In this document: one piece after another, positions 1-64,000 of the stretch
How the letters are laid out: every line of letters starts with the position of its first letter
How positions within the stretch are numbered: position 1 is the first letter of the stretch
Source of the DNA: Zygnema cylindricum
Taxonomy: Eukaryota; Streptophyta; Zygnematophyceae; Zygnematales; Zygnemataceae
Length of the DNA: 64,000 nt
Direction: 5' to 3'
Assembly: GCA_037447655.1 (NCBI GenBank)
Contig: JBBHKE010001544.1
Coordinates: forward strand, 129,719 to 193,718
Program-made: the position numbers and the translations under genes
Notes under the pieces: model-generated
What the model saw: the letters and a program-made list of their open reading frames with translations, nothing else
Databases searched by the model: none
Told to the model about the DNA's origin: nothing

Positions 1-675
1 AATTTCAATTTACGGAAATGTAAACATAGATACATGGAACAAGTTAAATAGAGTGCGGATAGGATTCCGCACGAAAAAAATTAGTAAGACGTTTATTTTA
101 AACGGTTGAGATGAGATACTAAAACCAATCCGATGGCGCACATCATCGCCGAGATCCTCGAATAGTCACGTTGGCATTTTGTGACGTGGCATGACTTAGC
201 GCCACGTGGAGAGATAACATTCGGTCGCGAGAATTCCATGGAACGTACGAACGACTAAAAAGTGGACACGTGTCTGCTTAATGGCTTTGTCGTATGGAGG
301 CCGTACAAAAAGTACATCGGCAGTAGTACTTTCTACTACTCTAAACTTTTCAGTTTGGTTTGTAGAGTCATTAGATAGGGGTTGTGAGAGGGAACTAGGA
401 AAACTAGGACTTAGGAAAAATCAAGTAGATGGTCCTCTTTCTCTTTGAGAGTTTGTATAAATTGGCATATTTGCCACCCTATAACTTATCGCCTCATTGG
501 GTGTTTTCAAAGATTCTTTTTCCTACGGACTCAGAGCATCCTAGGCTACACATGGTGTAATCACATTATTTGCTTGTCTGCTTGGGTAGGAGTGGTTGCC
601 ATTGAAAGTGGGTTAGTTGGTAACTATCTAGAGGCTACCTGAATTCTGTAGTCCAATGGAGGACACATAATTGCA
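1..675 (+). repeat. 5' LTR of copia element A (partial)
   Basis: Positions 1-675 align closely with 7723-8398 in the 3' LTR, including the shared terminus ending in ATTGCA. The first ~340 bp of the LTR are missing because the window begins inside it. A TATAAA box lies at 456-461. The internal region starts at 676, and a TGG at 681-683 could begin a primer-binding site, although it does not match the usual TGGTATCAGAGC. Confidence 0.88.
456..461 (+). promoter_or_regulatory. TATA box in copia A 5' LTR
   Basis: TATAAA sits about 215 bp before the LTR end, after a conserved CTCTTTGAGAGTTTG block. The equivalent site in the 3' LTR (about 8178) reads TATTAA, so the 3' copy has decayed. The same position carries TATAAA in the related LTRs at 2547, 3562 and 38326. 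Confidence 0.55.
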
Positions 676-714
676 GATTATGGGCCCACCCCCTAGGGTG
701 CCCATCTTCAATGA

Positions 715-1576
715 ATCACACTTTATCTATTGGGAAGCCATGATAACAGGGTCTTTGTGTGAAAAACGATACTGGGTATTGTTAGTGGACAAGTTAAATG
801 TCCACCTCGGGGAACACCACCGAAATTTGGTGGAATAAGGTTTTTCTGTAGCAAAATCTGCTGCAGCAAAGGAGGCAGATGATAGGGATAGCAGTGTGTC
901 CGAAAAAGGAAAAGAAAAGGAGACACCTCTTTCTTCTATTGCTCCTATTCCCACGACACGTGGAGCGGTGATTGTGAAGACCGTGGAGACCAAAACTCAA
1001 ATGTGGGAAGACACCGACATGGCTGCCAAAAACTTCATTCAGAGACACCTCACACAAGCTTTGGCAACTCCTCTCCTTCACGTTTACAAGGCCGAGGAAT
1101 TGTGGGGGAGTTTGATAGAGATCTATAGAGCTGGTACAATTCAAGAGCTCTAGTTGACTGAGCAAAAGTTGGAAAATTATACTTACAAAGGAGGAAAGAT
1201 GTTAGACTACTGTAATGATCTTTCTTGTTTGTATATGGAGATGGAGAGTGCCAGATGGACAAGTAAAATGAAGATGAAGGTTAACACTCTCATCATGAAG
1301 TTACTCGATGAGTATGATAATATAGTGTACAGAGTACAGAAAATGACTGTTAGTTCATGGAAGTGGAATACAGTGGTCCGCATGATACTTTTGCAGTAGA
1401 AACCGATTGAAATCAGTAGAGGAGGAAAATGCGTTCAAGCTCTAGCCGCCATAGGGGATAGGTGGAAACCGCACCCGAAAAAACCATACAAAGAAGAAAG
1501 AGTTCAGCCTGGAGGACCGAGGCCCCCAAAGGGCCTATGTCATTTTTGCAAAAAGCCGGGACACTTTATCACGGAT
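715..1576 (+). pseudogene. copia A gag, first part (broken)
   Basis: Conceptual translation gives a copia gag (UBN2-type) protein: an early Tyr-Trp segment near 735, a LWGSLIEIY-like helix near 1105, and a CX2CX4HX4C zinc knuckle that begins CHFCKKPGHFITD at 1536. The final Cys codon of the knuckle falls at the insertion point of the solo LTR starting at 1577. Beyond the insert the codon reads Tyr (TAT), a G-to-A change. In-frame stops occur, for example at 1151-1153 and after the 1150-1400 segment. Gag would package element RNA; this copy cannot make it. Confidence 0.8.
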
Positions 1577-1930
1577 TGTTGATATTTGAGTATTTTCTTA
1601 GTGTGTATTATGATAGAAAAAGAGCAGAGGCAATCTGCCTCTGACTCTCTTATCCAAGCCCCCATACTTGTTGTAGTCACTAAAGGCTGTATAGGGAGAC
1701 AAAGTCATGGTTGCCTGAGTTCTCTAAGAGAGACATGTGTGTTGATATTTGTGTATTTTATAGGTCTGTAATAGGATAGAAAAAGGCAGAGGCAGTCTGC
1801 CTCTAACTCCCCTTTCCAAGCCCCCACACTTGTTGTAGTCAGTGAAGGCTGGATAGGGAGCTAGAGCCATGGCTGCCTATGCTCTCTAGAGAAGACAGGG
1901 GGTAAATTAGTAAGACTTACCAAAAGGTAC

Positions 1931-1973
1931 TTGACGGACCCAGGAAATGATCCTGGTACCTACTGTCCGTCAA
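1931..1973. other. tRNA T-arm-like hairpin in LTR B2
   Basis: A perfect 9-bp inverted repeat, TTGACGGAC (1931-1939) and GTCCGTCAA (1965-1973), encloses a smaller CCAGG/CCTGG hairpin. The inner loop resembles a tRNA T-loop/B box on the minus strand. Equivalent hairpins occur in the other related LTRs. Confidence 0.6.
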
Positions 1974-2546
1974 TCTGCCCTTAGCCGGTGACTTCAGCCG
2001 TTTAGACTAGAGCTAGTGTTACGACATATGGGGTTTGATAAATATTAAAATAGTTACACATAGACTAGTTCATTTAACTGGAAATATATACGTATTGCAT
2101 AGATACAGTTATAGATAGTACGGAGTACGGATTTTTTTATTGAAACGGATACCGCGCATTTGGTTTCGACCGCGAAACAAATACCGCGCGTCTATTTTCA
2201 ACGGCTAGAAATGTAGCCGGATTTGATCGGACGGCCGCGATAGGCGCCGCGATCACGCGATATGTACTTTTGGCGGTTTGCAGTCATCGCCACATAAGAT
2301 GATACGTGGCAAGTCAACATTGGATTGCGGCGCCACCGGAGATTACGGGAACAAATAGATATATGACATGTGTCGACATTTCAGCCATATCGTACGATTG
2401 TCGTACAGAAAGTACACCGACACCTGTACTTATCTGTACGATACAGTAAATTGATTGGTGCCGTACGTCAGTAGATAGGGTCTTAGAGTGAGAATAGGAC
2501 TTAGAATATTTTCACTAGGTAGTCGCCTCTCCCAGAGAGCATCTTG

Positions 2547-2552
2547 TATAAA
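2547..2552 (+). promoter_or_regulatory. TATA box in LTR B2
   Basis: TATAAA follows a conserved CTCCCAGAGAGCA block about 370 bp before the LTR end, matching its place in the sister LTRs at 3562 and 38326. Confidence 0.5.
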
Positions 2553-2951
2553 TGGCCAACTTTGGGCAGCCATAACTATCAATTTACTTGACCATTTTCA
2601 GTGATTATTTTTGCTGCAGACTCAGGGGAGTCCAGGCTACACAGGGGTGTAGTTGGTCAGAGGTTTTGTCTGCCAGGGTGGCTGCATTTCTAAGGGAAAG
2701 TCAAAGTGGTGAATGTGTCCAAATCTCATATTCTAACTTTGCATTCTGTGGTGAAACTGAGCACACAGAAAGTGTTGTTTCACAGGGGTGAATCTATATT
2801 GGGGTTCTGATTGTCAAGGGGTCAATCATTCGGGTTTATATCAAGTTTGGAGTCGGCACTATCTTGATTAGCTTCTTTGGATCTGCTTACTCTGAGGGCC
2901 AATGGAGGTCTCAGAGTTTCAATGTGAATTAAGAAGGTTCATAAAAAGGAC

Positions 2952-2990
2952 GATTGGCGTAGGGTTTGATCTTGGTACCTGCCGCCAGTC
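2952..2990. other. tRNA T-arm-like hairpin in LTR B1
   Basis: GATTGGCG (2952-2959) pairs with CGCCAGTC (2983-2990) through eight pairs, one of them G-T. The enclosed GGGTTTGATCTTGGTACC matches the inner block of the sister LTRs. The stem sequence differs from TTGACGGAC but keeps its pairing. Confidence 0.55.
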
Positions 2991-3561
2991 AAGGTAGCCG
3001 TTAGCTCTAACCGTTAAGTCTAGAATAATGCTAGTATATGTAGGGTTTGACACATATTAAAAAAGGTACACGTAGACTAGTTCTTTTAACCGGAAATAGA
3101 TTTGTAGTACATGGAAACATTTTTTTGGTGGTACAGAGTACGGTTTCAATGTTTTATGAAACGGATATCGCGTACTTGTTTCGACCGCGAAACATGTACC
3201 GCTTGTCTAATTTCAACAGCTAGGATTACAGCCAGTTTTGATCGGACGACCGCGAAAGGCACCGGGATCACGCAAGAGGTAATTTTGGTGTTTTACAGTC
3301 TTTGCCATGTCAAATGACCCGTGGCTTGATAACATTCGATTACGGGAAATCCGGAGATTACGGGAACAATTCTCGATTTGACCCGTGTTGACATTTTGGC
3401 CATGTTGTACAATGACCGTACAGAAAGTACATCGACAACTTTACTTTTCTGTACGACACAGTTATATGATTGGTGACGTAATTCAGTAGATAGAGTTTTA
3501 GAGGGGGAATAGGACTTATAAACTTTTGGGTAGGTAGCTGCCTCTCCCAGAGTGCACCTTG

Positions 3562-3567
3562 TATAAA
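3562..3567 (+). promoter_or_regulatory. TATA box in LTR B1
   Basis: TATAAA occupies the position conserved in this LTR family, after a CTCCCAGAGTGCACC block. Confidence 0.5.
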
Positions 3568-3942
3568 TGGCAAACTTTGGCCAGCTATTACTATCAATTT
3601 ACTTAACCATTTTCACTGATTCTTTTTGCTACGGACTCATGGGAGTCCAAGATACATAGGGGTGTAGTTGGTCAAGGTTTTTGTCTACCAGGTTAGCGGT
3701 ATTTCTAAGGGAAATTCAAAGTGGGTGAATGTGTCCAAATCTCATATTATAACTTTGCATTCTGTGGTAGAACTGAGCACACAGAAAGTGTTATTTCATA
3801 GGGGTGAATCATTATTGGGGTTTTTACCGTCAAGGGGTTAGTCATTTGGGTTTATATCAACTTGGAGTTGGCACTATCTAGATTAGCTTCTTTTGGATAT
3901 GCCTACTCTAAGGGCGAATGGAGGTCTCAGAGTTTCATAGAT

Positions 3943-6900
3943 TATGTCAAGCTATCGGAGCTGAGGCTCCAAGAAAACCATGGAGGGGGTTCTTTCGGAG
4001 GGAAGAAAAAAGCACTTTTGGCCACAAATGTGACGGGAGAGACCGAGGAGGAGTCCTTTGAGGATGATGGGGAGCTTCTTCTTGACGAGAGTTTGGAGGA
4101 GAAGGAGATCCTTTAAAGAAAGAAGTGTGCCATTAGAGCAATTTGGGAAGCGCCACAGGAAAGGATGGATCATCAACTCAGGCGCATCCATGCACATGTT
4201 TCGTGACAATGACCTCTTCACTAAGCGAAGGAAAATCCCTACTGTAGAATTAGAGTATGGGGATGGGAGAGTGGTTACTACAGATCTAGTGGGATCAGTA
4301 GACCTGAAATTTTTAGTGGAGGGTAAGACTTCTATTCTCACTTTCTCAGATGTACTCTACATTCCTCAGCTGAGTATAAATCTTGTCTCTACGTCTGTGT
4401 TAGATGACAAATAGTTTGATACCTTCACTAGAAATAGAGTCTTTACAGCCAAGTATGGGGATGAAGTTTACTTCACTGCAAATAAGGGTAGCCAAGGAAT
4501 GTTTAGGCTTAACCTGAGTAATGAAAAGAAGAATGCTTACTATGTTGGTGTCCCAAAATTGATGATTTGGCATAAGCGGTTGGGGCATGTGCATTTTGAT
4601 TGGTTAAAGGAGATGAAGAAGCTTGGTGTAGTAGAAGGCATTCAATTCAATGATAATGAAATGGTGGATGATTGTAGTGGTTGTGCCCAAGGAAAAGCTC
4701 AAAGACTTCCTTTTCCTAAAGCCGCCACATATAGGGGTGAAAAGGTACTAGATTTGATCCACACAGATATTTGGGGACCAGCAAGGGTACCCTCAATTGG
4801 AGGGTAAAGATATATGTTGACAATCAGTGATGACTATTCTAATTACTCTAGAGTTTACTTTCTAAAAACAAAGTCAGAAACACCAACTTACTTCAAAGAA
4901 TACAAAGCTCGAAGTGAGAAGTTGCATAGAACCCCCATTAAGAGAATAAGGAGTGATAACGGGGGAGAATATACCTCTAACCAGTTTGAGGAATACTTAA
5001 GAGATGAGGGAGTTCAACACCAGAAAATTGTACCACATAATCCAAGACAAAATGGGTTAGAAGAGAGGCTAAACCGAACACTAGGAGATAGTGTATGCAG
5101 TATGTTGGCTGACAAGAAAATAGGAAAGAGATTTTGGGTAGCAGCCATGAACTGTGCCAACTACATTAAAAATAGAGTCCTTTCATCAACAGTCAAAGGT
5201 ATGACACCTTATGAGAGATGGCTTGGAAGGAAACCAGATATCTCTCACCTTAAAGTATTTGGTAGCCAAGTTTACAATCTAGATACGGATAGGAAAAACT
5301 GGAAACTTGATGCCGAGGGAAAACCTAGATATTTTGTGGGATATGTTGAGGATGTTTAGGGATATAGAGTCTATGACTTATCAAAGCAAGATATCATTTT
5401 GGTCAAACACTTATTTGTCATAGATGAAGGAAAGTCAATTGATCACATCAAATATACTAAGAACATAAGAATCAGGTTTGAGTCTGAAAGTGAGGAGAAC
5501 TCCGTTTTTCTTGAAAAGGACATGAGTAAGATTGTGATTGCAGATCCAGGGGATATCCAAGATACGGGAGAGCTACCAAATTCCCCACATATCCCCATGG
5601 ACTTCGAGGACACAGAAGAGGAGGAACCGGAACCATCTTCCATGGATATAAGAGGGAATGAGACAATAAGGAGAAACCCAGGACTTCTCTCTATTCCAAC
5701 TTAGGAGTTTGAATGGGGGAGAAGGAGCAGCAGAAGGATACAAAAGAAACAAGCTGCTAATAAAGTAACTAAGCTATCTCATCCTAATGAGCCTCAATCA
5801 TACTTTGAGGTAGTAAACAACCCAGAAAAGGACAAATGGATTAGGGCCATAAATGATGAGATGACTTCCATCATTGAAGCAAATACTTGGGAACTAGCGG
5901 ATTGCCTTCCAAACAAAAAACCTATTAACTGTAAATGGGTATTTAAACTAAAATTAAACCCACATAATACCATTGAAAGATATGAGGCTAGCTTGGTAGC
6001 AAAGGGGTTCACCCAAAAAGAGGGGATTAACTATGAGGAGACATTTGCCCTAGTTGTTCGTTTCCCATCAGTAAGGATTATCCTCAGTCTAGCTGCAGCT
6101 GAAGACATGGAAATCCATTAGATGGATATTAAGACCGCCTTCCTCAATGGTGAGTTAGAGGAAGAAATCTTCATGAGGCATTTAGAGGGGTTTGTGGAGG
6201 CAGGGGAAGAGAGCAAAATCTACAGACTCATAAAGTTCTTATATGGACTTAAGCAGTGGAATAAAAAACTAGATGAGTTTCTCACTAGTCTGGGATATAT
6301 TCGGATCAGCTGTGACCATTCAATCTATATGTTTGAAGATGAGGATGGTGTGATCTTTATTACAATTTAGGTGGATGATTTGCCGGTGTTAAGTAAGTCT
6401 TTGGAAAATATCATTAAGTTAAAGAAAGATATTAGAAGCAGATTTGACATGAAGGATTTAGGGGAGGCAAGATTTATTCTTGGAATTGAAATGGAAAGAG
6501 ATAAGGGGAAAAATATCATTAGACTCACTTAGAAAGAAGCAATAGGAAACATGCTTGAGAAATTCTAGATGGAGAAAACAAACACTTGTACCACTCCCAT
6601 GGACTTGAAGAAAGTAAGTGATGGGAGTATAGAAGGAGCAGTGATGATATTAGATGATCATTTGAGTCCAGAGGAGAGAGAGTTTATGAAGTCTATTCCT
6701 TACAGCGGGTCGTAGGAAGGTTGATCTACTTTATGAACAGTAAAAGATCGAACAAAGCGGCAGCAGTAGGAGTCCTCAATAGGAGTCTTAACGATCCTAT
6801 AAAGAGAGACTGGGAGGCAGCCAAGAGAGTCATGAGATATCTGGTAGGAACCAAAGAGTTATGTTTGCATTTGGGAGGGGAGCACACTGATATCACTACT

Positions 6901-7382
6901 TGGAGTGATGCCAGTTATGTGTATGCACCCATGACCAAATGCATTTCCAGATATGTGTTGTATGTGGGGGAAGGTGCTTGCTATAAGAGCAGTAAGCAAC
7001 AAAAGAAGGTTGCTCAGTCTACTATGGAGGTTGAGTATATGGCCTCTTGTTCTGATGTGAAAGAGTTGATGTGGGTGAAATCGTTGTTGCAAGAATTGGA
7101 AAATATGAAGGAGGGAGTGCATGAAGTCTTTTGTGATAATCAAGTTTGCAATTACAATTGCAGCCAATCCAAAACATCATTTCAAAGCTAAACATATGGA
7201 CATAAGATTGAGATTCGTAAGAGAAAAAGTTGAAAACAAAATTTTGAATCTTGTGTATAGACCTGATGAAGAAATGGTGGCTGACATGATGACCACACCT
7301 CTACCCTCTCCCAAATTAAAGTATTGTAGGGAAAAATGCGGGTTAAAAGAAAAATTAAAACTAGACTATAAAATAAGGGGAG
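3943..7382 (+). pseudogene. copia A pol: protease, integrase, RT, RNase H (broken)
   Basis: The order is that of Ty1/copia. The protease active site reads WIINSGAS near 4165-4190 (Asn where Asp is required). A GAG-pre-integrase HHCC region begins near 4565 (IWHKRLGHVHFDWL). The integrase core has HTDIWGP near 4760, SDNGGEY near 4950 and QNGLEERLNRT near 5050, so its catalytic acids are present. Reverse transcriptase runs from about 5860 (KWVFKLKLN, DIKTAFLNGE), and its YVDD box is interrupted by a TAG immediately before VDD at 6371. RNase H carries TTWSDASY near 6900. About ten in-frame stops, mostly TAG, make it non-functional. The polypurine tract at 7371-7382 closes the region. Confidence 0.92.
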
Positions 7383-8398
7383 TGTTGAAAATAATTAAAG
7401 GTTCTAAAAGTATTTTCTAGGTCTAAATAGATAGAAAAGAATTACAAGCGCAGGGAGTCTACCTCCACCTTCTCTCTTTAACCCCTATACTTGTTGTAGT
7501 CACTGAAGGAGAGAGAGAGAATAGTGGAGCCATGGCTGCCTCAACTCCACCAATGGAGGACTAATGAGTAACTAAAGTCACTCTCAACAAAAAGGTTGAG
7601 TCCGATAGGATTCGAACCTCCGACCAGTAGAGCATGGCTTCGCCGTTTCTCTTACCGGTGTGTCGTAGTAGTTCGCTAGGGTATATAGGGTTTGACATAT
7701 ACTTAAACAATGTTACGAGAGTAATTTCGATTAACGGAAATGTAAACATAGATACATGTAACAAGTTAAATACAGTGCGGATAAGATTTCACAGGAAAAA
7801 AATTAGTAAGACGTTTTTTTTTTACGGTTGAGATGAGATACTAAAACCTATCCGACGGCGCACATCATCGCCGAGATCCCGGAATGGTCACTTTGGCATT
7901 TTGTGACGTGGCATGACTTGGCACCACGTGGAGAGATAACATTCGGGCACGAGAATTATGAGGAACGTACGGACGACTGAAAAGTGGACACGCGTCTACT
8001 TAATGACCTTGTCGTACAGAGGCCGTACAAAAAGTACATCGGCAGTAGTACTTTCTGGTACTGTACAGTGTTCTGATTAGTTTGTACAGTTAGTAGATAG
8101 GGGTTGTGAGAGGGAACTAGGAAAACTAAGACTTAGGAAAAATCAAGTAGATGGTCCTCTTTCTCTTTGAGAGTTTGTATTAATTGGCATCTTTGCCACC
8201 CTATAACTTATCGCCTGGTTGGGCGTTTTCAAAGATTCTTTTTCCTACGGACTCAGAGGAGTCCAAAATTCAAAAGGGTGCAGTAAAATTGTTTGCTTGT
8301 TTGTTGGGGTAGCTGTGGTTGCCATTGATAGTGTGTTAGTTGATAAATATCTAGAGGCTACCTGAATTCTGTAGTCTAATGGAGGACACAGAATTGCA
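7383..8398 (+). repeat. 3' LTR of copia element A
   Basis: A 1016-bp LTR starts TGTTGAAAATAATT right after the polypurine tract and ends GAATTGCA at 8398. It shares blocks with the B-type LTRs: CTTGTTGTAGTCACTGAAGG near 7488, GAGCCATGGCTGCCT near 7526 and an ACTCAGAGGAGTCCA block near 8250. On the minus strand, 7608-7618 is an exact tRNA B-box, GGTTCGAATCC, although no complete tRNA cloverleaf can be drawn around it. Confidence 0.9.
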
Positions 8399-8400
8399 CC

Positions 8401-9096
8401 TTGTCATTTACTCCACGGGCGATGATCCTCAACAGCCACATCGACCTCAGGATCAAACCGGCTCATCCGCCATCTTTGCCTACCAAACCTAAACTGCCTC
8501 CCAGTTCTGAAAACTACCAAATCAAGAAACAACAATGGGAAAAGGTGTCACTGGAAAGAGAGAAAAAGGACAATCAGGACTGGTTTGAGGGATACATGGC
8601 AGAACGCCCAAAAAATGACACTCCTAATACCCCACCAGTCGTAGATTTTGGCTCCAAGATTGACGAGAAGGAAGGAAAGGATCAGGATCCGCAGAAACTA
8701 GATTCCCCCACATCCTCGATGAAAGTTGCCTTTTCTTCCTCCTAGCCGGTTGTCATGCTAGTCTGGCACCTCATGCCATACCCCCTTACCCATGTTAAGA
8801 CTTTAGCCTCATCCCAAAACCTGCCCAAAGAAATACTCATTCAAGCAATGGGAGAAAAGATCCACTCGGGAAAAGAAAAATTTCACAGGGCAACCGTGAC
8901 GACCTCAATATTTTTGTGTGCAGCTCCGAATACCCCTATGGTAGATAAGGACTACAGAGCCATATCCGTGGCTCTTATACTGAACCGAACATGGAACTTT
9001 AAACTCAACGAGTACGGAGGATACGAAGACGTTGTGGTCGACATTAGAGCGCTCCCCAACCTCATCACAACCTTTGCTTTGAAGAAAATGCCCTAA
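8401..9096 (+). pseudogene. Gag-like region of the DNMT-bearing Ty3/gypsy relic
   Basis: One frame is open across this stretch except for a TAG at 8743-8745. The product is charged and proline-rich at first, with a Lys/Glu-rich helix near 8525-8600, then more globular. I see no zinc knuckle and no family match by eye, so gag identity rests on position upstream of the protease remnant. The start is unknown because the 5' end was removed by the copia insertion. Confidence 0.4.
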
Positions 9097-9139
9097 GAAC
9101 TCCAACCAAAAATATACCCAAAAAACATCTGCCTAAAGC

Positions 9140-9501
9140 ACCGTCAACAACGGCAGTGAGCCAGTCTATGGAATTTTCAAGGCCATGAAAATCGAATTTT
9201 CTGATGACACCGGCCAAGGGTAAAATTTGAGCTTCCTTTCTTAGTGGTGGAAGGGACTCAATTTGAAATTCTGTTGGGAATGGTAACTTCAACACGGCTG
9301 AATATGGGCTTAAGCATGTGGAAAGAACAGTGTACCGTTCGGGACCCGAGAAATCCCGAAGGAACCAAAGTGTTGGTTCATTTAGATTTATGGAACCGAG
9401 GGAAGACAAATGTCCCAGTTTCGGGTTGCTACCCTGTGTATGCTACATCCTTTCCGGCGGAACTCTTTGACAGTTCCACAAATATAGCAGAAGAGATCTA
9501 G
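9140..9501 (+). pseudogene. Retropepsin C-terminal remnant
   Basis: The segment VVEGTQFEILLGM at about 9244-9285 matches the end of Ty3/gypsy aspartic proteases, where a hydrophobic strand leads to an I-L-G-M motif. Sequence upstream (YGIFKAMKIEFSDD near 9165) fits the preceding strand in another frame. The catalytic Asp-Ser/Thr-Gly triad is not recognisable. A TAG at 9499-9501 ends the open stretch. Confidence 0.45.
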
Positions 9502-9639
9502 CAATTCCCCATTTCCAAGCGTTGGGAAGAGGAGTACAAAAATAGATTATTACAAGTGGCGAAATTCCAGCGGGAAGTGGATTACACCTTCTCAACTTTA
9601 TCCTTAAAGAACACAGTTTCCACCATCCTGTCGAGTATC

Positions 9640-10680
9640 CAAAGACAAGTCAGATAGCAAGGAATTCAACATAGAAGTGGTGTCATTAACAATCCCTGAT
9701 GCAAGACTTCGAATTTTATCTCTTTTTTTGGAAATTAATTCCAATTTGGAAGCGGTTCTGAAAAGATGATATCGCGTGGAGTCATATGTTGCAGTGGAGA
9801 TATCACCCGAGGCACGGGCTGTTAGCGAACACCGCCTCCAACAACTACACAATCTATACTCTCAACCGCTTTTAGTGTCTACCATTTCCAAAGCTCACCG
9901 AAGTCTTCCCCATAACATAGAAAACATCATGGCATCACATCTAGCTAGTTTGGGAAGAGTAGATCTTGTGTTGGCAGGATGGCCTTGTCAGAGATACTCC
10001 CTAGCAGGATAAGGAAAAGGGCATTGAGACCGCAAGAGTGTAACATTTTATCAGATGATCAAATTAATCTCGTGGCTTCAACATCTCTAAGACACATCGG
10101 TGGGGTATGTTTTGGAGAATGTTCACCCGGGAGATGATAAACAGAAACAGGTTGCGGAAAGCTGAAATGAGGTAACCTGGATTTTAGGAGCTCCCTTGGT
10201 TTCCGACGCCTTCCAGATGGTATCACGAGCGCACACAGTCAAGGCATATTGGACCAATATGATCCTGCATCTAGTCCTCATGCAAATGTTGGATATGCAG
10301 AAACCTGACCCGAAAATTCTATGCAGCAAATACTTGGGGAAGGAAGAATGGCCACCCCTGTAATAATACCCAACCGCTCTCCATTCTTTCGGTGCAATCA
10401 ACTAGGATTCCCACGGAAAGCACTCCCCACATTAGGTTTTTCCCTTAACAACCACGCATATAGGAAAGGAGCAGCGGGAATGATTCTTAACTGCAACCCA
10501 GGAATCAATACAACACCTACAATCACAGTATGGGAAGAAGCAATGGGATTCCATAAAGGCACCACGGCAACATCGGGTATTTCAGACCTTTAGAGGTGCA
10601 GCCTAATAGGGCAAAGTATGAATTTTATTTCTATCAAATGGGTGCTCAAGCATGCACTCGCCTTTTACAGTCTCACATTC
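9640..10680 (+). pseudogene. DNMT3-like DNA (cytosine-5) methyltransferase domain inside a retrotransposon
   Basis: The domain would transfer a methyl group from S-adenosylmethionine to cytosine C5. In frame 2, RILSLFLEINSN near 9712 is the motif I region with its glycines lost, SYVAVEISPEA near 9780 is motif II, and DLVLAGWPCQRYSLAG near 9962-10009 is motif IV with the Pro-Cys catalytic loop kept. YVLENV near 10108-10122 is motif VI. VSRAHTVKAYWTN near 10215-10255 matches the DNMT3 segment V-S-A-A-H-R-A-R-Y-F-W-G-N. After a frameshift, EEAMGFHKGTTATSGISDL near 10535-10590, followed by a LIGQS-like segment, matches motifs IX-X. The order I-IV-VI-X is that of DNMT3, not the rearranged DRM order. 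Internal TAA, TGA and TAG codons stand where Gln or Arg is expected. The enzyme is inactive as sequenced. Confidence 0.75.
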
Positions 10681-11868
10681 TTGGATATTAAGAGCTACCT
10701 ACCTTCAAGCTCCTCAGTTGTTAGCGATACAGGCAACTTTGCAGCTTGAGGGGGAGAGGGAAACGAGAAAAATTCACATTTCATCACTCCATGTTTTATC
10801 AGTGTGGGGGGGCAGCGGCTCAGATGGCGACACCTTAGCGAAAATTGTCAGCAATAGTGTCCTAGTCGGAGGGGTAGGGGTAGATCCAGTGGTAGGATTT
10901 GAATACGACATTAACCTCTGGGGTAGACCGCTGGAAGCTTGGGCTGCTGTTAAGCCGGGGAAAATGGATTCGACCTTAGGGGAGCTATTGAATCTTGAGC
11001 AAAAGGCAGGGCTCTCCAAACTTTTGGCCAAAAACAAGCAGGTGTTCTCATGGTCAGAAACAGATGTCGTTATTTACAAAGAGACACCTTTCCGAATTGA
11101 TTTGATAGATGAGACGGCTACTGTTTGGCAGAAGCAGTATCCTCTCAGCTTCAAAGAGAAGAAATTCATCACGGCTAAAGTCCAGACCTTGGTGGAAGCT
11201 GGATTGGTTTAGGAAAGTACAAGACTTCATTGGTTTGCTTCCTCGACAATTCTCCCTCCCAAGAAGGACTTGTAGACTATAGATTTTGCGATGTGTGGAG
11301 ATTATCGCATGCTGAACACAGATACCATCTCTGACTGGTATTCGATGTTGACCCCGGAGGAGATATTCAATCATCTTGCTCGAGCCACTATCAACTCGAC
11401 TCTAGATATAAAGAATGGTTTCCACCAGATTGCCATGGAACCGAATCACAAGGAGAGAACGACATTTTGGGTAGGTTCTTGATTTTATGAATGGATTTAC
11501 ATCCCATTCGGGCTAAAAAATCCACTAGCCTAATTCCAACGGGCAATGGACGAAGCGCTCCGAGGAATTAATTGTGCCCGGTGTTATATTTTTTATGTGA
11601 TCATATTCTCAAAGACTTTTGAGAAACACCTGAGCATGTCTAGATTGTTGTCGGGCACTCCAAGCAACGGGCTTGAAATGTCACCCGTGCAAAGGTATTT
11701 TTTGGGTATACAAAATCATTTACCTCGGACATGAGGTGACTCTTGAGACTATGGGTCCCCACATGGTCAAGGTGGCTACCCTTGACGCCTTTCCCCCACC
11801 GCATGACATCTCGACCCTCGATCATAGGGTCTGGCCAACTACTATTGACGGTTTATCCCCGAGTTCAG
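10652..11868 (+). pseudogene. Ty3/gypsy reverse transcriptase of the DNMT-bearing relic
   Basis: A linker (10652-11000) leads into the pre-palm segment LLNLEQKAGLSKLL. The palm follows: MCGDYRMLNTDT near 11291, TLDIKNGFHQIAME near 11400 and YIPFGLKNPLA near 11496. The catalytic Y-x-D-D position reads CYIFYVIIFS near 11580, so both aspartates are lost. A connection region, IYLGHEVTLE near 11720, and an ANYY-RFIPEF remnant just before 11868 place the break at the start of the thumb/connection. In-frame stops occur, for example, at 11210-11212 and 11480-11482. RNase H and integrase are missing. Confidence 0.88.
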
Positions 11869-12189
11869 TGTAGAAATTAATAGTTTTTAAGTATTTTCTA
11901 GGTCTGAATAGAAATAAAGAAGCCTAGGCTTTCTACCTCTAACTTCTCTCTCCATTTCTCAAACTTGTCGCAGTCAATGAGAAATTGGAGAGGGAGCTAG
12001 AGCCATGGCTACCTAGGCTATCGAGAGGTTTACGGGAAATTTATATTAGTTAAAGGGTTTATTTTATCTAAAAGGTATATGCCGGCCACAGGGTTTGATC
12101 CCTGTACCTACCGGCCGGCAGACAGTAGATAGCCGGTAGCCTTAGCCGTTAAGTCTAGAAGTAGTCTTACATAGTATATGGTACGATAA
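11869..12189 (+). repeat. 5' fragment of a TGTTGA-family LTR
   Basis: The first ~320 bp of an LTR related to those of copia A and B, starting TGTAGAAATTAATAG. It keeps the GTATTTTCTAGGTCTGAATAG block, the GAGCCATGGCTACCT block and the internal hairpin. It ends abruptly where a second LTR begins at 12190. Confidence 0.7.
12080..12120. other. tRNA T-arm-like hairpin with covariant stem
   Basis: TGCCGGCC (12080-12087) pairs perfectly with GGCCGGCA (12113-12120), enclosing CAGGGTTTGATCCCTG, which is itself a hairpin. The outer stem sequence differs completely from TTGACGGAC in the sister LTRs while keeping its pairing, a compensatory pattern. Confidence 0.6.
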
Positions 12190-12506
12190 TGTAAAAGAGG
12201 CACGTTACACCACAACACGTACAGTGCACAGCGGAAAACACCAAGGATCTTCCCGTAGCAACAGCAGGAATACACAGAACTTACAGACAAGGCTCAGCTT
12301 TCTTACTTGAGAGAGAGAGTACAAGGTTGCGCTAGCTGTGTAGGTCTACTCCAGGTGTCCCATTCACTAGGTCTACTCGCCTATTTAAACTAGCTAACCG
12401 CTAGTCAACCTAGTACTATACAGCTGTACACGTGGGCCTTCGCGGCCAACCGAGATCTATCCAACACTTCCTTCTAGAACTATACAGTTCCATCTACATT
12501 CTGCGG
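12190..12506 (-). repeat. Partial LTR of the chromovirus family, cut by gap
   Basis: Begins TGTAAAAGAGGCA on the plus strand and follows the sequence of the chromovirus LTRs at 23440 and 40323 (CCGTAGCAACAGCAGGA, then CTAGTCAACCTAGTACT and CTAGAACTATAC blocks) until the N run at 12507. About 200 bp of the far end are missing. Confidence 0.8.
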
Positions 12507-12516
12507 NNNNNNNNNN
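12507..12516. other. Assembly gap (10 N)
   Basis: The LTR to the left does not continue to the right, so this join is a scaffold link of unknown length. Confidence 0.95.
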
Positions 12517-12568
12517 CGCTACGCCTTCCGGTAGCACTTGTTCCTCTCTAAGGGCGGCTGGTCCATCT

Positions 12569-12839
12569 GGTCGGCGGGAATCTCTCCTTGTTCACGATGG
12601 CCTTCCGCATCGCCCACAGCGCCGCCGCTGCAGCATCCGCACCGACAGGGGCCGCACGCGAGCCAATCAGAGCGAGGACTCACACGTGTGAACGTAGAGA
12701 GGGAGAACGAGCTGTGCGAAAGGGTGAGCGGGGAGGGAGGGAGCTTACCGTCTCCTGCATGAATGGATGCAACCAGGGTGGGTGCCACGTGGAGGAAGAA
12801 AAGCAGTATGATGCTCATCATGGTCATGGCGACGGCCAT
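12569..12839 (-). CDS. Possible two-exon small secreted or membrane protein
   Basis: On the minus strand an ATG at 12839-12837 opens a hydrophobic N-terminus (MMSIILLFFLHVAPTLVAS core) typical of a signal peptide, ending at a clear donor G|GTAAGC (12749/12748). A candidate acceptor TGCTGCAG before about 12627 would continue in frame as AAALWAMRKAIVNKERF and end at a TAG near 12569, giving a protein of about 55 residues. The acceptor lacks a strong pyrimidine tract and I do not recognise the family. Alternatively this is only the first exon of a longer gene whose remainder lies beyond the gap. The codon use is GC-rich, unlike the neighbouring repeats. Confidence 0.3.
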
Positions 12840-12893
12840 GGCTGAGCACTCGCCACGTAAGAAGGTTTGTTTAGAAAAAAAAGACACGGGCAC

Positions 12894-13755
12894 GTGACAG
12901 ATTCTTCTACTAAGGACGGTTCTAGAAGATAGAGAAGGGCTTTGACTTGAGAAATCCGTTGCAACGAATCTTTAAATGTCTTAAAAAGGACTGAATGAAG
13001 CCATCTGTACTTTGTACGATTCACATAAAACGGTCCACTTCTATTTGTCGGTCTTTGCGGTCTTGCTTACCACCCAAAATATAATTTTCCGTATAATTTG
13101 TCCAGTTACATTTGTCGGTTAAATGACAACCGTACATGTTTGTTTCGACGCCTTTCAAATGCTGACGAGGTGGATTAGTGACGTGTTGGTGTACTTTTTT
13201 TTTGTACTTTGAGAGGCATATGAGGCCGTACTGTCAAAGTCTAGGCCAATCTTGCCTAATATACAACTGTACGGGCTAAAGGAACAGAGTTTGATTGGTT
13301 TAAATAATTGTCTTATAGGAGAAAAGTGGAATGCGGATAGTACGGTACGGTCGGCAAAGCGTACGATGATTACTGTGCGAATGTGGCGGAAATGGATTCG
13401 AAAAGTTTTGACTCGTACGGTATTTGTACAATTTTATTTCGTATCGCCGTTTCAGTACATGCTGATTGTGTCGCGTTGAGAGCGATGGACTACAGTCGTG
13501 GACGCTCCACGTGGCGGTCATTTCTCGATATGAGTCTACACTTGCTGACTGTCAAAGCGTTCATTCCAAGAGTGCCGATGGCTCCTGTACGGCAAGAAGT
13601 ACGTTTTAGTGTGATTCACTTGACGCCGTAATTAGCGTGAGAATCTACGAATTTCCTTCCAGCGGTCTTCCAGAAGCTTCGGCCATGGCTTCCGGCTAAT
13701 GTTTTTGACCTTCTCTTCGCATATCCGGCGCCAAATTCGGCGTGCGGGTAGTCTA
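12894..13755. other. Intergenic stretch, nothing identified
   Basis: No convincing coding sequence. The stretch is notable for repeated GTAC/CGTACGG words between 13120 and 13620. On the minus strand, 13632-13841 has a short open stretch with WPKLLEDRWKEIRRF that resembles a DNA-binding helix but cannot be assigned. Confidence 0.5.
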
Positions 13756-16700
13756 ATTCGTGCCATTTGACCAACACATTCCATAAATTGCGTGCGTTGG
13801 TTCGCGCCACTCATTTTTGATAAATGTACATTTACAAACACTTTTCCGTACGTTCACTACCCCAATCCGGGAATCCATTCGAACCTCCACAGTAAATCCA
13901 ATTTGTACTTACACACTAAAATCACGTTAAGTACAAATGAAGCATCGCGTACAAATGAAACTTCGCGTACGCACGAAACTAACTTTTCAAAAACAACACT
14001 CCCCCGAAAATTTAGATTCGTGCATCCATGACGTCACGTCATCATCTGTCACACTCAATGGAACTACGCCATCAGCTGTCACCAATGTCACCTCCAGCTG
14101 CCTCCTCCTCCATCTGAATTCGTCAACTGCCTCTAGCATCTAAATCGCCCTTGCTACACCACTGCTTGCGCTTTCGGATCTCTCTCCCCCAAACATCGAA
14201 ACTCCACCTTCCACATCTTTCCACCAAATGGTAAAACTCCACTTTCCTGTCTTTCCCACCAAATATCAAAATTTCCACATTTCGAAATGCTTCACCAAAA
14301 ATAAATATGTAATTTCCAAAAATAAAATATCCTTTCTCAAAATAAATCATTTTCATTGAGGGAAGACATTTCGGCACTGTCACTAAGTTAACCCTTGGGG
14401 CGATGCAAGATTAAACTCGACACATACCAACACTATGATAAGGTCGATCTCATGGGTACACTGACACCATTACTGTAAAACAACCAGCAAGAACAAAATT
14501 AACCCGCTACAATGCGTGTGACACAAACCTATCTCGACTTATCCTAACATATGATAGATGGGGTGTTGGCCCATAACCTGTTGTTCTTTGGTCTAAAATA
14601 GACCACAGAAGCAACCTAAACTATCATGCAAAAAACTAAGCAAAGCTAGGCCAATGAACAGTCATTTGAAATGCATCCTCCATATGCGTACAAAGACGTA
14701 AGAAACAACATTTAGGGATCCGTGAAAATCACAACTCACCCTAAGACAATGCGTACACAGACGCAAAAAAATGCATACACAGATGCATTAAACAACAACT
14801 AGGGTTTCATAGAATAATCAACATAAATAAACCCTATGACAACAACTAAGATTTGATGAAATAATCAACATAAACAAACCTCAAGACAAATGCATTAACA
14901 ATGCATAACAAACAAGCATATAAATAATAACACATGAATGCATCACACATAAACAAATGTATAAACAAATAATCAATTTATCACTCAAAGTGCATGACCT
15001 AATCGACAACCCTAAAATACTACATCTTTGGTCCCCACTTTACTAACCAACATTGATGATTAATTCCTAATAAAGCTCATTCCTATATATACACTTGTGA
15101 GCTGTCAACGAATCCACTAAGTGTCAAAATAACCAACATAAATTACGTAACTGTCATTAAGTCTTATTTAACCATAATAGCCCATTTCTAAGAATAAATT
15201 AATCGTAAGCGTACACGTGAAAGTCTAGCAATCGTAAGAGTACACTTGTCGCAAATATGACACTAAACACACATAAATTAAAGTGTCGAAACCCTAAGTA
15301 TTCACGTAAATAGAAACTGTCATATTCTACACTAATTTATTACTACGCATAAGACAAAACATTGTTTTACCAAATATTTACAAGGACACACAATCTCACA
15401 AAATCGTATGGTGAGTCATGGTCAATAAGTCAAGAGGACTTCTCGAATTTGGTCAAAGCATCCGGAGCGTCCAAAAATACACATCGTGTGATTGTCGCGA
15501 TTTCGCATCCCCATTTGGTGGAAAATATTTGCGACCATTTTCTGCCGTCCGTTGCTCGTATTCGGCACCCTTGATGTCGTGCCGCGTGGTCCCAAATATA
15601 AAGTACAGCTGTCCAAAATTTATGCTCCGTATCGGTGACGTCCTTTTTCGTAAATTCCGCCTGTCGCGTCATGTTTCTTCCATGCGGCGTACCTTTTTAC
15701 ACAATTTGAATTTCATTCGGATCGATTCGCGATCCGCCAACCATTTGACTTATGCGAACCTTACTTTTACATATGTTTGTTCGCGTCACTTAAATTTAAT
15801 TCCGTACGTTTCAAAACAATTCGTGCCATTTGACCAACACGTTCCATAAATTGCGTGCGTTGGTTCGCGCCACTCATTTTTGATAAATGTACATTTACAA
15901 ACACTTTTCCGTACGTTCACTCCCCCAATCCGGGAATCAATTCGAACCTCCACAGTAAATCCAATTTGTACTTACGCACTAAAATCACGTCAAGTACAAA
16001 TGAAGCATCGAGTACGCATGAAACTTCGCGTACGCACGAAACTAACTTTTCAAAAACAACACTCCCCAAAAAATGTAGTTTCGTGCATCCATGACGTCAC
16101 GTCATCATCTGTCACACTCAATGGAACTACGCCATCAGTTGTCACCAATGTCACCTCCAGCTGCCTCCTCCTCTATCTAAATTTGTCAACTGCCTCTACC
16201 ATCTAAATCGCTCTTGCTACACCACTACTTGCGCTTTCGGATCTCTCTCCCCTAAACGTCGAACTCCACCTCAAGAACAAAATTAACACGCTACAATGCG
16301 TGTGACACAAACCTTTCTCGACTTAACCTAACATATGATAGATGGGGTGTGGGCCTTTAACCTGTTGTTCTTTGGTCTAAAATAGACCGCACAAGCGACC
16401 CAAACTATCATGCAAGAACCTAAGCAAAGCTAGGCCAATGAACCATTCGAACCTCCACAGTAAATCCAATTTGTACTTATGCACTAAAATCACGTCAAGT
16501 ACAAATGAAGCATCGCGTACACATGAAACTTCGCGTTCGCACGAAACTAACTTTTAAAAATTAACACTCCCCCGAAAATTTAGATTCGTGCATCCATGAC
16601 GTCACGTCATCATCTGTCACACTCCATGGAACTAGGCCATCAGCTGTCACTAATGTCACCTCCAGCGGCCTCCTCCTCCATCTGAATCTGTCATCTGCCT

Positions 16701-18629
16701 CCACCATCTAAATCGCCCTTGCTACACCACTACTTGCGCTTTCGGATCTCTCTCCCCCAAACGTCGAAACTCCACCTTCCACATCTTTCCACCAAATGGT
16801 AAAACTCCACTTTCCTGTCTTTTCCACCAAATATCAAATTTCCACATTTCGAAATGCTTCACCAAAAATAAATATGTATTTTCCAAAAATAAAATATCCT
16901 TTCTCAAAATAAATCATTTTCATTGAGGGAAGACATTTCGGCACTGTCACTAAGTTAACCCTTGGGGCGATGCAAGATTAAACTCGACACATACCAACAC
17001 TATGATTAAGGTCGATCTCATGGGTACACAGACACCATTACTGCAATACAACCAGCAAGAACAAAATTAACCCGCTACAATGCGTGTGACACAAACCTAT
17101 CTCGACTTAACCTAACATATGATAGATGGGGTGTGGGCCCTTAACCTGTTGTTCTTTGGTCTAAAATAGACTGCAGAAGGGACCCAAACTATCATGCAAG
17201 AACCTAAGCAAAGCTAGGCCAATGAACAGTCATTTGAAATGCATCCTCCATATGCGTATACAGATGCAAGAAACAACATTTAGGGATCGGTGAAAATCAC
17301 AACTCACCCTAAGACAATGCGTACACCGACGCAACAAAATGCATACACAGATGCATTAAAGAACAACTAGGGTTTCATGGAATAATCAACATAAATAAAC
17401 CCTATGACAACAACTAAGATTTGATGGAATAATAAACATAAACAAACGTTAGGACAAATGCATTAACAATGCATAAGAAACAAGCATATAAATAATAACA
17501 CATGAATGCATCACACATAAACAAATGTATAAACAAATAATCAATTTATCACTCAAAGTGCATGACCTAATCGACAACCCTAAAATACTACATCTTTGGT
17601 CCCCACTTTATTAACCAGCATTGATGATTAATTCTTAATAAAGCTCATTCCTATATATACACTTGTGAGCTGTCAACGAATCACTAAGTGTCAAAATAAC
17701 CAACATAAATTACGTAATTGTCATTAAGTCCTATTTAACCATAATAGCCCATTGCTAAGAATAAATTAATCGTAAGCGTACATCTGAAAGTCTAGCAATC
17801 ATAAGAGTATATTTGTCACAAATATGACACTAAACGCACATAAATTAAAGTGTCGAAACCCTAAGTATTCACGTAAATAGAAACTGTCATATTCTACACT
17901 AATTTATTAATACGCATAAGACAATACATTGTTTTACCAAATATTTACAAGGACACACAATCTCACAAAATCGTATGGTGAGTCATAGTTAATAAGTCAA
18001 GAGGACTTCTTGAATTTCGTCAGAGCATCCGGAGCGTCCAAAAATATACATCGTGTGATTGACGCGATTTCGCGTTCCCATTTGGTGGAAAATAACTACG
18101 ACCATTTTCCGCCGTTCGTTGCTCGTATTCGGCACCCTTGATGTCGTGCCGCGTGGTCCCAAATATAAAGTACAGCTATCCAAAATTGATGCTCTGTATC
18201 GGTGACGTCCTTTTTCGTAAATTCCGCCTATCGCGTCATGTTTCGTACGTGCGGCGTACCTTTTTACACAATTTGAATTTCATTCGGATCGATTCGCGAT
18301 CTGGCGTCTATTTGACTGACGCGAACCGTACTTTTACATATGTTTGTTCGCGTCACTTCAATTTAATTCCGTACGTTTAAAAACAATTCGTGCCATTTGA
18401 CCAACACATTCCATAAATTGCGTGCGTTGGTTTGCGCCACTCATTTTTGATAAATGTACATTTACAAACACTTTTCCGTACGTTCACTCCCCCAATCCGC
18501 GAATCAATTCGAACCTCCACAGTAAATCCAATTTGTACTTACGCACTAAAATCACGTCAACAACAAATGAAGCATCGCGTACGCATGAAACTTTGCGTAT
18601 GTACGAAACTAACTTTTCAAAAACAACAA
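13756..18629. repeat. Tandemly duplicated 2.0-2.6 kb repeat of unknown class
   Basis: Three copies of the same start (AATTCGTGCCATTTGACC) lie at about 13756, 15819 and 18386, so the first unit is about 2063 bp and the second about 2567 bp. The second unit has an extra inner duplication: sequence like 14488-14660 recurs at 16272-16442, then the unit restarts from a point equivalent to about 13868. The third unit is cut by a copia fragment near 18630. On the minus strand each unit begins with an ATG reading MSGANQRTQFME, and 15430-15672 encodes an open segment (WTAVLYIWDHAARHQGC core) of unknown family. Copies are clearly alike but with scattered differences. It could be a non-autonomous element array or a local segmental duplication. 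Confidence 0.75.
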
Positions 18630-19334
18630 GAAGCTTAGTATATTTCATGAATTGTACCCGTCTTGACATTACTCCAGCAGTTGGGGTACTGAGCACAAGT
18701 CTAGAGAATCCGAGAAAATCTGATTTTGATGCAGGAAGGAGAGTCTTAAGATATTAAGCAAGAACCAAAGACCTCAAACTCACACTAGGCGAAGGAAAAG
18801 TAAAACTGCAAATGTGGAGTGATGCAAGCTATGGCGACATGCCAAGCCGGAAGTCCACCACGGGATTCGTTCTACAAATTGGGAACAGGACTTGTTGTTG
18901 GAGCAGCAAACTTCAAAAGGTTAGAGCACAGTGGATAATCGAGTCAGAATATATGGCAGCAAGCTCGGCCCTCAAAGAACTCATATGGGTAAAATCCATG
19001 TTATTAGAACTAAGATACATGCAGGTTGATCCATAGGTGATTTGTTATGACAACCAGGCTCTTATTGCCATTGCATCTAACACGAGTCATCACTTCAAAA
19101 GGAAGCACATGGATGTAAGATTACACTTTGTAAGAGAAAAAGTGTTCTCTACAGTGATTTAATTATGTTATTTGCCAGACGCAAAAATGGTTGTTGATAT
19201 GCTCACTAAAGCCCTTCTTGCACCTACACTAAAGAATTGTTGGGACGAAGTGGGATTAAGTGAATAGTTGAATTGCTGCACTGCTATACTGCCACGCTGC
19301 GATAAGTCCAACATTAAGATGTACTGGGAAAGGG
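18630..19334 (+). pseudogene. Ty1/copia RNase H remnant (element E)
   Basis: Conceptual translation gives the copia RT end and RNase H: VYFMNCTRLDI near 18640, VLRY at 18750, MWSDASYGDMPSRKSTTG near 18810-18865 and ESEYMAASSALKELIW near 18940. KMVVDMLTKAL near 19185 closes the domain. The catalytic Asp (WSDAS) and Glu (SEYMA) are present. Stops at about 18757, 19034 and 19160 break it. It begins abruptly inside the duplicated repeat. A purine-rich tract, GGGAAAGGG at 19326-19334, directly precedes the LTR. Confidence 0.88.
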
Positions 19335-20130
19335 TGACTTGCTAATTGCTATATTACTATGCTGCGATGCTGCGCTAGTTTGTCATCGCAACTGTGCCGG
19401 TATATTGAGTCTAAAGCTTTAAGGGAGTTTTGTTTTTGGAAAGCTTTTAGTTTTTGTAAATTAGTAGGACGGTAGAAAGACAGTAATTTGTAACGTAAGG
19501 ACATGCGTCATCACTTGAGTGCAGTACAGGACAACGCAACTACTATGCAAGTAAAGCAACACAGCAGCGCAACTGCTATGTAGACAGAGCAGCGCAACAA
19601 TAGAGCAACGCAACAGCGTAGCTGCTATGTAGAAAGAGCAGCGCATCAACAGAGCAGCACAATAGCGCAGCTGCTATGTATACAGAGCAGCGTAGGAGCG
19701 AAGCTGCGACACAGACAGGACAACCCTGTTGCGGTTTCTTTGGATATAATCCGTACACACAACACAGCTACTGTTACCTTGGATATGATTCGATACAGAG
19801 CAACGCAGCTGGGACTGATATGAATCAAGTCAACGAACCTCAACTTAGTGGGTAACTCAGTGGTAGCTCAGTGGTACCTTAGTTGTAGCTCAGTGGTAGC
19901 TCAGTGGTAACTCAATGGTAGCTTGATAGATTAGTATTGCTTGGTACCTTAACGTACCTCTCAGGTACACTAGTATTGCCGGTACAACACTAGTATAAGA
20001 CTTAGGACTCAGAACACATGATGTATCCAACCTTCCAAGTAATAAAACTGCAAACAGTTTTTGTGAAATGTCTGAGTATTATATCTTGAGTGTTGTCAGG
20101 TTAATTGTACTGGAACTTTGGGAGTTGTCA
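19335..20130 (+). repeat. LTR of copia element E
   Basis: A 796-bp LTR with matching ends TGAC (19335) and GTCA (20130), placed between an RNase H end and a gag start. It contains repeated GCAGCGCAACA/GCTGCTATGTA words at 19500-19700 and tandem AGCTCAGTGGTA words at 19855-19920. Because pol lies on its left and gag on its right, it is a shared LTR between two head-to-tail copies. Confidence 0.7.
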
Positions 20131-20250
20131 GTGTTTATGCTGCTCTATACTTTGATAGAGCTTTTTGAAGTTTAGATGTGTGTATAAGATTTGGTGCGAA
20201 CTTGTCAAAAACTGTTTGGTAGGATTCTTGATAGCTTGTGAGAGTGTATT

Positions 20251-20345
20251 ATGTCTACTTCTATTACTACTGCTGCTCCTCCACCTGCACCGGTGGTTGT
20301 AGAACAACAGAATGTATCTCTTGCAAATTGCATAGTTGGAACTCG
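20251..20345 (+). pseudogene. Start of copia E gag (cut)
   Basis: An ATG at 20251 opens MSTSITTAAPPPAPVVVEQQ, an Ala/Pro-rich start typical of copia gag, 120 bp after the LTR end. The frame is lost about 20340, where minus-strand copia D sequence begins. It marks the second member of a head-to-tail pair. Confidence 0.4.
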
Positions 20346-20684
20346 TGAAGACGATGGTTTTATTAAACAATTTAAAATCATCATCTTCGCTCTCCTCCTC
20401 TTCCTCATAAAGTTTAGATTTCCCTTTCTTTTTCTTTATTTTCATAGAGTTATGTGAGTCTCCACTTACTCCTCCATCTCCATCATCTTCTTCTGTTTTG
20501 AGAAACTTTTGAAAGCGTTCAAACGTTCCTTCGTCCATCTTCACATTTTTCTCCCCCCATTCGTCATACTCATCATATTGTGTCCTTGTAACTCCTCCAC
20601 TAATTCCCCCACTAGCTTCCGCCGGGGTTTTCCCTTTCTCCGCCATACCGGCAAGTGTTGCAAGTAACCCGCTGTGATACCAAT
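20346..20684 (-). pseudogene. 5' end of minus-strand copia D: gag start and primer-binding site
   Basis: On the minus strand, a gag ATG at 20646 opens an acidic N-terminus (MAEKGKTPAEASGG, later YDEYDEWGEKNVK) and reaches SSNYAICK near 20310, the N-Y-A-x-W/C-K segment of copia gag. The frame is then lost. A primer-binding site for initiator tRNA-Met, TGGTATCACAGC on the minus strand, lies at 20671-20682, two bases inside the LTR boundary. Confidence 0.72.
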
Positions 20685-21236
20685 TGAAAGTTTACAAACC
20701 AAAATAAAATACACGCAACAATGGTGTTCCTCCAAAAGCATTCAATATATTAAGCACAATGCAAATACATTTTTCTTCCTTCCTTTTACTTTAGACCTTT
20801 CTACGCCTCCTTAACAAGCTACGCCTCCAAAAGATAATACTACTAAGAAGTCTCAACTAATATATATAGGTACACGACTAGAAACGCATAGGAATCAACG
20901 TGGTGAAATGAACGAATGATATGGTGAACCGACTTGAACAACACGGTACGACGAGGAAAGTCAACCGCGAACCAATTTGAATCACACGGTACGACTTGAA
21001 CTTACGTGAACCGAAACTACCAAGCAATTTCCACGTCCCTTCTATAGTACTATTCAAACATACGTGAAACGAAATGAACACTTAATTTATACGTCACTTC
21101 AAATATCCAGCGACGAAACTACTTCGTCGCTAACTTCTACGTCACTTCAAATATCTAGCGACGTGACTAATTTCGTCGCTAGTCGTCGCCACTTTAGCTA
21201 CGAGAGTATCTCGTCGCTAAGTAAGTGCTCAGTACA
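20685..21236 (-). repeat. LTR of copia D
   Basis: The LTR starts on the plus strand with TGAAAGTTTACAAACC just after the primer-binding site and runs to about 21236 (GTACA), where copia C sequence resumes. It holds tandem ACGTCACTTCAAATATC-AGCGACG words at 21090-21190. The right boundary is approximate because no second copy is present. Confidence 0.6.
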
Positions 21237-21348
21237 ATATCCTAACATGACGAGCCTGATCATACACTCGGTACAAATACCCCTTTGCACTATAATCAAC
21301 AAAAATTCCCGGCCAACACCTTGGGGCAAATTTCCCTTTCCTCTTGAT

Positions 21349-23439
21349 TCATTCCACATAAACCGTAGCATGACATCCCCAAATTCTCAAATGATGAACT
21401 GTGGGCTTTCTCCCACTCCAGAACTCCTCCGGTGTTTTATTTCCGGAAACCGAAGTGAGTCTTCGGTTACAAATATAATTCGCCATAAGAATCGCATCTC
21501 CCCACAAAAACATCTCTCGTCTGGAGCTATGAACCATCACACGGACCATTTTTTGTAAGGTACGATTCTTCCTCTTGGCCACTCCATTTGACTCCGCAGA
21601 ATAAAGCGCCGTGAATTGATGCCTTATCCCCCACTCCTTACAAAACACCTCAAAAACAACAAACTCCCCTCCATTATCCGAACGAATGGATTTAAGCTTC
21701 TTATCAATTTGCCTTTCGGCCATTACATGGCATTCTTTAAATTTTTGAAATGCATGCGATTTCTTTTTTAATAAATACACCCATGACTTCCAAGAGAAGT
21801 CATCAACAATCACCAAAGTATACTTGTTACCTCCAATTGTCTCGGGTTTAATGTGTCCACAAAGATCAATGTGAACAACCTCCAAATGACTTTGAGCTCG
21901 ATGCTTGATATCTTTATTCGGATGGGATACCCGAATTTGACGTCCTTTGCTACATCCTCTGCATCCATTCACCTTCTCACCGGATGCGAGGTCCAAACCC
22001 CTCACCGAAGAATGACGAATCATCTTCTTCAAACTTACCTCGGATGTATGACACATTCGATGATGCCATAAGGTAAGATCACCTTTCAACTCCGAAATTT
22101 GATGTGAAATTCCCTCGGTGGGAACTTTAGATTTCGGCCTCCTCCATAAGAGCCGACTATGATTCGCATCCGTCACAACTCCTTCTCCAATTACAATCCC
22201 TTTCTCATTCCAAATCTCAATAGATTGATCACCTCTCGCAATTAAGCTTCCACCACTCTTTTGGATTTGTGGAACGCTTAACAAATTGACTGAACTATCC
22301 AGAATATAAAGAGTATTTTGAAGACAATACTCCGTCGATCTCTCCTTCCCATCATTATCCCATGAAAGAAGATCAAGCCGAACCGTGCCAACCGTTCTAA
22401 CCGAAATGACATGGCCGCTTGCAACCTTAATAAACTTTGGAACCATAAGTTCCCTCATGTCATCAAACAAGGTGGCATCCATGCTAACATGGTGAGTTGC
22501 CCCCGTATCAACAATCCACTCTTTCTCCAAATTTCCTCCACTACTTACCGAATCAAGGGTAATGTTAAGAACCAGAAAATCATCACCGGTTTCATTACCA
22601 TAGTCAAAGTAATTTGCATTACCGTAACCAAGGCCACCATCGCGGCCACCTCCTCGGCCGCCACCTCGGGCGCCTCTATCACCTCCTCTACCTCCTCTTC
22701 CACTTCCGCAATCTCCATTATTTGCATAACATTGAGGGATCGTATGCCCCCACTTACCGCAAAAATGACATTGCTTATCTTTATCCAGACAAGATGAAGA
22801 CAAATGTCCAAGCAGGTTACACCGGTAGCATGTCACATTGGAAAGATCCCAATGGACCTTCGGCGGACGACCTTGCTCCCTCTTGTTGCCTCGGCCCCCA
22901 CCACCACCTCTCGAGCCACCTCCTCTACCACCTCCTCCACCACCTCCTCTACCACCTCCTCTACCACCGACATAGTTAAGATCCGGGGTTTCGGGAGTAT
23001 TAGAGTTGAGAACTCCTCCTCCTCCACTTGAAGAAGCCGATGGAGTTCCATCCAACATTTTGATAAAATTGACGGTGAATGCGAAGGTGTTATCCGCCTT
23101 CGCTCGTAAAATAGCTTTAAGATGCAAAAGCTTGTCCGGCAAAGCGTTAAGAAACACGCTTAATTTATCCACATCCAAAATAACTCGGCCATTGTTGAGT
23201 TATTGCTCGAGTATAATATTGAAGCGCTTCACGGCATCATGAATCAATTCGTTTGTCTTGATTTTAAAATTCGTTAAGTCAGTATAAACATATTGACCCT
23301 TGTTCTCAATGCCTTTCTCATATTGCTCCTCAAGTGTTTGCCACCACTCATGGGCCGTGCCGTGAGCAAGAAAATGATCAACCACGGAAGAAGTGCAATT
23401 CTTCATCAAACCGATCGTTGCCACAATATCCTTCAACCT
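21349..23439 (-). pseudogene. copia C: gag C-terminus, protease and integrase
   Basis: A long open frame of about 600 codons (23178 to 21349) continues the gag begun at 41283. After a Gly/Arg-rich stretch it has two canonical zinc knuckles, CYRCNLLGHLSSSC near 22820 and CHFCGKWGHTIPQC near 22760. The protease motif WIVDTGATHH lies near 22520, the HHCC zinc finger (WHHRMCHT ... CRGC) near 22040-21950, and the integrase core has VVHIDLCGH near 21880 and IRSDNGGEF near 21690. The third catalytic residue is altered: GVAKRKNRT near 21580 has Lys where Glu is expected. The frame stops at 21349, then in another frame KGKFAPRCWPGIF and YRVYD continue the integrase end to about 21240. Confidence 0.92.
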
Positions 23440-23954
23440 TGTAAAAGGGACAAAAATCATCACCACAATACACCACAATACATAGCGGAAAGTTCCAAAG
23501 ATATTCCCGTAGCAACAGCAGGAGCACACAGCAATGACAGACAAGGTTGCGCTTTATTACTCGGGAGAGGATTACAAAATTCAGCGCTCGCTGCAAAGGT
23601 CTACTCAAAGAGTGTCCTGCTGACTAGGCCTACTTCACTGTTTAAACTAACAAGCTGGTAGTCAACCTAGTACTGTACAACTGTACACGTGGACCTTCAC
23701 GGTCAACCTAGACAAATATCAAAATATCCTTCTAGAACATTACTGTTCTATCTACATTCCGCGGCGTTGCTAAACTGCTAAGCTGCGTTGCTCTGCTACG
23801 CTGCTATGTTGCTACGCTACTAAGTATCTACGCCGCTAAGTTGCTACGCTGCTATGTTGTGCTGGTCTGGAATCGCAGCTGCGCTGCTCTAACACCGCAA
23901 CTATAGCAGCCTAGTTGCTAGCTACTAAGTACCCAGATCTGTAACCTTGTTACA
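23440..23954 (-). repeat. 3' LTR of the chromovirus
   Basis: The 515-bp LTR starts TGTAACAAGG (minus strand, 23954) and ends CTTTTACA (23440). It contains a diverged array of GCTGCTACGCTGCTAAG-type words at 23760-23900. The flanking duplication AACCT is at 23435-23439. Confidence 0.93.
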
Positions 23955-24009
23955 GTGCCTCCCACTAGGGTTTCAGCGTCCCGTTGAACCTAACTGGCTC
24001 AGGGAAACT

Positions 24010-25322
24010 ACAATTGCCCGAGTTTGCCGTACGTCTCTTCACATAACTCCTCGAACTCTTGTCGCACAGTGTCGAGTTGGTTTTGGAGCTACTCACATCG
24101 GGTCTCCAGCAGCGCAATATGATGGTCTGCCGCTGCCAAACGTCTCCGAGTGATTCCCTCTCGAACTTGGTCCTCCCCTTCCTCAGTTACAGCCTCTGGT
24201 CCCTCGAGTTGCGGCGGAATGGCCGCTAGTGCAGTCTCCTCGGGTGCTGGAATTAGGGGTGCTTCGGGTTCTGCAAGTTGCTGTGCCTCTCTCGCCTCTT
24301 CTTCGGCCGGTTCCCACCGAGGTGCCTTCTTTAGTTTGAAGGACGCATGTTTTCTTACAGCTCAGGCCCGCTGCAGAGCGTTCTTTTGGGCCAGCTTCAG
24401 TGCCCGTACCTCGAGTGTAACCTCTGCCCGAGAGATGATGTCGTGGAGGCGGACATCCCACGGGTGATAATGGCGAAGTAACCCGGGAACATCCACCCTG
24501 TACCGGTAGTTATTTTCTACCACTTCCACAAACGTCAGGGCATGGGGGTTTAGCTGCACATAACCCATGTGATTGTTCCTGAGGTCCTTTGTCCTCATAA
24601 AATTCAAGGTCGGGTGTGACGGTACGTTGGTGGGGATAAAGATAGGATCCCCAGGTTTTCTGTGATGCCACTCCTCGGGCCACTCCGTTAGATCCCAATA
24701 AAAGCGCTTCGCGAAGCTGAAGGCGAGATCCACATGTCCTGCGTCGATAGGGAGTGGAAAGAGGTAATCGGGGACTTCTTCTCCCTTTTCACTCTTTTCG
24801 TCTGTGTCCCCTTGATCTCCTGGAAGGAGGAACACATCGTCACCGCTGGGGTACTGTGCTTCCGCCTTCTTTTCCGCGCTTTCAAACGATTGCTCGTCTG
24901 CGGTACTCTCCTTGTTGGGGTCCCTCGTCACCTCCAGATCCGAGGCGCGCTCCTCAATAGGCGGAGGTATTGATTCTCGTTCTGGTTCCTCTGCGTCCAA
25001 GAGCTTATGGTCTCCTCATCCTCTTGATCTTCTTCTTGGGTTGAGTTCATGATCCTCCTTATATTCCTGATCCCCTTCTCGAATTGGGGTGGTATTCAGG
25101 GTCTTGCAAATTTTTTGACCCCTCCCCTCCACTGGTCTCTGCCGGCCCTGCCTCGCTATAGGCTGTTTCTTCCGATTCCGCCTCTGCTTCTACCTCCCTC
25201 CTCCGGTCTGCCTCTTCCATGGCCTCCGCCGCCACCAAGAGTCTATCGAGACGGGGCACATCTCCTTTCTCCACACTTACCAGTGTCCTCCTTTTTGGTG
25301 GTGGAGAGGATGACAACGCCAT
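24010..25322 (-). pseudogene. Extra 3' ORF of the chromovirus: acidic protein with coiled-coil tail
   Basis: Between the chromodomain and the 3' LTR the sense strand has a further coding stretch. It opens at an ATG at 25322 (MALSSSPPPKRR), shifts frame near 25059 (a new ATG at 25050 is also possible) and runs in one frame from 25000 to about 24030. TGA at 24364-24362 and one further TAG interrupt it. The N-terminal third is rich in Glu, Asp and Pro, and the middle is globular (FAKRFYWDLTEWPEEWH near 24700). The C-terminus reads RRLAAADHHIALLETRCE and QNQLDTVRQEFEELCEE, typical coiled coil. I see no transmembrane segment, so it does not look like an envelope gene. Function unknown. Confidence 0.6.
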
Positions 25323-25410
25323 AGATGTTGTCGTGTAGGACAATTCAGGTAATTTTATAAGCGAAGGTAAACTGGCTGTGCGGAGTGAAGCACTCTCTAA
25401 ACTGCCTGGA

Positions 25411-27329
25411 CTAGGCTTGTCGCGAAGGCGAATGGTTCATTTTATCAAGGAGGGTTGAGGGTTTCACGTTTGGACTCTGCGAAGCGTCGCAGCGTGCGAG
25501 GGTATCGCAACGTCCAACTTTAATAAAACTGCGCTGCTGCGACGAAACGGAGGGTTCGTTGTCACCAATGTGGTGAAACACAATTGCGCCGTTGCGCTTT
25601 CCTGTCAGCGCAGCGGTGGCATTGCATTCCTTTGACGGCACCGTAACCATGTTGCGCTGCGGTGGCTGCGCCGCTATAGCGTTGCGGTGCGGTAACATCG
25701 TCGTTGCGTTTGTTCGCCGCGCCCCCAATATAATTGCGATGGTTGCGACACTTTGATTCGCTCCTTTCTCGCGGCCGCTGCTATTGCCCGTCCAGTGAAG
25801 CCGAGTGTCCTCGCTCCTCTGAAACCGGCGCAATAACTCAGGGGAATGTAGATCCTCCTCGTCCACCCAAGAGTCGTCCTCGGCTCCGTAGCCCTTCCAA
25901 CGCACCAAATACTGGCTGGAGTTGGAATTGCGAGAGCGCCGCGACTGAAGGATCTCTTCCACCTCATACTCGTCCGAGGTACATGTAACGGGTGGTAAAA
26001 GAGTATTCTGCCGTTGATTAGGAAACATCGAATCAGGGTCACGAAATGGTTTAAGAAGGGAAACATAGAAGACATTATGGATATGCCACTCTTTCGGAAT
26101 ATCCAACTTATAAGCCACCTCACCCACACGTGACAGAACTGTGAATGGGCGCGTGAATTTCCGTAATAATTTCTTAGAGAGGGCACCCGGTAAAGAGAGG
26201 TTTGCCATATTAATGCGAACCTTATCACCCACGCTGAAAACGGTTTCGTTCCGGTGAGTGTCGGCCTGTGACTTTTGACAATCCTTTCCAGCTCGAGCGC
26301 CTTCGCCGCCTTTTCCAGGTTCTTTTGCAACGTTTTGGCAAAATCCAGAGTTGACGGCGTAAGGCAGTCCACTACCAATAAGTTTTGTGGGAGGGTGGGT
26401 TGTCGTCCATTGAGAGCGAATGGCGTAGCATTCGTGGACGAGTGCACCGCACTGTTGTACGCCACCTCAATCGCTATTAGATAGTTCACCCAATCCGTTT
26501 GGTGCACCGAGACATAAGCCTGCAACGCCTCCTCCAAAGTCCGATTCACCCTTTCAGTCTGACCATCAGTTTGAGGGTGGTAAGCTGTGGACATGGCCAA
26601 GTGAGTGCCACACAGCTCAAATAGGTTTTGCCAAAAGTGGCTCACGAATTTCCGATCACGGTCGCAGACGATCCTCTTCGGAAGTCCGTGATGGCCGAAT
26701 ATCTCCCGAAAGAATAAGTCTGCGACATCTCGCGCAGTGGCAGTGGTTGACCTGGGTAGGAAATGGGCCATTTTCGTCAAATAATCCACGACGACAAATA
26801 TTGAGTAATAGCCATCTTTAGTCAGTGGGAGAACTACGACGAAATCCATCGAGATCGCCTCCCAAGGAACAGATGGTATGGGAAGGGGTTGTAACAGACC
26901 TTGTTGTCCCTATTCTAATTTGTTGTTATTACAAGAGTCACACGTCCGGACATACTCCGCAATGTCGCGAGTCATGTTCAGCCAGTAATATGCCTCAGCG
27001 ACACGTGCCGTTGTTTTATCCCGCCCAAAATGTCCACTGAGCGGCTCGACATGACTCATTTTAAGTATCACATGACGTAACTCCGGATTTGTTGGAACGT
27101 AAAGTCGTGTTGTCTAACTCGGTCTGTACCGTCACATACCATTGGCGGTTCGGATTATTACCTTCCGTTGAATGAGTTCCTTGATTGTCTCGTCTTCGTC
27201 GTAAGCGGTCTTGATCCTACTTAGCCACCACTTGTCCACTTGCATCGTACTGGTGACTGCGCTGAGTTTCGGATCTTGCGCTACGTCCTACGCTGCGGTA
27301 TTCTTTTTCACAGAGCTTACGTCTACATC
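25411..27329 (-). pseudogene. Chromovirus integrase with GPY/F module and C-terminal chromodomain
   Basis: From the right: a zinc finger end (TCDSC near 26935), the catalytic core with SMDFVVVLP near 26850, IVCDRDRKF near 26670 and DGQTERVNRTLEE near 26555. All three acidic residues are present. After a frameshift near 26240 comes MGDKVRINMANL, then the GPY/F region (FTRPFTVLSRVGEVAYKLDIP) and a chromodomain (YEVEEILQSRRSRN, YLVRWKGYGAEDDSW) at 25960-25810. Chromodomains guide chromovirus integration to methylated-histone chromatin. The ORF runs on about 130 residues past the chromodomain to 25411, longer than usual. Confidence 0.93.
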
Positions 27330-28293
27330 CTACGATGCTTGCGATCGTTGCTCTGCCACTGGAGCAGCAACTCCGGGTCTTCTCGACAGCGCATCCGTCG
27401 GGTTCGTCTTGCCCGGCTTATACTCAATGACAAGTTCCGGCCCGAAGGTTTGAAGAAACGTCATCCATCGCACTTGTTTCTTGGACAACTTCGGCTGTGT
27501 TTGCAGGTACTGTAGGGCGTAGTGATCCGCGATAACTGTGATGTGCTTCCCCTGAACGTAACATTTCCAAACCTCTAGCACATTGATGATCGCAATTGTC
27601 TCCTTATCATGGGTGGCCCAGTGAAGCTCCGCTGCCTTTAATTTTTGATTATCGTAGGCAATGGGTTGTAAGCCTTTTCCTTGAACCTGCATAAGGATCG
27701 CTTCAATAGCCGTATCGCTGCTATCTGTAATTATCGTCCAAGGTAAGTCCAGGTCGGGAACAGCTAACACAGGGGCGGTAACCAACTGCACCTTTAACGT
27801 GTTAAAAGATGCCCCTTGCGCCGATTTCCACTCGTAGGGCACGTCATTCTTGAGTAATTCCTTGAGTGGTGCAACGATTTTTGCGAAACCTTCGACAAAA
27901 CGTCGATAATAGAAGCATAATCACAAAAAGCTGCGTAATTTCGTAATATTTGTCGGCTGCGGCCACTCCTTCACTACCCTCTTTTTGTTCGGACCCACTG
28001 CGATTCCGTCCCGACTCACCACATGGCCCAGAAAATCATTTTTTTCCTTTACGAAGTCACATTTACTCCTCTTTGCGTACAGCTTATTTTCCCAAAGGAC
28101 TTGTAGGACCGTCCGTAGGTGCTTCATATGATCCTCTAGCGTTCGGCTATACACCAAGATGTCGTCTAGAAAGACGATTAGAAACGCATCCAAATATTGT
28201 CAAAACATGGAGTTCATCATATGCATAAAAGTCGCGGGTGCATTGGTCAACCCGAACGACATTACCCGAAACTGGAAATGGCCATACCGAGTT
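27330..28293 (-). pseudogene. Chromovirus reverse transcriptase (second part) and RNase H
   Basis: The fragment resumes reverse transcriptase directly after the LTR insertion with [22 protein letters not shown] (28292-28230), then FLIVFLDDILVYSRTLEDH near 28180 with the catalytic Asp pair, FLGHVVSRDGI near 28030 and LRSFL at 27925. RNase H follows: TIITDSSDTAIEAIL near 27740, ELHWATHDKET near 27620 and KTNPTDALSRRP near 27410. Stops at 28200, 27920 and near 27330 disrupt it. Confidence 0.93.
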
Positions 28294-28496
28294 TGTTGAA
28301 ATTTATAGATTTCTAAAGTATTTTCTAGGTTTAAATATGTTTTTATAAAAGGAAAAGAAAAAGGACGGACAGCCTGCCTCCACCTCCGCTCTCTAGCCAC
28401 CATACTAGTTGTAGTCACTGAAGGTAAGAGAGAGAGGTTGATCCATGGCAGCCTTAGTTCGACAGACAGCTATTTTTAGTAGGTTACTAAAAATAT

Positions 28497-28543
28497 ACTT
28501 GACGGACCAGAGATTTGATCCCGATACCTGCAGTTCGTCAAGT
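28497..28543. other. tRNA T-arm-like hairpin in solo LTR
   Basis: ACTTGACGGAC (28497-28507) pairs with GTTCGTCAAGT (28533-28543), 11 pairs with one G-T, enclosing GATTTGATCCCGATACC. Confidence 0.55.
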
Positions 28544-28990
28544 TGACCGGTAACGGTCAGCTTTATCCTAATAGCCTAGGACCAATGCTAAGTGTTATGG
28601 TATGTGATAGATATATATTTAGTTCGAGTGGATAAAATTCATTTAACTAGAACTGTATACAGCGTACATAGATTTAGTTATGTAAAGTATGTCGTACGAC
28701 GCTAATTCAAAACGGATACCACGCATTTTATTTCGACGTCGGAACAAATATCGCGCAAGTATTTATTACGGCTAAGATTGCGTTTCGCATAAAATCCAAC
28801 GGCGCACATCATCCCCAAAATCCCGGAGTGGTCACTTTGGCGTTTTGTGACGTGGCATGACCTGGAGCCACGTGGAGAGATGACATTCGGTCATAGGAAT
28901 TCCGAGGAACGTACGGACGAGTGAAAAGCGGACACGCGTCCACTTAATAGTCGTGTCGTACATAGGCCGTACAAAAGGTACATCGGCAGT

Positions 28991-29956
28991 TGTAACAGTA
29001 ATAGCGGATCGAACTTGTTTATAAATGGGTATTTAGGTGTTATAATTATAGAGTAATAAAATTGGTAGACGTCAGCGAAAGAATCACGCTATTTGGAGTT
29101 ATATTTTAAAAGTTATAGCGATGGGTGTATTTAGGTGACAGCGTGGGGTCTAAATAACAAGTGGGTATCATTGAAACGGGTTAAGGGTCAAATTAGTACC
29201 GAAATTACGCGCGTACGTTTCATAAAGTTCTAATGAAACGTTTAGTATGCACGGTGCTTCGTTTCGTACAAATTTTAGTACGAAACGTCACTTTCACTTA
29301 AGGGAATTTCGTAGGAAGTTTCGCGTGCGAAATTTGTTACGCACGCTCGTGCGAAGACGCGTTTCGTTTGGCGCGCAATTTTGCACGTAAATGTTACGTA
29401 GTGAAACGTAACGTTTGATTGGTTAGTAAAGCGCTAAGTAGTTAGTAAGAGATTTCGCACGTTTTTGCATTGGTCAGTCTGAGTCTTTGCTGATCAATGA
29501 TTGGCCCAGGTAAAAGCCTGTTAAAACGGAGCGTTGACTCTGGCCTGGCGAGTCCAGGGCGATGATGGATAAATAGTGAAGTGTAAGAGGAGAGTAGACA
29601 TCTTTTCCTTTGGAAAAGTTTGTGGAAATTCCGGCTGATCTTGGTCCTGAGCGATTAATACCAAATTGGAGAAAAGGCATTTTGCATTGAAATCTCTTAC
29701 TAACTAAATAGTGTTTTAGTAGTTAAGAGATAGAATTATTAAGAGTGGAGAGTAGAGGAAACACTTTAAATTGAAGGGTTGAGCCACGAGGGCAAGAGAC
29801 CAAGCTAATGTTATGTGGACAAAAGCTTCTTCTAATTTAAAGTTATCCTTATGTGAGTGTTTTCCAATGTGGATGTGTATTTTCCAATGTGTGGAATGTG
29901 TGGTTGGAATTGTTTGTAGTAATGGGATTTTCTGAGAGGTAGGAGATCCTGTTACA
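28991..29956 (+). repeat. 5' LTR of gypsy element G
   Basis: The 966-bp LTR begins TGTAACAGTAATAGCGG and ends CCTGTTACA. It carries dense TTTCGTAC/GAAACGT words between 29210 and 29420. A 774-bp leader (29957-30736) separates it from gag. Confidence 0.95.
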
Positions 29957-29958
29957 TA

Positions 29959-29970
29959 TGGTATCGGAGC
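29959..29970 (+). other. Primer-binding site (initiator tRNA-Met type)
   Basis: TGGTATCGGAGC, two bases after the 5' LTR, differs at one base from the common TGGTATCAGAGC. Confidence 0.85.
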
Positions 29971-30736
29971 TTTGGTTAGAAACCAGAGAGAAGTTTGCTC
30001 ACTCGAATATCGATTGCCGTGACCGGTGAGGGTGCTCTAACCTGTGTCGGTAGAACCACAATGTGAAGTGGTAGGGGATTGGAGGGAAACTGAGTGATCA
30101 CACAGCCAGCGGCCGCTGGTTAGATGTGGGGCGTGCTCAGGTCCTAAGGACTAAGGCGGGGTGGGCAGTGTAGCCACCGCCGAAGCTCACTCCAATTACC
30201 TAGAGGCCAAACAAACTTGCCTTCTCCTAACAATGATTCATGTGTAGAGGGAAGGCTTGAAGCCATGAAGGGTGAGGATGTGAGGATTATAGAACAAAAG
30301 ATCCTGATGTAGTGGGAAATGGGGAATTTGCTGATGGTGGAGGAGGAAAGTGGAGTACTTTACTTCTTCAAGAGCAAAGGAGTCCAGAAATGACTCAAAA
30401 CTTTTCAAACCCTAAATTGTTACCTTTGATTGATTTCAATTTTGCTGTTGCAAAATTTATGGTTAAATCTTACCTTTGATAGCTTTCAATTTTTGCTATT
30501 GCAAAATTGGTGGGGAAATTCTTAGATTTATGTTTCAATGTTGGGAAATTGAAAATTTGAATTTGTACTAACTTATTGTCAATGTCTTTTTAATTTCTCA
30601 GATCTTGATCTTTTCAAAGGATTTGTTAAGGAGAAGAAGTTTTGGATTGGAGCAATCTAAGGACTTCAAATCTGCATCAAATTTCTTTGGGAAATTATAC
30701 TCTATCTTTCCTTTTGCTTGATTTAATTGTGTGATA

Positions 30737-32053
30737 ATGGCAAATTCTGCATGGAAACGTGAAATGGAGAATGCTTTGAATGTGTTGAAGAAGCGAACTG
30801 TGAAATTGGTCAAAAGATTTAATAATCATGCTACCGCTGTGGATGAAACCATTTCCGAATTGAAAAGTGAATTAAAAGTTGTCAAAGAAAATGGAAATGT
30901 TTCAAATGAGAAATTAGATGAACTTATTAACTTAATTCAGACCAAGAATGATATGAATGACCAAAAGGGTGAGATTAGTAAAAGGAATGCCAGTTTTAGG
31001 GAGGATGATCATGATAGACCTAAGAAGATAAGGGATCTGAAATTGTCTATTAGTGAGGTACCATCGTTTGATGGTAAGAGGATTGATGAGTTAGATGCTT
31101 GGATTTTTCATATGGAATATTATTTGGAGTCTAGAAATTGCGATCGTGATGATTACACTTCTTTTGCTGTTAACTGTCTGAAAGGCGATGCTCAGATTTG
31201 GTATTATACTCAGAGAAGGTCTAAATTGATTCCTGATAATGCTCATTGGGAAACTTTTAAAACCGCGATCAAATCGCGTTTCTTGTCTGTCACTTTTAAA
31301 TCCAGAATGGAAGAAAAGTGGTTGAATTGTAAGCAGACTGGATCTGTGAAGGATTATATTGTGGAATTTGACTCATCTAGTATTCATGTCATAGGTTTGA
31401 CTGATGAAATGGCTAAATTCCATTTCTTGAACTATTTGAATCCTATACTGAAATCAAAACTAAAACATCAAAAATTTAATAATTTGAAGGAATTACAAGA
31501 TAAGTCATTGGAATTAGAGGATCAGTTGGGGTATAATCGGGAAACTCGATCACTCAGGGGTAATTTAAATGAAGTATCACAGTGGGATGAGGAGGAATTT
31601 GTTGAAGAGGGTTTGAATGCTGGTCTGGTGAATAGGCAAAATATCTTCAGGGAAAATCAAAGGGGTGGACATAGTGTTAATGCAGGAAATAAATTTAACA
31701 ATAGAGGGGGGTACATTAAAAGTCCTAAACCGAACATTAATGCTCAGAAGCCTAACCTTACCATCCCCACATGCACTATTTGTCAGAAAAGGGGTCATAT
31801 AGCATTTGAGTGTGCACAATTGAAAAAGATTAACTGTTATAACTGTGGAGAGGAGGGAGATTTTAGTAGAGAGTGCACAAAACCCAAAAAGAAAGTCACT
31901 TGTTTCAAATGTGGAGGTCCAGATCATTACGCTAAAGACTGTACAGATAAAGGTTCTCTCAAAACAGTCGATGTAAATGAAGGTCTCCAAGACGATATTG
32001 CATTATACCTAGCTGAGCAGGAAGCCCAAGAGGTGGGAAACGGAAAGGAATAA
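30737..32053 (+). CDS. gag: Gag polyprotein of gypsy element G
   Basis: An intact 438-codon frame starts at ATG 30737 (MANSAWKREM). It has an N-terminal coiled coil (to about residue 80), then the retrotransposon gag core with FDGKRIDELDAWIFHMEYYLE near 31065 and GDAQIWYYTQRR near 31180. Three zinc knuckles follow: CTICQKRGHIAFEC at 31771, CYNCGEEGDFSREC at 31834 and CFKCGGPDHYAKDC at 31903. The second has Asp in place of the zinc-binding His. Gag forms the virus-like particle and packages element RNA. The frame ends at TAA 32051-32053, just after the slippery site GGGAAAC. Confidence 0.93.
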   Translation: MANSAWKREMENALNVLKKRTVKLVKRFNNHATAVDETISELKSELKVVKENGNVSNEKLDELINLIQTKNDMNDQKGEISKRNASFREDDHDRPKKIRDLKLSISEVPSFDGKRIDELDAWIFHMEYYLESRNCDRDDYTSFAVNCLKGDAQIWYYTQRRSKLIPDNAHWETFKTAIKSRFLSVTFKSRMEEKWLNCKQTGSVKDYIVEFDSSSIHVIGLTDEMAKFHFLNYLNPILKSKLKHQKFNNLKELQDKSLELEDQLGYNRETRSLRGNLNEVSQWDEEEFVEEGLNAGLVNRQNIFRENQRGGHSVNAGNKFNNRGGYIKSPKPNINAQKPNLTIPTCTICQKRGHIAFECAQLKKINCYNCGEEGDFSRECTKPKKKVTCFKCGGPDHYAKDCTDKGSLKTVDVNEGLQDDIALYLAEQEAQEVGNGKE

Positions 32054-32069
32054 CTGAAAGTCCTCAGTT
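32035..32069 (+). promoter_or_regulatory. Putative -1 ribosomal frameshift signal between gag and pol
   Basis: GGGAAAC (32035-32041) lies in the gag frame as G-GGA-AAC, the canonical X-XXY-YYZ slippery heptamer. Shifting back one base enters the pol frame, which is open from there. Ten bases downstream AACTGA (32052-32057) and TCAGTT (32064-32069) form a perfect 6-bp hairpin. Confidence 0.7.
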
Positions 32070-35000
32070 GAGTCAACCGGATCCACAAGTTAAAAAGTTA
32101 ACTTTGGAGGGCAAATTAATGAATGGAAAAGTTAGGATAGCTGAATTTATTATGATTCTCACTACACTGCATAGTTTAAAGAATCCTTCTGATGAAATTC
32201 TCAACAACAGACCTATGTTAGGACAGTTAAGTAATGATGACACCAGACACAGTTTGATTAGATTCGAGTCATTAGTGGAAGGAAAACCGTTGAAAGTAAT
32301 GGTTGATTCAGGTGCCACACATAATTTTATTTCCCATAAGTTTGTAGAGGAAAATAAAATTCCTACTGTCATAAGGGAAAAGCCTTTACATGTTCAAGTG
32401 GCAAATGGTAATAAGTCCACATTAGACTTACAATTTGACACGATAGAAGTTGATATCCAAGGTCATAAAATGAAAGTTGTGTGTGAAATAATGAATTTGG
32501 GAAGTGAAGAACTAATTCTAGGAAAGCCTTGGTTAACAGACCATAATCCTCAAATTAATTGGGAAATTAACACCTTAAAAGTGAAGTCTGAAAACGGTTG
32601 GAAGGTTTTGCATGCATTATCTCCTAAGAAATTGCATAGGAATCATATAAATAACATAATCAGATTGGGAGTAGAAGGTTTGATATCTGCTAAACAATTT
32701 AAAAAACACTTAAAAGATAAAACGAATCATGCTTTCTTGTTATTAGTAACTGAGGCAGTTACTGATGAAGGGGGTGGAGAAAACACTAACATTGATGTCA
32801 TCCCTAAATCTAACACCACTAAAACTTTCGAAAAACTAAAATCTGATTTTGTAACTGACATTAATACATCTGATAATGTTGTTAAGGATTTGATTTTTGA
32901 ATTTCTAGATGTTTTCCCAAGTGATTTACCCTCGGGAAGGCCACCTTCCCGAGATGTAGAACATGTTATTAACCTTGAACCTGGATGTAATCCTCCTGTC
33001 ACAGGAATTTATAAACACAGTTTCTTTGAGCAAGAGGAGTTAAAGAAACAGATCAAAGAACTCTTATAGAAAGGACATATTCAACCCAGCAAATCACCGT
33101 ACGGAGCACCTGTTCTTTTCGTCAAAAAGAAGGACGGAACGTTGAGAATGTGTGTCGATTATCGTAGTCTGAACAAGATTACGGTGAAGGATAAGTATCC
33201 GTTACCTTTAATTTCTGATTTGATAGATCGTTTAAAAGGTGCTAAAGTATTTTCGTTGATTGACCTGCGTAATGGCTTTAATCAGGTGCCAATTAGAATT
33301 GAGGATGTTGATAAAACTGCTTTCAGGACTAGGGTGGGTCATTTTGAATGGATAGTGATGCCATTCGGCTTAACGAATGCTCCGCCTACATACCAAAGAT
33401 TAATGAACCAAACTTTTTCGGATTACATAGATGAGTTTGTTCAGGTGTTTATTGATGATATTCTAATTTACAGTGAATCTAGAGAACAACATGTAATTCA
33501 TTTAAGAAAAGTGTTAGAAAGGTTAAAAGAAAGAAAATTATACGGAAAATTGTCAAAATCTAGCTTTCTGAAAAGTGAACAATTATTTTTGGGACATATA
33601 GTTAGTGGGGAAGGTGTTAAAACAGATCCATCCAAAATCACTGCAATCCAAAATTGGAAGCAACCTACTAATATCACGGAAGTTAGATCATTTTTGGGAT
33701 TGGCCACTTACTACAGGAAATTTATAAAGAACTTCAGTATGATTGCCGCACCTTTGACGGAATTACTTCGGGAAAATGAGACGTTTGTGTGGGGAGCTGA
33801 TCAAGAGAGAGCATTCAAGGAACTAAAAGGGAAGTTGACCTCTGCCCCTACACTGGTGTATCCTGACCCTGCTGGAGAATTTGAAGTTCTGATCACTACA
33901 GATGCTTCTGACAAAGGTCTAGGTGCAGTCATAAGTCAAAAAGTCGGCAAACACTTTCATCCTATTGCTTTTGAGTCCAAAAAATTCAATGATGCTGAAA
34001 AGAACTATACAGCACAGGAAAAAGAATTACTTGCGATTGTACATGCATTGGTGAAATGGCGATTTTATTTGCATAATAAAGAATTTACAGTTCACTGTGA
34101 TAATAAAGCACTTTCTTATTTACAGAGATTAAGTGATGCACAGATTATGACTGGCAGACAGGTTAGGTGGATGCAAAAATTAGCATATTTCAAATTTAAT
34201 GTCAAACATATTCTTGGGAAGACAAATGTAGTTGCAGATCCTTTAAGTAGATGTTTTGAAATAAGTGTTATGGTTCAGGATGAATTGTTTTTAGATACAG
34301 TTAGATATGGTTATGATAAAGATCCTTATTTTGTTGTGATTTGCAAGAATATTTTGGGAGGGAATTCTGACCCACTGAATGAGAGGCATGTCAAAAACTT
34401 TAGAATAGAAGATGGTTTACTATATTTGCGAACAGGGGATAGGTTATGCATTCCTGAAATGGGAGACTTGAGAAAACAACTTTTACAGGAAGCCCATGAG
34501 CATTTAGGAGATCTTGGTTGAGATAAAACTCTTAGTCGGCTGCAGAGTAGATTGTTTTGGCCAGGGATGGCAAAGGAGGTGTCGAAACACGTGGAAAGTT
34601 GTGTCCCTTGCCAACAGAGTAAACCTAGCAACCAGAAACCTAGAGGTCTCTTAAAACCTTTAGATATTCCCGAAAGACCATGGGAATCTGTCAGTATGGA
34701 TTTTATTGTCAGGTTACCAGCTACATCTAGAAGAAATGACAGTATCATGGTCGTAGTCGATAGGTTCAATAAAATGGCAATCTTTATCCCTTGCAAAACT
34801 ACTCATTCAGTTGTAGATATTGCAAAGTTATATTTTGACAACGTGGTCAGACATCATGGAGTTCCCCTGTCTATAGTCAGTGATAGGGATTCTAAATGTA
34901 CATCTGCATTTTGGAAAGAATTGCAGCAAAATTTAGGCACTGAATTGAAAATGAGTACCGCTTATCATCCTCAGACAGATGGACAGACAGAAAGGATGAA

Positions 35001-35754
35001 CCGTACACTAGAGGAAATGCTTAGGACTGTTTGCAGTGGAGTTCAGAACACATGGGAATCTAAACTGCCATTAAAGGAATTTGCATACAATTCATGTAAA
35101 CATGCTAGTACGCGATTCTCACCATTTGAAGTTGCATACGGATACCAACCTAGAGAAGCATTAGACTTAATAACAGGGGTCACTCAAGAGAATAGAGGTT
35201 CAGGAACAGAGTTTTGGGAATACATTCAAACAGTTTGGAAAACTGTCCGGGATATATTAGTGGAGGCACAAAGGAGGCAAGAATTAAATGCTAACCGCAA
35301 ACGGGGTGATTAGGTGTTACGCACAGGCGACAAGGTTTGGCTTTCTACAACTCATTACAGGTGCAAGATCGAGGGACAATCGGATCCTATGGGAAAATTT
35401 GCTCCTAAGTACATTGGACCATTTACTGTAACCGAGATGATATCGTCAGTTGCTGCCAAGTTGGAATTGCCGCCTTCAACAAAGATTCATCCAGTGATAC
35501 ACATCAGCCAATTGAAACCAGTAAAACTTCGCCCAACTGAAGGAGAATTGGAATTGGATCCCTCAATAATTATAGAACCTGAAGTTCACAGATGGGTTAT
35601 AGATTGGGTTGGTCAACGGTTCAAGGTCGGTGATACTATATTCTGGCAAGTGCATTATCTAGGAAGGCCTGAGGATGAGTTGGCTTTAGAGGATAAAAAT
35701 TCTGAGTTTTTACAGAGGTACTGGAGGGATAATAATATAGAAGTCCCGTCTTGA
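32042..35754 (+). pseudogene. pol: Pol of gypsy element G: protease, RT, RNase H, integrase, chromodomain-like tail
   Basis: One frame (-1 to gag) covers all domains. Protease VMVDSGATHNFIS lies near 32300, RT near 33100-33700 ([34 protein letters not shown] with both aspartates), RNase H near 33895 ([12 protein letters not shown]) and an integrase zinc finger near 34500-34620. The integrase core has MDFIVRLPA, SDRDSKCTSAFW and DGQTERMNRTLEE with all three acids. The C-terminus has a GPY/F module (YIGPFTVTEM) and a weak chromodomain-like fold (VIDWVGQRF, FWQVHYLG). Three in-frame stops interrupt it: TAG 33067-33069, TGA 34519-34521 and TAG 35311-35313. Otherwise the frame is fully preserved. 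Confidence 0.93.
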
Positions 35755-35790
35755 TAATTAAAGGTGTTTTAACTGAGGTCAGTTAAAAAT

Positions 35791-35800
35791 AAAGAGGGGA
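35791..35800 (+). other. Polypurine tract of gypsy element G
   Basis: AAAGAGGGGA lies three bases before the 3' LTR and would prime plus-strand synthesis. Confidence 0.8.
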
Positions 35801-35803
35801 TGA

Positions 35804-36770
35804 TGTAACAGTAATAGCGGATCGAACTTGTTTATAAATGGGTATTTAGGTGTTATAATTATAGAGTACTAAAATTGGTAGACGTCAGCGAAAGAATCAC
35901 GCTATTTGGAGTTATATTTTAAAAGTTATAGCGATGGGTGTATTTAGGTGACAGCGTGGGGTCTAAATAACAAGTGGGTATCATTGAAACGGGTTAAGGG
36001 TCAAATTAGTACCGAAATTACGCGCGTACGTTTCATAAAGTTCTAATGAAACGTTTAGTATGCACGGTGCTTCGTTTCGTACAAATTTTAGTACGAAACG
36101 TCACTTTCACTTAAGGGAATTTCGTAGGAAGTTTCGCGTGCGAAATTTGTTACGCACGATCGTGCGAAGTCGCGTTTCGTTTGGCGCGCAATTTTGCATG
36201 TAAATGTTACGTAGTGAAACGTTACGTTTGATTGGTTAGTAAAGCGCTAAGTAGTTAGTAAGAGATTTCGCACTTTTTTGCATTGGTCAGTCTGAGTCTT
36301 TGCTGATCAATGATTGGCCCAGGTAAAAGCCTGTTAAAACGGAGCGTTGACTCTGGCCTGGCGAGTCCAGGGCGATGATGGATAAATAGTGGAGTGTAAG
36401 AGGAGAGTAGACATCTTTTCCTTTGGAAAAGTTTGTGGAAATTCCGGCTGATCTTGGTCCTGAGCGATTAATACCAAATTGGAGAAAAGGCATTTTGCAT
36501 TGAAATCTCTTACTAACTAAATAGTGTTTTAGTAGTTAAGAGATAGAATTATTAAGAGTGGAGAGTAGAGGAAACACTTTAAATTGAAGGGTTGAGCCAC
36601 GAGGGCAAGAGACCAAGCTAATGTTATGTGGACAAGAAGCTTCTTCTAATTTAAAGTTATCCTTATGTGAGTGTTTTCCAATGTGGATGTGTATTTTCCA
36701 ATGTGTGGAATGTGTGGTTGGAATTGTTTGTAGTAATGGGATTTTCTGAGAGGTAGGAGATCTTGTTACA
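35804..36770 (+). repeat. 3' LTR of gypsy element G
   Basis: This 967-bp LTR is nearly identical to the 5' copy. Visible differences include T versus G and A versus T changes in the CACGNTCGTGCGAAGNCGCG block and one inserted G in the GACAAGAAGCTTC block near 36630. Confidence 0.95.
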
Positions 36771-37116
36771 GCAGTAGTACTTTTTGTGTACGATACAGTA
36801 ATTTGATTGGTCCGTACTTCAGTAGATAGGAGTTATTAGAGAGAATCAGGACTTAGAAAATTTGGTAGGTAGTCACCTCTCCCTTTGAGATTTTGTACAA
36901 ATTGGCATCTTTACTGCCTCATAACTTATCGGTTGGTTGGCCGTTTTCAGTGATTCTTTTTGCTAAGGACTCAGGGGAGTCCACGCTGCACAGGGGTGCA
37001 GCCAAATTGTCAGTTTGCCTTCTTGGGCAGAAGTGGTCGTGGCTTAAAGTGGGTTAGTTAAATACTATCTAGAGGCTTCTTGTATTTTGTAGTCCAATGG
37101 AGGACACAGAATTGCA

Positions 37117-37521
37117 CTAAACACCGTCTTTTCCACATCCTCCTCGGCAATTCTAATCTAGTGATAACCGCTTCTCAAATCTATCTTTGAGAAATATTTA
37201 GCACCTCGAAGTTGATCCAACAATTCGTCTATTCTCGGTAAAGGGTACGCATTCTTCACCGTTAACTTGTTTAACGCTCGGTAGTCCACACATATATGAA
37301 AACCTCCATCTTTTTTATTTACGAAGAGAACGGGAGCTCCCTACGGTGATTTTCTCGGTTCTATTGCTCCCACTTCAACCAACTCCGCGAGTTGCTATTT
37401 GAGTTCGTCCAATTCGGTGTAACTCATCTTGTACATCCGATTAGCCGGGGGTACAGCTCTGGGAACAAGCTCTATCTTGTGGTCTACTTTGCGCTTCGGA
37501 GGTAAGCCCTCGGGTAGGTTT
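37117..37521 (-). pseudogene. Chromovirus reverse transcriptase, first part
   Basis: Minus-strand translation from 37521 gives NLPEGLPPKRKVDH, then ELVPRAVPPANRMY near 37460. [13 protein letters not shown] near 37330, [14 protein letters not shown] near 37285 and KIDLRSGYH near 37175 follow, ending EEDVEKTVF at the LTR junction. TAG or TAA replaces Gln at several sites. It joins the fragment beginning at 28293 without loss or gain of a base. Confidence 0.92.
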
Positions 37522-37713
37522 TGTTGATATTTGAATATTTTCTAGGTCTGTATTAGGATAGAAAAAGAGCTGAGGCGGTCTGCCTGTTACTCCCCTATCC
37601 AAGCCCCCACACTTGTTTTAGTCACTGAAGGCTGGATAGGGAGCTAGAGCCATGGCTGCCTAGGCTCTCTAGAGAAGACAGGGGGTAAATTAGGTAGACT
37701 TACCAAAAGTTAG

Positions 37714-37756
37714 TTGACGGACCCACGAATTGATCCTGGTACCTGCCGTCCGTCAA
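37714..37756. other. tRNA T-arm-like hairpin in solo LTR
   Basis: TTGACGGAC (37714-37722) pairs perfectly with GTCCGTCAA (37748-37756), enclosing ATTGATCCTGGTACCTGC. Confidence 0.6.
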
Positions 37757-38325
37757 TCCGCATCAGCCGTTAGCTCTAGCCGTTAAGTCTAGGACAGATA
37801 TTACGATATATAGGGTTTGATAAATATATAAATCGTCATATGTAGATTAATCCGTTTAACGGCTAATAGATACTTAGTACATAGATACAGTTTGATTTAG
37901 TACGAAGTACGGTATGTGGACAGAACGGATACCGCGCATTTGTTTCGATAGCGAAACAAATACCGCGCGTCGAATTTCAGCGGCTAGGATTATAGCCGGT
38001 TTTGATCGGACGGCCACGATAGGCGCCGCGATCACGGAAAAGACATTTTTGGCGTTTTACGGTCTTTGCCACGTCAGATGACACGTGGCGTGATAACATT
38101 GGACCACGGGAATTCAAGAGATTACAGGAACTAATCCTGATTTGACACGTGTCGACATTTTGGCAATGTCGTACAATGGTCGTACATAAAGTACACCGGC
38201 ACCTGTACTTTTCGGTACGACACAGTAATTTGATTGGTGCCGTACTTCAGTAGATAGAGTTTTAGAGAGGGAATAGGACTTAGAAAATTTTGGGTAGGCA
38301 GCTGCCTCTCCCAGAGAGCACTCTG

Positions 38326-38331
38326 TATAAA
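38326..38331 (+). promoter_or_regulatory. TATA box in solo LTR
   Basis: TATAAA sits after a CTCCCAGAGAGCACT block, as in the LTRs at 2547 and 3562. Confidence 0.5.
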
Positions 38332-38706
38332 TGGCAAACTTTGGCCAGCCATAACTATCAATTTACTTGACCATTTTCAGTGATTCTTTTTGCTGCGGAC
38401 TCAGGGGAGTCCAGGCTACACAGGGGTGTAGTCGGTCAGAGTTTTTGTCTGCCAGGGTGGCTGCATTTCTAAGGGAAAGTCAAAGTGGGTGAATGTGTCC
38501 AAATCTTATATTCTAACTTTGCATTCTGTGGTGGAACTGAGCACACAGAAAGTGTTATTTCACAGGGGTGAATCTATATTGGGGTTCTGACTGTCAAGGG
38601 GTCAGTCACTTGGGTTTATATCAACTTGGAGTCGGCACTATCTAGATTAGCTTCTTTTGGATCTGCATACTCTGAGGGCCAATGGAGGTCTCAGAGTTTC
38701 AGCTTC

Positions 38707-39380
38707 AGGGGAAAAACATCTATGTACTCCTCGAGAAGTTTTGTCACGACTTCCGGGGCCTCTTCCAAAGTCTTTCCGGTGTCGTCACTTTCTTTTGAGT
38801 CAAAGTCGGGGTCCTTCTTCTTCCATTCCTCAGGAATCTCCTCCTTCGCCTCCTGCATGGGCTGGACGACCGCTACATCAATAGTTTCCTCTTTTTTGAG
38901 TGCCCTCTTAAGCTGTAAGGTCGAAAGTAGGCGTCCCTTTTCCGCTCATTTACTAGCCGCTCCCGCTTTTACCTCAAAGTCTTCTTCACCCTTCTTCACT
39001 CTCATGGCCCCACTTCTCCAATCGATCTTCGGATTCTATTTTTGTAGCCACGGTTTCCCTAAGATTACCTCATGGTCCCCAAGTGGTAATACATGAAAAG
39101 TGTCGTACAGTCAAAAATTCCCTTTTCCGACGCGTAACTTCGAAGTACGATGGGTAATGGATAAGGAACTTCCGTCGTCCAATTGTACCGACTGATGATC
39201 CTTAAGCACCACGAGAGGAAGTTTCAACCTTTTCACCGTTGCCTCGTTCCCGATGCTCCAAAGTCCATCGTGAAGCTAGTTGCGCTCACTCCGATTTGAC
39301 CCCGAAATATCAAAGGGTCTCCTCCTTCATCGACTAACCTCATGACGTTAAGTTTCCCCTTTCCTAGATTTTTCCGTTTT
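38707..39380 (-). pseudogene. Chromovirus protease and linker
   Basis: Minus-strand translation gives VMRLVDEGGDPLIFRGQIG, then MDFGAS near 39255, in the place of the D-S/T-G-A catalytic motif (Phe replaces Ser/Thr). HVLPLGDHEVILGKPWLQK near 39090-39040 matches the retropepsin C-terminal strand. A Lys/Glu-rich linker ends EEYIDVFPL at the LTR junction. Stops and frameshifts are frequent. Confidence 0.8.
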
Positions 39381-40288
39381 GGACATCTCGGGCCATATGG
39401 TCAGAGGAACCGCACTGGAAGCATAAGCCATTTTGCCTTTATCCGTTGGAGCTCCTCGGGGGACAAGTTGTTGGCCTTGGTCTTGATAGTTTTCTTCTTT
39501 TTTCGCAACACGTTGACCACCTCCTTATCCTCATCAATTGCTCCGAGCTCCATGGGAGTAAGACCATCGTCTCGTTGACCCCCTCCGCCGCTGCTCGACC
39601 CATAATAATAAGGTCTACGGAAGGTGAAGTCGACTGAATCGGTTCGCTCAGCAAACTGAATGATTGTCGAGAGACCAGGAGTTCTGCTTTCCCGAGCAAG
39701 CCATTGTTCCAAATCCCTACGAATGGATGATTTAAGCCCCTTCACGTAGTGATCTACAGCTTCATCCTCCGTCATCATTGGTATTTGAACCATGCACTCC
39801 AAAAACCGTTGTGTAAACTCCAACACCGAAGTTCGTTGCTTCAACACTGCGATCTTATCTCTTGCAGCCTTGACCGTCTTGACAGGCTGCCAAGCATCAC
39901 GGAGGAATTGAATGAAGAGAGCCCAAACGGTCACTATCTCATCATTCTCCACCAATGTCCTCCACCATGCTCCCGTTGCCCCTTTAAGAAGACCACCCGC
40001 GTAGTGAATCTTCTCACGGTCCGATAGGCTAGGAAAATTCTCGAGATAATTCGCAACGGAGAATAGCCACGTGTCCAGGTTCTTGTGCCTTCCAGGGTCG
40101 AACTCGTCGTGAAGTCTTAATTTCGGTCTCCTGTAGTCCCTCTCCATGCCTCCATGAGGTCGCTCACCAAGACGAGATTCCAAAGCTGCGACGGTGTTGC
40201 TCAGCTGCGCGTTCTGTAATCTAACGCTTTCTAACTCCCTGAAAACTTGCGCTAACATTTCTGTAGCGGATACACCATGTTCGTCCAT
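39381..40288 (-). pseudogene. gag: Chromovirus gag
   Basis: A 295-codon frame from 40288 opens MDEHGVSATEMLAQVF, with a coiled coil (LRQ-type heptads to about residue 45), then the gag core: FDPGRHKNLDTWLFSVANYLE near 40105 and LLKGATGAWWRTLVE near 39970. FTQRFLECMVQIP near 39800 follows. The frame ends at 39401. A one-base shift there gives the zinc knuckle CFQCGSSDHMARD, so a frameshift removed the knuckle from the main frame. The start lies 35 bp from the 5' LTR. Confidence 0.88.
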
Positions 40289-40322
40289 GTTGTCAAGTCA
40301 CGCGGAATAGCTCCGATACTAG

Positions 40323-40837
40323 TGTAAAAGGGACAAAAATCAACACCACAATACACCACAATACACAGCGGATATTTCCAAGGATCTCCTCGTAGCAACA
40401 GCAGGATCACACAGCAATGACAGACAAGGTTGCGCTTTATTACTCGGGAGAGGATTACAAAATTCAGCGCTCGTTGCGAAGGTCTACTCAAAGAGTGTCC
40501 TGCTGACTAGGCCTACTTGACTGTTTAAACTAACTAGCTGGTAGTCAACCTAGTACTGTACAACTGTACACGTGGACCTTCACGGTCAACCGAGACAAAT
40601 CTCAAAATATCCTTCTAGAAAAATTCCGTTCTATCTACATTCCGCGGCGTTGCTAAACTGCAAAGTTGCGTTGCTCTGCTGCGGTGCTATGCTGCTACGC
40701 TACTAAGTAGCTACGCCGCTAAGTTGCTACACTGCTATGTTGCGCTAGTCTGGAATCGTTGCTGCGCCGCTCTGACACCGCAACTATAGCAACCTAGTTG
40801 TTAACTACTAAGTACCCAACTCTGTAACCATGTTACA
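40323..40837 (-). repeat. 5' LTR of the chromovirus
   Basis: 515 bp, TGTAAAAGGGAC on the plus strand to CATGTTACA, matching 23440-23954. The primer-binding site, read on the minus strand as AGTATCGGAGC, is at 40310-40320. The flanking duplication AACCT follows at 40838-40842. Confidence 0.95.
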
Positions 40838-40842
40838 AACCT

Positions 40843-41283
40843 CCATTGAGCACGTGCCTTACTTTCCATTGGCATCTTCTCCTCTCCATTGACAATCCTC
40901 CAAAGCCTCTTAGGAATAAGTTGATTTGAAATAAATTTTTTCCAAACCGCATAATTGGTGCCATTAAAGGCCACAGATTTCCCCGACATATTATAATCAT
41001 CTTCATTATCCAATGCCTTTGCAAAATCTGAATCTTCCTCTAACTTTGCTTTACCTTTCCTAATTCTCTCTTTTATCTCACTCTCATTAGCTCCTCCACT
41101 GAATGGATCGGCAGCCTGAAAGGAAGCAAATTCTCTTTTTTCACTAGATTGAGTTTGAAATCGTGAATCTACATATCTCATTAATGTATCAAACATTTCC
41201 TCAAATTTTCTCTCTGTATTTCGGGTCTCCTCAAATTGAGAACCCGAAAAACTGAACTCTCTTGCTCTCTCTGAAGTCGACAT
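40843..41283 (-). pseudogene. gag: copia C gag, N-terminal part
   Basis: An ATG at 41283 opens MSTSERAREFSFSGSQFEET. After a basic/acidic stretch, VAFNGTNYAVWKKFISNQL near 40985-40930 is the hallmark N-Y-x-x-W segment of copia gag, followed by KRLWRIVNGEE. The reading frame is cut at 40838-40842 by the chromovirus and resumes at 23434. Confidence 0.88.
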
Positions 41284-41345
41284 GGGGAAAGAAGTATTTC
41301 TATTCTTCTTCCTCCCTATGCGCTCTCTCTATCTCCGAAGCACTA

Positions 41346-42021
41346 GCTGTGATACCAATTGTAGGAACTTAAGCAAAAGAGTTTCACTTAAAATAATTCA
41401 CAAAACATAAAACATTACACAGCGGAAGCTCATAAAAGACAAGAGGAATATTCAACCAAAAGGATTTATAAGTGTTCTTGGCCGAAGCCTCTTTACATCA
41501 TCTCTTCCCTCTTCTCTCTCTTCTCTATGCTCTTTAAATAATCTCTTACTCAATATCAAATCCTCTATGATTCAATCATGTAAGATAGAATTAATTAATT
41601 CGATACATCTGCACATGTACACTGTTGCCTATATATACTCGCTACCCTGCACTAAGAGACAACAAGATAAGACAAGCAGAACTTAGAGTAGCGACGAAGT
41701 CCGTCCCTAGCTGACTGTGCACTCTTCAATGAAAGTTCCACGAAGAAATGCGCACACGCTTCTTCCTTCGAAACAACAAACTCCAAACGTTGAGTTAAAC
41801 ATGTGTCGCTTTACGAACACACCTGCACGCAAATTGAAACACCTGCGCACAAAACAAACAAGTGACGCGAAACGAAATAGTATGTTTCGTTCGCGGACAT
41901 CAAAATTACCGTCGCGAAACGACGTAGTACTTTTTGTATGATGACGCGACAGTTTGCGTCAAACAAATACAAGTTGGTATGACGCTTCGCGAAGTGTCGC
42001 GAAAACGACAATAATACAACA
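41346..42021 (-). repeat. Primer-binding site and 5' LTR of copia C
   Basis: On the minus strand the primer-binding site TGGTATCACAGC is at 41346-41357. The LTR begins on the plus strand as TGTAGGAACTTAAGC at 41360 and is taken to end near ACAACA at 42021, where an A/T-rich repeat starts. The right edge is uncertain because the other LTR is missing. Confidence 0.65.
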
Positions 42022-42831
42022 TTTTTTTTGCTTCAATTGTGGATGTGTCATTATTTGATGTTCATATACAAAAATGGATTTTTTTTTTTTTTTTGATTTT
42101 TTTTTCAATTATGATTTTGTCATTATTCAATGTTGACATACAAAAATGGTTATTTTTTTGCTTCAATTCTGAATTTACCATTATTAAATGTTGACATACA
42201 GAATTGGATTTTTTCTTTTCAATTGTGATTTTGACATTCAAAAGTGGTTATTTTTTCTTCAATCGTAAATTTTTGAATGTTAACATGTTGCAATAGGGGC
42301 AAGTGCCTGCATGGCGCCGGGAAGACGCCGGTGCTGACAGGGCTTTCGCTGTCTCGGCGCTGGGGACGAGTTAAGCGCCGAGGCAACAGACGGTTTCATC
42401 GCTGGTTGCCGGTTCAGACTCCAGCGAAGAGACAATGTCGTCGCTGGTTTTCGTTTAGAACTCTGAAATTTTGATTTTGTCATCGTGTTTTTAGTCATTT
42501 ATTAAATTTTTTAATATTTTTTTATTTTTATTTTTAGTATGAAGTCAACGCATTTTAAAAAAAAATGATTTTGTTTCACGCGCATATTCGTTATTTTTTT
42601 GGCGTTTCATGCGTGCGTTTTATGCGCATGAGACATCTATGGTTTCTATGGATTTAGTTTGCGTAGTCAAAGCAGCACTCATTAAAATTCCCGCGTAGCG
42701 GCTATAAAAGTACGATATTTAATGCGTAGCGCACCAAATCCAACGCGCGGAAACATTTTTTACCGTGCGATTCCGCACGAAAAGCTGGAAGCTGTACGGT
42801 TTCTGGCTCCGAATGAAGCTTCTGTACGGTA
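42022..42831. repeat. A/T-rich minisatellite and unassigned sequence
   Basis: Four diverged units of about 65 bp at 42025-42275 share TTCAATTNTGATTTTGNCATT and TTGACATACAAAAATGG words separated by T runs. A short GC-rich island (about 42290-42460, with GGCGCCGGGAAGACGCCGG) follows with no recognised coding sense. Nothing else is seen. Confidence 0.55.
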
Positions 42832-43050
42832 CACCGCGAAACGTTATTAGAGTCAAGGTTTTTTCCGCCACTTAAAACATCTTTTCTCCGTACACACTTG
42901 TCGGATTTTCAATTTGAGACCGTCAATCAGAAGCTGAGAATGTTACCTTTCAATCGCAACCGTCAGATCCACAATCCGACAAGAGTGTACGGAGAAAATA
43001 TGTTGAAAGCGGCGGAAACATCAGTAACCCTAACAGCGATGCGCGGTGTA
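42832..43050. mobile_element. MITE-like element, copy 1
   Basis: Ends read ACACCGCGAA (left) and GCGCGGTGTA (right), with inner inverted arms CCGCCACTTAAAACATCTTTT and GAAAATATGTTGAAAGCGGCGG, and CGTACACACTTGTCGGAT opposite ATCCGACAAGAGTGTACG-type sequence. About 219 bp with no coding capacity. Related copies occur at 54468, 60096 and 60344. Confidence 0.7.
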
Positions 43051-43094
43051 GCGTGCCGAGGAGTCATATTCGTACCAAAAAAAAACAAACGTGA

Positions 43095-43245
43095 AGACAA
43101 AAAAAGGACGTAAGAGAGGGAAAGGGGGAGGGAGAGAGTGAGGTAGAGGGGGAGAGAGAGAGTGAGGTAGAGGGGGAGAGAGAGAGTGAGGTAGAGAGAG
43201 AGAGAGAGAGTGAGGTAGAGGGGGAGAGAGAGAGCGAGAGAGAGA
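43095..43245 (+). repeat. GA-rich microsatellite upstream of the translocator gene
   Basis: Tandem GAGAGAGAGTGAGGTAGAGGGG-type units of about 20-22 bp, repeated five to six times, lie 220-370 bp before the start codon. Such GAGA tracts are common plant core-promoter neighbours; a role here is only possible. Confidence 0.6.
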
Positions 43246-43464
43246 ATGTCATCCGTACGATGCCAGCCCTTGTCTTTCTCTCCTCCTCTGGATTCCGTAC
43301 CAGGCATTTAAATCCGTACGGTACAAATCCGTACACTGTCGTACGAAACCCTGTGAGGGACCAGACAAAGCCTGCAGGAAACCTCATGGACTCGTACTAA
43401 AACCTCTTCCGAACCGCACGAAATCCCAATCTTCCCGTACGGAATCGTACGGATATCGTACGGA

Positions 43465-43832
43465 ATGAGAGAAAGAAGTTTGGATTTTTCTTCTTCCCCG
43501 GACTCTTCCCTTCTCCCTCTACGTCAGAACTCGCCGTCCGTACAATCCGCCAAACCCGGTCAATCCGGACCATCCGTACATTCCGTACAGTATGACGAGT
43601 CCGTACCGTCCGTACGGTCGAAGCAGGAGCTGAAGCTGTGGCCGTTGGTCCTCTCCGCCGCCTCCCTGTCCGTACTGTTCTGGGGGGCCAGCTACTTAGG
43701 TAGCTTTTTTTTTTTTTTTTTTTTTCTTTTTTTATTTATTTTTATTTTTTTTCTTTTTTTTTTTTTTTTTTTTTTTTTTCTTTTTTTCCCCCCCCCCCCC
43801 CCCCTTGCCCCCCCCCCCCCCCCCCCCCCCTT

Positions 43833-43881
<49 letters not shown>

Positions 43882-46800
43882 TTATGGTTTTTTTTTTTTT
43901 TTTTTTCTTATTATTATTTTTATGATTTTGTTTTTCCACCCTCTTAGTTTTGGGTTTTTTGTTTTCCCTGTTACTACGGTTTTTTCCTTTTTTTTTTTGT
44001 TTTTTGTTTTCTGGAAGGTCTTTCTCGTCCTTTCCCCTTCCTTCTCCCTGCCTCCTTCAGGTTTTTCTCTTCCTCTCTCCCTCCCCCTGCTCTCTCCCCT
44101 TGCCCCTCCCTCCTTTCCTTTCCCCTCCCTCCCTCCCTTTCCCCTCCTCTCCCCTCCCTCTCCCCCCCCCCCCCCCTTTGCCCCCGAATCTCCCCTCCCC
44201 CGGCTTTCTCTCCCCCTCACTTATTGAACTCCTCCGATCCACACTAATTTCCCCCTCCCTTCTCCTTCCCTTTCTCCTCCCTTCCCTCTCCCTCTCCCTC
44301 CCTTCCTCTCCCTCCCTCCTCCTCTCCCTCCCCTCCCTTCCTCTCCCTCCCTCCTCTTCCTCCCCTCCCCCTCTCTCCCCTTCCCCCCCTCCTCCCCCTC
44401 CCCCCCCCTTCCTCCCTCTCCCCTCTCCCCCTCACTCATTTAACTCCCCCTATCCACACTAATTCTTGTACCAGATCCAAAGGATTTGCTGTCGGTTTCG
44501 TCTCATTATGGCGCTTTAATTTCGGAAGCTTCCGGCCAATTTCCGTCCAATGAGACGTCGCCGGGTGGCAACGCTTTTTTAAACGGTTCGTCTTTAGTGG
44601 AATATGTTCCTTTGAATGCAACGGAATCCGTTTCGCCGATCGACGTTTACCTCTTGAGAATCGAAAATGTAACGTATTTTATCGAATTGGGATCTCTTTT
44701 CGGTCTTTGGTACCTTTTCAACGTTTATTTCAACATTTTTAATAAACAGGTATTGGAATGAAAATGATATAAATGTGCATATATATGTATGTATATGTAT
44801 ATATATATATTGATTGTTTTTTACTTTTCTTGTTTTTTTTTGAGTAAAGTTACCAGATTTTTCCCCTTCTTTTTCTCCGGAGAAATTTAGGAAGATTAAT
44901 CGGTGAAAACTTGCAATAATTTATTCAACATTTATTAGGTGAAAGGGTGTTTAAGGATGGATACTATTTTATGTTTGAAATTTTGGTTCATTAATTAAAG
45001 TTTGGATTTGTCAACATAGTAAAAACTTATATAATTTTAAAATTTCCAATTTCTAGACTTTTCCATGATAGAAACATTTGAATCATTAGAAAGGTCCAAA
45101 TGTCTAATACAAAATGTTTTTCATAGAGTAGAAGTTTGATTCGAACATTTGTAAATTGAGGTTTTGAAAACATCTTCTAAACATTATCCTCGTAAATTAA
45201 TACTCGTAAATGATCGTCGACTTATCGAATTTTCTTGTTAAGTCGTCAATGCACCATTTTTTTCTTCTAATATTTTTTTGTTCGTTTGGAGAACTAAAAA
45301 CTAGGAGTCGTTGAGGAATTATGGTTTTGACTTTTCCATGCGGTTTGAAAATACCGTGAATTTGTACTTTATAGTTGTGGGTTGATAATCCTAAATATTG
45401 ACACCACGTTTATTTTTAAAAAGGAATGTTTATATGAATTCAAATGTTTTTATTCGTCCATATTGTCCATGTTTGAAAACGTCATCCATATTTAAAAACT
45501 AGCCTATTTTGTCGAACAAAATGTAATATTAGTCACTTTGGTCACACTTATTCACTTCATGTGATGTTCTATGTTCAATTTCTTACTTTATTTTTTTTCA
45601 TATGATAGATCTTTTAATGCCCGATATTCAAATCATCGATTTTTCGACACCGGATGTTCATACCTTCAATTTTACAGTAGTGATGATGTGGCATATGATG
45701 TGACATGTTGTGACGTGACATGATGTGACAACATGTGAAGACCTTAATAGAAAAAATCGCGTTAGGTTGCCCATCCGAGTTTAATTTGAACCAAATCTGA
45801 CGTATTTATGATCTTTTAACTGGCAACTCCTCTTCCCTTCCTTCTCCCCCGCCCCCCGAAAAAGAAAAAAAAAGTTTGAGGAACACATCGAACCAAAGTT
45901 GAACTTCTTACTATCATATATGACAATTTTTTATTTTTTTATTTTGTGATACTACAATGGTTACATTATCACATTTTTTTGGATTGCATTGAATTGTATT
46001 ATCAATTGATTCATTTTTTTGGGCATTAATCCAAAATATTATTCTGGACATTTCCCAAAATAATTGTATTAATAACTTTTTCATAATCTCTTACTGGAAG
46101 TTTTCATAATATCGAATTCACCTCTTTTCAAAAAAAAAATCAAATTATTTTGTGTTTGACAATATTGCAAAATATTCTATGCAACAATTTTTTTAAATAA
46201 TCGTAGGAAATTTCTCAACATGTCATAGCTTTGCCACTCTCCCAAACATTTTCCAAAATCTTTTGTTTACAACTTTTTAAAATGTTTTCCAAAATATTGT
46301 GTTAACGACTTTCTAAATGTTTTTTTTCCCAAAATATTGTTTCGGTTCATCGGAAAACCAAATCGGTCCATCGTGAATCGCAATAAGTGATATTGTTTTA
46401 TTCGCCACTTAAAAATGTTTTTTCTCCCTGCACACTTGTCGGATTGTTAATCCGACCGTTGAGATTGAAATTCAAATTCCCCAAAATCTCTCGCTCTCTC
46501 CCCTCTCTCTCTCTCCCCTCCCTCTCTCCTCTCCCTCTCTCTCCCCTACGCCTCTCTCCCTCCATCTCCCTCTCCTTCACTTTTGCCGGATTGTTAATCC
46601 GACGGTTGCGATAGAAATGCAAAATCCCCACAATTTCTCTCCCTCTCCCCTCCCTCTCTCTCACCTACGTCTCTCCCCTCCCTCTCCTTCACACTTGCCG
46701 GATTGTTAATCCGACGGTTGCAATTGAAAAATAAGATTCTCACCTTCCGATTGACAGTATCCAATCGAAAATTGGACAGGTGTGCACCGAGAAAAAAAAA

Positions 46801-49800
46801 TTTAAGTGACGAAAGAACATCAACACTGATAGTGGTACACGATGTATGTGTCCTTACGTTCAAAAGTTTTTGATTATTTTTTGTAATTCCATATTGCTAT
46901 AGAATGCACACTATTTGCAGTGGGAAACATAGGTTTCCTTTTTTTATATTTTTACACATTTTCATTTTTATTTTATATTTTCGGCTTCACATATGTTTCT
47001 TTTTTACCTCATGGAAATCTTTAACTTTTTTTACTTCTTTGCCTCCGTTTTTCAGGGCTGTAACTGGTCACCGTTATCGTTTACAGTTAGACGTTACTGT
47101 AACAGTTAGTAGGTAAATATCTATTGTAACAGCTAATAATAACTCTTTACGATAATCATTAACGGCAACTGTTACTGATAACTGTGAACTGCAGCTATTA
47201 CTAGTTATTGTTCACAGGTTTTCAGTTGTTTGTGTATTTCAGATCCCTTTTTAATCAAGACGAGTTTTCAGGTTTTTGGGTTTTCAAGTTTTCTTTATTA
47301 CTGGTGTTGCCATGTGTTTCCGTTCCGCTTAACCAACAACTGTTTACGGATTTGCAGGTCCTAAATGTTTTTCCGTTTCCGTTAACCGTAACGACGGTAC
47401 ATTTCGGTTTGGGAGGACTGGCAACTTTGGCGATGTGGGGAGTCAATCTGTACCATCTCCCTCCATATTCCCATGATCTGGTGATTTTTTATTCTTGTTA
47501 TTATTTTTTATTCATGTATCACACATTCATACCTCTCTTAACCTCTCTTCACCTCTCTTCACCTCCCCTTACCTTTCCATCATCCCTTTCCTTGACCTCC
47601 CTTTTCCTCTCCTCCCATCCTGCCTTGACTTACTTGACTGGCTTAGACTTCCCTTGACTTCCTTGACTTCTTTTGACTTTTGGTGACTTTTGTTGACCTC
47701 TACGTGACAATGTGATTCCTGTGACTGTCTTCCACTTCCTTAGAACTTTTTGTCCTATAGTTTGAAAAAAAAGCCATCGTGACCTTTCCGTCAACTCCTT
47801 TGACTTCCCTTAACTTCCCTTGACTTTACTTGACTTCCCTTGACTTCCTTGCCTTCCTTGACCTCCTTGACTTCTTATACACTTCTTTAAACCCCCCTCG
47901 ACTTCTGCTTCTTTCACACTCGTTGACTTCCGCTGACTTTTGTTGACCTCTTCCATGCTGCCACGTGGCAGTTGACCAGTGTGATTCCCGTGGCTGTTTT
48001 TCACTGCCTCGGAAACCTCTTCACAAACTGGAGTGTGAAGGAAGTCAACGTCTCCTTCACTCATGTCGTAAAGTCCCTCGAGCCATTCATCGCCGTTGCG
48101 ATCACGTTTTTAATCATGCACAAGGTACGGATTTTTTGTCCTGTAGTGAGTGGTTTTGACCGCAGTTTTTTTTTGTCCTGCGTTGGGCGGTTCGCGTGAT
48201 ACCTTTTTGTCTTGTAGTGGATCGTTTCCGTGGAATATTTTTGTCCTGTTGTGGATGGTTTGCTTGGAACTTTTTTGTCCTGTAGTGGGCTGTAGTGGGA
48301 GGGAGAGAGGGAAACATTGTTGCGTTTTCGCGACCGAAGAGGAGATTTTTTGTTCACGTTTTCATTCATGGATAAGGTACAGACTTTTTGTCCTGTAGTG
48401 GATGGTGTGCTTGGATTTTTGTTGTCTTGTAGTAGGTGGTTTGGATGGACTTTTTTTGTCCTGATGTGGGTAATGTGTACAGGAATTTTGTCTTTAAAAA
48501 AAAAGACAACGGAGGGAAGGGAGGGCTGGAGGGCTGGAGGGCTGGTAATTTTGGAGAGAAGGTTTTGTTGTTTTCGTTATCACGTTTATGCTCATGACCG
48601 AGGATTGGCGATTCTTTGTCCTGTAGTGGGTAGCTTGTATGTATTTTTTGTCATGTGGTGGGTAGTTTTCGAGGGATGTTTGTTTACGTTTTTACTCATG
48701 GATGAGGTAGAGAGGTTTTTTGTCCTGTAGTGGGTGTTTTGAGGGAACGAGAAACTGTCCTGTTGTGGGTTTTTGGGAAGCTATTTTTTGTCTTGTAGTG
48801 TGAATGGCTGGTACAAGTATTTTGTCCTGCCATGTGAATGGTTTGTTGAGGAATTTTGTCCTGTAGTGGTGGGAGGGATTTTTTGTCCGTTAGTGGCTAA
48901 ATGTTTGTCCTGTTGTGGGTAAGTTGGAGGGAAATTTTGTCATCTCAGGATTTTCTTTTCGACTTTTTGTCGCTGGACGTGGTTATTTGGGACTGTAGTG
49001 AGTGTACTGTACGGAAATTTGTCCTGTAATGAAAGTTTTAGGCAGGTTTTGGATTACATCGAAGATTTTTACAAGGAAACTGAAATATTATGTATTAGTG
49101 TATGTCATATTTTTGCCCAAAGCAAAAAGTAAGGCATTTGTCCTGTAGTCGGTGAACTCTACAGAGATTTTTACTAAAATGATCAGTTTGTATAGAGAAT
49201 TTGTCTTTTAGTGGGTGGACTGTACGGAGTTTGGACTGTAATGACTGATTAATGTGGAAACTTTTTCTTGTAGTGGGTTAAATTTCGACTCTGATGACTG
49301 ATTTGTGCAAAAAAATTGTCTTGTAGTGGGTAAACTGTAGGTAAGTTGGACTGTAATGAATGATTTGTACGGAAATTTTGTCTTGTTGTGGGTCAACTGC
49401 ATGGAATTTGGATTGTAATGAATGATTTTTACGGATTTTTTTTACATATGGATTTATGGATTTTGAGGTCGTCGCAGTCACGATTCTCTTGCCCCCCGAA
49501 AGTACCAAATTTTTGTCCTTGTAGAATTTTTTTACTTTTTCTCTTATTTTACATTTACTTGTTTATTTTCTTTTCTCCGCCTCCGTGTTTGATACACACT
49601 AATTTTGGTGTGCCCCTTTAACTTTCCTTATGTTACTTTCCCCCGTTTTCTTTTTCTTTTTTCCTCCATTTATATAATTTTTGCTACTTGTTTTGATGGT
49701 TTTTTTTATTTCTTCTTTTTTTTTCCCTTTTTCAGGTTCCCTCCCTCCTTGTAGTGGCCTCTCTCCTCCCCACTGTTCTCGGTGTCTCTCTCGCCTCCCT

Positions 49801-52800
49801 TTCTGAGATCTCTTTCAACTGGTGAGTCACACCTCTCCCTCCCTCCCTCTCTCTCTCTCGCCCTCTGTCTCCCCGTCTCTTGTCCTCTCCCTCGCCCTCT
49901 CCTCTGTCGCCCTTTCCCTCTCTCTCCCTCTCCCTCTCCCTCTCCCTCTCCCCCTCCCTCACCCCATTCTTTGTTTCTTTGTTTAAGTTGTTTTTTGGTC
50001 CCTTTGTTTATTATTTTATTTATTGTTTGTTTATTTGTTTACTTATTTGTCGTTTATGTATCTGTTTGTTTGTTTATTTTTTGTTTGTTTATTTATTTGT
50101 TTATCTATTTATTTATTTTCTGTCTATTTATTTGTTTGTTTTTTGTTGTTTGTTTATTAGTTAACTTATTTGTCGTTTATTTATCTCATTGTTATTTTCT
50201 TTATTGTTTGTTTATTTATTCGGTTTTTATCTGTTTATATATTGTCTATATATCTCTGTTGTTTTTTTTTTTTTTTTTTTGAATTTTCCAGGACAGGGTT
50301 TTGGAGTGCCATGGCCTCCAATTTGACTTTTCAAATGAGAAACGTTTTGAGTAAAAAGATTTTACTTCAAAATAATGTCGGTTTGTACCCCTTATTGGTG
50401 TTATTATATGTTTGGCATATTGTTGTTTTTTTTTCTATATATGTATTTGTTTTTGCTTTTTTCTGTTGTTTTTCCGCCGTTTTCTTTTTGAATGTCTATT
50501 GAAATATAAACGCTTATGTCGCTTTGTTTTTTGTTTTTTGCGGAATTTTTTTTGTTCGTCTTTTTTTTTTTTTTTTTTGTTTCGTGTGTTTGATTTTTGG
50601 TTTTGTATTTTGACGGATGTCGTTTGTCGTGATTTTGATTCTCCCTCGATGTCACACAGTCGTCGAATTCGTCTCATTTTAAGAAAAGACAAAAAAAAAA
50701 TGTTTTTTCTGTTAGGGTTTCGACAACATTAATCTTTTTTCGGTGATCACTCTCCAAGCCTTTCTCCTCGTCCTTCCCCTCGCTCTTGTGGTCGACTTTC
50801 CCAACCAGGACTCCAATGCCCGATGTAGTGAGGTAAGGGTGAGAGGGAGAGGGAGAGAGAGGGAGGCGGAGAGAGAGGAAGGGAGTGGAAGGGAGAGAGG
50901 AAGGGAGAGAGGAAGGGAGAGAGGAAGGGAGAGAGGAAGGGAGAGAGGAAGGGAGGGAGGAAGGGAGAGATGGGAGGAAATAGAAGGGGGGGAGAGAGAG
51001 AAAGAGGGAGTTAAAGGAGAGAGAACGGTTGAGAGAGGAAGAGGGGAAGAGAGAGGATAAGCGAGGAAGAGTGAGAGAAAAAGGAGCGAGAGAGAGAAAG
51101 TAGGAACGAGGGAGAGGAGAGAAAGAGGGCGAGAAAGCCTTGAAATCTGTACATAATTTGTCAGAATTTCTTTCTGATTCTCTCCCTCCTCTTTCTTTTT
51201 CCCCTACTTTTTTTGTCATTTTCTCTTTGATCTTTTATTTTCCTTTTTCGTTTTTGATATCTTTTCTTTTATCTCTATCTTTTTTCTTCATATGTTTTCT
51301 CTTTCTTCACTTTCTTTTTTCTAAATTGTTTTCTTTTCTTATATCAGATTGATATCCAGAAAGTGGCCGCAAGAATCGGTCCGGCTGCCTTCTGCTTCCA
51401 CGCCTACCAGCAGGTCGCTTCCCTCTCTGTTTCTGTTGTATTAGTGTTTATAGTTAGGGTTTGCAGTTCCAGTTGCAGATTACAGTCGCAGTTACATTTA
51501 CTGTTGCAGTTACATTTACTGTTGCAGTTACATTTGCTGTTGCAGTTTACAGTCGCAGTTATATTTGCAGCTATTTTTGCGGTTGTAGTTTATAGTTACT
51601 GTCACTGGTCACGGTCTCAGTGACCAGTCTCTTTTCCTGTTGCAGTTATTTTATATTACTGTCACAGGTTGCATCCGGTCTCTTCTCCTGCCTCAGTTTT
51701 AGAAGAAACACGCAAAAAGGAAAATGCAAAATAAACGTGAATAATATTGCACAAGATAACAAACAAAAGATAAAAACTATTTAAAGTTTATGAGTGCAGT
51801 TACCAGTTGCAATGCAGTTGTCATGAAGTTACAATTATAGTTACAGTTACAGTTATTTGCACAATTACATTTATGGTTTTGCGGTTAATTGTTTCAGTTT
51901 CAGTTCCTATTCTGACTCGGTTTCCATTGCGTGGTTACCGTTACAGTGTAGTTACAGCTAAAGTGCGAGTGAGAATAACGGTTGCAGTTTTATATGTGTG
52001 TGTGTATGTTTCATTCGTATATCTTTTGGCATTCAAATAGTTATTTGATAACTTTTCATCATTAAACCTACCACTCAGCCGGTTTGGTTTGGTTTGGTTC
52101 GGTTCAGTCCGGTTCGGTTCGGTTTGGTTCATTTTGCTCGGTTTCTTTCTTTTTGGTTTGGTTTGTTTTTATTTTGGGTCAAACCGAACCAAACGGTTTT
52201 AAACTGGTTTTGAATTTGACAAACCGAACCTCCCAAAGACCGTTTTAGTTTGATTTGGTTCTATTTCTTTCCTAACTGGCCCTGAGTACTAATCATACTT
52301 GAGCACATGTGTGAGCAGGTTTCCTATATGATTTTGCAACGTGTGACACCTGTCACACACTCTATTGGTAATTGTCTGAAGAGACTGGTGGTTATCGTGA
52401 CATCTGTTGTCTTTTTCCGAATTCCGGTCTCGGGAACCAACGCAATTGGTATTTATTTTTTCAAAATCTGAACCTACTTGTGTGTGTATTTTTTTTTTTA
52501 TTACGTTTCTGTTTTCTTAGTTTCCGATTTCATTTCTTCCTCGGTTTTGGTTGCTGTTTCTCTTTTTTTCTCTTTCACTTTGCTTTCTGATTTGCTCGAC
52601 GTTTTTATCGTTTCATATCTGATTACGGATCTCAAAATTCCGTTTTGAGTCGATGGATCGATTTTCTTTTTTTGTATTTTGTCGTTTTTCGGCTTTCTGT
52701 TTCGTGAAGGTTTCTTTTTGTCTGTTTCTCTTTACGTGCACTTTCATCCGTTCACTCCCTCCCGCACCCTCCCTTCTCCATCTCCCTCTCCCCCCCTCTC

Positions 52801-52883
52801 TTTTTTTTTTATTTTTACATACAGGAATTGGACTTGCAATTTTGGGAGTTTTTGCGTACTCGCAAGTAAAAGCCCTCCACTAA
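43465..52883 (+). CDS. PPT: Phosphoenolpyruvate/phosphate translocator-like protein (ten exons)
   Basis: Exons: 43465-43699, 44475-44749, 47358-47480, 47972-48124, 49736-49821, 50292-50376, 50716-50832, 51348-51413, 52319-52448, 52825-52883. All junctions are GT-AG and phases agree, giving 442 residues. The triose-phosphate transporter fold begins near residue 150 ([20 protein letters not shown]), with [23 protein letters not shown] near 228-250 (Lys245). [37 protein letters not shown] and [10 protein letters not shown] (Lys401-Arg402, phosphate-binding pair) follow. [14 protein letters not shown] and the [10 protein letters not shown] end match PPT rather than TPT, GPT or XPT. Family role: exchange of phosphoenolpyruvate for phosphate across the inner plastid envelope, feeding the shikimate pathway. 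The N-terminus is long and holds a hydrophobic segment (57-78) and four N-x-S/T sites. Confidence 0.9.
43700..43890. repeat. Homopolymer run block in intron 1
   Basis: Successive near-pure runs of T, then C, then T, then G, then T within 200 bp, directly after the exon 1 donor. Unbroken C and G runs of about 30-45 bp are unusual for real DNA and may reflect an assembly or sequencing error. Confidence 0.8.
44030..44460 (+). repeat. Pyrimidine tract in intron 1
   Basis: About 430 bp of nearly pure CT sequence on the coding strand (CCCTCCC, CTCTCC words). The complementary strand has many G runs. It ends about 15 bp before the exon 2 acceptor. Confidence 0.85.
46396..46852. mobile_element. MITE-like composite in intron 2, split by CT repeats
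   Basis: The left arm CGCCACTTAAAAATG and core CACACTTGTCGGATTGTTAATCCGAC occur at 46396-46460. Second and third partial cores (GCCGGATTGTTAATCCGACGG) occur at 46577 and 46697, and the right arm TTTAAGTGACGAAAGAACATCAACACTGATAGTGG ends near 46850. CT-rich tracts at 46490-46570 and 46630-46690 lie between. Confidence 0.6.
47525..47960 (+). repeat. CTTGACTTCC-type repeats in intron 3
   Basis: ACCTCTCTTC units (47527-47600) grade into TTGACTTCCCTTGACTTCC units (47620-47900). All are pyrimidine-rich on the coding strand. Confidence 0.7.
48130..49440 (+). repeat. Diverged minisatellite in intron 4 (TTTGTCCTGTAGTGGGT)
   Basis: The word TTTTGTCCTGTAGTGGGT and close variants recur more than 20 times at irregular 40-70 bp spacing, for example at 48137, 48217, 48247, 48279, 48388 and 48616. 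It fills most of the intron and is not seen elsewhere in the window. Confidence 0.75.
49830..50270 (+). repeat. CT-rich and TTTG/TTTA repeats in intron 5
   Basis: CTCCCTCTCC words (49835-49960) are followed by TTTGTTTATTTATT words (49970-50255) and a T run that ends at the exon 6 acceptor. Confidence 0.75.
50838..51130 (+). repeat. Purine tract in intron 7
   Basis: Tandem AAGGGAGAGAGG 12-mers (50880-50960) within about 290 bp of GA-rich sequence, directly after the exon 7 donor. This is the one intron with a purine-rich coding strand. Confidence 0.75.
51470..52250 (+). repeat. GCAGTTACATTTACTGTT and GGTTTGGTTCGG repeats in intron 8
   Basis: An 18-bp unit, GCAGTTACATTTACTGTT, is tandem at 51485-51545 and diverges to about 51960. 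GGTTTGGTTCGG pentamer-like words follow at 52080-52145. Confidence 0.65.
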
Positions 52884-53503
52884 AAGACAAAAAAAGAAAA
52901 AAACGGTCAACAACAGCAAATAAAATTGAGAATATGTCCTTTTTCCTTTCTTTATTCTTTTATTTTTCTATTCGATCAATCTTTCTTAATAATTAAAAAA
53001 GAAAAAAGAGAAAGTCGAAAAGAAAAAGGAAAAGTCTTCTCCAGTCCGATGCGGTTAACGATTTCCAAAGGCTGTAATTTTTGGAATCTGAGCATTTAAA
53101 TTTAACAAAAAAAATAAACAAACATTTTTGTTTTTTTTGTAATTTGTTGGAGGTTCAATAAAGCGCCGAAATCAGGAGTAAATTTCTACTAATAAGAAAA
53201 AATGTATTCAAAAGAAAATCATTAAATTGTTCATTTTTTCCCCTTTTGACTGTGATTTTCTCTCTTTCTCTCTCTTGACTTGCTCTCAGTCTGTTTCGTA
53301 TACAAATTTTGGAGTTTTAAAAAAAATAAAAATAAACATGTGGAGTTTAATTGTTGTTAAATTTTAATCTGGGTCTAAACGTAGTTAAAGATTTCCAAAA
53401 AAAGTGAACAAAAAAAGTATAATCGAAGATATAAATACTGTTATTAGGTATATTCAAGTCTAAAGAGTCGAAGATAAAATAAAAAAAAAAGTCATTGAAC
53501 TAC
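52884..53503. other. 3' flank of the translocator gene
   Basis: A/T-rich sequence with A runs and possible AATAAA signals (53157-53162, TTCAATAAAGC). No coding sequence seen. Confidence 0.4.
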
Positions 53504-53771
53504 ATCGCCCGTCATTATTAGAGTTACACATTTTTCGGGTAGACAAAAAAATTAGCTCTATGATGGAGCCTTGGAAATTTTTTTTGAGGCAAGCAATTGA
53601 AAGGTAGCGGTCTTATCTGTCGATCGTGATGTCAGAATTGAAAACCGAAAAAAAATGTGACGAGAAAGTAATTTTTTAATTGCCGGAAAATATTTTCGGA
53701 AAATTATGAGGCTAACAAAATCATTTTGATTGCCCGAAAAATGCTTAACTCTACTAATGATGGGCGGTATA
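53504..53771. mobile_element. MITE-like element, second family
   Basis: The left end CGCCCGTCATTATTAGAGTTACACATTTTTCGGG pairs with the right end CCCGAAAAATGCTTAACTCTACTAATGATGGGCGG over about 45 bp with few mismatches. About 268 bp, no coding capacity, TA-rich flanks. Confidence 0.7.
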
Positions 53772-54467
53772 GTGTTATTGACACTAATAGCGGTTCAATG
53801 TTACGTTATAGTATCTATGGGGTCGGAGCAATGGTATACACTACAAGTTGTGTGGATAGTGTGCACTGAGCAAATAACATGGATACAGTTTTGACAGTCG
53901 AAAGTCAAAAAACGGGGAAAAAATAAATACAAAGATAATGCCGTGTTGTACCAATCACAGCAATAAAGGGAGAGAGGGAATATATGGGTTTGAGTGTCAC
54001 CGTGTTGGGGACATTTTTATTTAAACTATGATATTTGTATTTGAAATTTGAATTGGTGACGTTTCTCTTTCGCTTTTTTTTTTTTTTTTCCGAGTGGAGT
54101 GAAAGCTGAGAGGACAGGAAAGGCAGGTTTCTTGTTTGTTTGCTTGAAACTTGAACAATTAAAAAAAAAGATGTGACGTTATCATAAGAAACGTTATTGG
54201 TCCGGAAATTTTGAACTTTCTTCAATCTTTAGGTAGGACAAGGGCCTCTAAAATCCACGTTTTCTTTTTTTTTAGGGATTTTTTGGGATTTTTTGAGATT
54301 TTTTAAGGAAGCAATTCATTAAAAAACTTTTGTGAGAGCCGTTAAAAACAAAATGATGTCTTATTTGACCCAGGAACATGCAAAGAGACCTCAAAAAAGT
54401 GAAAAGTAAATTTTTGAGTAGGTTTGCAATAGCAGGTTGTGTAGTACAACATATTGACTTTATTAAA
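53772..54467. other. Non-coding stretch
   Basis: A/T-rich sequence with short homopolymers; nothing recognised apart from a short GACACTAATAGCGGTTCA word at 53780, which resembles a MITE terminus. Confidence 0.4.
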
Positions 54468-54685
54468 AAGCGATCGTTATAGTGTTGAAATTTTTTGCCG
54501 CTTAAATCAACTTCTCTCCGTGCACACTTATTGGATTGTTAATCCGACGGTGGTGATGGAAAATAAGTTCTTACCTCCCAATTGTTGGTCTCCATACAAA
54601 TGCAGAAAACAAATATACAAAAGAAATTTGATTAAATAATTGAAACGGCGTAAAAACATTGATGCTAATAGGGATTCACGCTATA
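54468..54685. mobile_element. MITE-like element, copy 2
   Basis: Left GCGATCGTTATAGTGTTGAAATTTTTTGCCGCTTAAATC and right GGCGTAAAAACATTGATGCTAATAGGGATTCACGC-type arms match the family at 60096 and 60344. The core CACACTTATTGGATTGTTAATCCGACGG is present. Confidence 0.6.
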
Positions 54686-55993
54686 CTGTGCTAATTGGAC
54701 AGAAGGATTTCATATTTTGTTTTTTTGTTTTTTGTTCCCATGTACTCAAATGGTTTAAAATCGAGACTTCTTCATAAAATCTACGCACTTTCAAGGGTGT
54801 TTGGATTTTTTTCTGTCAATTTCCTCCAATTTAAATATGCAACGAGAAAATCTTCTACCATACGAAAAGTGTGTGTCTCCAATTTGGAGTCTTCCTCTTT
54901 TCGTCCCATTATCACGTTAGGCCAGCTCATATTCAAAGTCCTATTGAAACCGACTCAAGAGATTATTTTATCACAAGTAACACTTAAACAACGCAAAAAA
55001 AAACGTCACGTACACGTTTTTTAACATTTTTGCTCAAGGGAGAATATACACTATTTATTTTTTACGGCTTTTACATGCATGTATGGATAAAAAATTGTAG
55101 GGGTCTTGGATTCTTCTTTCATTCATGGGTCTTTTGCAAAACTCTACGTTGTGATCTCCTTTCCTCCTCCCTCTTCACTATTGCTCCCGTCTCCCTCTTC
55201 CTATAATGAAACATGAATATACTGGTATGAAATGAGATAACTCTTAAAAAGAAAGTTATCGACTACCGCTGGACATATTTTTGTGGCAAATCAAGTGAGA
55301 AAAGACAAAAACAAAATCAGGAAATCATGGCATAAAGTTTTAGAATTAATGACATCGATGTTGTCACAAGTTAGCATGAGGTCACAATATCACAAAAACC
55401 TAAACATCTACAATGTCACAAAATACTACACGTCGACAACGTAAAAAAAAGATCGATGCTTAGAGTATTGGGTCATCACTAGCTTATGTAGCGTCTAGAA
55501 CCGTCACATTTTTACGATTTCACTTTCGCACATTGGAACACACTAAAAAATTAGTATGGAGAGCTTCACGAAAAAACGAAGTTTCATCGCTAAGTTAATG
55601 TTACATGGGCACACAACCAACTATATGTAAGGTAAGTAGGAAAAGAAGTAGAAGAAGATTTTATCATCGAAACACGATGGTGAAACATCAAAGTACAAAA
55701 CGTGATTGAAATGGAAAATAGTTGACTGCCATCAAAGGTAGGAGATGGAAAACCCAAATGCTACAAAAGCTACAAACGCTAAGCAACGCTAGGAGCAGAA
55801 AATTGAAAGCTAAAAAACCAAATAGAAAAACAAAAACAAACTATAAAAGCACTAAAAACTATGCAATAAACTAACTCCAAAAGATGAAATGGGCCATCAG
55901 CCCAAAACCTAAGACGGGTAGACACCAAAGATGGGAAGGACAAATATCATCTACGTGTGTCGAGTGGCCTGTAGGTAAGTCCTCTAATGAGAT
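54686..55993. other. Non-coding stretch
   Basis: No convincing gene. A short open stretch at 54695-55024 encodes no recognised domain. The end near 55890-55990 leads into the LINE-like fragment. Confidence 0.4.
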
Positions 55994-56293
55994 TTGAGGA
56001 AGGACGTTGTTTTGGCGAACCCTACCACGGATATAGTTGTTAATCAAGAGGCTCGGCATATTGGAGTGGCGACTTGTGGCGCGACTAAGAAGAAGGATCG
56101 TGATTATGCCCACCGCGATGATATGGATGGCTTTATTCCAATGGGGGTCGAGATATTTGGTTGTTCGGGTGTGGCTTTCGACGAGTTTCTCAGTGTTTGT
56201 GGTCGACGTTCGTTTGAGCGTCACGCACCAGGGGGCCCTCTTGCTCCAGTCCTTAATTCTTATCGTCAATGTTTATCTGTGGCTTTACGATGA
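55994..56293 (+). pseudogene. LINE-like reverse transcriptase C-terminal fragment
   Basis: A clean 99-codon stretch reads KDVVLANPTTDIVVNQEARH, then KKKDRDYAHRDDMDGFIPMG and VEIFGCSGVAFDEFLSVCGRR, ending LNSYRQCLSVALR. The pattern K-x-x-x-Y...F-x-P-x-G-V-E-x-x-G, then a helix and a Y-x-x-x-L-S-V-A-L-R end, is what I recall from the endonuclease-like tail of non-LTR and related reverse transcriptase ORFs in plants and algae. The rest of the element is absent upstream. I am moderately sure of the class, not of the clade. Confidence 0.45.
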
Positions 56294-56930
56294 GTGCAAG
56301 CTTCTATCCTCCATCAATCGTCTATTGGTGTTATGGATTGTCGGCGTGTTTCGTAACTCCCTCCCCATGCTCCCCCTGTATTTGGGGACTTACGAGGTTG
56401 CTTTTCGTAGATTTTTAGTTATGTCGGGGATTAGTTGGGTCATTTTGGTTTTCGCACCCTGTCAAGTCATTTCTTATGTGTTTGTTGCTTCTTTGGGTGT
56501 CTTTGTTTTACTTGTCGTTTTTTTTGTGTGTTAGTTGCTTTTGCCTTAATTATCCTTTGTGTTTGCTTCCGTCCACGTGTAGTTTTCAGTTTTATCATAT
56601 CTGCCTCTTTTTGTTCCCATGGATTGAGATGGTTTACCATCACGCTTTTTAAGTAGCGAGAGGATTAAGTAATAAGCACATGAAGGTTAACAACAAGATT
56701 AGGGTTAGGGCCAATATAAGAACTTTTAGTGCGAATAACGCGATACCAATGTATCGATTAGCTATGGAAAAAACAACACTAGTAACTAGTGTTGGGTATC
56801 AGGTAAAATCATATCGCGATAATTTCGATATTCGATGTATTGAATATCGATCGGTCAGAAGCCTTGATATGGTATGGAAAATCGTACGGGAAAGGTAAAA
56901 AAAAAGGGTAACACCCCCCCCATCCCCCTT
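56294..56930. other. Possible 3' tail of the LINE-like fragment and unassigned sequence
   Basis: Sequence continues without coding motifs. A membrane-like open frame at 56037-56534 overlaps the LINE-like fragment in another frame and is not supported. AT-rich at 56680-56900, then a C run. Confidence 0.35.
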
Positions 56931-57897
56931 TGTAATAAGGATTTCTAACCTCTCAGAAAATCCCATTACTTCAATCAGTTTCAACCACTCATTCCACATT
57001 GGAAAATACACATCCACATTGGACAACACTCACATAAGGGTAAACTTTAAATTAGAAGAAGCTTTTGTCCACATAACATTAGCTTAGTCTCTTGCCCTCG
57101 TGGCTCAACCCTTCTTATTAAAGTGTTTTCCACTACTTTCCACTCTTAATAATTCTATCTCTTAACTACTAAAACACTATTTAGTTAGTAAGAGATTTCA
57201 ATGCACAAATGCCTTTTCTCCAATTTGGTATTAATCGCTCAGGACTAAGATCAGCCGGAATTTCCACAAACTTTTCCAAAGGAAAAGATGTCTACTCTCC
57301 TCTTACACTTCCCTATTTATCCATCATCGCCCTGGACTAACCAGGCCAGATTCAACGCTATGTTTTAACAGGCTTTTACCTGAGCCAATCATTGATAAAC
57401 AAGGACTCAGACTGACCAATGCAAAAACGTGCGAAATCTCTTACTAACTACTTAGCACTTTACTAACCAATCAAACGTTACGTTTCACTACGTAACATTT
57501 ACGTGCGAAAGTGCGCGCCAAACGAAACGCGACTTCGCAAAATCGTGCGTAACAAATTTCGCACGCGAAACTTCATACGAAATTCCCTTAAGTGAAAGTG
57601 ACGTTTCGTACTAAAATTTGTACGAAACGAAACACCGTGCATACTAAACGTTTCATTCGAACATTATGAAACGTACACGCGAAATTTCGGTACTAATTTG
57701 ACCATTAACCCGTTTCAATGATACCCATCTGTTATTTATACCCCAAGCTGTCACCTTAATACACCCATCGCTATAAGTTTTAAAATATAAGTCCAAATAG
57801 CGTGATTCTTTCGCGGACGTCTACCAAATTTAGTACTCTATAATCATAACACCTAAATCCCCTTTACGAAAAAGTTCGATCCGCTATTACTGTTACA
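56931..57897 (-). repeat. Solo LTR of the gypsy G family
   Basis: The reverse complement of the element G LTR: TGTAATAAGGATTTCTAACC (plus strand, 56931) to CTATTACTGTTACA (57897), 967 bp, with scattered differences including GCGAACGTC-type changes. Flanks are C-rich (CCCTT / CCCCC), so a TSD cannot be read. Confidence 0.93.
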
Positions 57898-57928
57898 CCC
57901 CCCTCCCACACACACTAAGGGCGAACCA

Positions 57929-57960
<32 letters not shown>

Positions 57961-58519
57961 GGGGGTGGGGGGGGGGGGGGGGGTGGGAATGGCTTTTGAT
58001 TTTTTCTTGACCTAGCGTCCACTTCGATATATCGCGATAGAACATATATTGAGTTATCGGTCGACATGTCGCATAAATATCGCGATATTCACCTCCTCGA
58101 TATTTTGAAATAATATATCGATTATCGGGTACCCAAAATTCGGTACATATCGAGTATTGGCATGGGGCCCTCGACAGAGGTAGCAAAAGTCAAAATTTTA
58201 CATAACCGAAACCGACCGTTTTTTTTTTTCAAAATCTGAGTAACCGACGCTCCGAACGGGTTATGTCACGCTCCAAAATTGTTAACCGTTAACCGACCGG
58301 CGTTTACGAAAATAAAAGTTAATCGTACTCGATTTCTCGCGACTAACCGTGCCCGCTCGTAACCGAAAAAAGTACAAAACTAACTAATGTACGACGTATG
58401 AATAAGCCAGTGATTGCGATTTGTCGCGTTCCCTTAAATTTGCGAAATGAATAGTGTTTACCAACGTGTCAGATTTGCGACGCTTTGTCGCGTTCCTTAA
58501 GATTTGCGAAATGAAGTGT
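57898..58519. repeat. Poly-G block and ACCGACCG/TTAACCG-rich sequence
   Basis: A G run of about 50 bp (57931-57984, broken by a few T) follows the solo LTR. From 58200 to 58380 the words AACCGACCG and GTTAACCG recur, and again at 58940-59090. GATTTGCGA-CGCTTTGTCGCG words repeat at 58410-58520 and 58750-58830. Confidence 0.55.
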
Positions 58520-58743
58520 ACTACACCGCCAATCGCTATTAGCGTGTAGGTTTGATTAGCGTATACTATTATTTAGCGTGGTGTACGCTAATTGGGAATT
58601 TGGAAATTTTGGAAGAAATCGATTACTCTAATTAGGAATTAGGGCTTTTTTAAATAGTGTGGATAATTCTATTTGAGAATAAAAACAAAAAAAAGCGGGA
58701 CGGGATTAGCGTACACAACGCTAATAGCGATTGGCGGTGTAGT
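58520..58743. mobile_element. MITE-like element with perfect 26-bp terminal inverted repeats
   Basis: ACTACACCGCCAATCGCTAT plus TAGCGT at 58520-58545 is exactly inverted at 58718-58743. 224 bp, A/T-rich interior, no coding capacity. The termini are related to the ACACCGTGAATCGCTATTAG ends of the other family. Confidence 0.85.
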
Positions 58744-59108
58744 GTACTGTGTAGATTTGCGACGCTTTGTCGCGTTCCCTAAGATTTGCGAAATGAATAG
58801 TTACTACCGTGTCAGATTTGCGACGTTAATCATGATGTCACGTACTTCCACGATACCAAGGAGTAAAAAGTACAATAATGTTGGATTGTATGGACGGGTA
58901 CAATTTTTTCATTTTTTTTGGTTTTTTGGTTTTTTGGTTGATCGACCGTAACCGACCATTTTTTTTCTGGTGAATCAACCGACCGCAACCGCCCGGCCCT
59001 CAAAATTTGACAACCGAATCCGTTCCGGATCCGGCGCCGGCGGTCGGTTAACGGTCGGTCACGGTTTCGGTTGACCGTTTGCGACCTCTGGCCCTCGATG
59101 CCCAACAC

Positions 59109-59693
59109 TACACCGTGAATTGTTATTAGTGTTTAGAAATTTTTAGTGTTCATAATTAATTAGTGTTGTTAATGCTAATTTGGGTTTTGCATTTTTTTTT
59201 TTTTTAAGTTTAATTGTAATTGATCCATAACGCTGATTTGGGTACACCGGATCTGTCGTAATTATATATACAGTAAAATAGGTAGAAGTCAAAATCTGAC
59301 ATTCCGTACAACGTCGCGTCCTTTCGCTATAATTAATCCATAATTCTAATTTTGGCTTCCAGGTTAATAATTAACACGCCGTTCATACTCATACACTAAA
59401 ATAGGTAAAAAAAAAACCGTTTATGCTAAGCACAGTTCTGTATGCAACCGACATAAGTTAACTACAATTTTCGTATGATTTTCCGTAATTAAGTACATCG
59501 ATGTACGAACAAACACCTTCCATACACCACACTATTGAAGAAATGCGTACGTCATAATCGGTACCGCTAATTTACAAGAACCGTAATTAACGTCAAGGAA
59601 ATATTAGATTTGCCAATTCTATTTCAGGTTTCGAGGTCAAAAGTTGGGGGTGCCGATATAGAGTACATAAGGGTAATAACGATTCACGGTGTG
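59109..59693. mobile_element. Longer element with the same MITE termini
   Basis: Left TACACCGTGAATTGTTATTA at 59109 and right TAATAACGATTCACGGTGTG ending at 59693 are inverted with two mismatches. The 585-bp span has no coding capacity; it may be a less deleted relative of the MITEs. Confidence 0.55.
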
Positions 59694-60095
59694 CTAGTCA
59701 CAGTTCGCAGTGTACGGAGTCGTTGGCATGACCATACGATCATGTGATGCGACTATAAGTCAACAAAAAAAGCGACAAAACTACGGTACAGTACTGTAGA
59801 TTGTCCAAATCTTCCATATTTGGTGATTGAAAGTTTTTGCAAGTTGACTGGATTGGGCAGTTCTATGTATTCGGTCGTCCGGTTCCATGAGAGTTCGCTC
59901 CTCTACCAATAGGAATGCGCCACTTACGTATTACATAATGACCATGACATATATATGATCGTCCAAGCAGGTTCGGTCTAGAACATGCGATCCACTAGGT
60001 CCACTCCCAGGCTTTCTTTATTTGACACGTGCCGATACGTGCTGGGATCACGTCTATATTCGCGGCTTTCCAAGAAAAAATGAAAACAATAAAAG

Positions 60096-60329
60096 TACAC
60101 CGCTTCTCGTTATTCGTGTTAATGTGTTTTACTGTTTTTGCCTCTTAAAACATCTTTTCCTCGTGCACACCTGTCAGATTGTTCATCCGACGGTGGAGAT
60201 TGAATAAAACGGTTCTCGTCGATGTATCCAATCGCAAACTGGACACGTTTGCACGGGGGAATTTTTTTTTATGTGGCGAAAAAAAGATTAACACTACAGT
60301 ACTGTACTGTAGTAGCGATACACGGTGTA
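60096..60329. mobile_element. MITE-like element, copy 3
   Basis: Starts TACACCGCTTCTCGTTATTC and ends GTAGTAGCGATACACGGTGTA. Inner arms TGCCTCTTAAAACATCTTTTCC and ATGTGGCGAAAAAAAGATTAACAC are partly inverted, and the core is GTGCACACCTGTCAGATTGTT. 234 bp. Confidence 0.75.
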
Positions 60330-60343
60330 GTACAGACGTACAG

Positions 60344-60572
60344 TACACCGTGTATCGCTATTAGTGTTAATAAATTTTCGCCACTTAAAAACATATTTTC
60401 TGCGTACACACTTGTCCGATTTTCACATTGAGACCGCCAATCGAAATCTGAAAAGCTTACCTTTCAATCCCAACCGTCAGATCCACAATCCGACATGTGT
60501 GTACGGAGAAAATATGTTTAAAGAGACGAAAAAAGCATTAACAATTTAACACTAATAGCGATTCACGGTGTA
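60344..60572. mobile_element. MITE-like element, copy 4, adjacent to copy 3
   Basis: Starts TACACCGTGTATCGCTATTA and ends CTAATAGCGATTCACGGTGTA, inverted with one or two mismatches over about 24 bp. Inner arms CGCCACTTAAAAACATATTTTC and GAAAATATGTTTAAAGAGACG are also inverted. 229 bp, 14 bp from copy 3. Confidence 0.85.
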
Positions 60573-60804
60573 CATGTCAGGTCGTTCAAAAGTAAAATAA
60601 AGTACACTCAACCTGCCCGGAAAAAACGTACATTCCGACGTACAAATATCACAAAGGAGGAAAGTACAATCATTTCCAGGGACCATTTTCTTCCTTCTAA
60701 GACAAGTCTTTTACAAGCTCTTTTCTCTGTCATTTTTTTATTAATTTTCTCTTTTATCCTCCAAATTAGGTCAAATTTAAGAACAAAAAATCTTCTTTTA
60801 CAAC

Positions 60805-61482
60805 ATGAAAAATTCCGTTTCCTCCTTCCTCCTTCACCTTCCTCTTTTTTCTCTTCTTTTTTCCCTTTTTCTTAACGGAACAAACGGAGAGTTGACCGCA
60901 TATGAACAGTTAGAAGCCCACGGACTTCCCAGAAACCTTATCCCAGAAACAGTTACAAACTATACCCTAAATTCTAATGGGGCTTTTGAATTATTTTTGG
61001 AAAAAGAGTGTTATACGGCGATCGAAAACGGAGATATACCCGTTTATTACGCCCCGAAGTTGACCGGCTTTTTGGGTCCCTCCAAATTGTCAAATTTAAA
61101 AGGGATTTCTGTAAAACCTCTTGAAATTGGTTTTTTGTGGCTTAGAGTTTTTCTTATTTATATGGATAAATTACCCAATCAAAATATTCACGTCGGGGTC
61201 GGTTTGGGAATTCAAGCGTCGCTTCCGATGGCAGAATTTTCTCCGGAGCATCCGGTCTGCGATTATATGAAGAAAGAAATAAAGGAGGGAAGGGAAGGGA
61301 AGGAAGGGAAGGAAGGGAAGGAAGGGAAGGAAGGGAAGGAAGGGAAGGAAGAGAAGGAAGAGAAGGAAGAGAAGGAAGAAAAAGAAAGGGAAAATATGGG
61401 AATTAGAAAAGAGGAGGAGGAGGAGAAGAGGGAGGAGAGGGGGGAGGAGGAGGAGAAGGAGGTGAGAGGGGAGGAGGAGGAG
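60805..61482 (+). CDS. DUF538 family secreted protein, 3' end lost in a repeat and gap
   Basis: The ATG at 60805 begins a signal peptide (hydrophobic from about residue 8 to 24, likely cut after NGTNG near residue 28). The DUF538 domain follows to about residue 155: YEQLEAHGLPRNLIPETV, then YTLNSNGAFELFLEKECY, YYAPKLTGFLGPSKLSNLKG and LWLRVFLIYM, ending VGVGLGIQASLPMAEFSPEHPVC. DUF538 proteins are small secreted proteins of streptophytes, some linked to trichome size and stress; their biochemical role is not settled. From about residue 160 the frame enters a GGAAGGGAAGGAAGG repeat (KEGKEGKEG) and a GAGGAGGAG run that meets the 10-N gap. The repeat is probably intron or 3' sequence rather than coding, so the true end is unknown. 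Confidence 0.8.
61280..61482 (+). repeat. GGAAGGGAAGGAAG purine microsatellite ending at a gap
   Basis: A tandem 10-mer, GGAAGGGAAG, grades into GAAGAGAAG and GAGGAGGAG units with no pyrimidine interruptions for long spans. It is likely the reason assembly stopped at 61483. Confidence 0.85.
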
Positions 61483-61492
61483 NNNNNNNNNN
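61483..61492. other. Assembly gap (10 N)
   Basis: It falls inside the purine repeat; the length of missing DNA is unknown and the right side does not resume the repeat. Confidence 0.95.
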
Positions 61493-62017
61493 AAGCCTCT
61501 TTGTTCGTACAGATTTATCTTTTACAAACTCCACTTATCTCACTTAACGACATTTAAATCAGTTTGGTTAACGATTATTCTATTTTAACTCCAACACTTA
61601 AATCAGTTAAAAGATTTCAAACTAGAACGTTACCCACGCCCTATGAGTGGAAATTTTTCTAATAAATCATTCACTTTGTGAATAAACTCAGAGAGAGAGA
61701 GAGAGAGAGAAAGAGAGTGAGGCTCAAATAAGTGTTTCACTTACTAAATAATCTTTTTAAAGGTGAGTATCCCGCACCCATTGCAAGATCAAACTTTAGA
61801 AAATTGACTAAATTCACAACCTCAATTTTATCTTATTAGCAATTGGTTTGACTAAATTTACAGCAATTCACTCTATTCACCTCAAATATTTTCTATTTAG
61901 ACATGCTTGTTTCTCCGAAACTTGAAACTATTTATTTTATTTTTTTGCAAATAGGCGTCTTAAATATCTGCCGACGGCAATCTTAACCTAAGAATGGCTC
62001 GCGAAAATTCTATAAAC

Positions 62018-62072
<55 letters not shown>

Positions 62073-62786
62073 CACAACAATAAAACAAAAAAAAACAAAA
62101 AAACAAAAAAAGCTGTTGGTTTGAAGGAACCATAAGTGTAATGGAACCATAAGGGTTGAGGAACCATTAATGTAAATGTGAAATTAGAATGAGTAATACT
62201 TAATATTAGCGGAGAGTGACGAGGCGGGTTGTAGTGCACTCAATTTAAATAATGTTGTTAACGCTATTTTCTGTTTCTTCGGTCGAAAGAAGTACCACTG
62301 ATACCGATAGGGCAGTGAAAAAAGGAAAAAAAAGGACAAGTTCTGTAAAGCACATTAGAAAAAACAAAAAAAAAAAAAAAAAATACAGACAGCAGCAATG
62401 TAACACCTATAAAAAACTAACAATTAACTACAACCATAACAACTATAACTGTAACCACTACAACTATTACAAAACCCTAACAATTAATAATGTAATTATA
62501 ACTAAAAGAATATCAATATACTAACGACAATCGTATTAACATAAATAAACCAATAATTTGAAACCTCTAAAAACAACTATAACTATAACAACTGCAACTA
62601 TGACAAAACCCTAAAAACTAATACTGTAACTATAAACCTAAAACAATATCCATACCAATAACAGTAATACTAACTAAAAGAATATTAACATAAATAATAA
62701 TAATTACCAATAACATTGAAACCTCTTAAAAAACAAAAGGCGTATCCAAAACCCTAAAAACAAAAAAAAAAAGTCGTTAAACTCAC
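61493..62786. other. Non-coding stretch: intron or contig edge of the CLC gene
   Basis: No exon resembling the rest of a CLC channel (for example an ENDLFKHDWR-like second exon) is visible on the minus strand. A (GT)n-(AT)n microsatellite lies at 62019-62069, GAGAGA at 61690-61712, an A run at 62365-62382, and AACTATAACTACAAC-type words at 62400-62660. Confidence 0.6.
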
Positions 62787-63025
62787 TCGTAATCCAAACT
62801 CTCGACCGTCGCCTGCGCTACGACGCCGTGTGACGCGTCGCGACGTGACGTCACGTCTTCCAGGAGGAAATCCGTTTCATCCGTCAGATCCTCCTTGCCG
62901 CTGGACTCCGCTGCCACGTCAGCAGAATCCGCAGTTCCGTTGAGGTGAACGGTGCCGTAACCGTTTTCGACATCGTGACGATCTGTCACGGGAGGCTGGA
63001 GGAGAGGAGTGTGCTCGGAGGCCAT
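62787..63025 (-). CDS. CLC: First coding exon of a plant-type CLC anion channel/exchanger
   Basis: An ATG at 63025-63023 opens MASEHTPLLQPPVTDRHD and runs to VESLDYE, where the codon for Glu is split by a clear donor GA|GTGAGT at 62787/62786. The I/V-E-S-L-D-Y-E motif immediately before the conserved E-N-D-L-F-K segment is characteristic of plant CLC-a/b/c/g proteins, and an N-terminal P-L-L motif is common among them. These proteins move nitrate or chloride across the tonoplast or other endomembranes, often in exchange for protons. The exon encodes 79 complete residues plus two bases of the next codon. The remaining exons are not in the window, either because of a long intron or because the gap at 61483 is a misjoin. 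Confidence 0.65.
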
Positions 63026-64000
63026 GCCAGGAGGGGAGGGAGAGGGGGAGGGGGAGGGGGAGGGGGGGAGAGGGAGGGGGGAGGAAAGAAGAATGGGGAG
63101 AAAGAGGGAGAGGAAAGTAGGAGAACTGAGGGTGTATGAAGGAAAAACATGAATGTTTTATTCCCGATTGGGTGACAATTTGTCAAGGAAAATGAAATTG
63201 TAATATGATAAATGCACTAAAGACGCCTGTACTGTCTGTGAAGTAAGCTGCTTGCCAGAAATAACTTAGAAGAGGATAACAGAGATATGGAGACGATAAA
63301 ATTGGCGGAGAGCCGTACAGTACAGTACAGTTGTCGTCGGAATCCGTGCGACAGGTTCGCATGTGGACGAGAGTACAGTGCTGTACTGTGCACGTGGCCC
63401 GAATGTGGTTCTGCAATTATATTTTATTTTATTTTCACTTGTTATCGCGGCAAGAGCCAAGAGGAACGTCACTTTGATTGTAGCCGCTGGAATAATTCTG
63501 GAATTTTATGCTGATAACTGTACGGAGTCCCGCAAAGCTGGATTGAATTGACGTCATGATAGAGTGACGCTGGAAGAAATAAGTACAAAATGCAAACTTT
63601 TTATCCGTACGAAGTAGCTTTCGTAAGCCGGGGAAGGACTTCTGCGCTGCCGCCTTTTTGCGCATAGCTGGCCAGTCTGCCGTCGCAGTGTGGACTCGCC
63701 CACTGTCGCTTTATTGCTTAATGGAAATGAAGATCCGGAGCCAATCAGAATCGCGTGTGTGCCGATTGCAATTTTCCGGGCAGGTGAAAAGTACGTCCAC
63801 CGGCTATATGCGCCGAATCTTTGTGGCGGGCTGGTGGTGGGCAGCCCTCCAAGCTTTCAGCACAGCGGTCGGCCTCTGACACTCTGGCAATCCACGTGGA
63901 AATATTAAGTCAGAATCCTGACGTGTCACTATCTTTTCTGTCAAAATTTGGGCCAAGTTCAGTTATAAAATTCCTTAGTTCAAAAGTAGGCGTTTTTATG
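63026..64000. other. Upstream region of the CLC gene
   Basis: A GGGAGGGGG-type purine run (63028-63115) lies directly upstream of the start codon, corresponding to a pyrimidine-rich 5' leader on the gene strand. Repeated GTACAGTACAG words occur at 63312-63330. A 73-codon open stretch at 63690-63908 has no recognised domain. Nothing else is supported. Confidence 0.45.

Follow-up and report, generated by a model that had tools for sequence, protein, structure and literature searches.

Known methyltransferase-bearing retroelements

The closest described system is KnitGypsy-Dnmt3 of Klebsormidium nitens (de Mendoza et al. 2018, PMC5890265), a Gypsy element with a DNMT3-type domain in its Pol open reading frame. 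According to the legend of figure 4 of that paper, its repeats are arranged A-coding-B-A-B, in a DIRS-like manner, and its text gives a Ka/Ks below 0.2 for the methyltransferase. Tested in yeast, the K. nitens domain produced no DNA methylation; the authors call this assay inconclusive, because human DNMT3B failed in it too. The same text describes SymbioDIRS-Dnmt3 of Symbiodinium, which carries DNMT3 in Pol, occurs in two coexisting domain orders and is active on CG in yeast. DIRS elements also carry Dam-type adenine methylases (PMC5890265, PMC6338049). DNMT3 has further been described in retrotransposons of streptophytes and dinoflagellates, called Copia and DIRS in that text (PMC12344493), and a 2019 opinion article states that land plants such as tracheophytes have no transposons with methylases (PMC6338049). 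The precedent named in a model's sequence-only reading of the present locus, the capture of methyltransferases by retrotransposons, is a real one (PMC5890265).

General features of the window copy

The window is a stretch of 64,000 nucleotides of Zygnema cylindricum (C1156:129719-193718; the assembly has 352.8 Mb in 2,689 contigs). Its positions 8401-11869 hold part of the interior of a Ty3/gypsy element, comprising a protease region, a DNMT3-type C5-methyltransferase and a reverse transcriptase (RT; table 1). The 5′ part of this copy, which includes an A repeat and gag, starts upstream of the window, at C1156:124136, and is separated from the remainder by a nested LTR retrotransposon whose LTRs form a direct repeat with 87.7% identity over 1019 nt. 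The gypsy element is collinear with a second copy on the same contig (copy 2, described below) up to C1156:129375 and again from 138119, and resumes at window position 8401. On the right, it is truncated before RNase H and its 3′ end is missing. A candidate for an LTR of its own, at 7700-8377, was rejected as part of the nested element. No tRNA genes were found in the window, and Rfam gave no match at the gathering score.

Table 1. Features of the window copy and of related copies on contig C1156. Positions are those of the window unless preceded by C1156.
Feature	Position	Strand	Evidence or remark
5′ LTR of nested LTR retrotransposon	-342 to 675 (C1156:129376-130393)		direct repeat
3′ LTR of nested LTR retrotransposon	7383-8398 (C1156:137101-138116)	+	direct repeat; separate from gypsy element
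Gag end and protease region	8401-9498	+	frame mod 3 = 1; broken DTG; matches P0121; collinear with copy 2
Conserved in-frame stop TAG before CAATTC	9499-9501	+	same place in 8/8 copies
DNMT3-type C5-cytosine methyltransferase, decayed	9695-10758	+	PF00145; alignments to P0001, P0002
Methyltransferase piece a, motifs I-VIII	9695-10336	+	frame mod 3 = 2
Methyltransferase piece b, motifs IX-X	10309-10758	+	frame mod 3 = 1
Methyltransferase-RT linker	10759-10924	+	dN/dS versus copy 2
Ty3/gypsy-type RT, decayed, ends before RNase H	10925-11869	+	RVT_1; 52% identity to P0001; RT tree
Copy 2, full length, decayed	C1156:30530-17754	-	A-coding-B-A-B
Copy 2 repeat A1	C1156:30530-29353		90.5% identity to A2
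Copy 2 repeat B1	C1156:19497-19212		97.2% identity to B2
Copy 2 repeat A2	C1156:19209-18043		
Copy 2 repeat B2	C1156:18039-17754		
Third copy	C1156:116863-119979		gag, protease, methyltransferase start only

The assignment to Ty3/gypsy, already made in the sequence-only reading, is borne out by a match of 11219-11869 to RVT_1 (PF00078; E 7.3e-11, 42.6 bits) and by the RT tree, in which the window RT groups with the RTs of the relatives P0001 and P0002 (support 100/99). The gag-end/protease part of another relative, P0121 (residues 440-745), aligns to 8404-9393 (25% identity, E 7.5e-10); a profile search with Pfam gave no protease match in the window.

The window copy is dead and unable to make the enzyme. 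Methyltransferase piece a (210 codons) contains 5 in-frame stops, piece b (150 codons) 2 and the RT (242 codons) 4, compared with 8-14 stops in the other frames of the same three spans; base-shuffled versions of piece a have 12.0 stops on average, and 1.4% of them have as few as the real one. The protease DTG reads DIR, motif I of the methyltransferase is broken (LFLE for LFSG) and one Arg of motif VIII is lost. The CpG observed/expected ratio of the element is 0.60, against 0.47 for a young gypsy element and 0.24 for the nested element of the same window; the element is not CpG-poorer than its neighbours, and CpG depletion was rejected as a sign of self-methylation.

Identity of the methyltransferase

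The sequence-only reading had identified a DNMT3-like methyltransferase with its motifs in the frame of the RT, and had proposed a search with PF00145. With stops read as X, 9653-10330 matches this profile above the cut-off of 22 (E 3.7e-7, 30.3 bits), as does 9653-10582 (29.6 bits); the match spans profile positions 44-111 of 324 only, from motif IV to VI. Motifs IV (GWPCQRYSLAG), VI (LENV) and VIII (YWTN) indeed share one frame (position mod 3 = 2) with most of the RT, but motifs IX-X lie in a second frame and the last part of the RT (11652-11819) in a third.

P0002 is 48% identical to the window methyltransferase over 9695-10261, the relatives align along the whole domain, and unrearranged motifs I-X with PC(Q/N), ENV and RxR are present in the relatives and in copy 2. 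By sequence and by predicted fold, the closest solved methyltransferases are DNMT3, which together with the motif order supports the proposed type. The catalytic residues are invariant across the relatives, and motif IV has E for P in 11 of the 38 that have a letter there. That the enzyme acts on RNA instead of DNA, as de Mendoza and colleagues raised for LINE-type enzymes (PMC5890265), with the element transcript or a primer tRNA as substrate, is very unlikely here: DNMT3A-C, its nearest relatives of solved structure, are DNA enzymes, and the tRNA enzyme DNMT2 ranks far below them.

The sole methyltransferase match in NCBIfam was dcm, under its cut-off, in three of four proteins, and a BFVD fold search returned phage methyltransferases and viral RTs. 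The decayed methyltransferase region itself found no homologues at E ≤ 1e-3 among 1527 candidates; the RT region worked as a query. In a methyltransferase tree rooted on DNMT3A/3C segments and four IMG/VR sequences, its only outside sequences, two phage enzymes joined DNMT3 (100/96) and the element enzymes stood apart (96/76).

Copies in the host genome

At least 123 PF00145 matches were scored among 782 candidates in the host genome, a lower bound that counts host genes and single exons too. Copies on contig C1156 were sought in 313 of 427 kb, window included. Copy 2 encodes gag with two CCHC motifs, a protease (DTGA), UAG, methyltransferase, RT, RNase H, integrase and a PHD-like end. It terminates in TGTC and GACA, with GC between B1 and A2; no 4-6 nt target-site duplication is evident at its ends, and another repeat abuts the 3′ end. 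The full A-coding-B-A-B arrangement, seen in this one copy, is the one published for KnitGypsy-Dnmt3 and thus marks an element of the KnitGypsy-Dnmt3 kind. There are five in-frame stops over 28453-20819, UAG counted, and motif IV reads PSQ for PCQ, with loss of the catalytic Cys, in an element otherwise recognisable from end to end.

Six further copies were fetched, picked for long frames. The methyltransferase and RT share one stop-free frame over 694-713 codons in five of them, all five with the catalytic Cys and Glu; the sixth changes frame inside the methyltransferase. They represent two subfamilies, two copies being near P0001 (PCQ) and four near P0129 (ECQ). The location of the methyltransferase between protease and RT, proposed from the window alone, holds in the window, copy 2 and the fetched copies, and the union of methyltransferase and RT on one element is established by the open frames. 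A host DNMT3 gene or pseudogene lying beside an RT by chance, or a chimeric assembly, has next to no probability: the window copy is fragmentary when taken alone, but the single open frame in five of six further copies refutes such an origin, and the methyltransferase precedes the RT, as in the window, in copy 2 (74.4% identity over 3488 nt) and in P0001, P0002, P0006, P0121, P0129 and P0142.

A conserved stop codon before the methyltransferase

The sequence TAG CAA TTC stands at the border between protease and methyltransferase in the window, copy 2, copy 3, L039, L040, L041 and L043. L042 has a stop at the same border, then a second stop; a stop is therefore found there in eight of eight copies and is followed by CAATTC in seven. 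The frame continues in phase past it in copy 2, L039, L040, L041, L042 and L043, and is shifted in the window. The context UAG-CAR-YYA, of the tobacco mosaic virus type, allows ribosomes to read through the stop; UAG-CAA-UUC fits only five of its six bases. The conserved UAG is a probable readthrough site.

The relative L005 has its stop between methyltransferase and RT, where UAG-CAA-UCA (TAG CAA TCA in the DNA) fits all six, and its methyltransferase is in ORF1. The enzyme can thus fall on either side of the stop, and is not always made at Pol level. The L005 contig is binned with a cyanobacterial genome and is a retrotransposon by content; its two ends share exactly 127 nt, a pattern seen when repeat-bounded elements are circularised during assembly.

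Relatives and domain orders

With the RT region of the window as query, 226 of 5568 candidate proteins matched at E ≤ 1e-3. The two at the top, P0001 and P0002, each have PF00145 and PF00078 in one protein, and the best 120 include proteins of Klebsormidium nitens, Closterium sp. NIES-54 and Calypogeia fissa. A search of 5035 candidates with the P0001 methyltransferase region retrieved 35 proteins, P0001 included; ten are from Marchantia polymorpha by their source names. According to our own domain HMMs, RT, RNase H or integrase is also present in 19 of the 35, and in the other 16 the methyltransferase follows a long N-terminal part, with CCHC and DSG/DTG motifs in those inspected. The Closterium methyltransferase is a short HMM match without Pfam support. 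No methyltransferase was found in the Calypogeia protein or in two K. nitens proteins, which may be ORF2 pieces. L005 is the one relative among 102 pattern matches in bacterial and archaeal genomes, and four of 12 pattern matches in viral contigs are relatives, all distant.

Two domain orders occur: order A, (gag-CCHC-PR)-MT-RT-RNase H-integrase, and order B, RT-RNase H-MT-integrase, the latter in eight proteins and two cut ones (MT, methyltransferase; PR, protease). The order RT-RNase H-integrase is seen in P0001 and L005 and is collinear in copy 2. A PHD finger follows the integrase in P0022 and P0129 (order A) and in eight of the ten proteins of order B. Pfam gave no PHD match in P0001, the nearest relative of the window; the ends of P0001 and copy 2 are PHD-like by eye only. 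A gypsy relative, P0041, has a Dam domain before the RT and a PHD finger after it.

In an RT tree of 55 chosen rows, 39 form one clade (100/99): the window, 11 of order A, eight of order B and 19 whose protein contains no methyltransferase. Order B is a single clade (100/100) inside order A, joined by P0142 and P0031 (94/87) and then by P0129 (90/87), so the position ahead of the RT appears to be ancestral, and the methyltransferase to have moved once. An earlier, quicker RT tree (83 rows) puts order B at the base of the same clade (88), which leaves the direction of this move uncertain. Order B is again one clade (100/99) in the methyltransferase tree of 45 rows. Methyltransferase and RT have been inherited together. 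P0151, in which the methyltransferase precedes the protease, falls outside on a long branch in both RT trees. Many rows lacking the enzyme may be ORF2 pieces, since one of them, P0021, groups with L005 (100/99), whose methyltransferase is in ORF1; the K. nitens RTs P0019 and P0020, also without methyltransferase, lie inside the 39-row clade.

Selection on the methyltransferase

Between the uninterrupted copies L037 and L038, dN/dS is 0.13 (0.07-0.23) for the methyltransferase and 0.07 (0.02-0.17) for the RT; this is the one informative pair of 10, eight being saturated and one near-identical. Between the window and copy 2, the values are 0.12 for the protease region, 0.20 (0.15-0.28) for the methyltransferase, 0.11 for the RT and 0.80 (0.40-1.72) for the 52 codons of the linker; wrong-frame values are 0.86-1.62 in the three domains, and 0.62 and 0.46 in the linker. 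The comparison with the RT suggested in the sequence-only reading therefore shows that the methyltransferase is under purifying selection, though less strongly so than the RT by a moderate margin.

This weaker constraint would suit a passenger, captured and carried along but dispensable for transposition. So would the Cys-to-Ser change in motif IV of copy 2, combined with a methyltransferase stop at the same place in copy 2 (TAA, 23527) and the window (TGA, 10025): their source may have moved without the enzyme. We nevertheless consider a passenger unlikely, given the dN/dS of 0.13, the invariance of the catalytic residues in relatives and the retention of Cys and Glu in all five open-frame copies.

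Proposed mechanism and its significance

Our preferred explanation, to which we assign as a whole a probability of roughly 0.6, has two parts: the window holds a dead copy of an element of the KnitGypsy-Dnmt3 kind, and working copies of this element methylate their own DNA. In working copies, gag and protease would be made first, and ribosomes reading through UAG-CAA-UUC would add methyltransferase, RT, RNase H, integrase and the PHD-finger-like end. Readthrough would place the methyltransferase at Pol level beside the RT, with which it would probably be packaged. Its most likely action would be de novo cytosine methylation of the double-stranded cDNA of the element itself, either at integration or earlier, with CG as the putative target by analogy with DNMT3A and SymbioDIRS-Dnmt3; the PHD finger may steer the integrase to certain nucleosomes. 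Several observations count against this explanation. No activity has been shown for any gypsy-type enzyme; copy 2 has PSQ, and E replaces P in some relatives; the element is no poorer in CpG than its neighbours, and the methyltransferase is less constrained than the RT; L005-type elements have the stop after the methyltransferase, which is then not made at Pol level; and the readthrough context fits at only five of six positions.

The methyltransferase might instead act on host chromatin or at the integration site, so that new insertions would soon be silenced and do no harm, or host silencing would be changed. The PHD finger in the same polyprotein, the number of PF00145 matches in the host genome (host genes included) and the L005 enzyme on the Gag side of the stop are compatible with such a role; we regard it as doubtful, because the physical link to the RT and the co-inheritance of the two suit a role in the particle.

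Retrotransposons are usually victims of DNA methylation; the maintenance by selection of a DNMT3 inside such an element suggests that here methylation is of benefit to it. We tentatively propose a long-lived gypsy lineage, spread over green plants and related algae, that would combine a DNMT3 writer and a PHD reader in a single polyprotein for self-methylation and tolerated, targeted insertion. Such a lineage would possess a modular 'methylase slot', kept by selection. The place of the writer varies: it lies either ahead of the RT or after RNase H and before integrase, and a leaky stop can stand on either side of it; one relative has an adenine methylase ahead of the RT instead. The kind extends beyond Klebsormidium to Marchantia and metagenomes, and, going by a short piece, to Closterium. 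Marchantia, to be set beside the statement of absence in PMC6338049, belongs to the land plants but not to the tracheophytes. The host genome, with two subfamilies, uninterrupted copies whose methyltransferase is under selection and decayed copies for comparison, is very well suited to asking why a jumping gene would methylate DNA.

Comparison with known systems

The element enzyme shares the motif order of the catalytic domain and the predicted fold with cellular DNMT3A/3B. It differs in lying in a retroelement polyprotein, in which no ADD or PWWP domain was seen, and in reading AGWPCQG and WTN where DNMT3A has GGSPCN and WGN. The Dam methylases of DIRS elements are likewise DNA methylases serving as accessory domains of retroelements, but they are adenine methylases, said to be structurally unrelated (PMC5890265, PMC6338049). 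SymbioDIRS-Dnmt3 also has DNMT3 in Pol, two domain orders and A-coding-B-A-B repeats; it is a DIRS element with a tyrosine recombinase, whereas gypsy-type RT, RNase H and integrase are found here.

In the texts and passages searched, we met no report of UAG-CAA-UUC, of Marchantia relatives, of a PHD finger after the integrase or of a clade with a moved methyltransferase; the words 'PHD' and 'protease' do not occur in the searched text of PMC5890265. The present element differs from KnitGypsy-Dnmt3 in its host, and neither a UAG ahead of the methyltransferase nor a PHD finger is mentioned in that text; it shares with KnitGypsy-Dnmt3 a methyltransferase in the Gypsy Pol frame, the repeat arrangement of copy 2 and purifying selection.

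Other repeats, elements and gene pieces in the window

The features found around the decayed Ty3/gypsy copy are listed in the table. The tandem unit itself contains a 505-nt sub-repeat. The dispersed repeat carries a tRNA-like box in reverse orientation, recognized by eye, and is perhaps a SINE. The gene piece belongs to DUF538, a family not known outside plants, and suggests that the host is a member of the plant lineage.

Features of the window outside the methyltransferase-bearing element.
Feature	Window position	Strand	Evidence
Dispersed repeat	11889-12170		many places on the contig, identity at most 89%
Tandem duplication, unit about 2.57 kb	13755-18684		94-99% identity in several blocks
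Gypsy element with chromodomain	25411-28277	minus	matches to Chromo and Tf2-1 SH3; similarity to RT and integrase
Young gypsy element	28991-36770		two terminal repeats
DUF538 gene piece	60781-61557		PF04398 match, E = 1.3e-19

In the gypsy element with a chromodomain, the matches to Chromo and Tf2-1 SH3 lie within 25411-26466, and the similarity to RT and integrase reaches 28277. The terminal repeats of the other gypsy element are 100 per cent identical in 300-nt blocks and 99 per cent identical over a further 134 nt; this element is young, and no methyltransferase was seen in it.

Methyltransferases of related elements

Among the relatives found with the methyltransferase region of the gypsy protein P0001, PCQ, which is nearly universal in motif IV, is changed to ECQ in many cases (P to E in 11 of the 38 rows with a letter at this position), and ENV is replaced by ENT in 10 of 38. 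Three relatives with the methyltransferase between RNase H and integrase, rather than before RT, have PCE as motif IV.

One retrotransposon of this family (L005/L007; CADCWO010000201.1) has been binned with a metagenome assembly of a cyanobacterium; judged by the content of that sequence, it is contamination of eukaryotic origin.

A different enzyme is found in the gypsy relative P0041, which carries a Dam adenine methylase upstream of RT (35.6 bits against a cut-off of 28.1) and a PHD finger downstream of RNase H. It is placed on a long branch just outside the DNMT3 clade (94/86), the RT-tree clade of 39 rows that holds the RT of the window, 19 methyltransferase-bearing gypsy relatives and 19 rows in which the same protein has no methyltransferase.

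The domain order is different again in P0151, a protein of 2531 amino acids in which the methyltransferase precedes the protease. Its RT belongs to another gypsy line, and its methyltransferase perhaps represents a separate capture.
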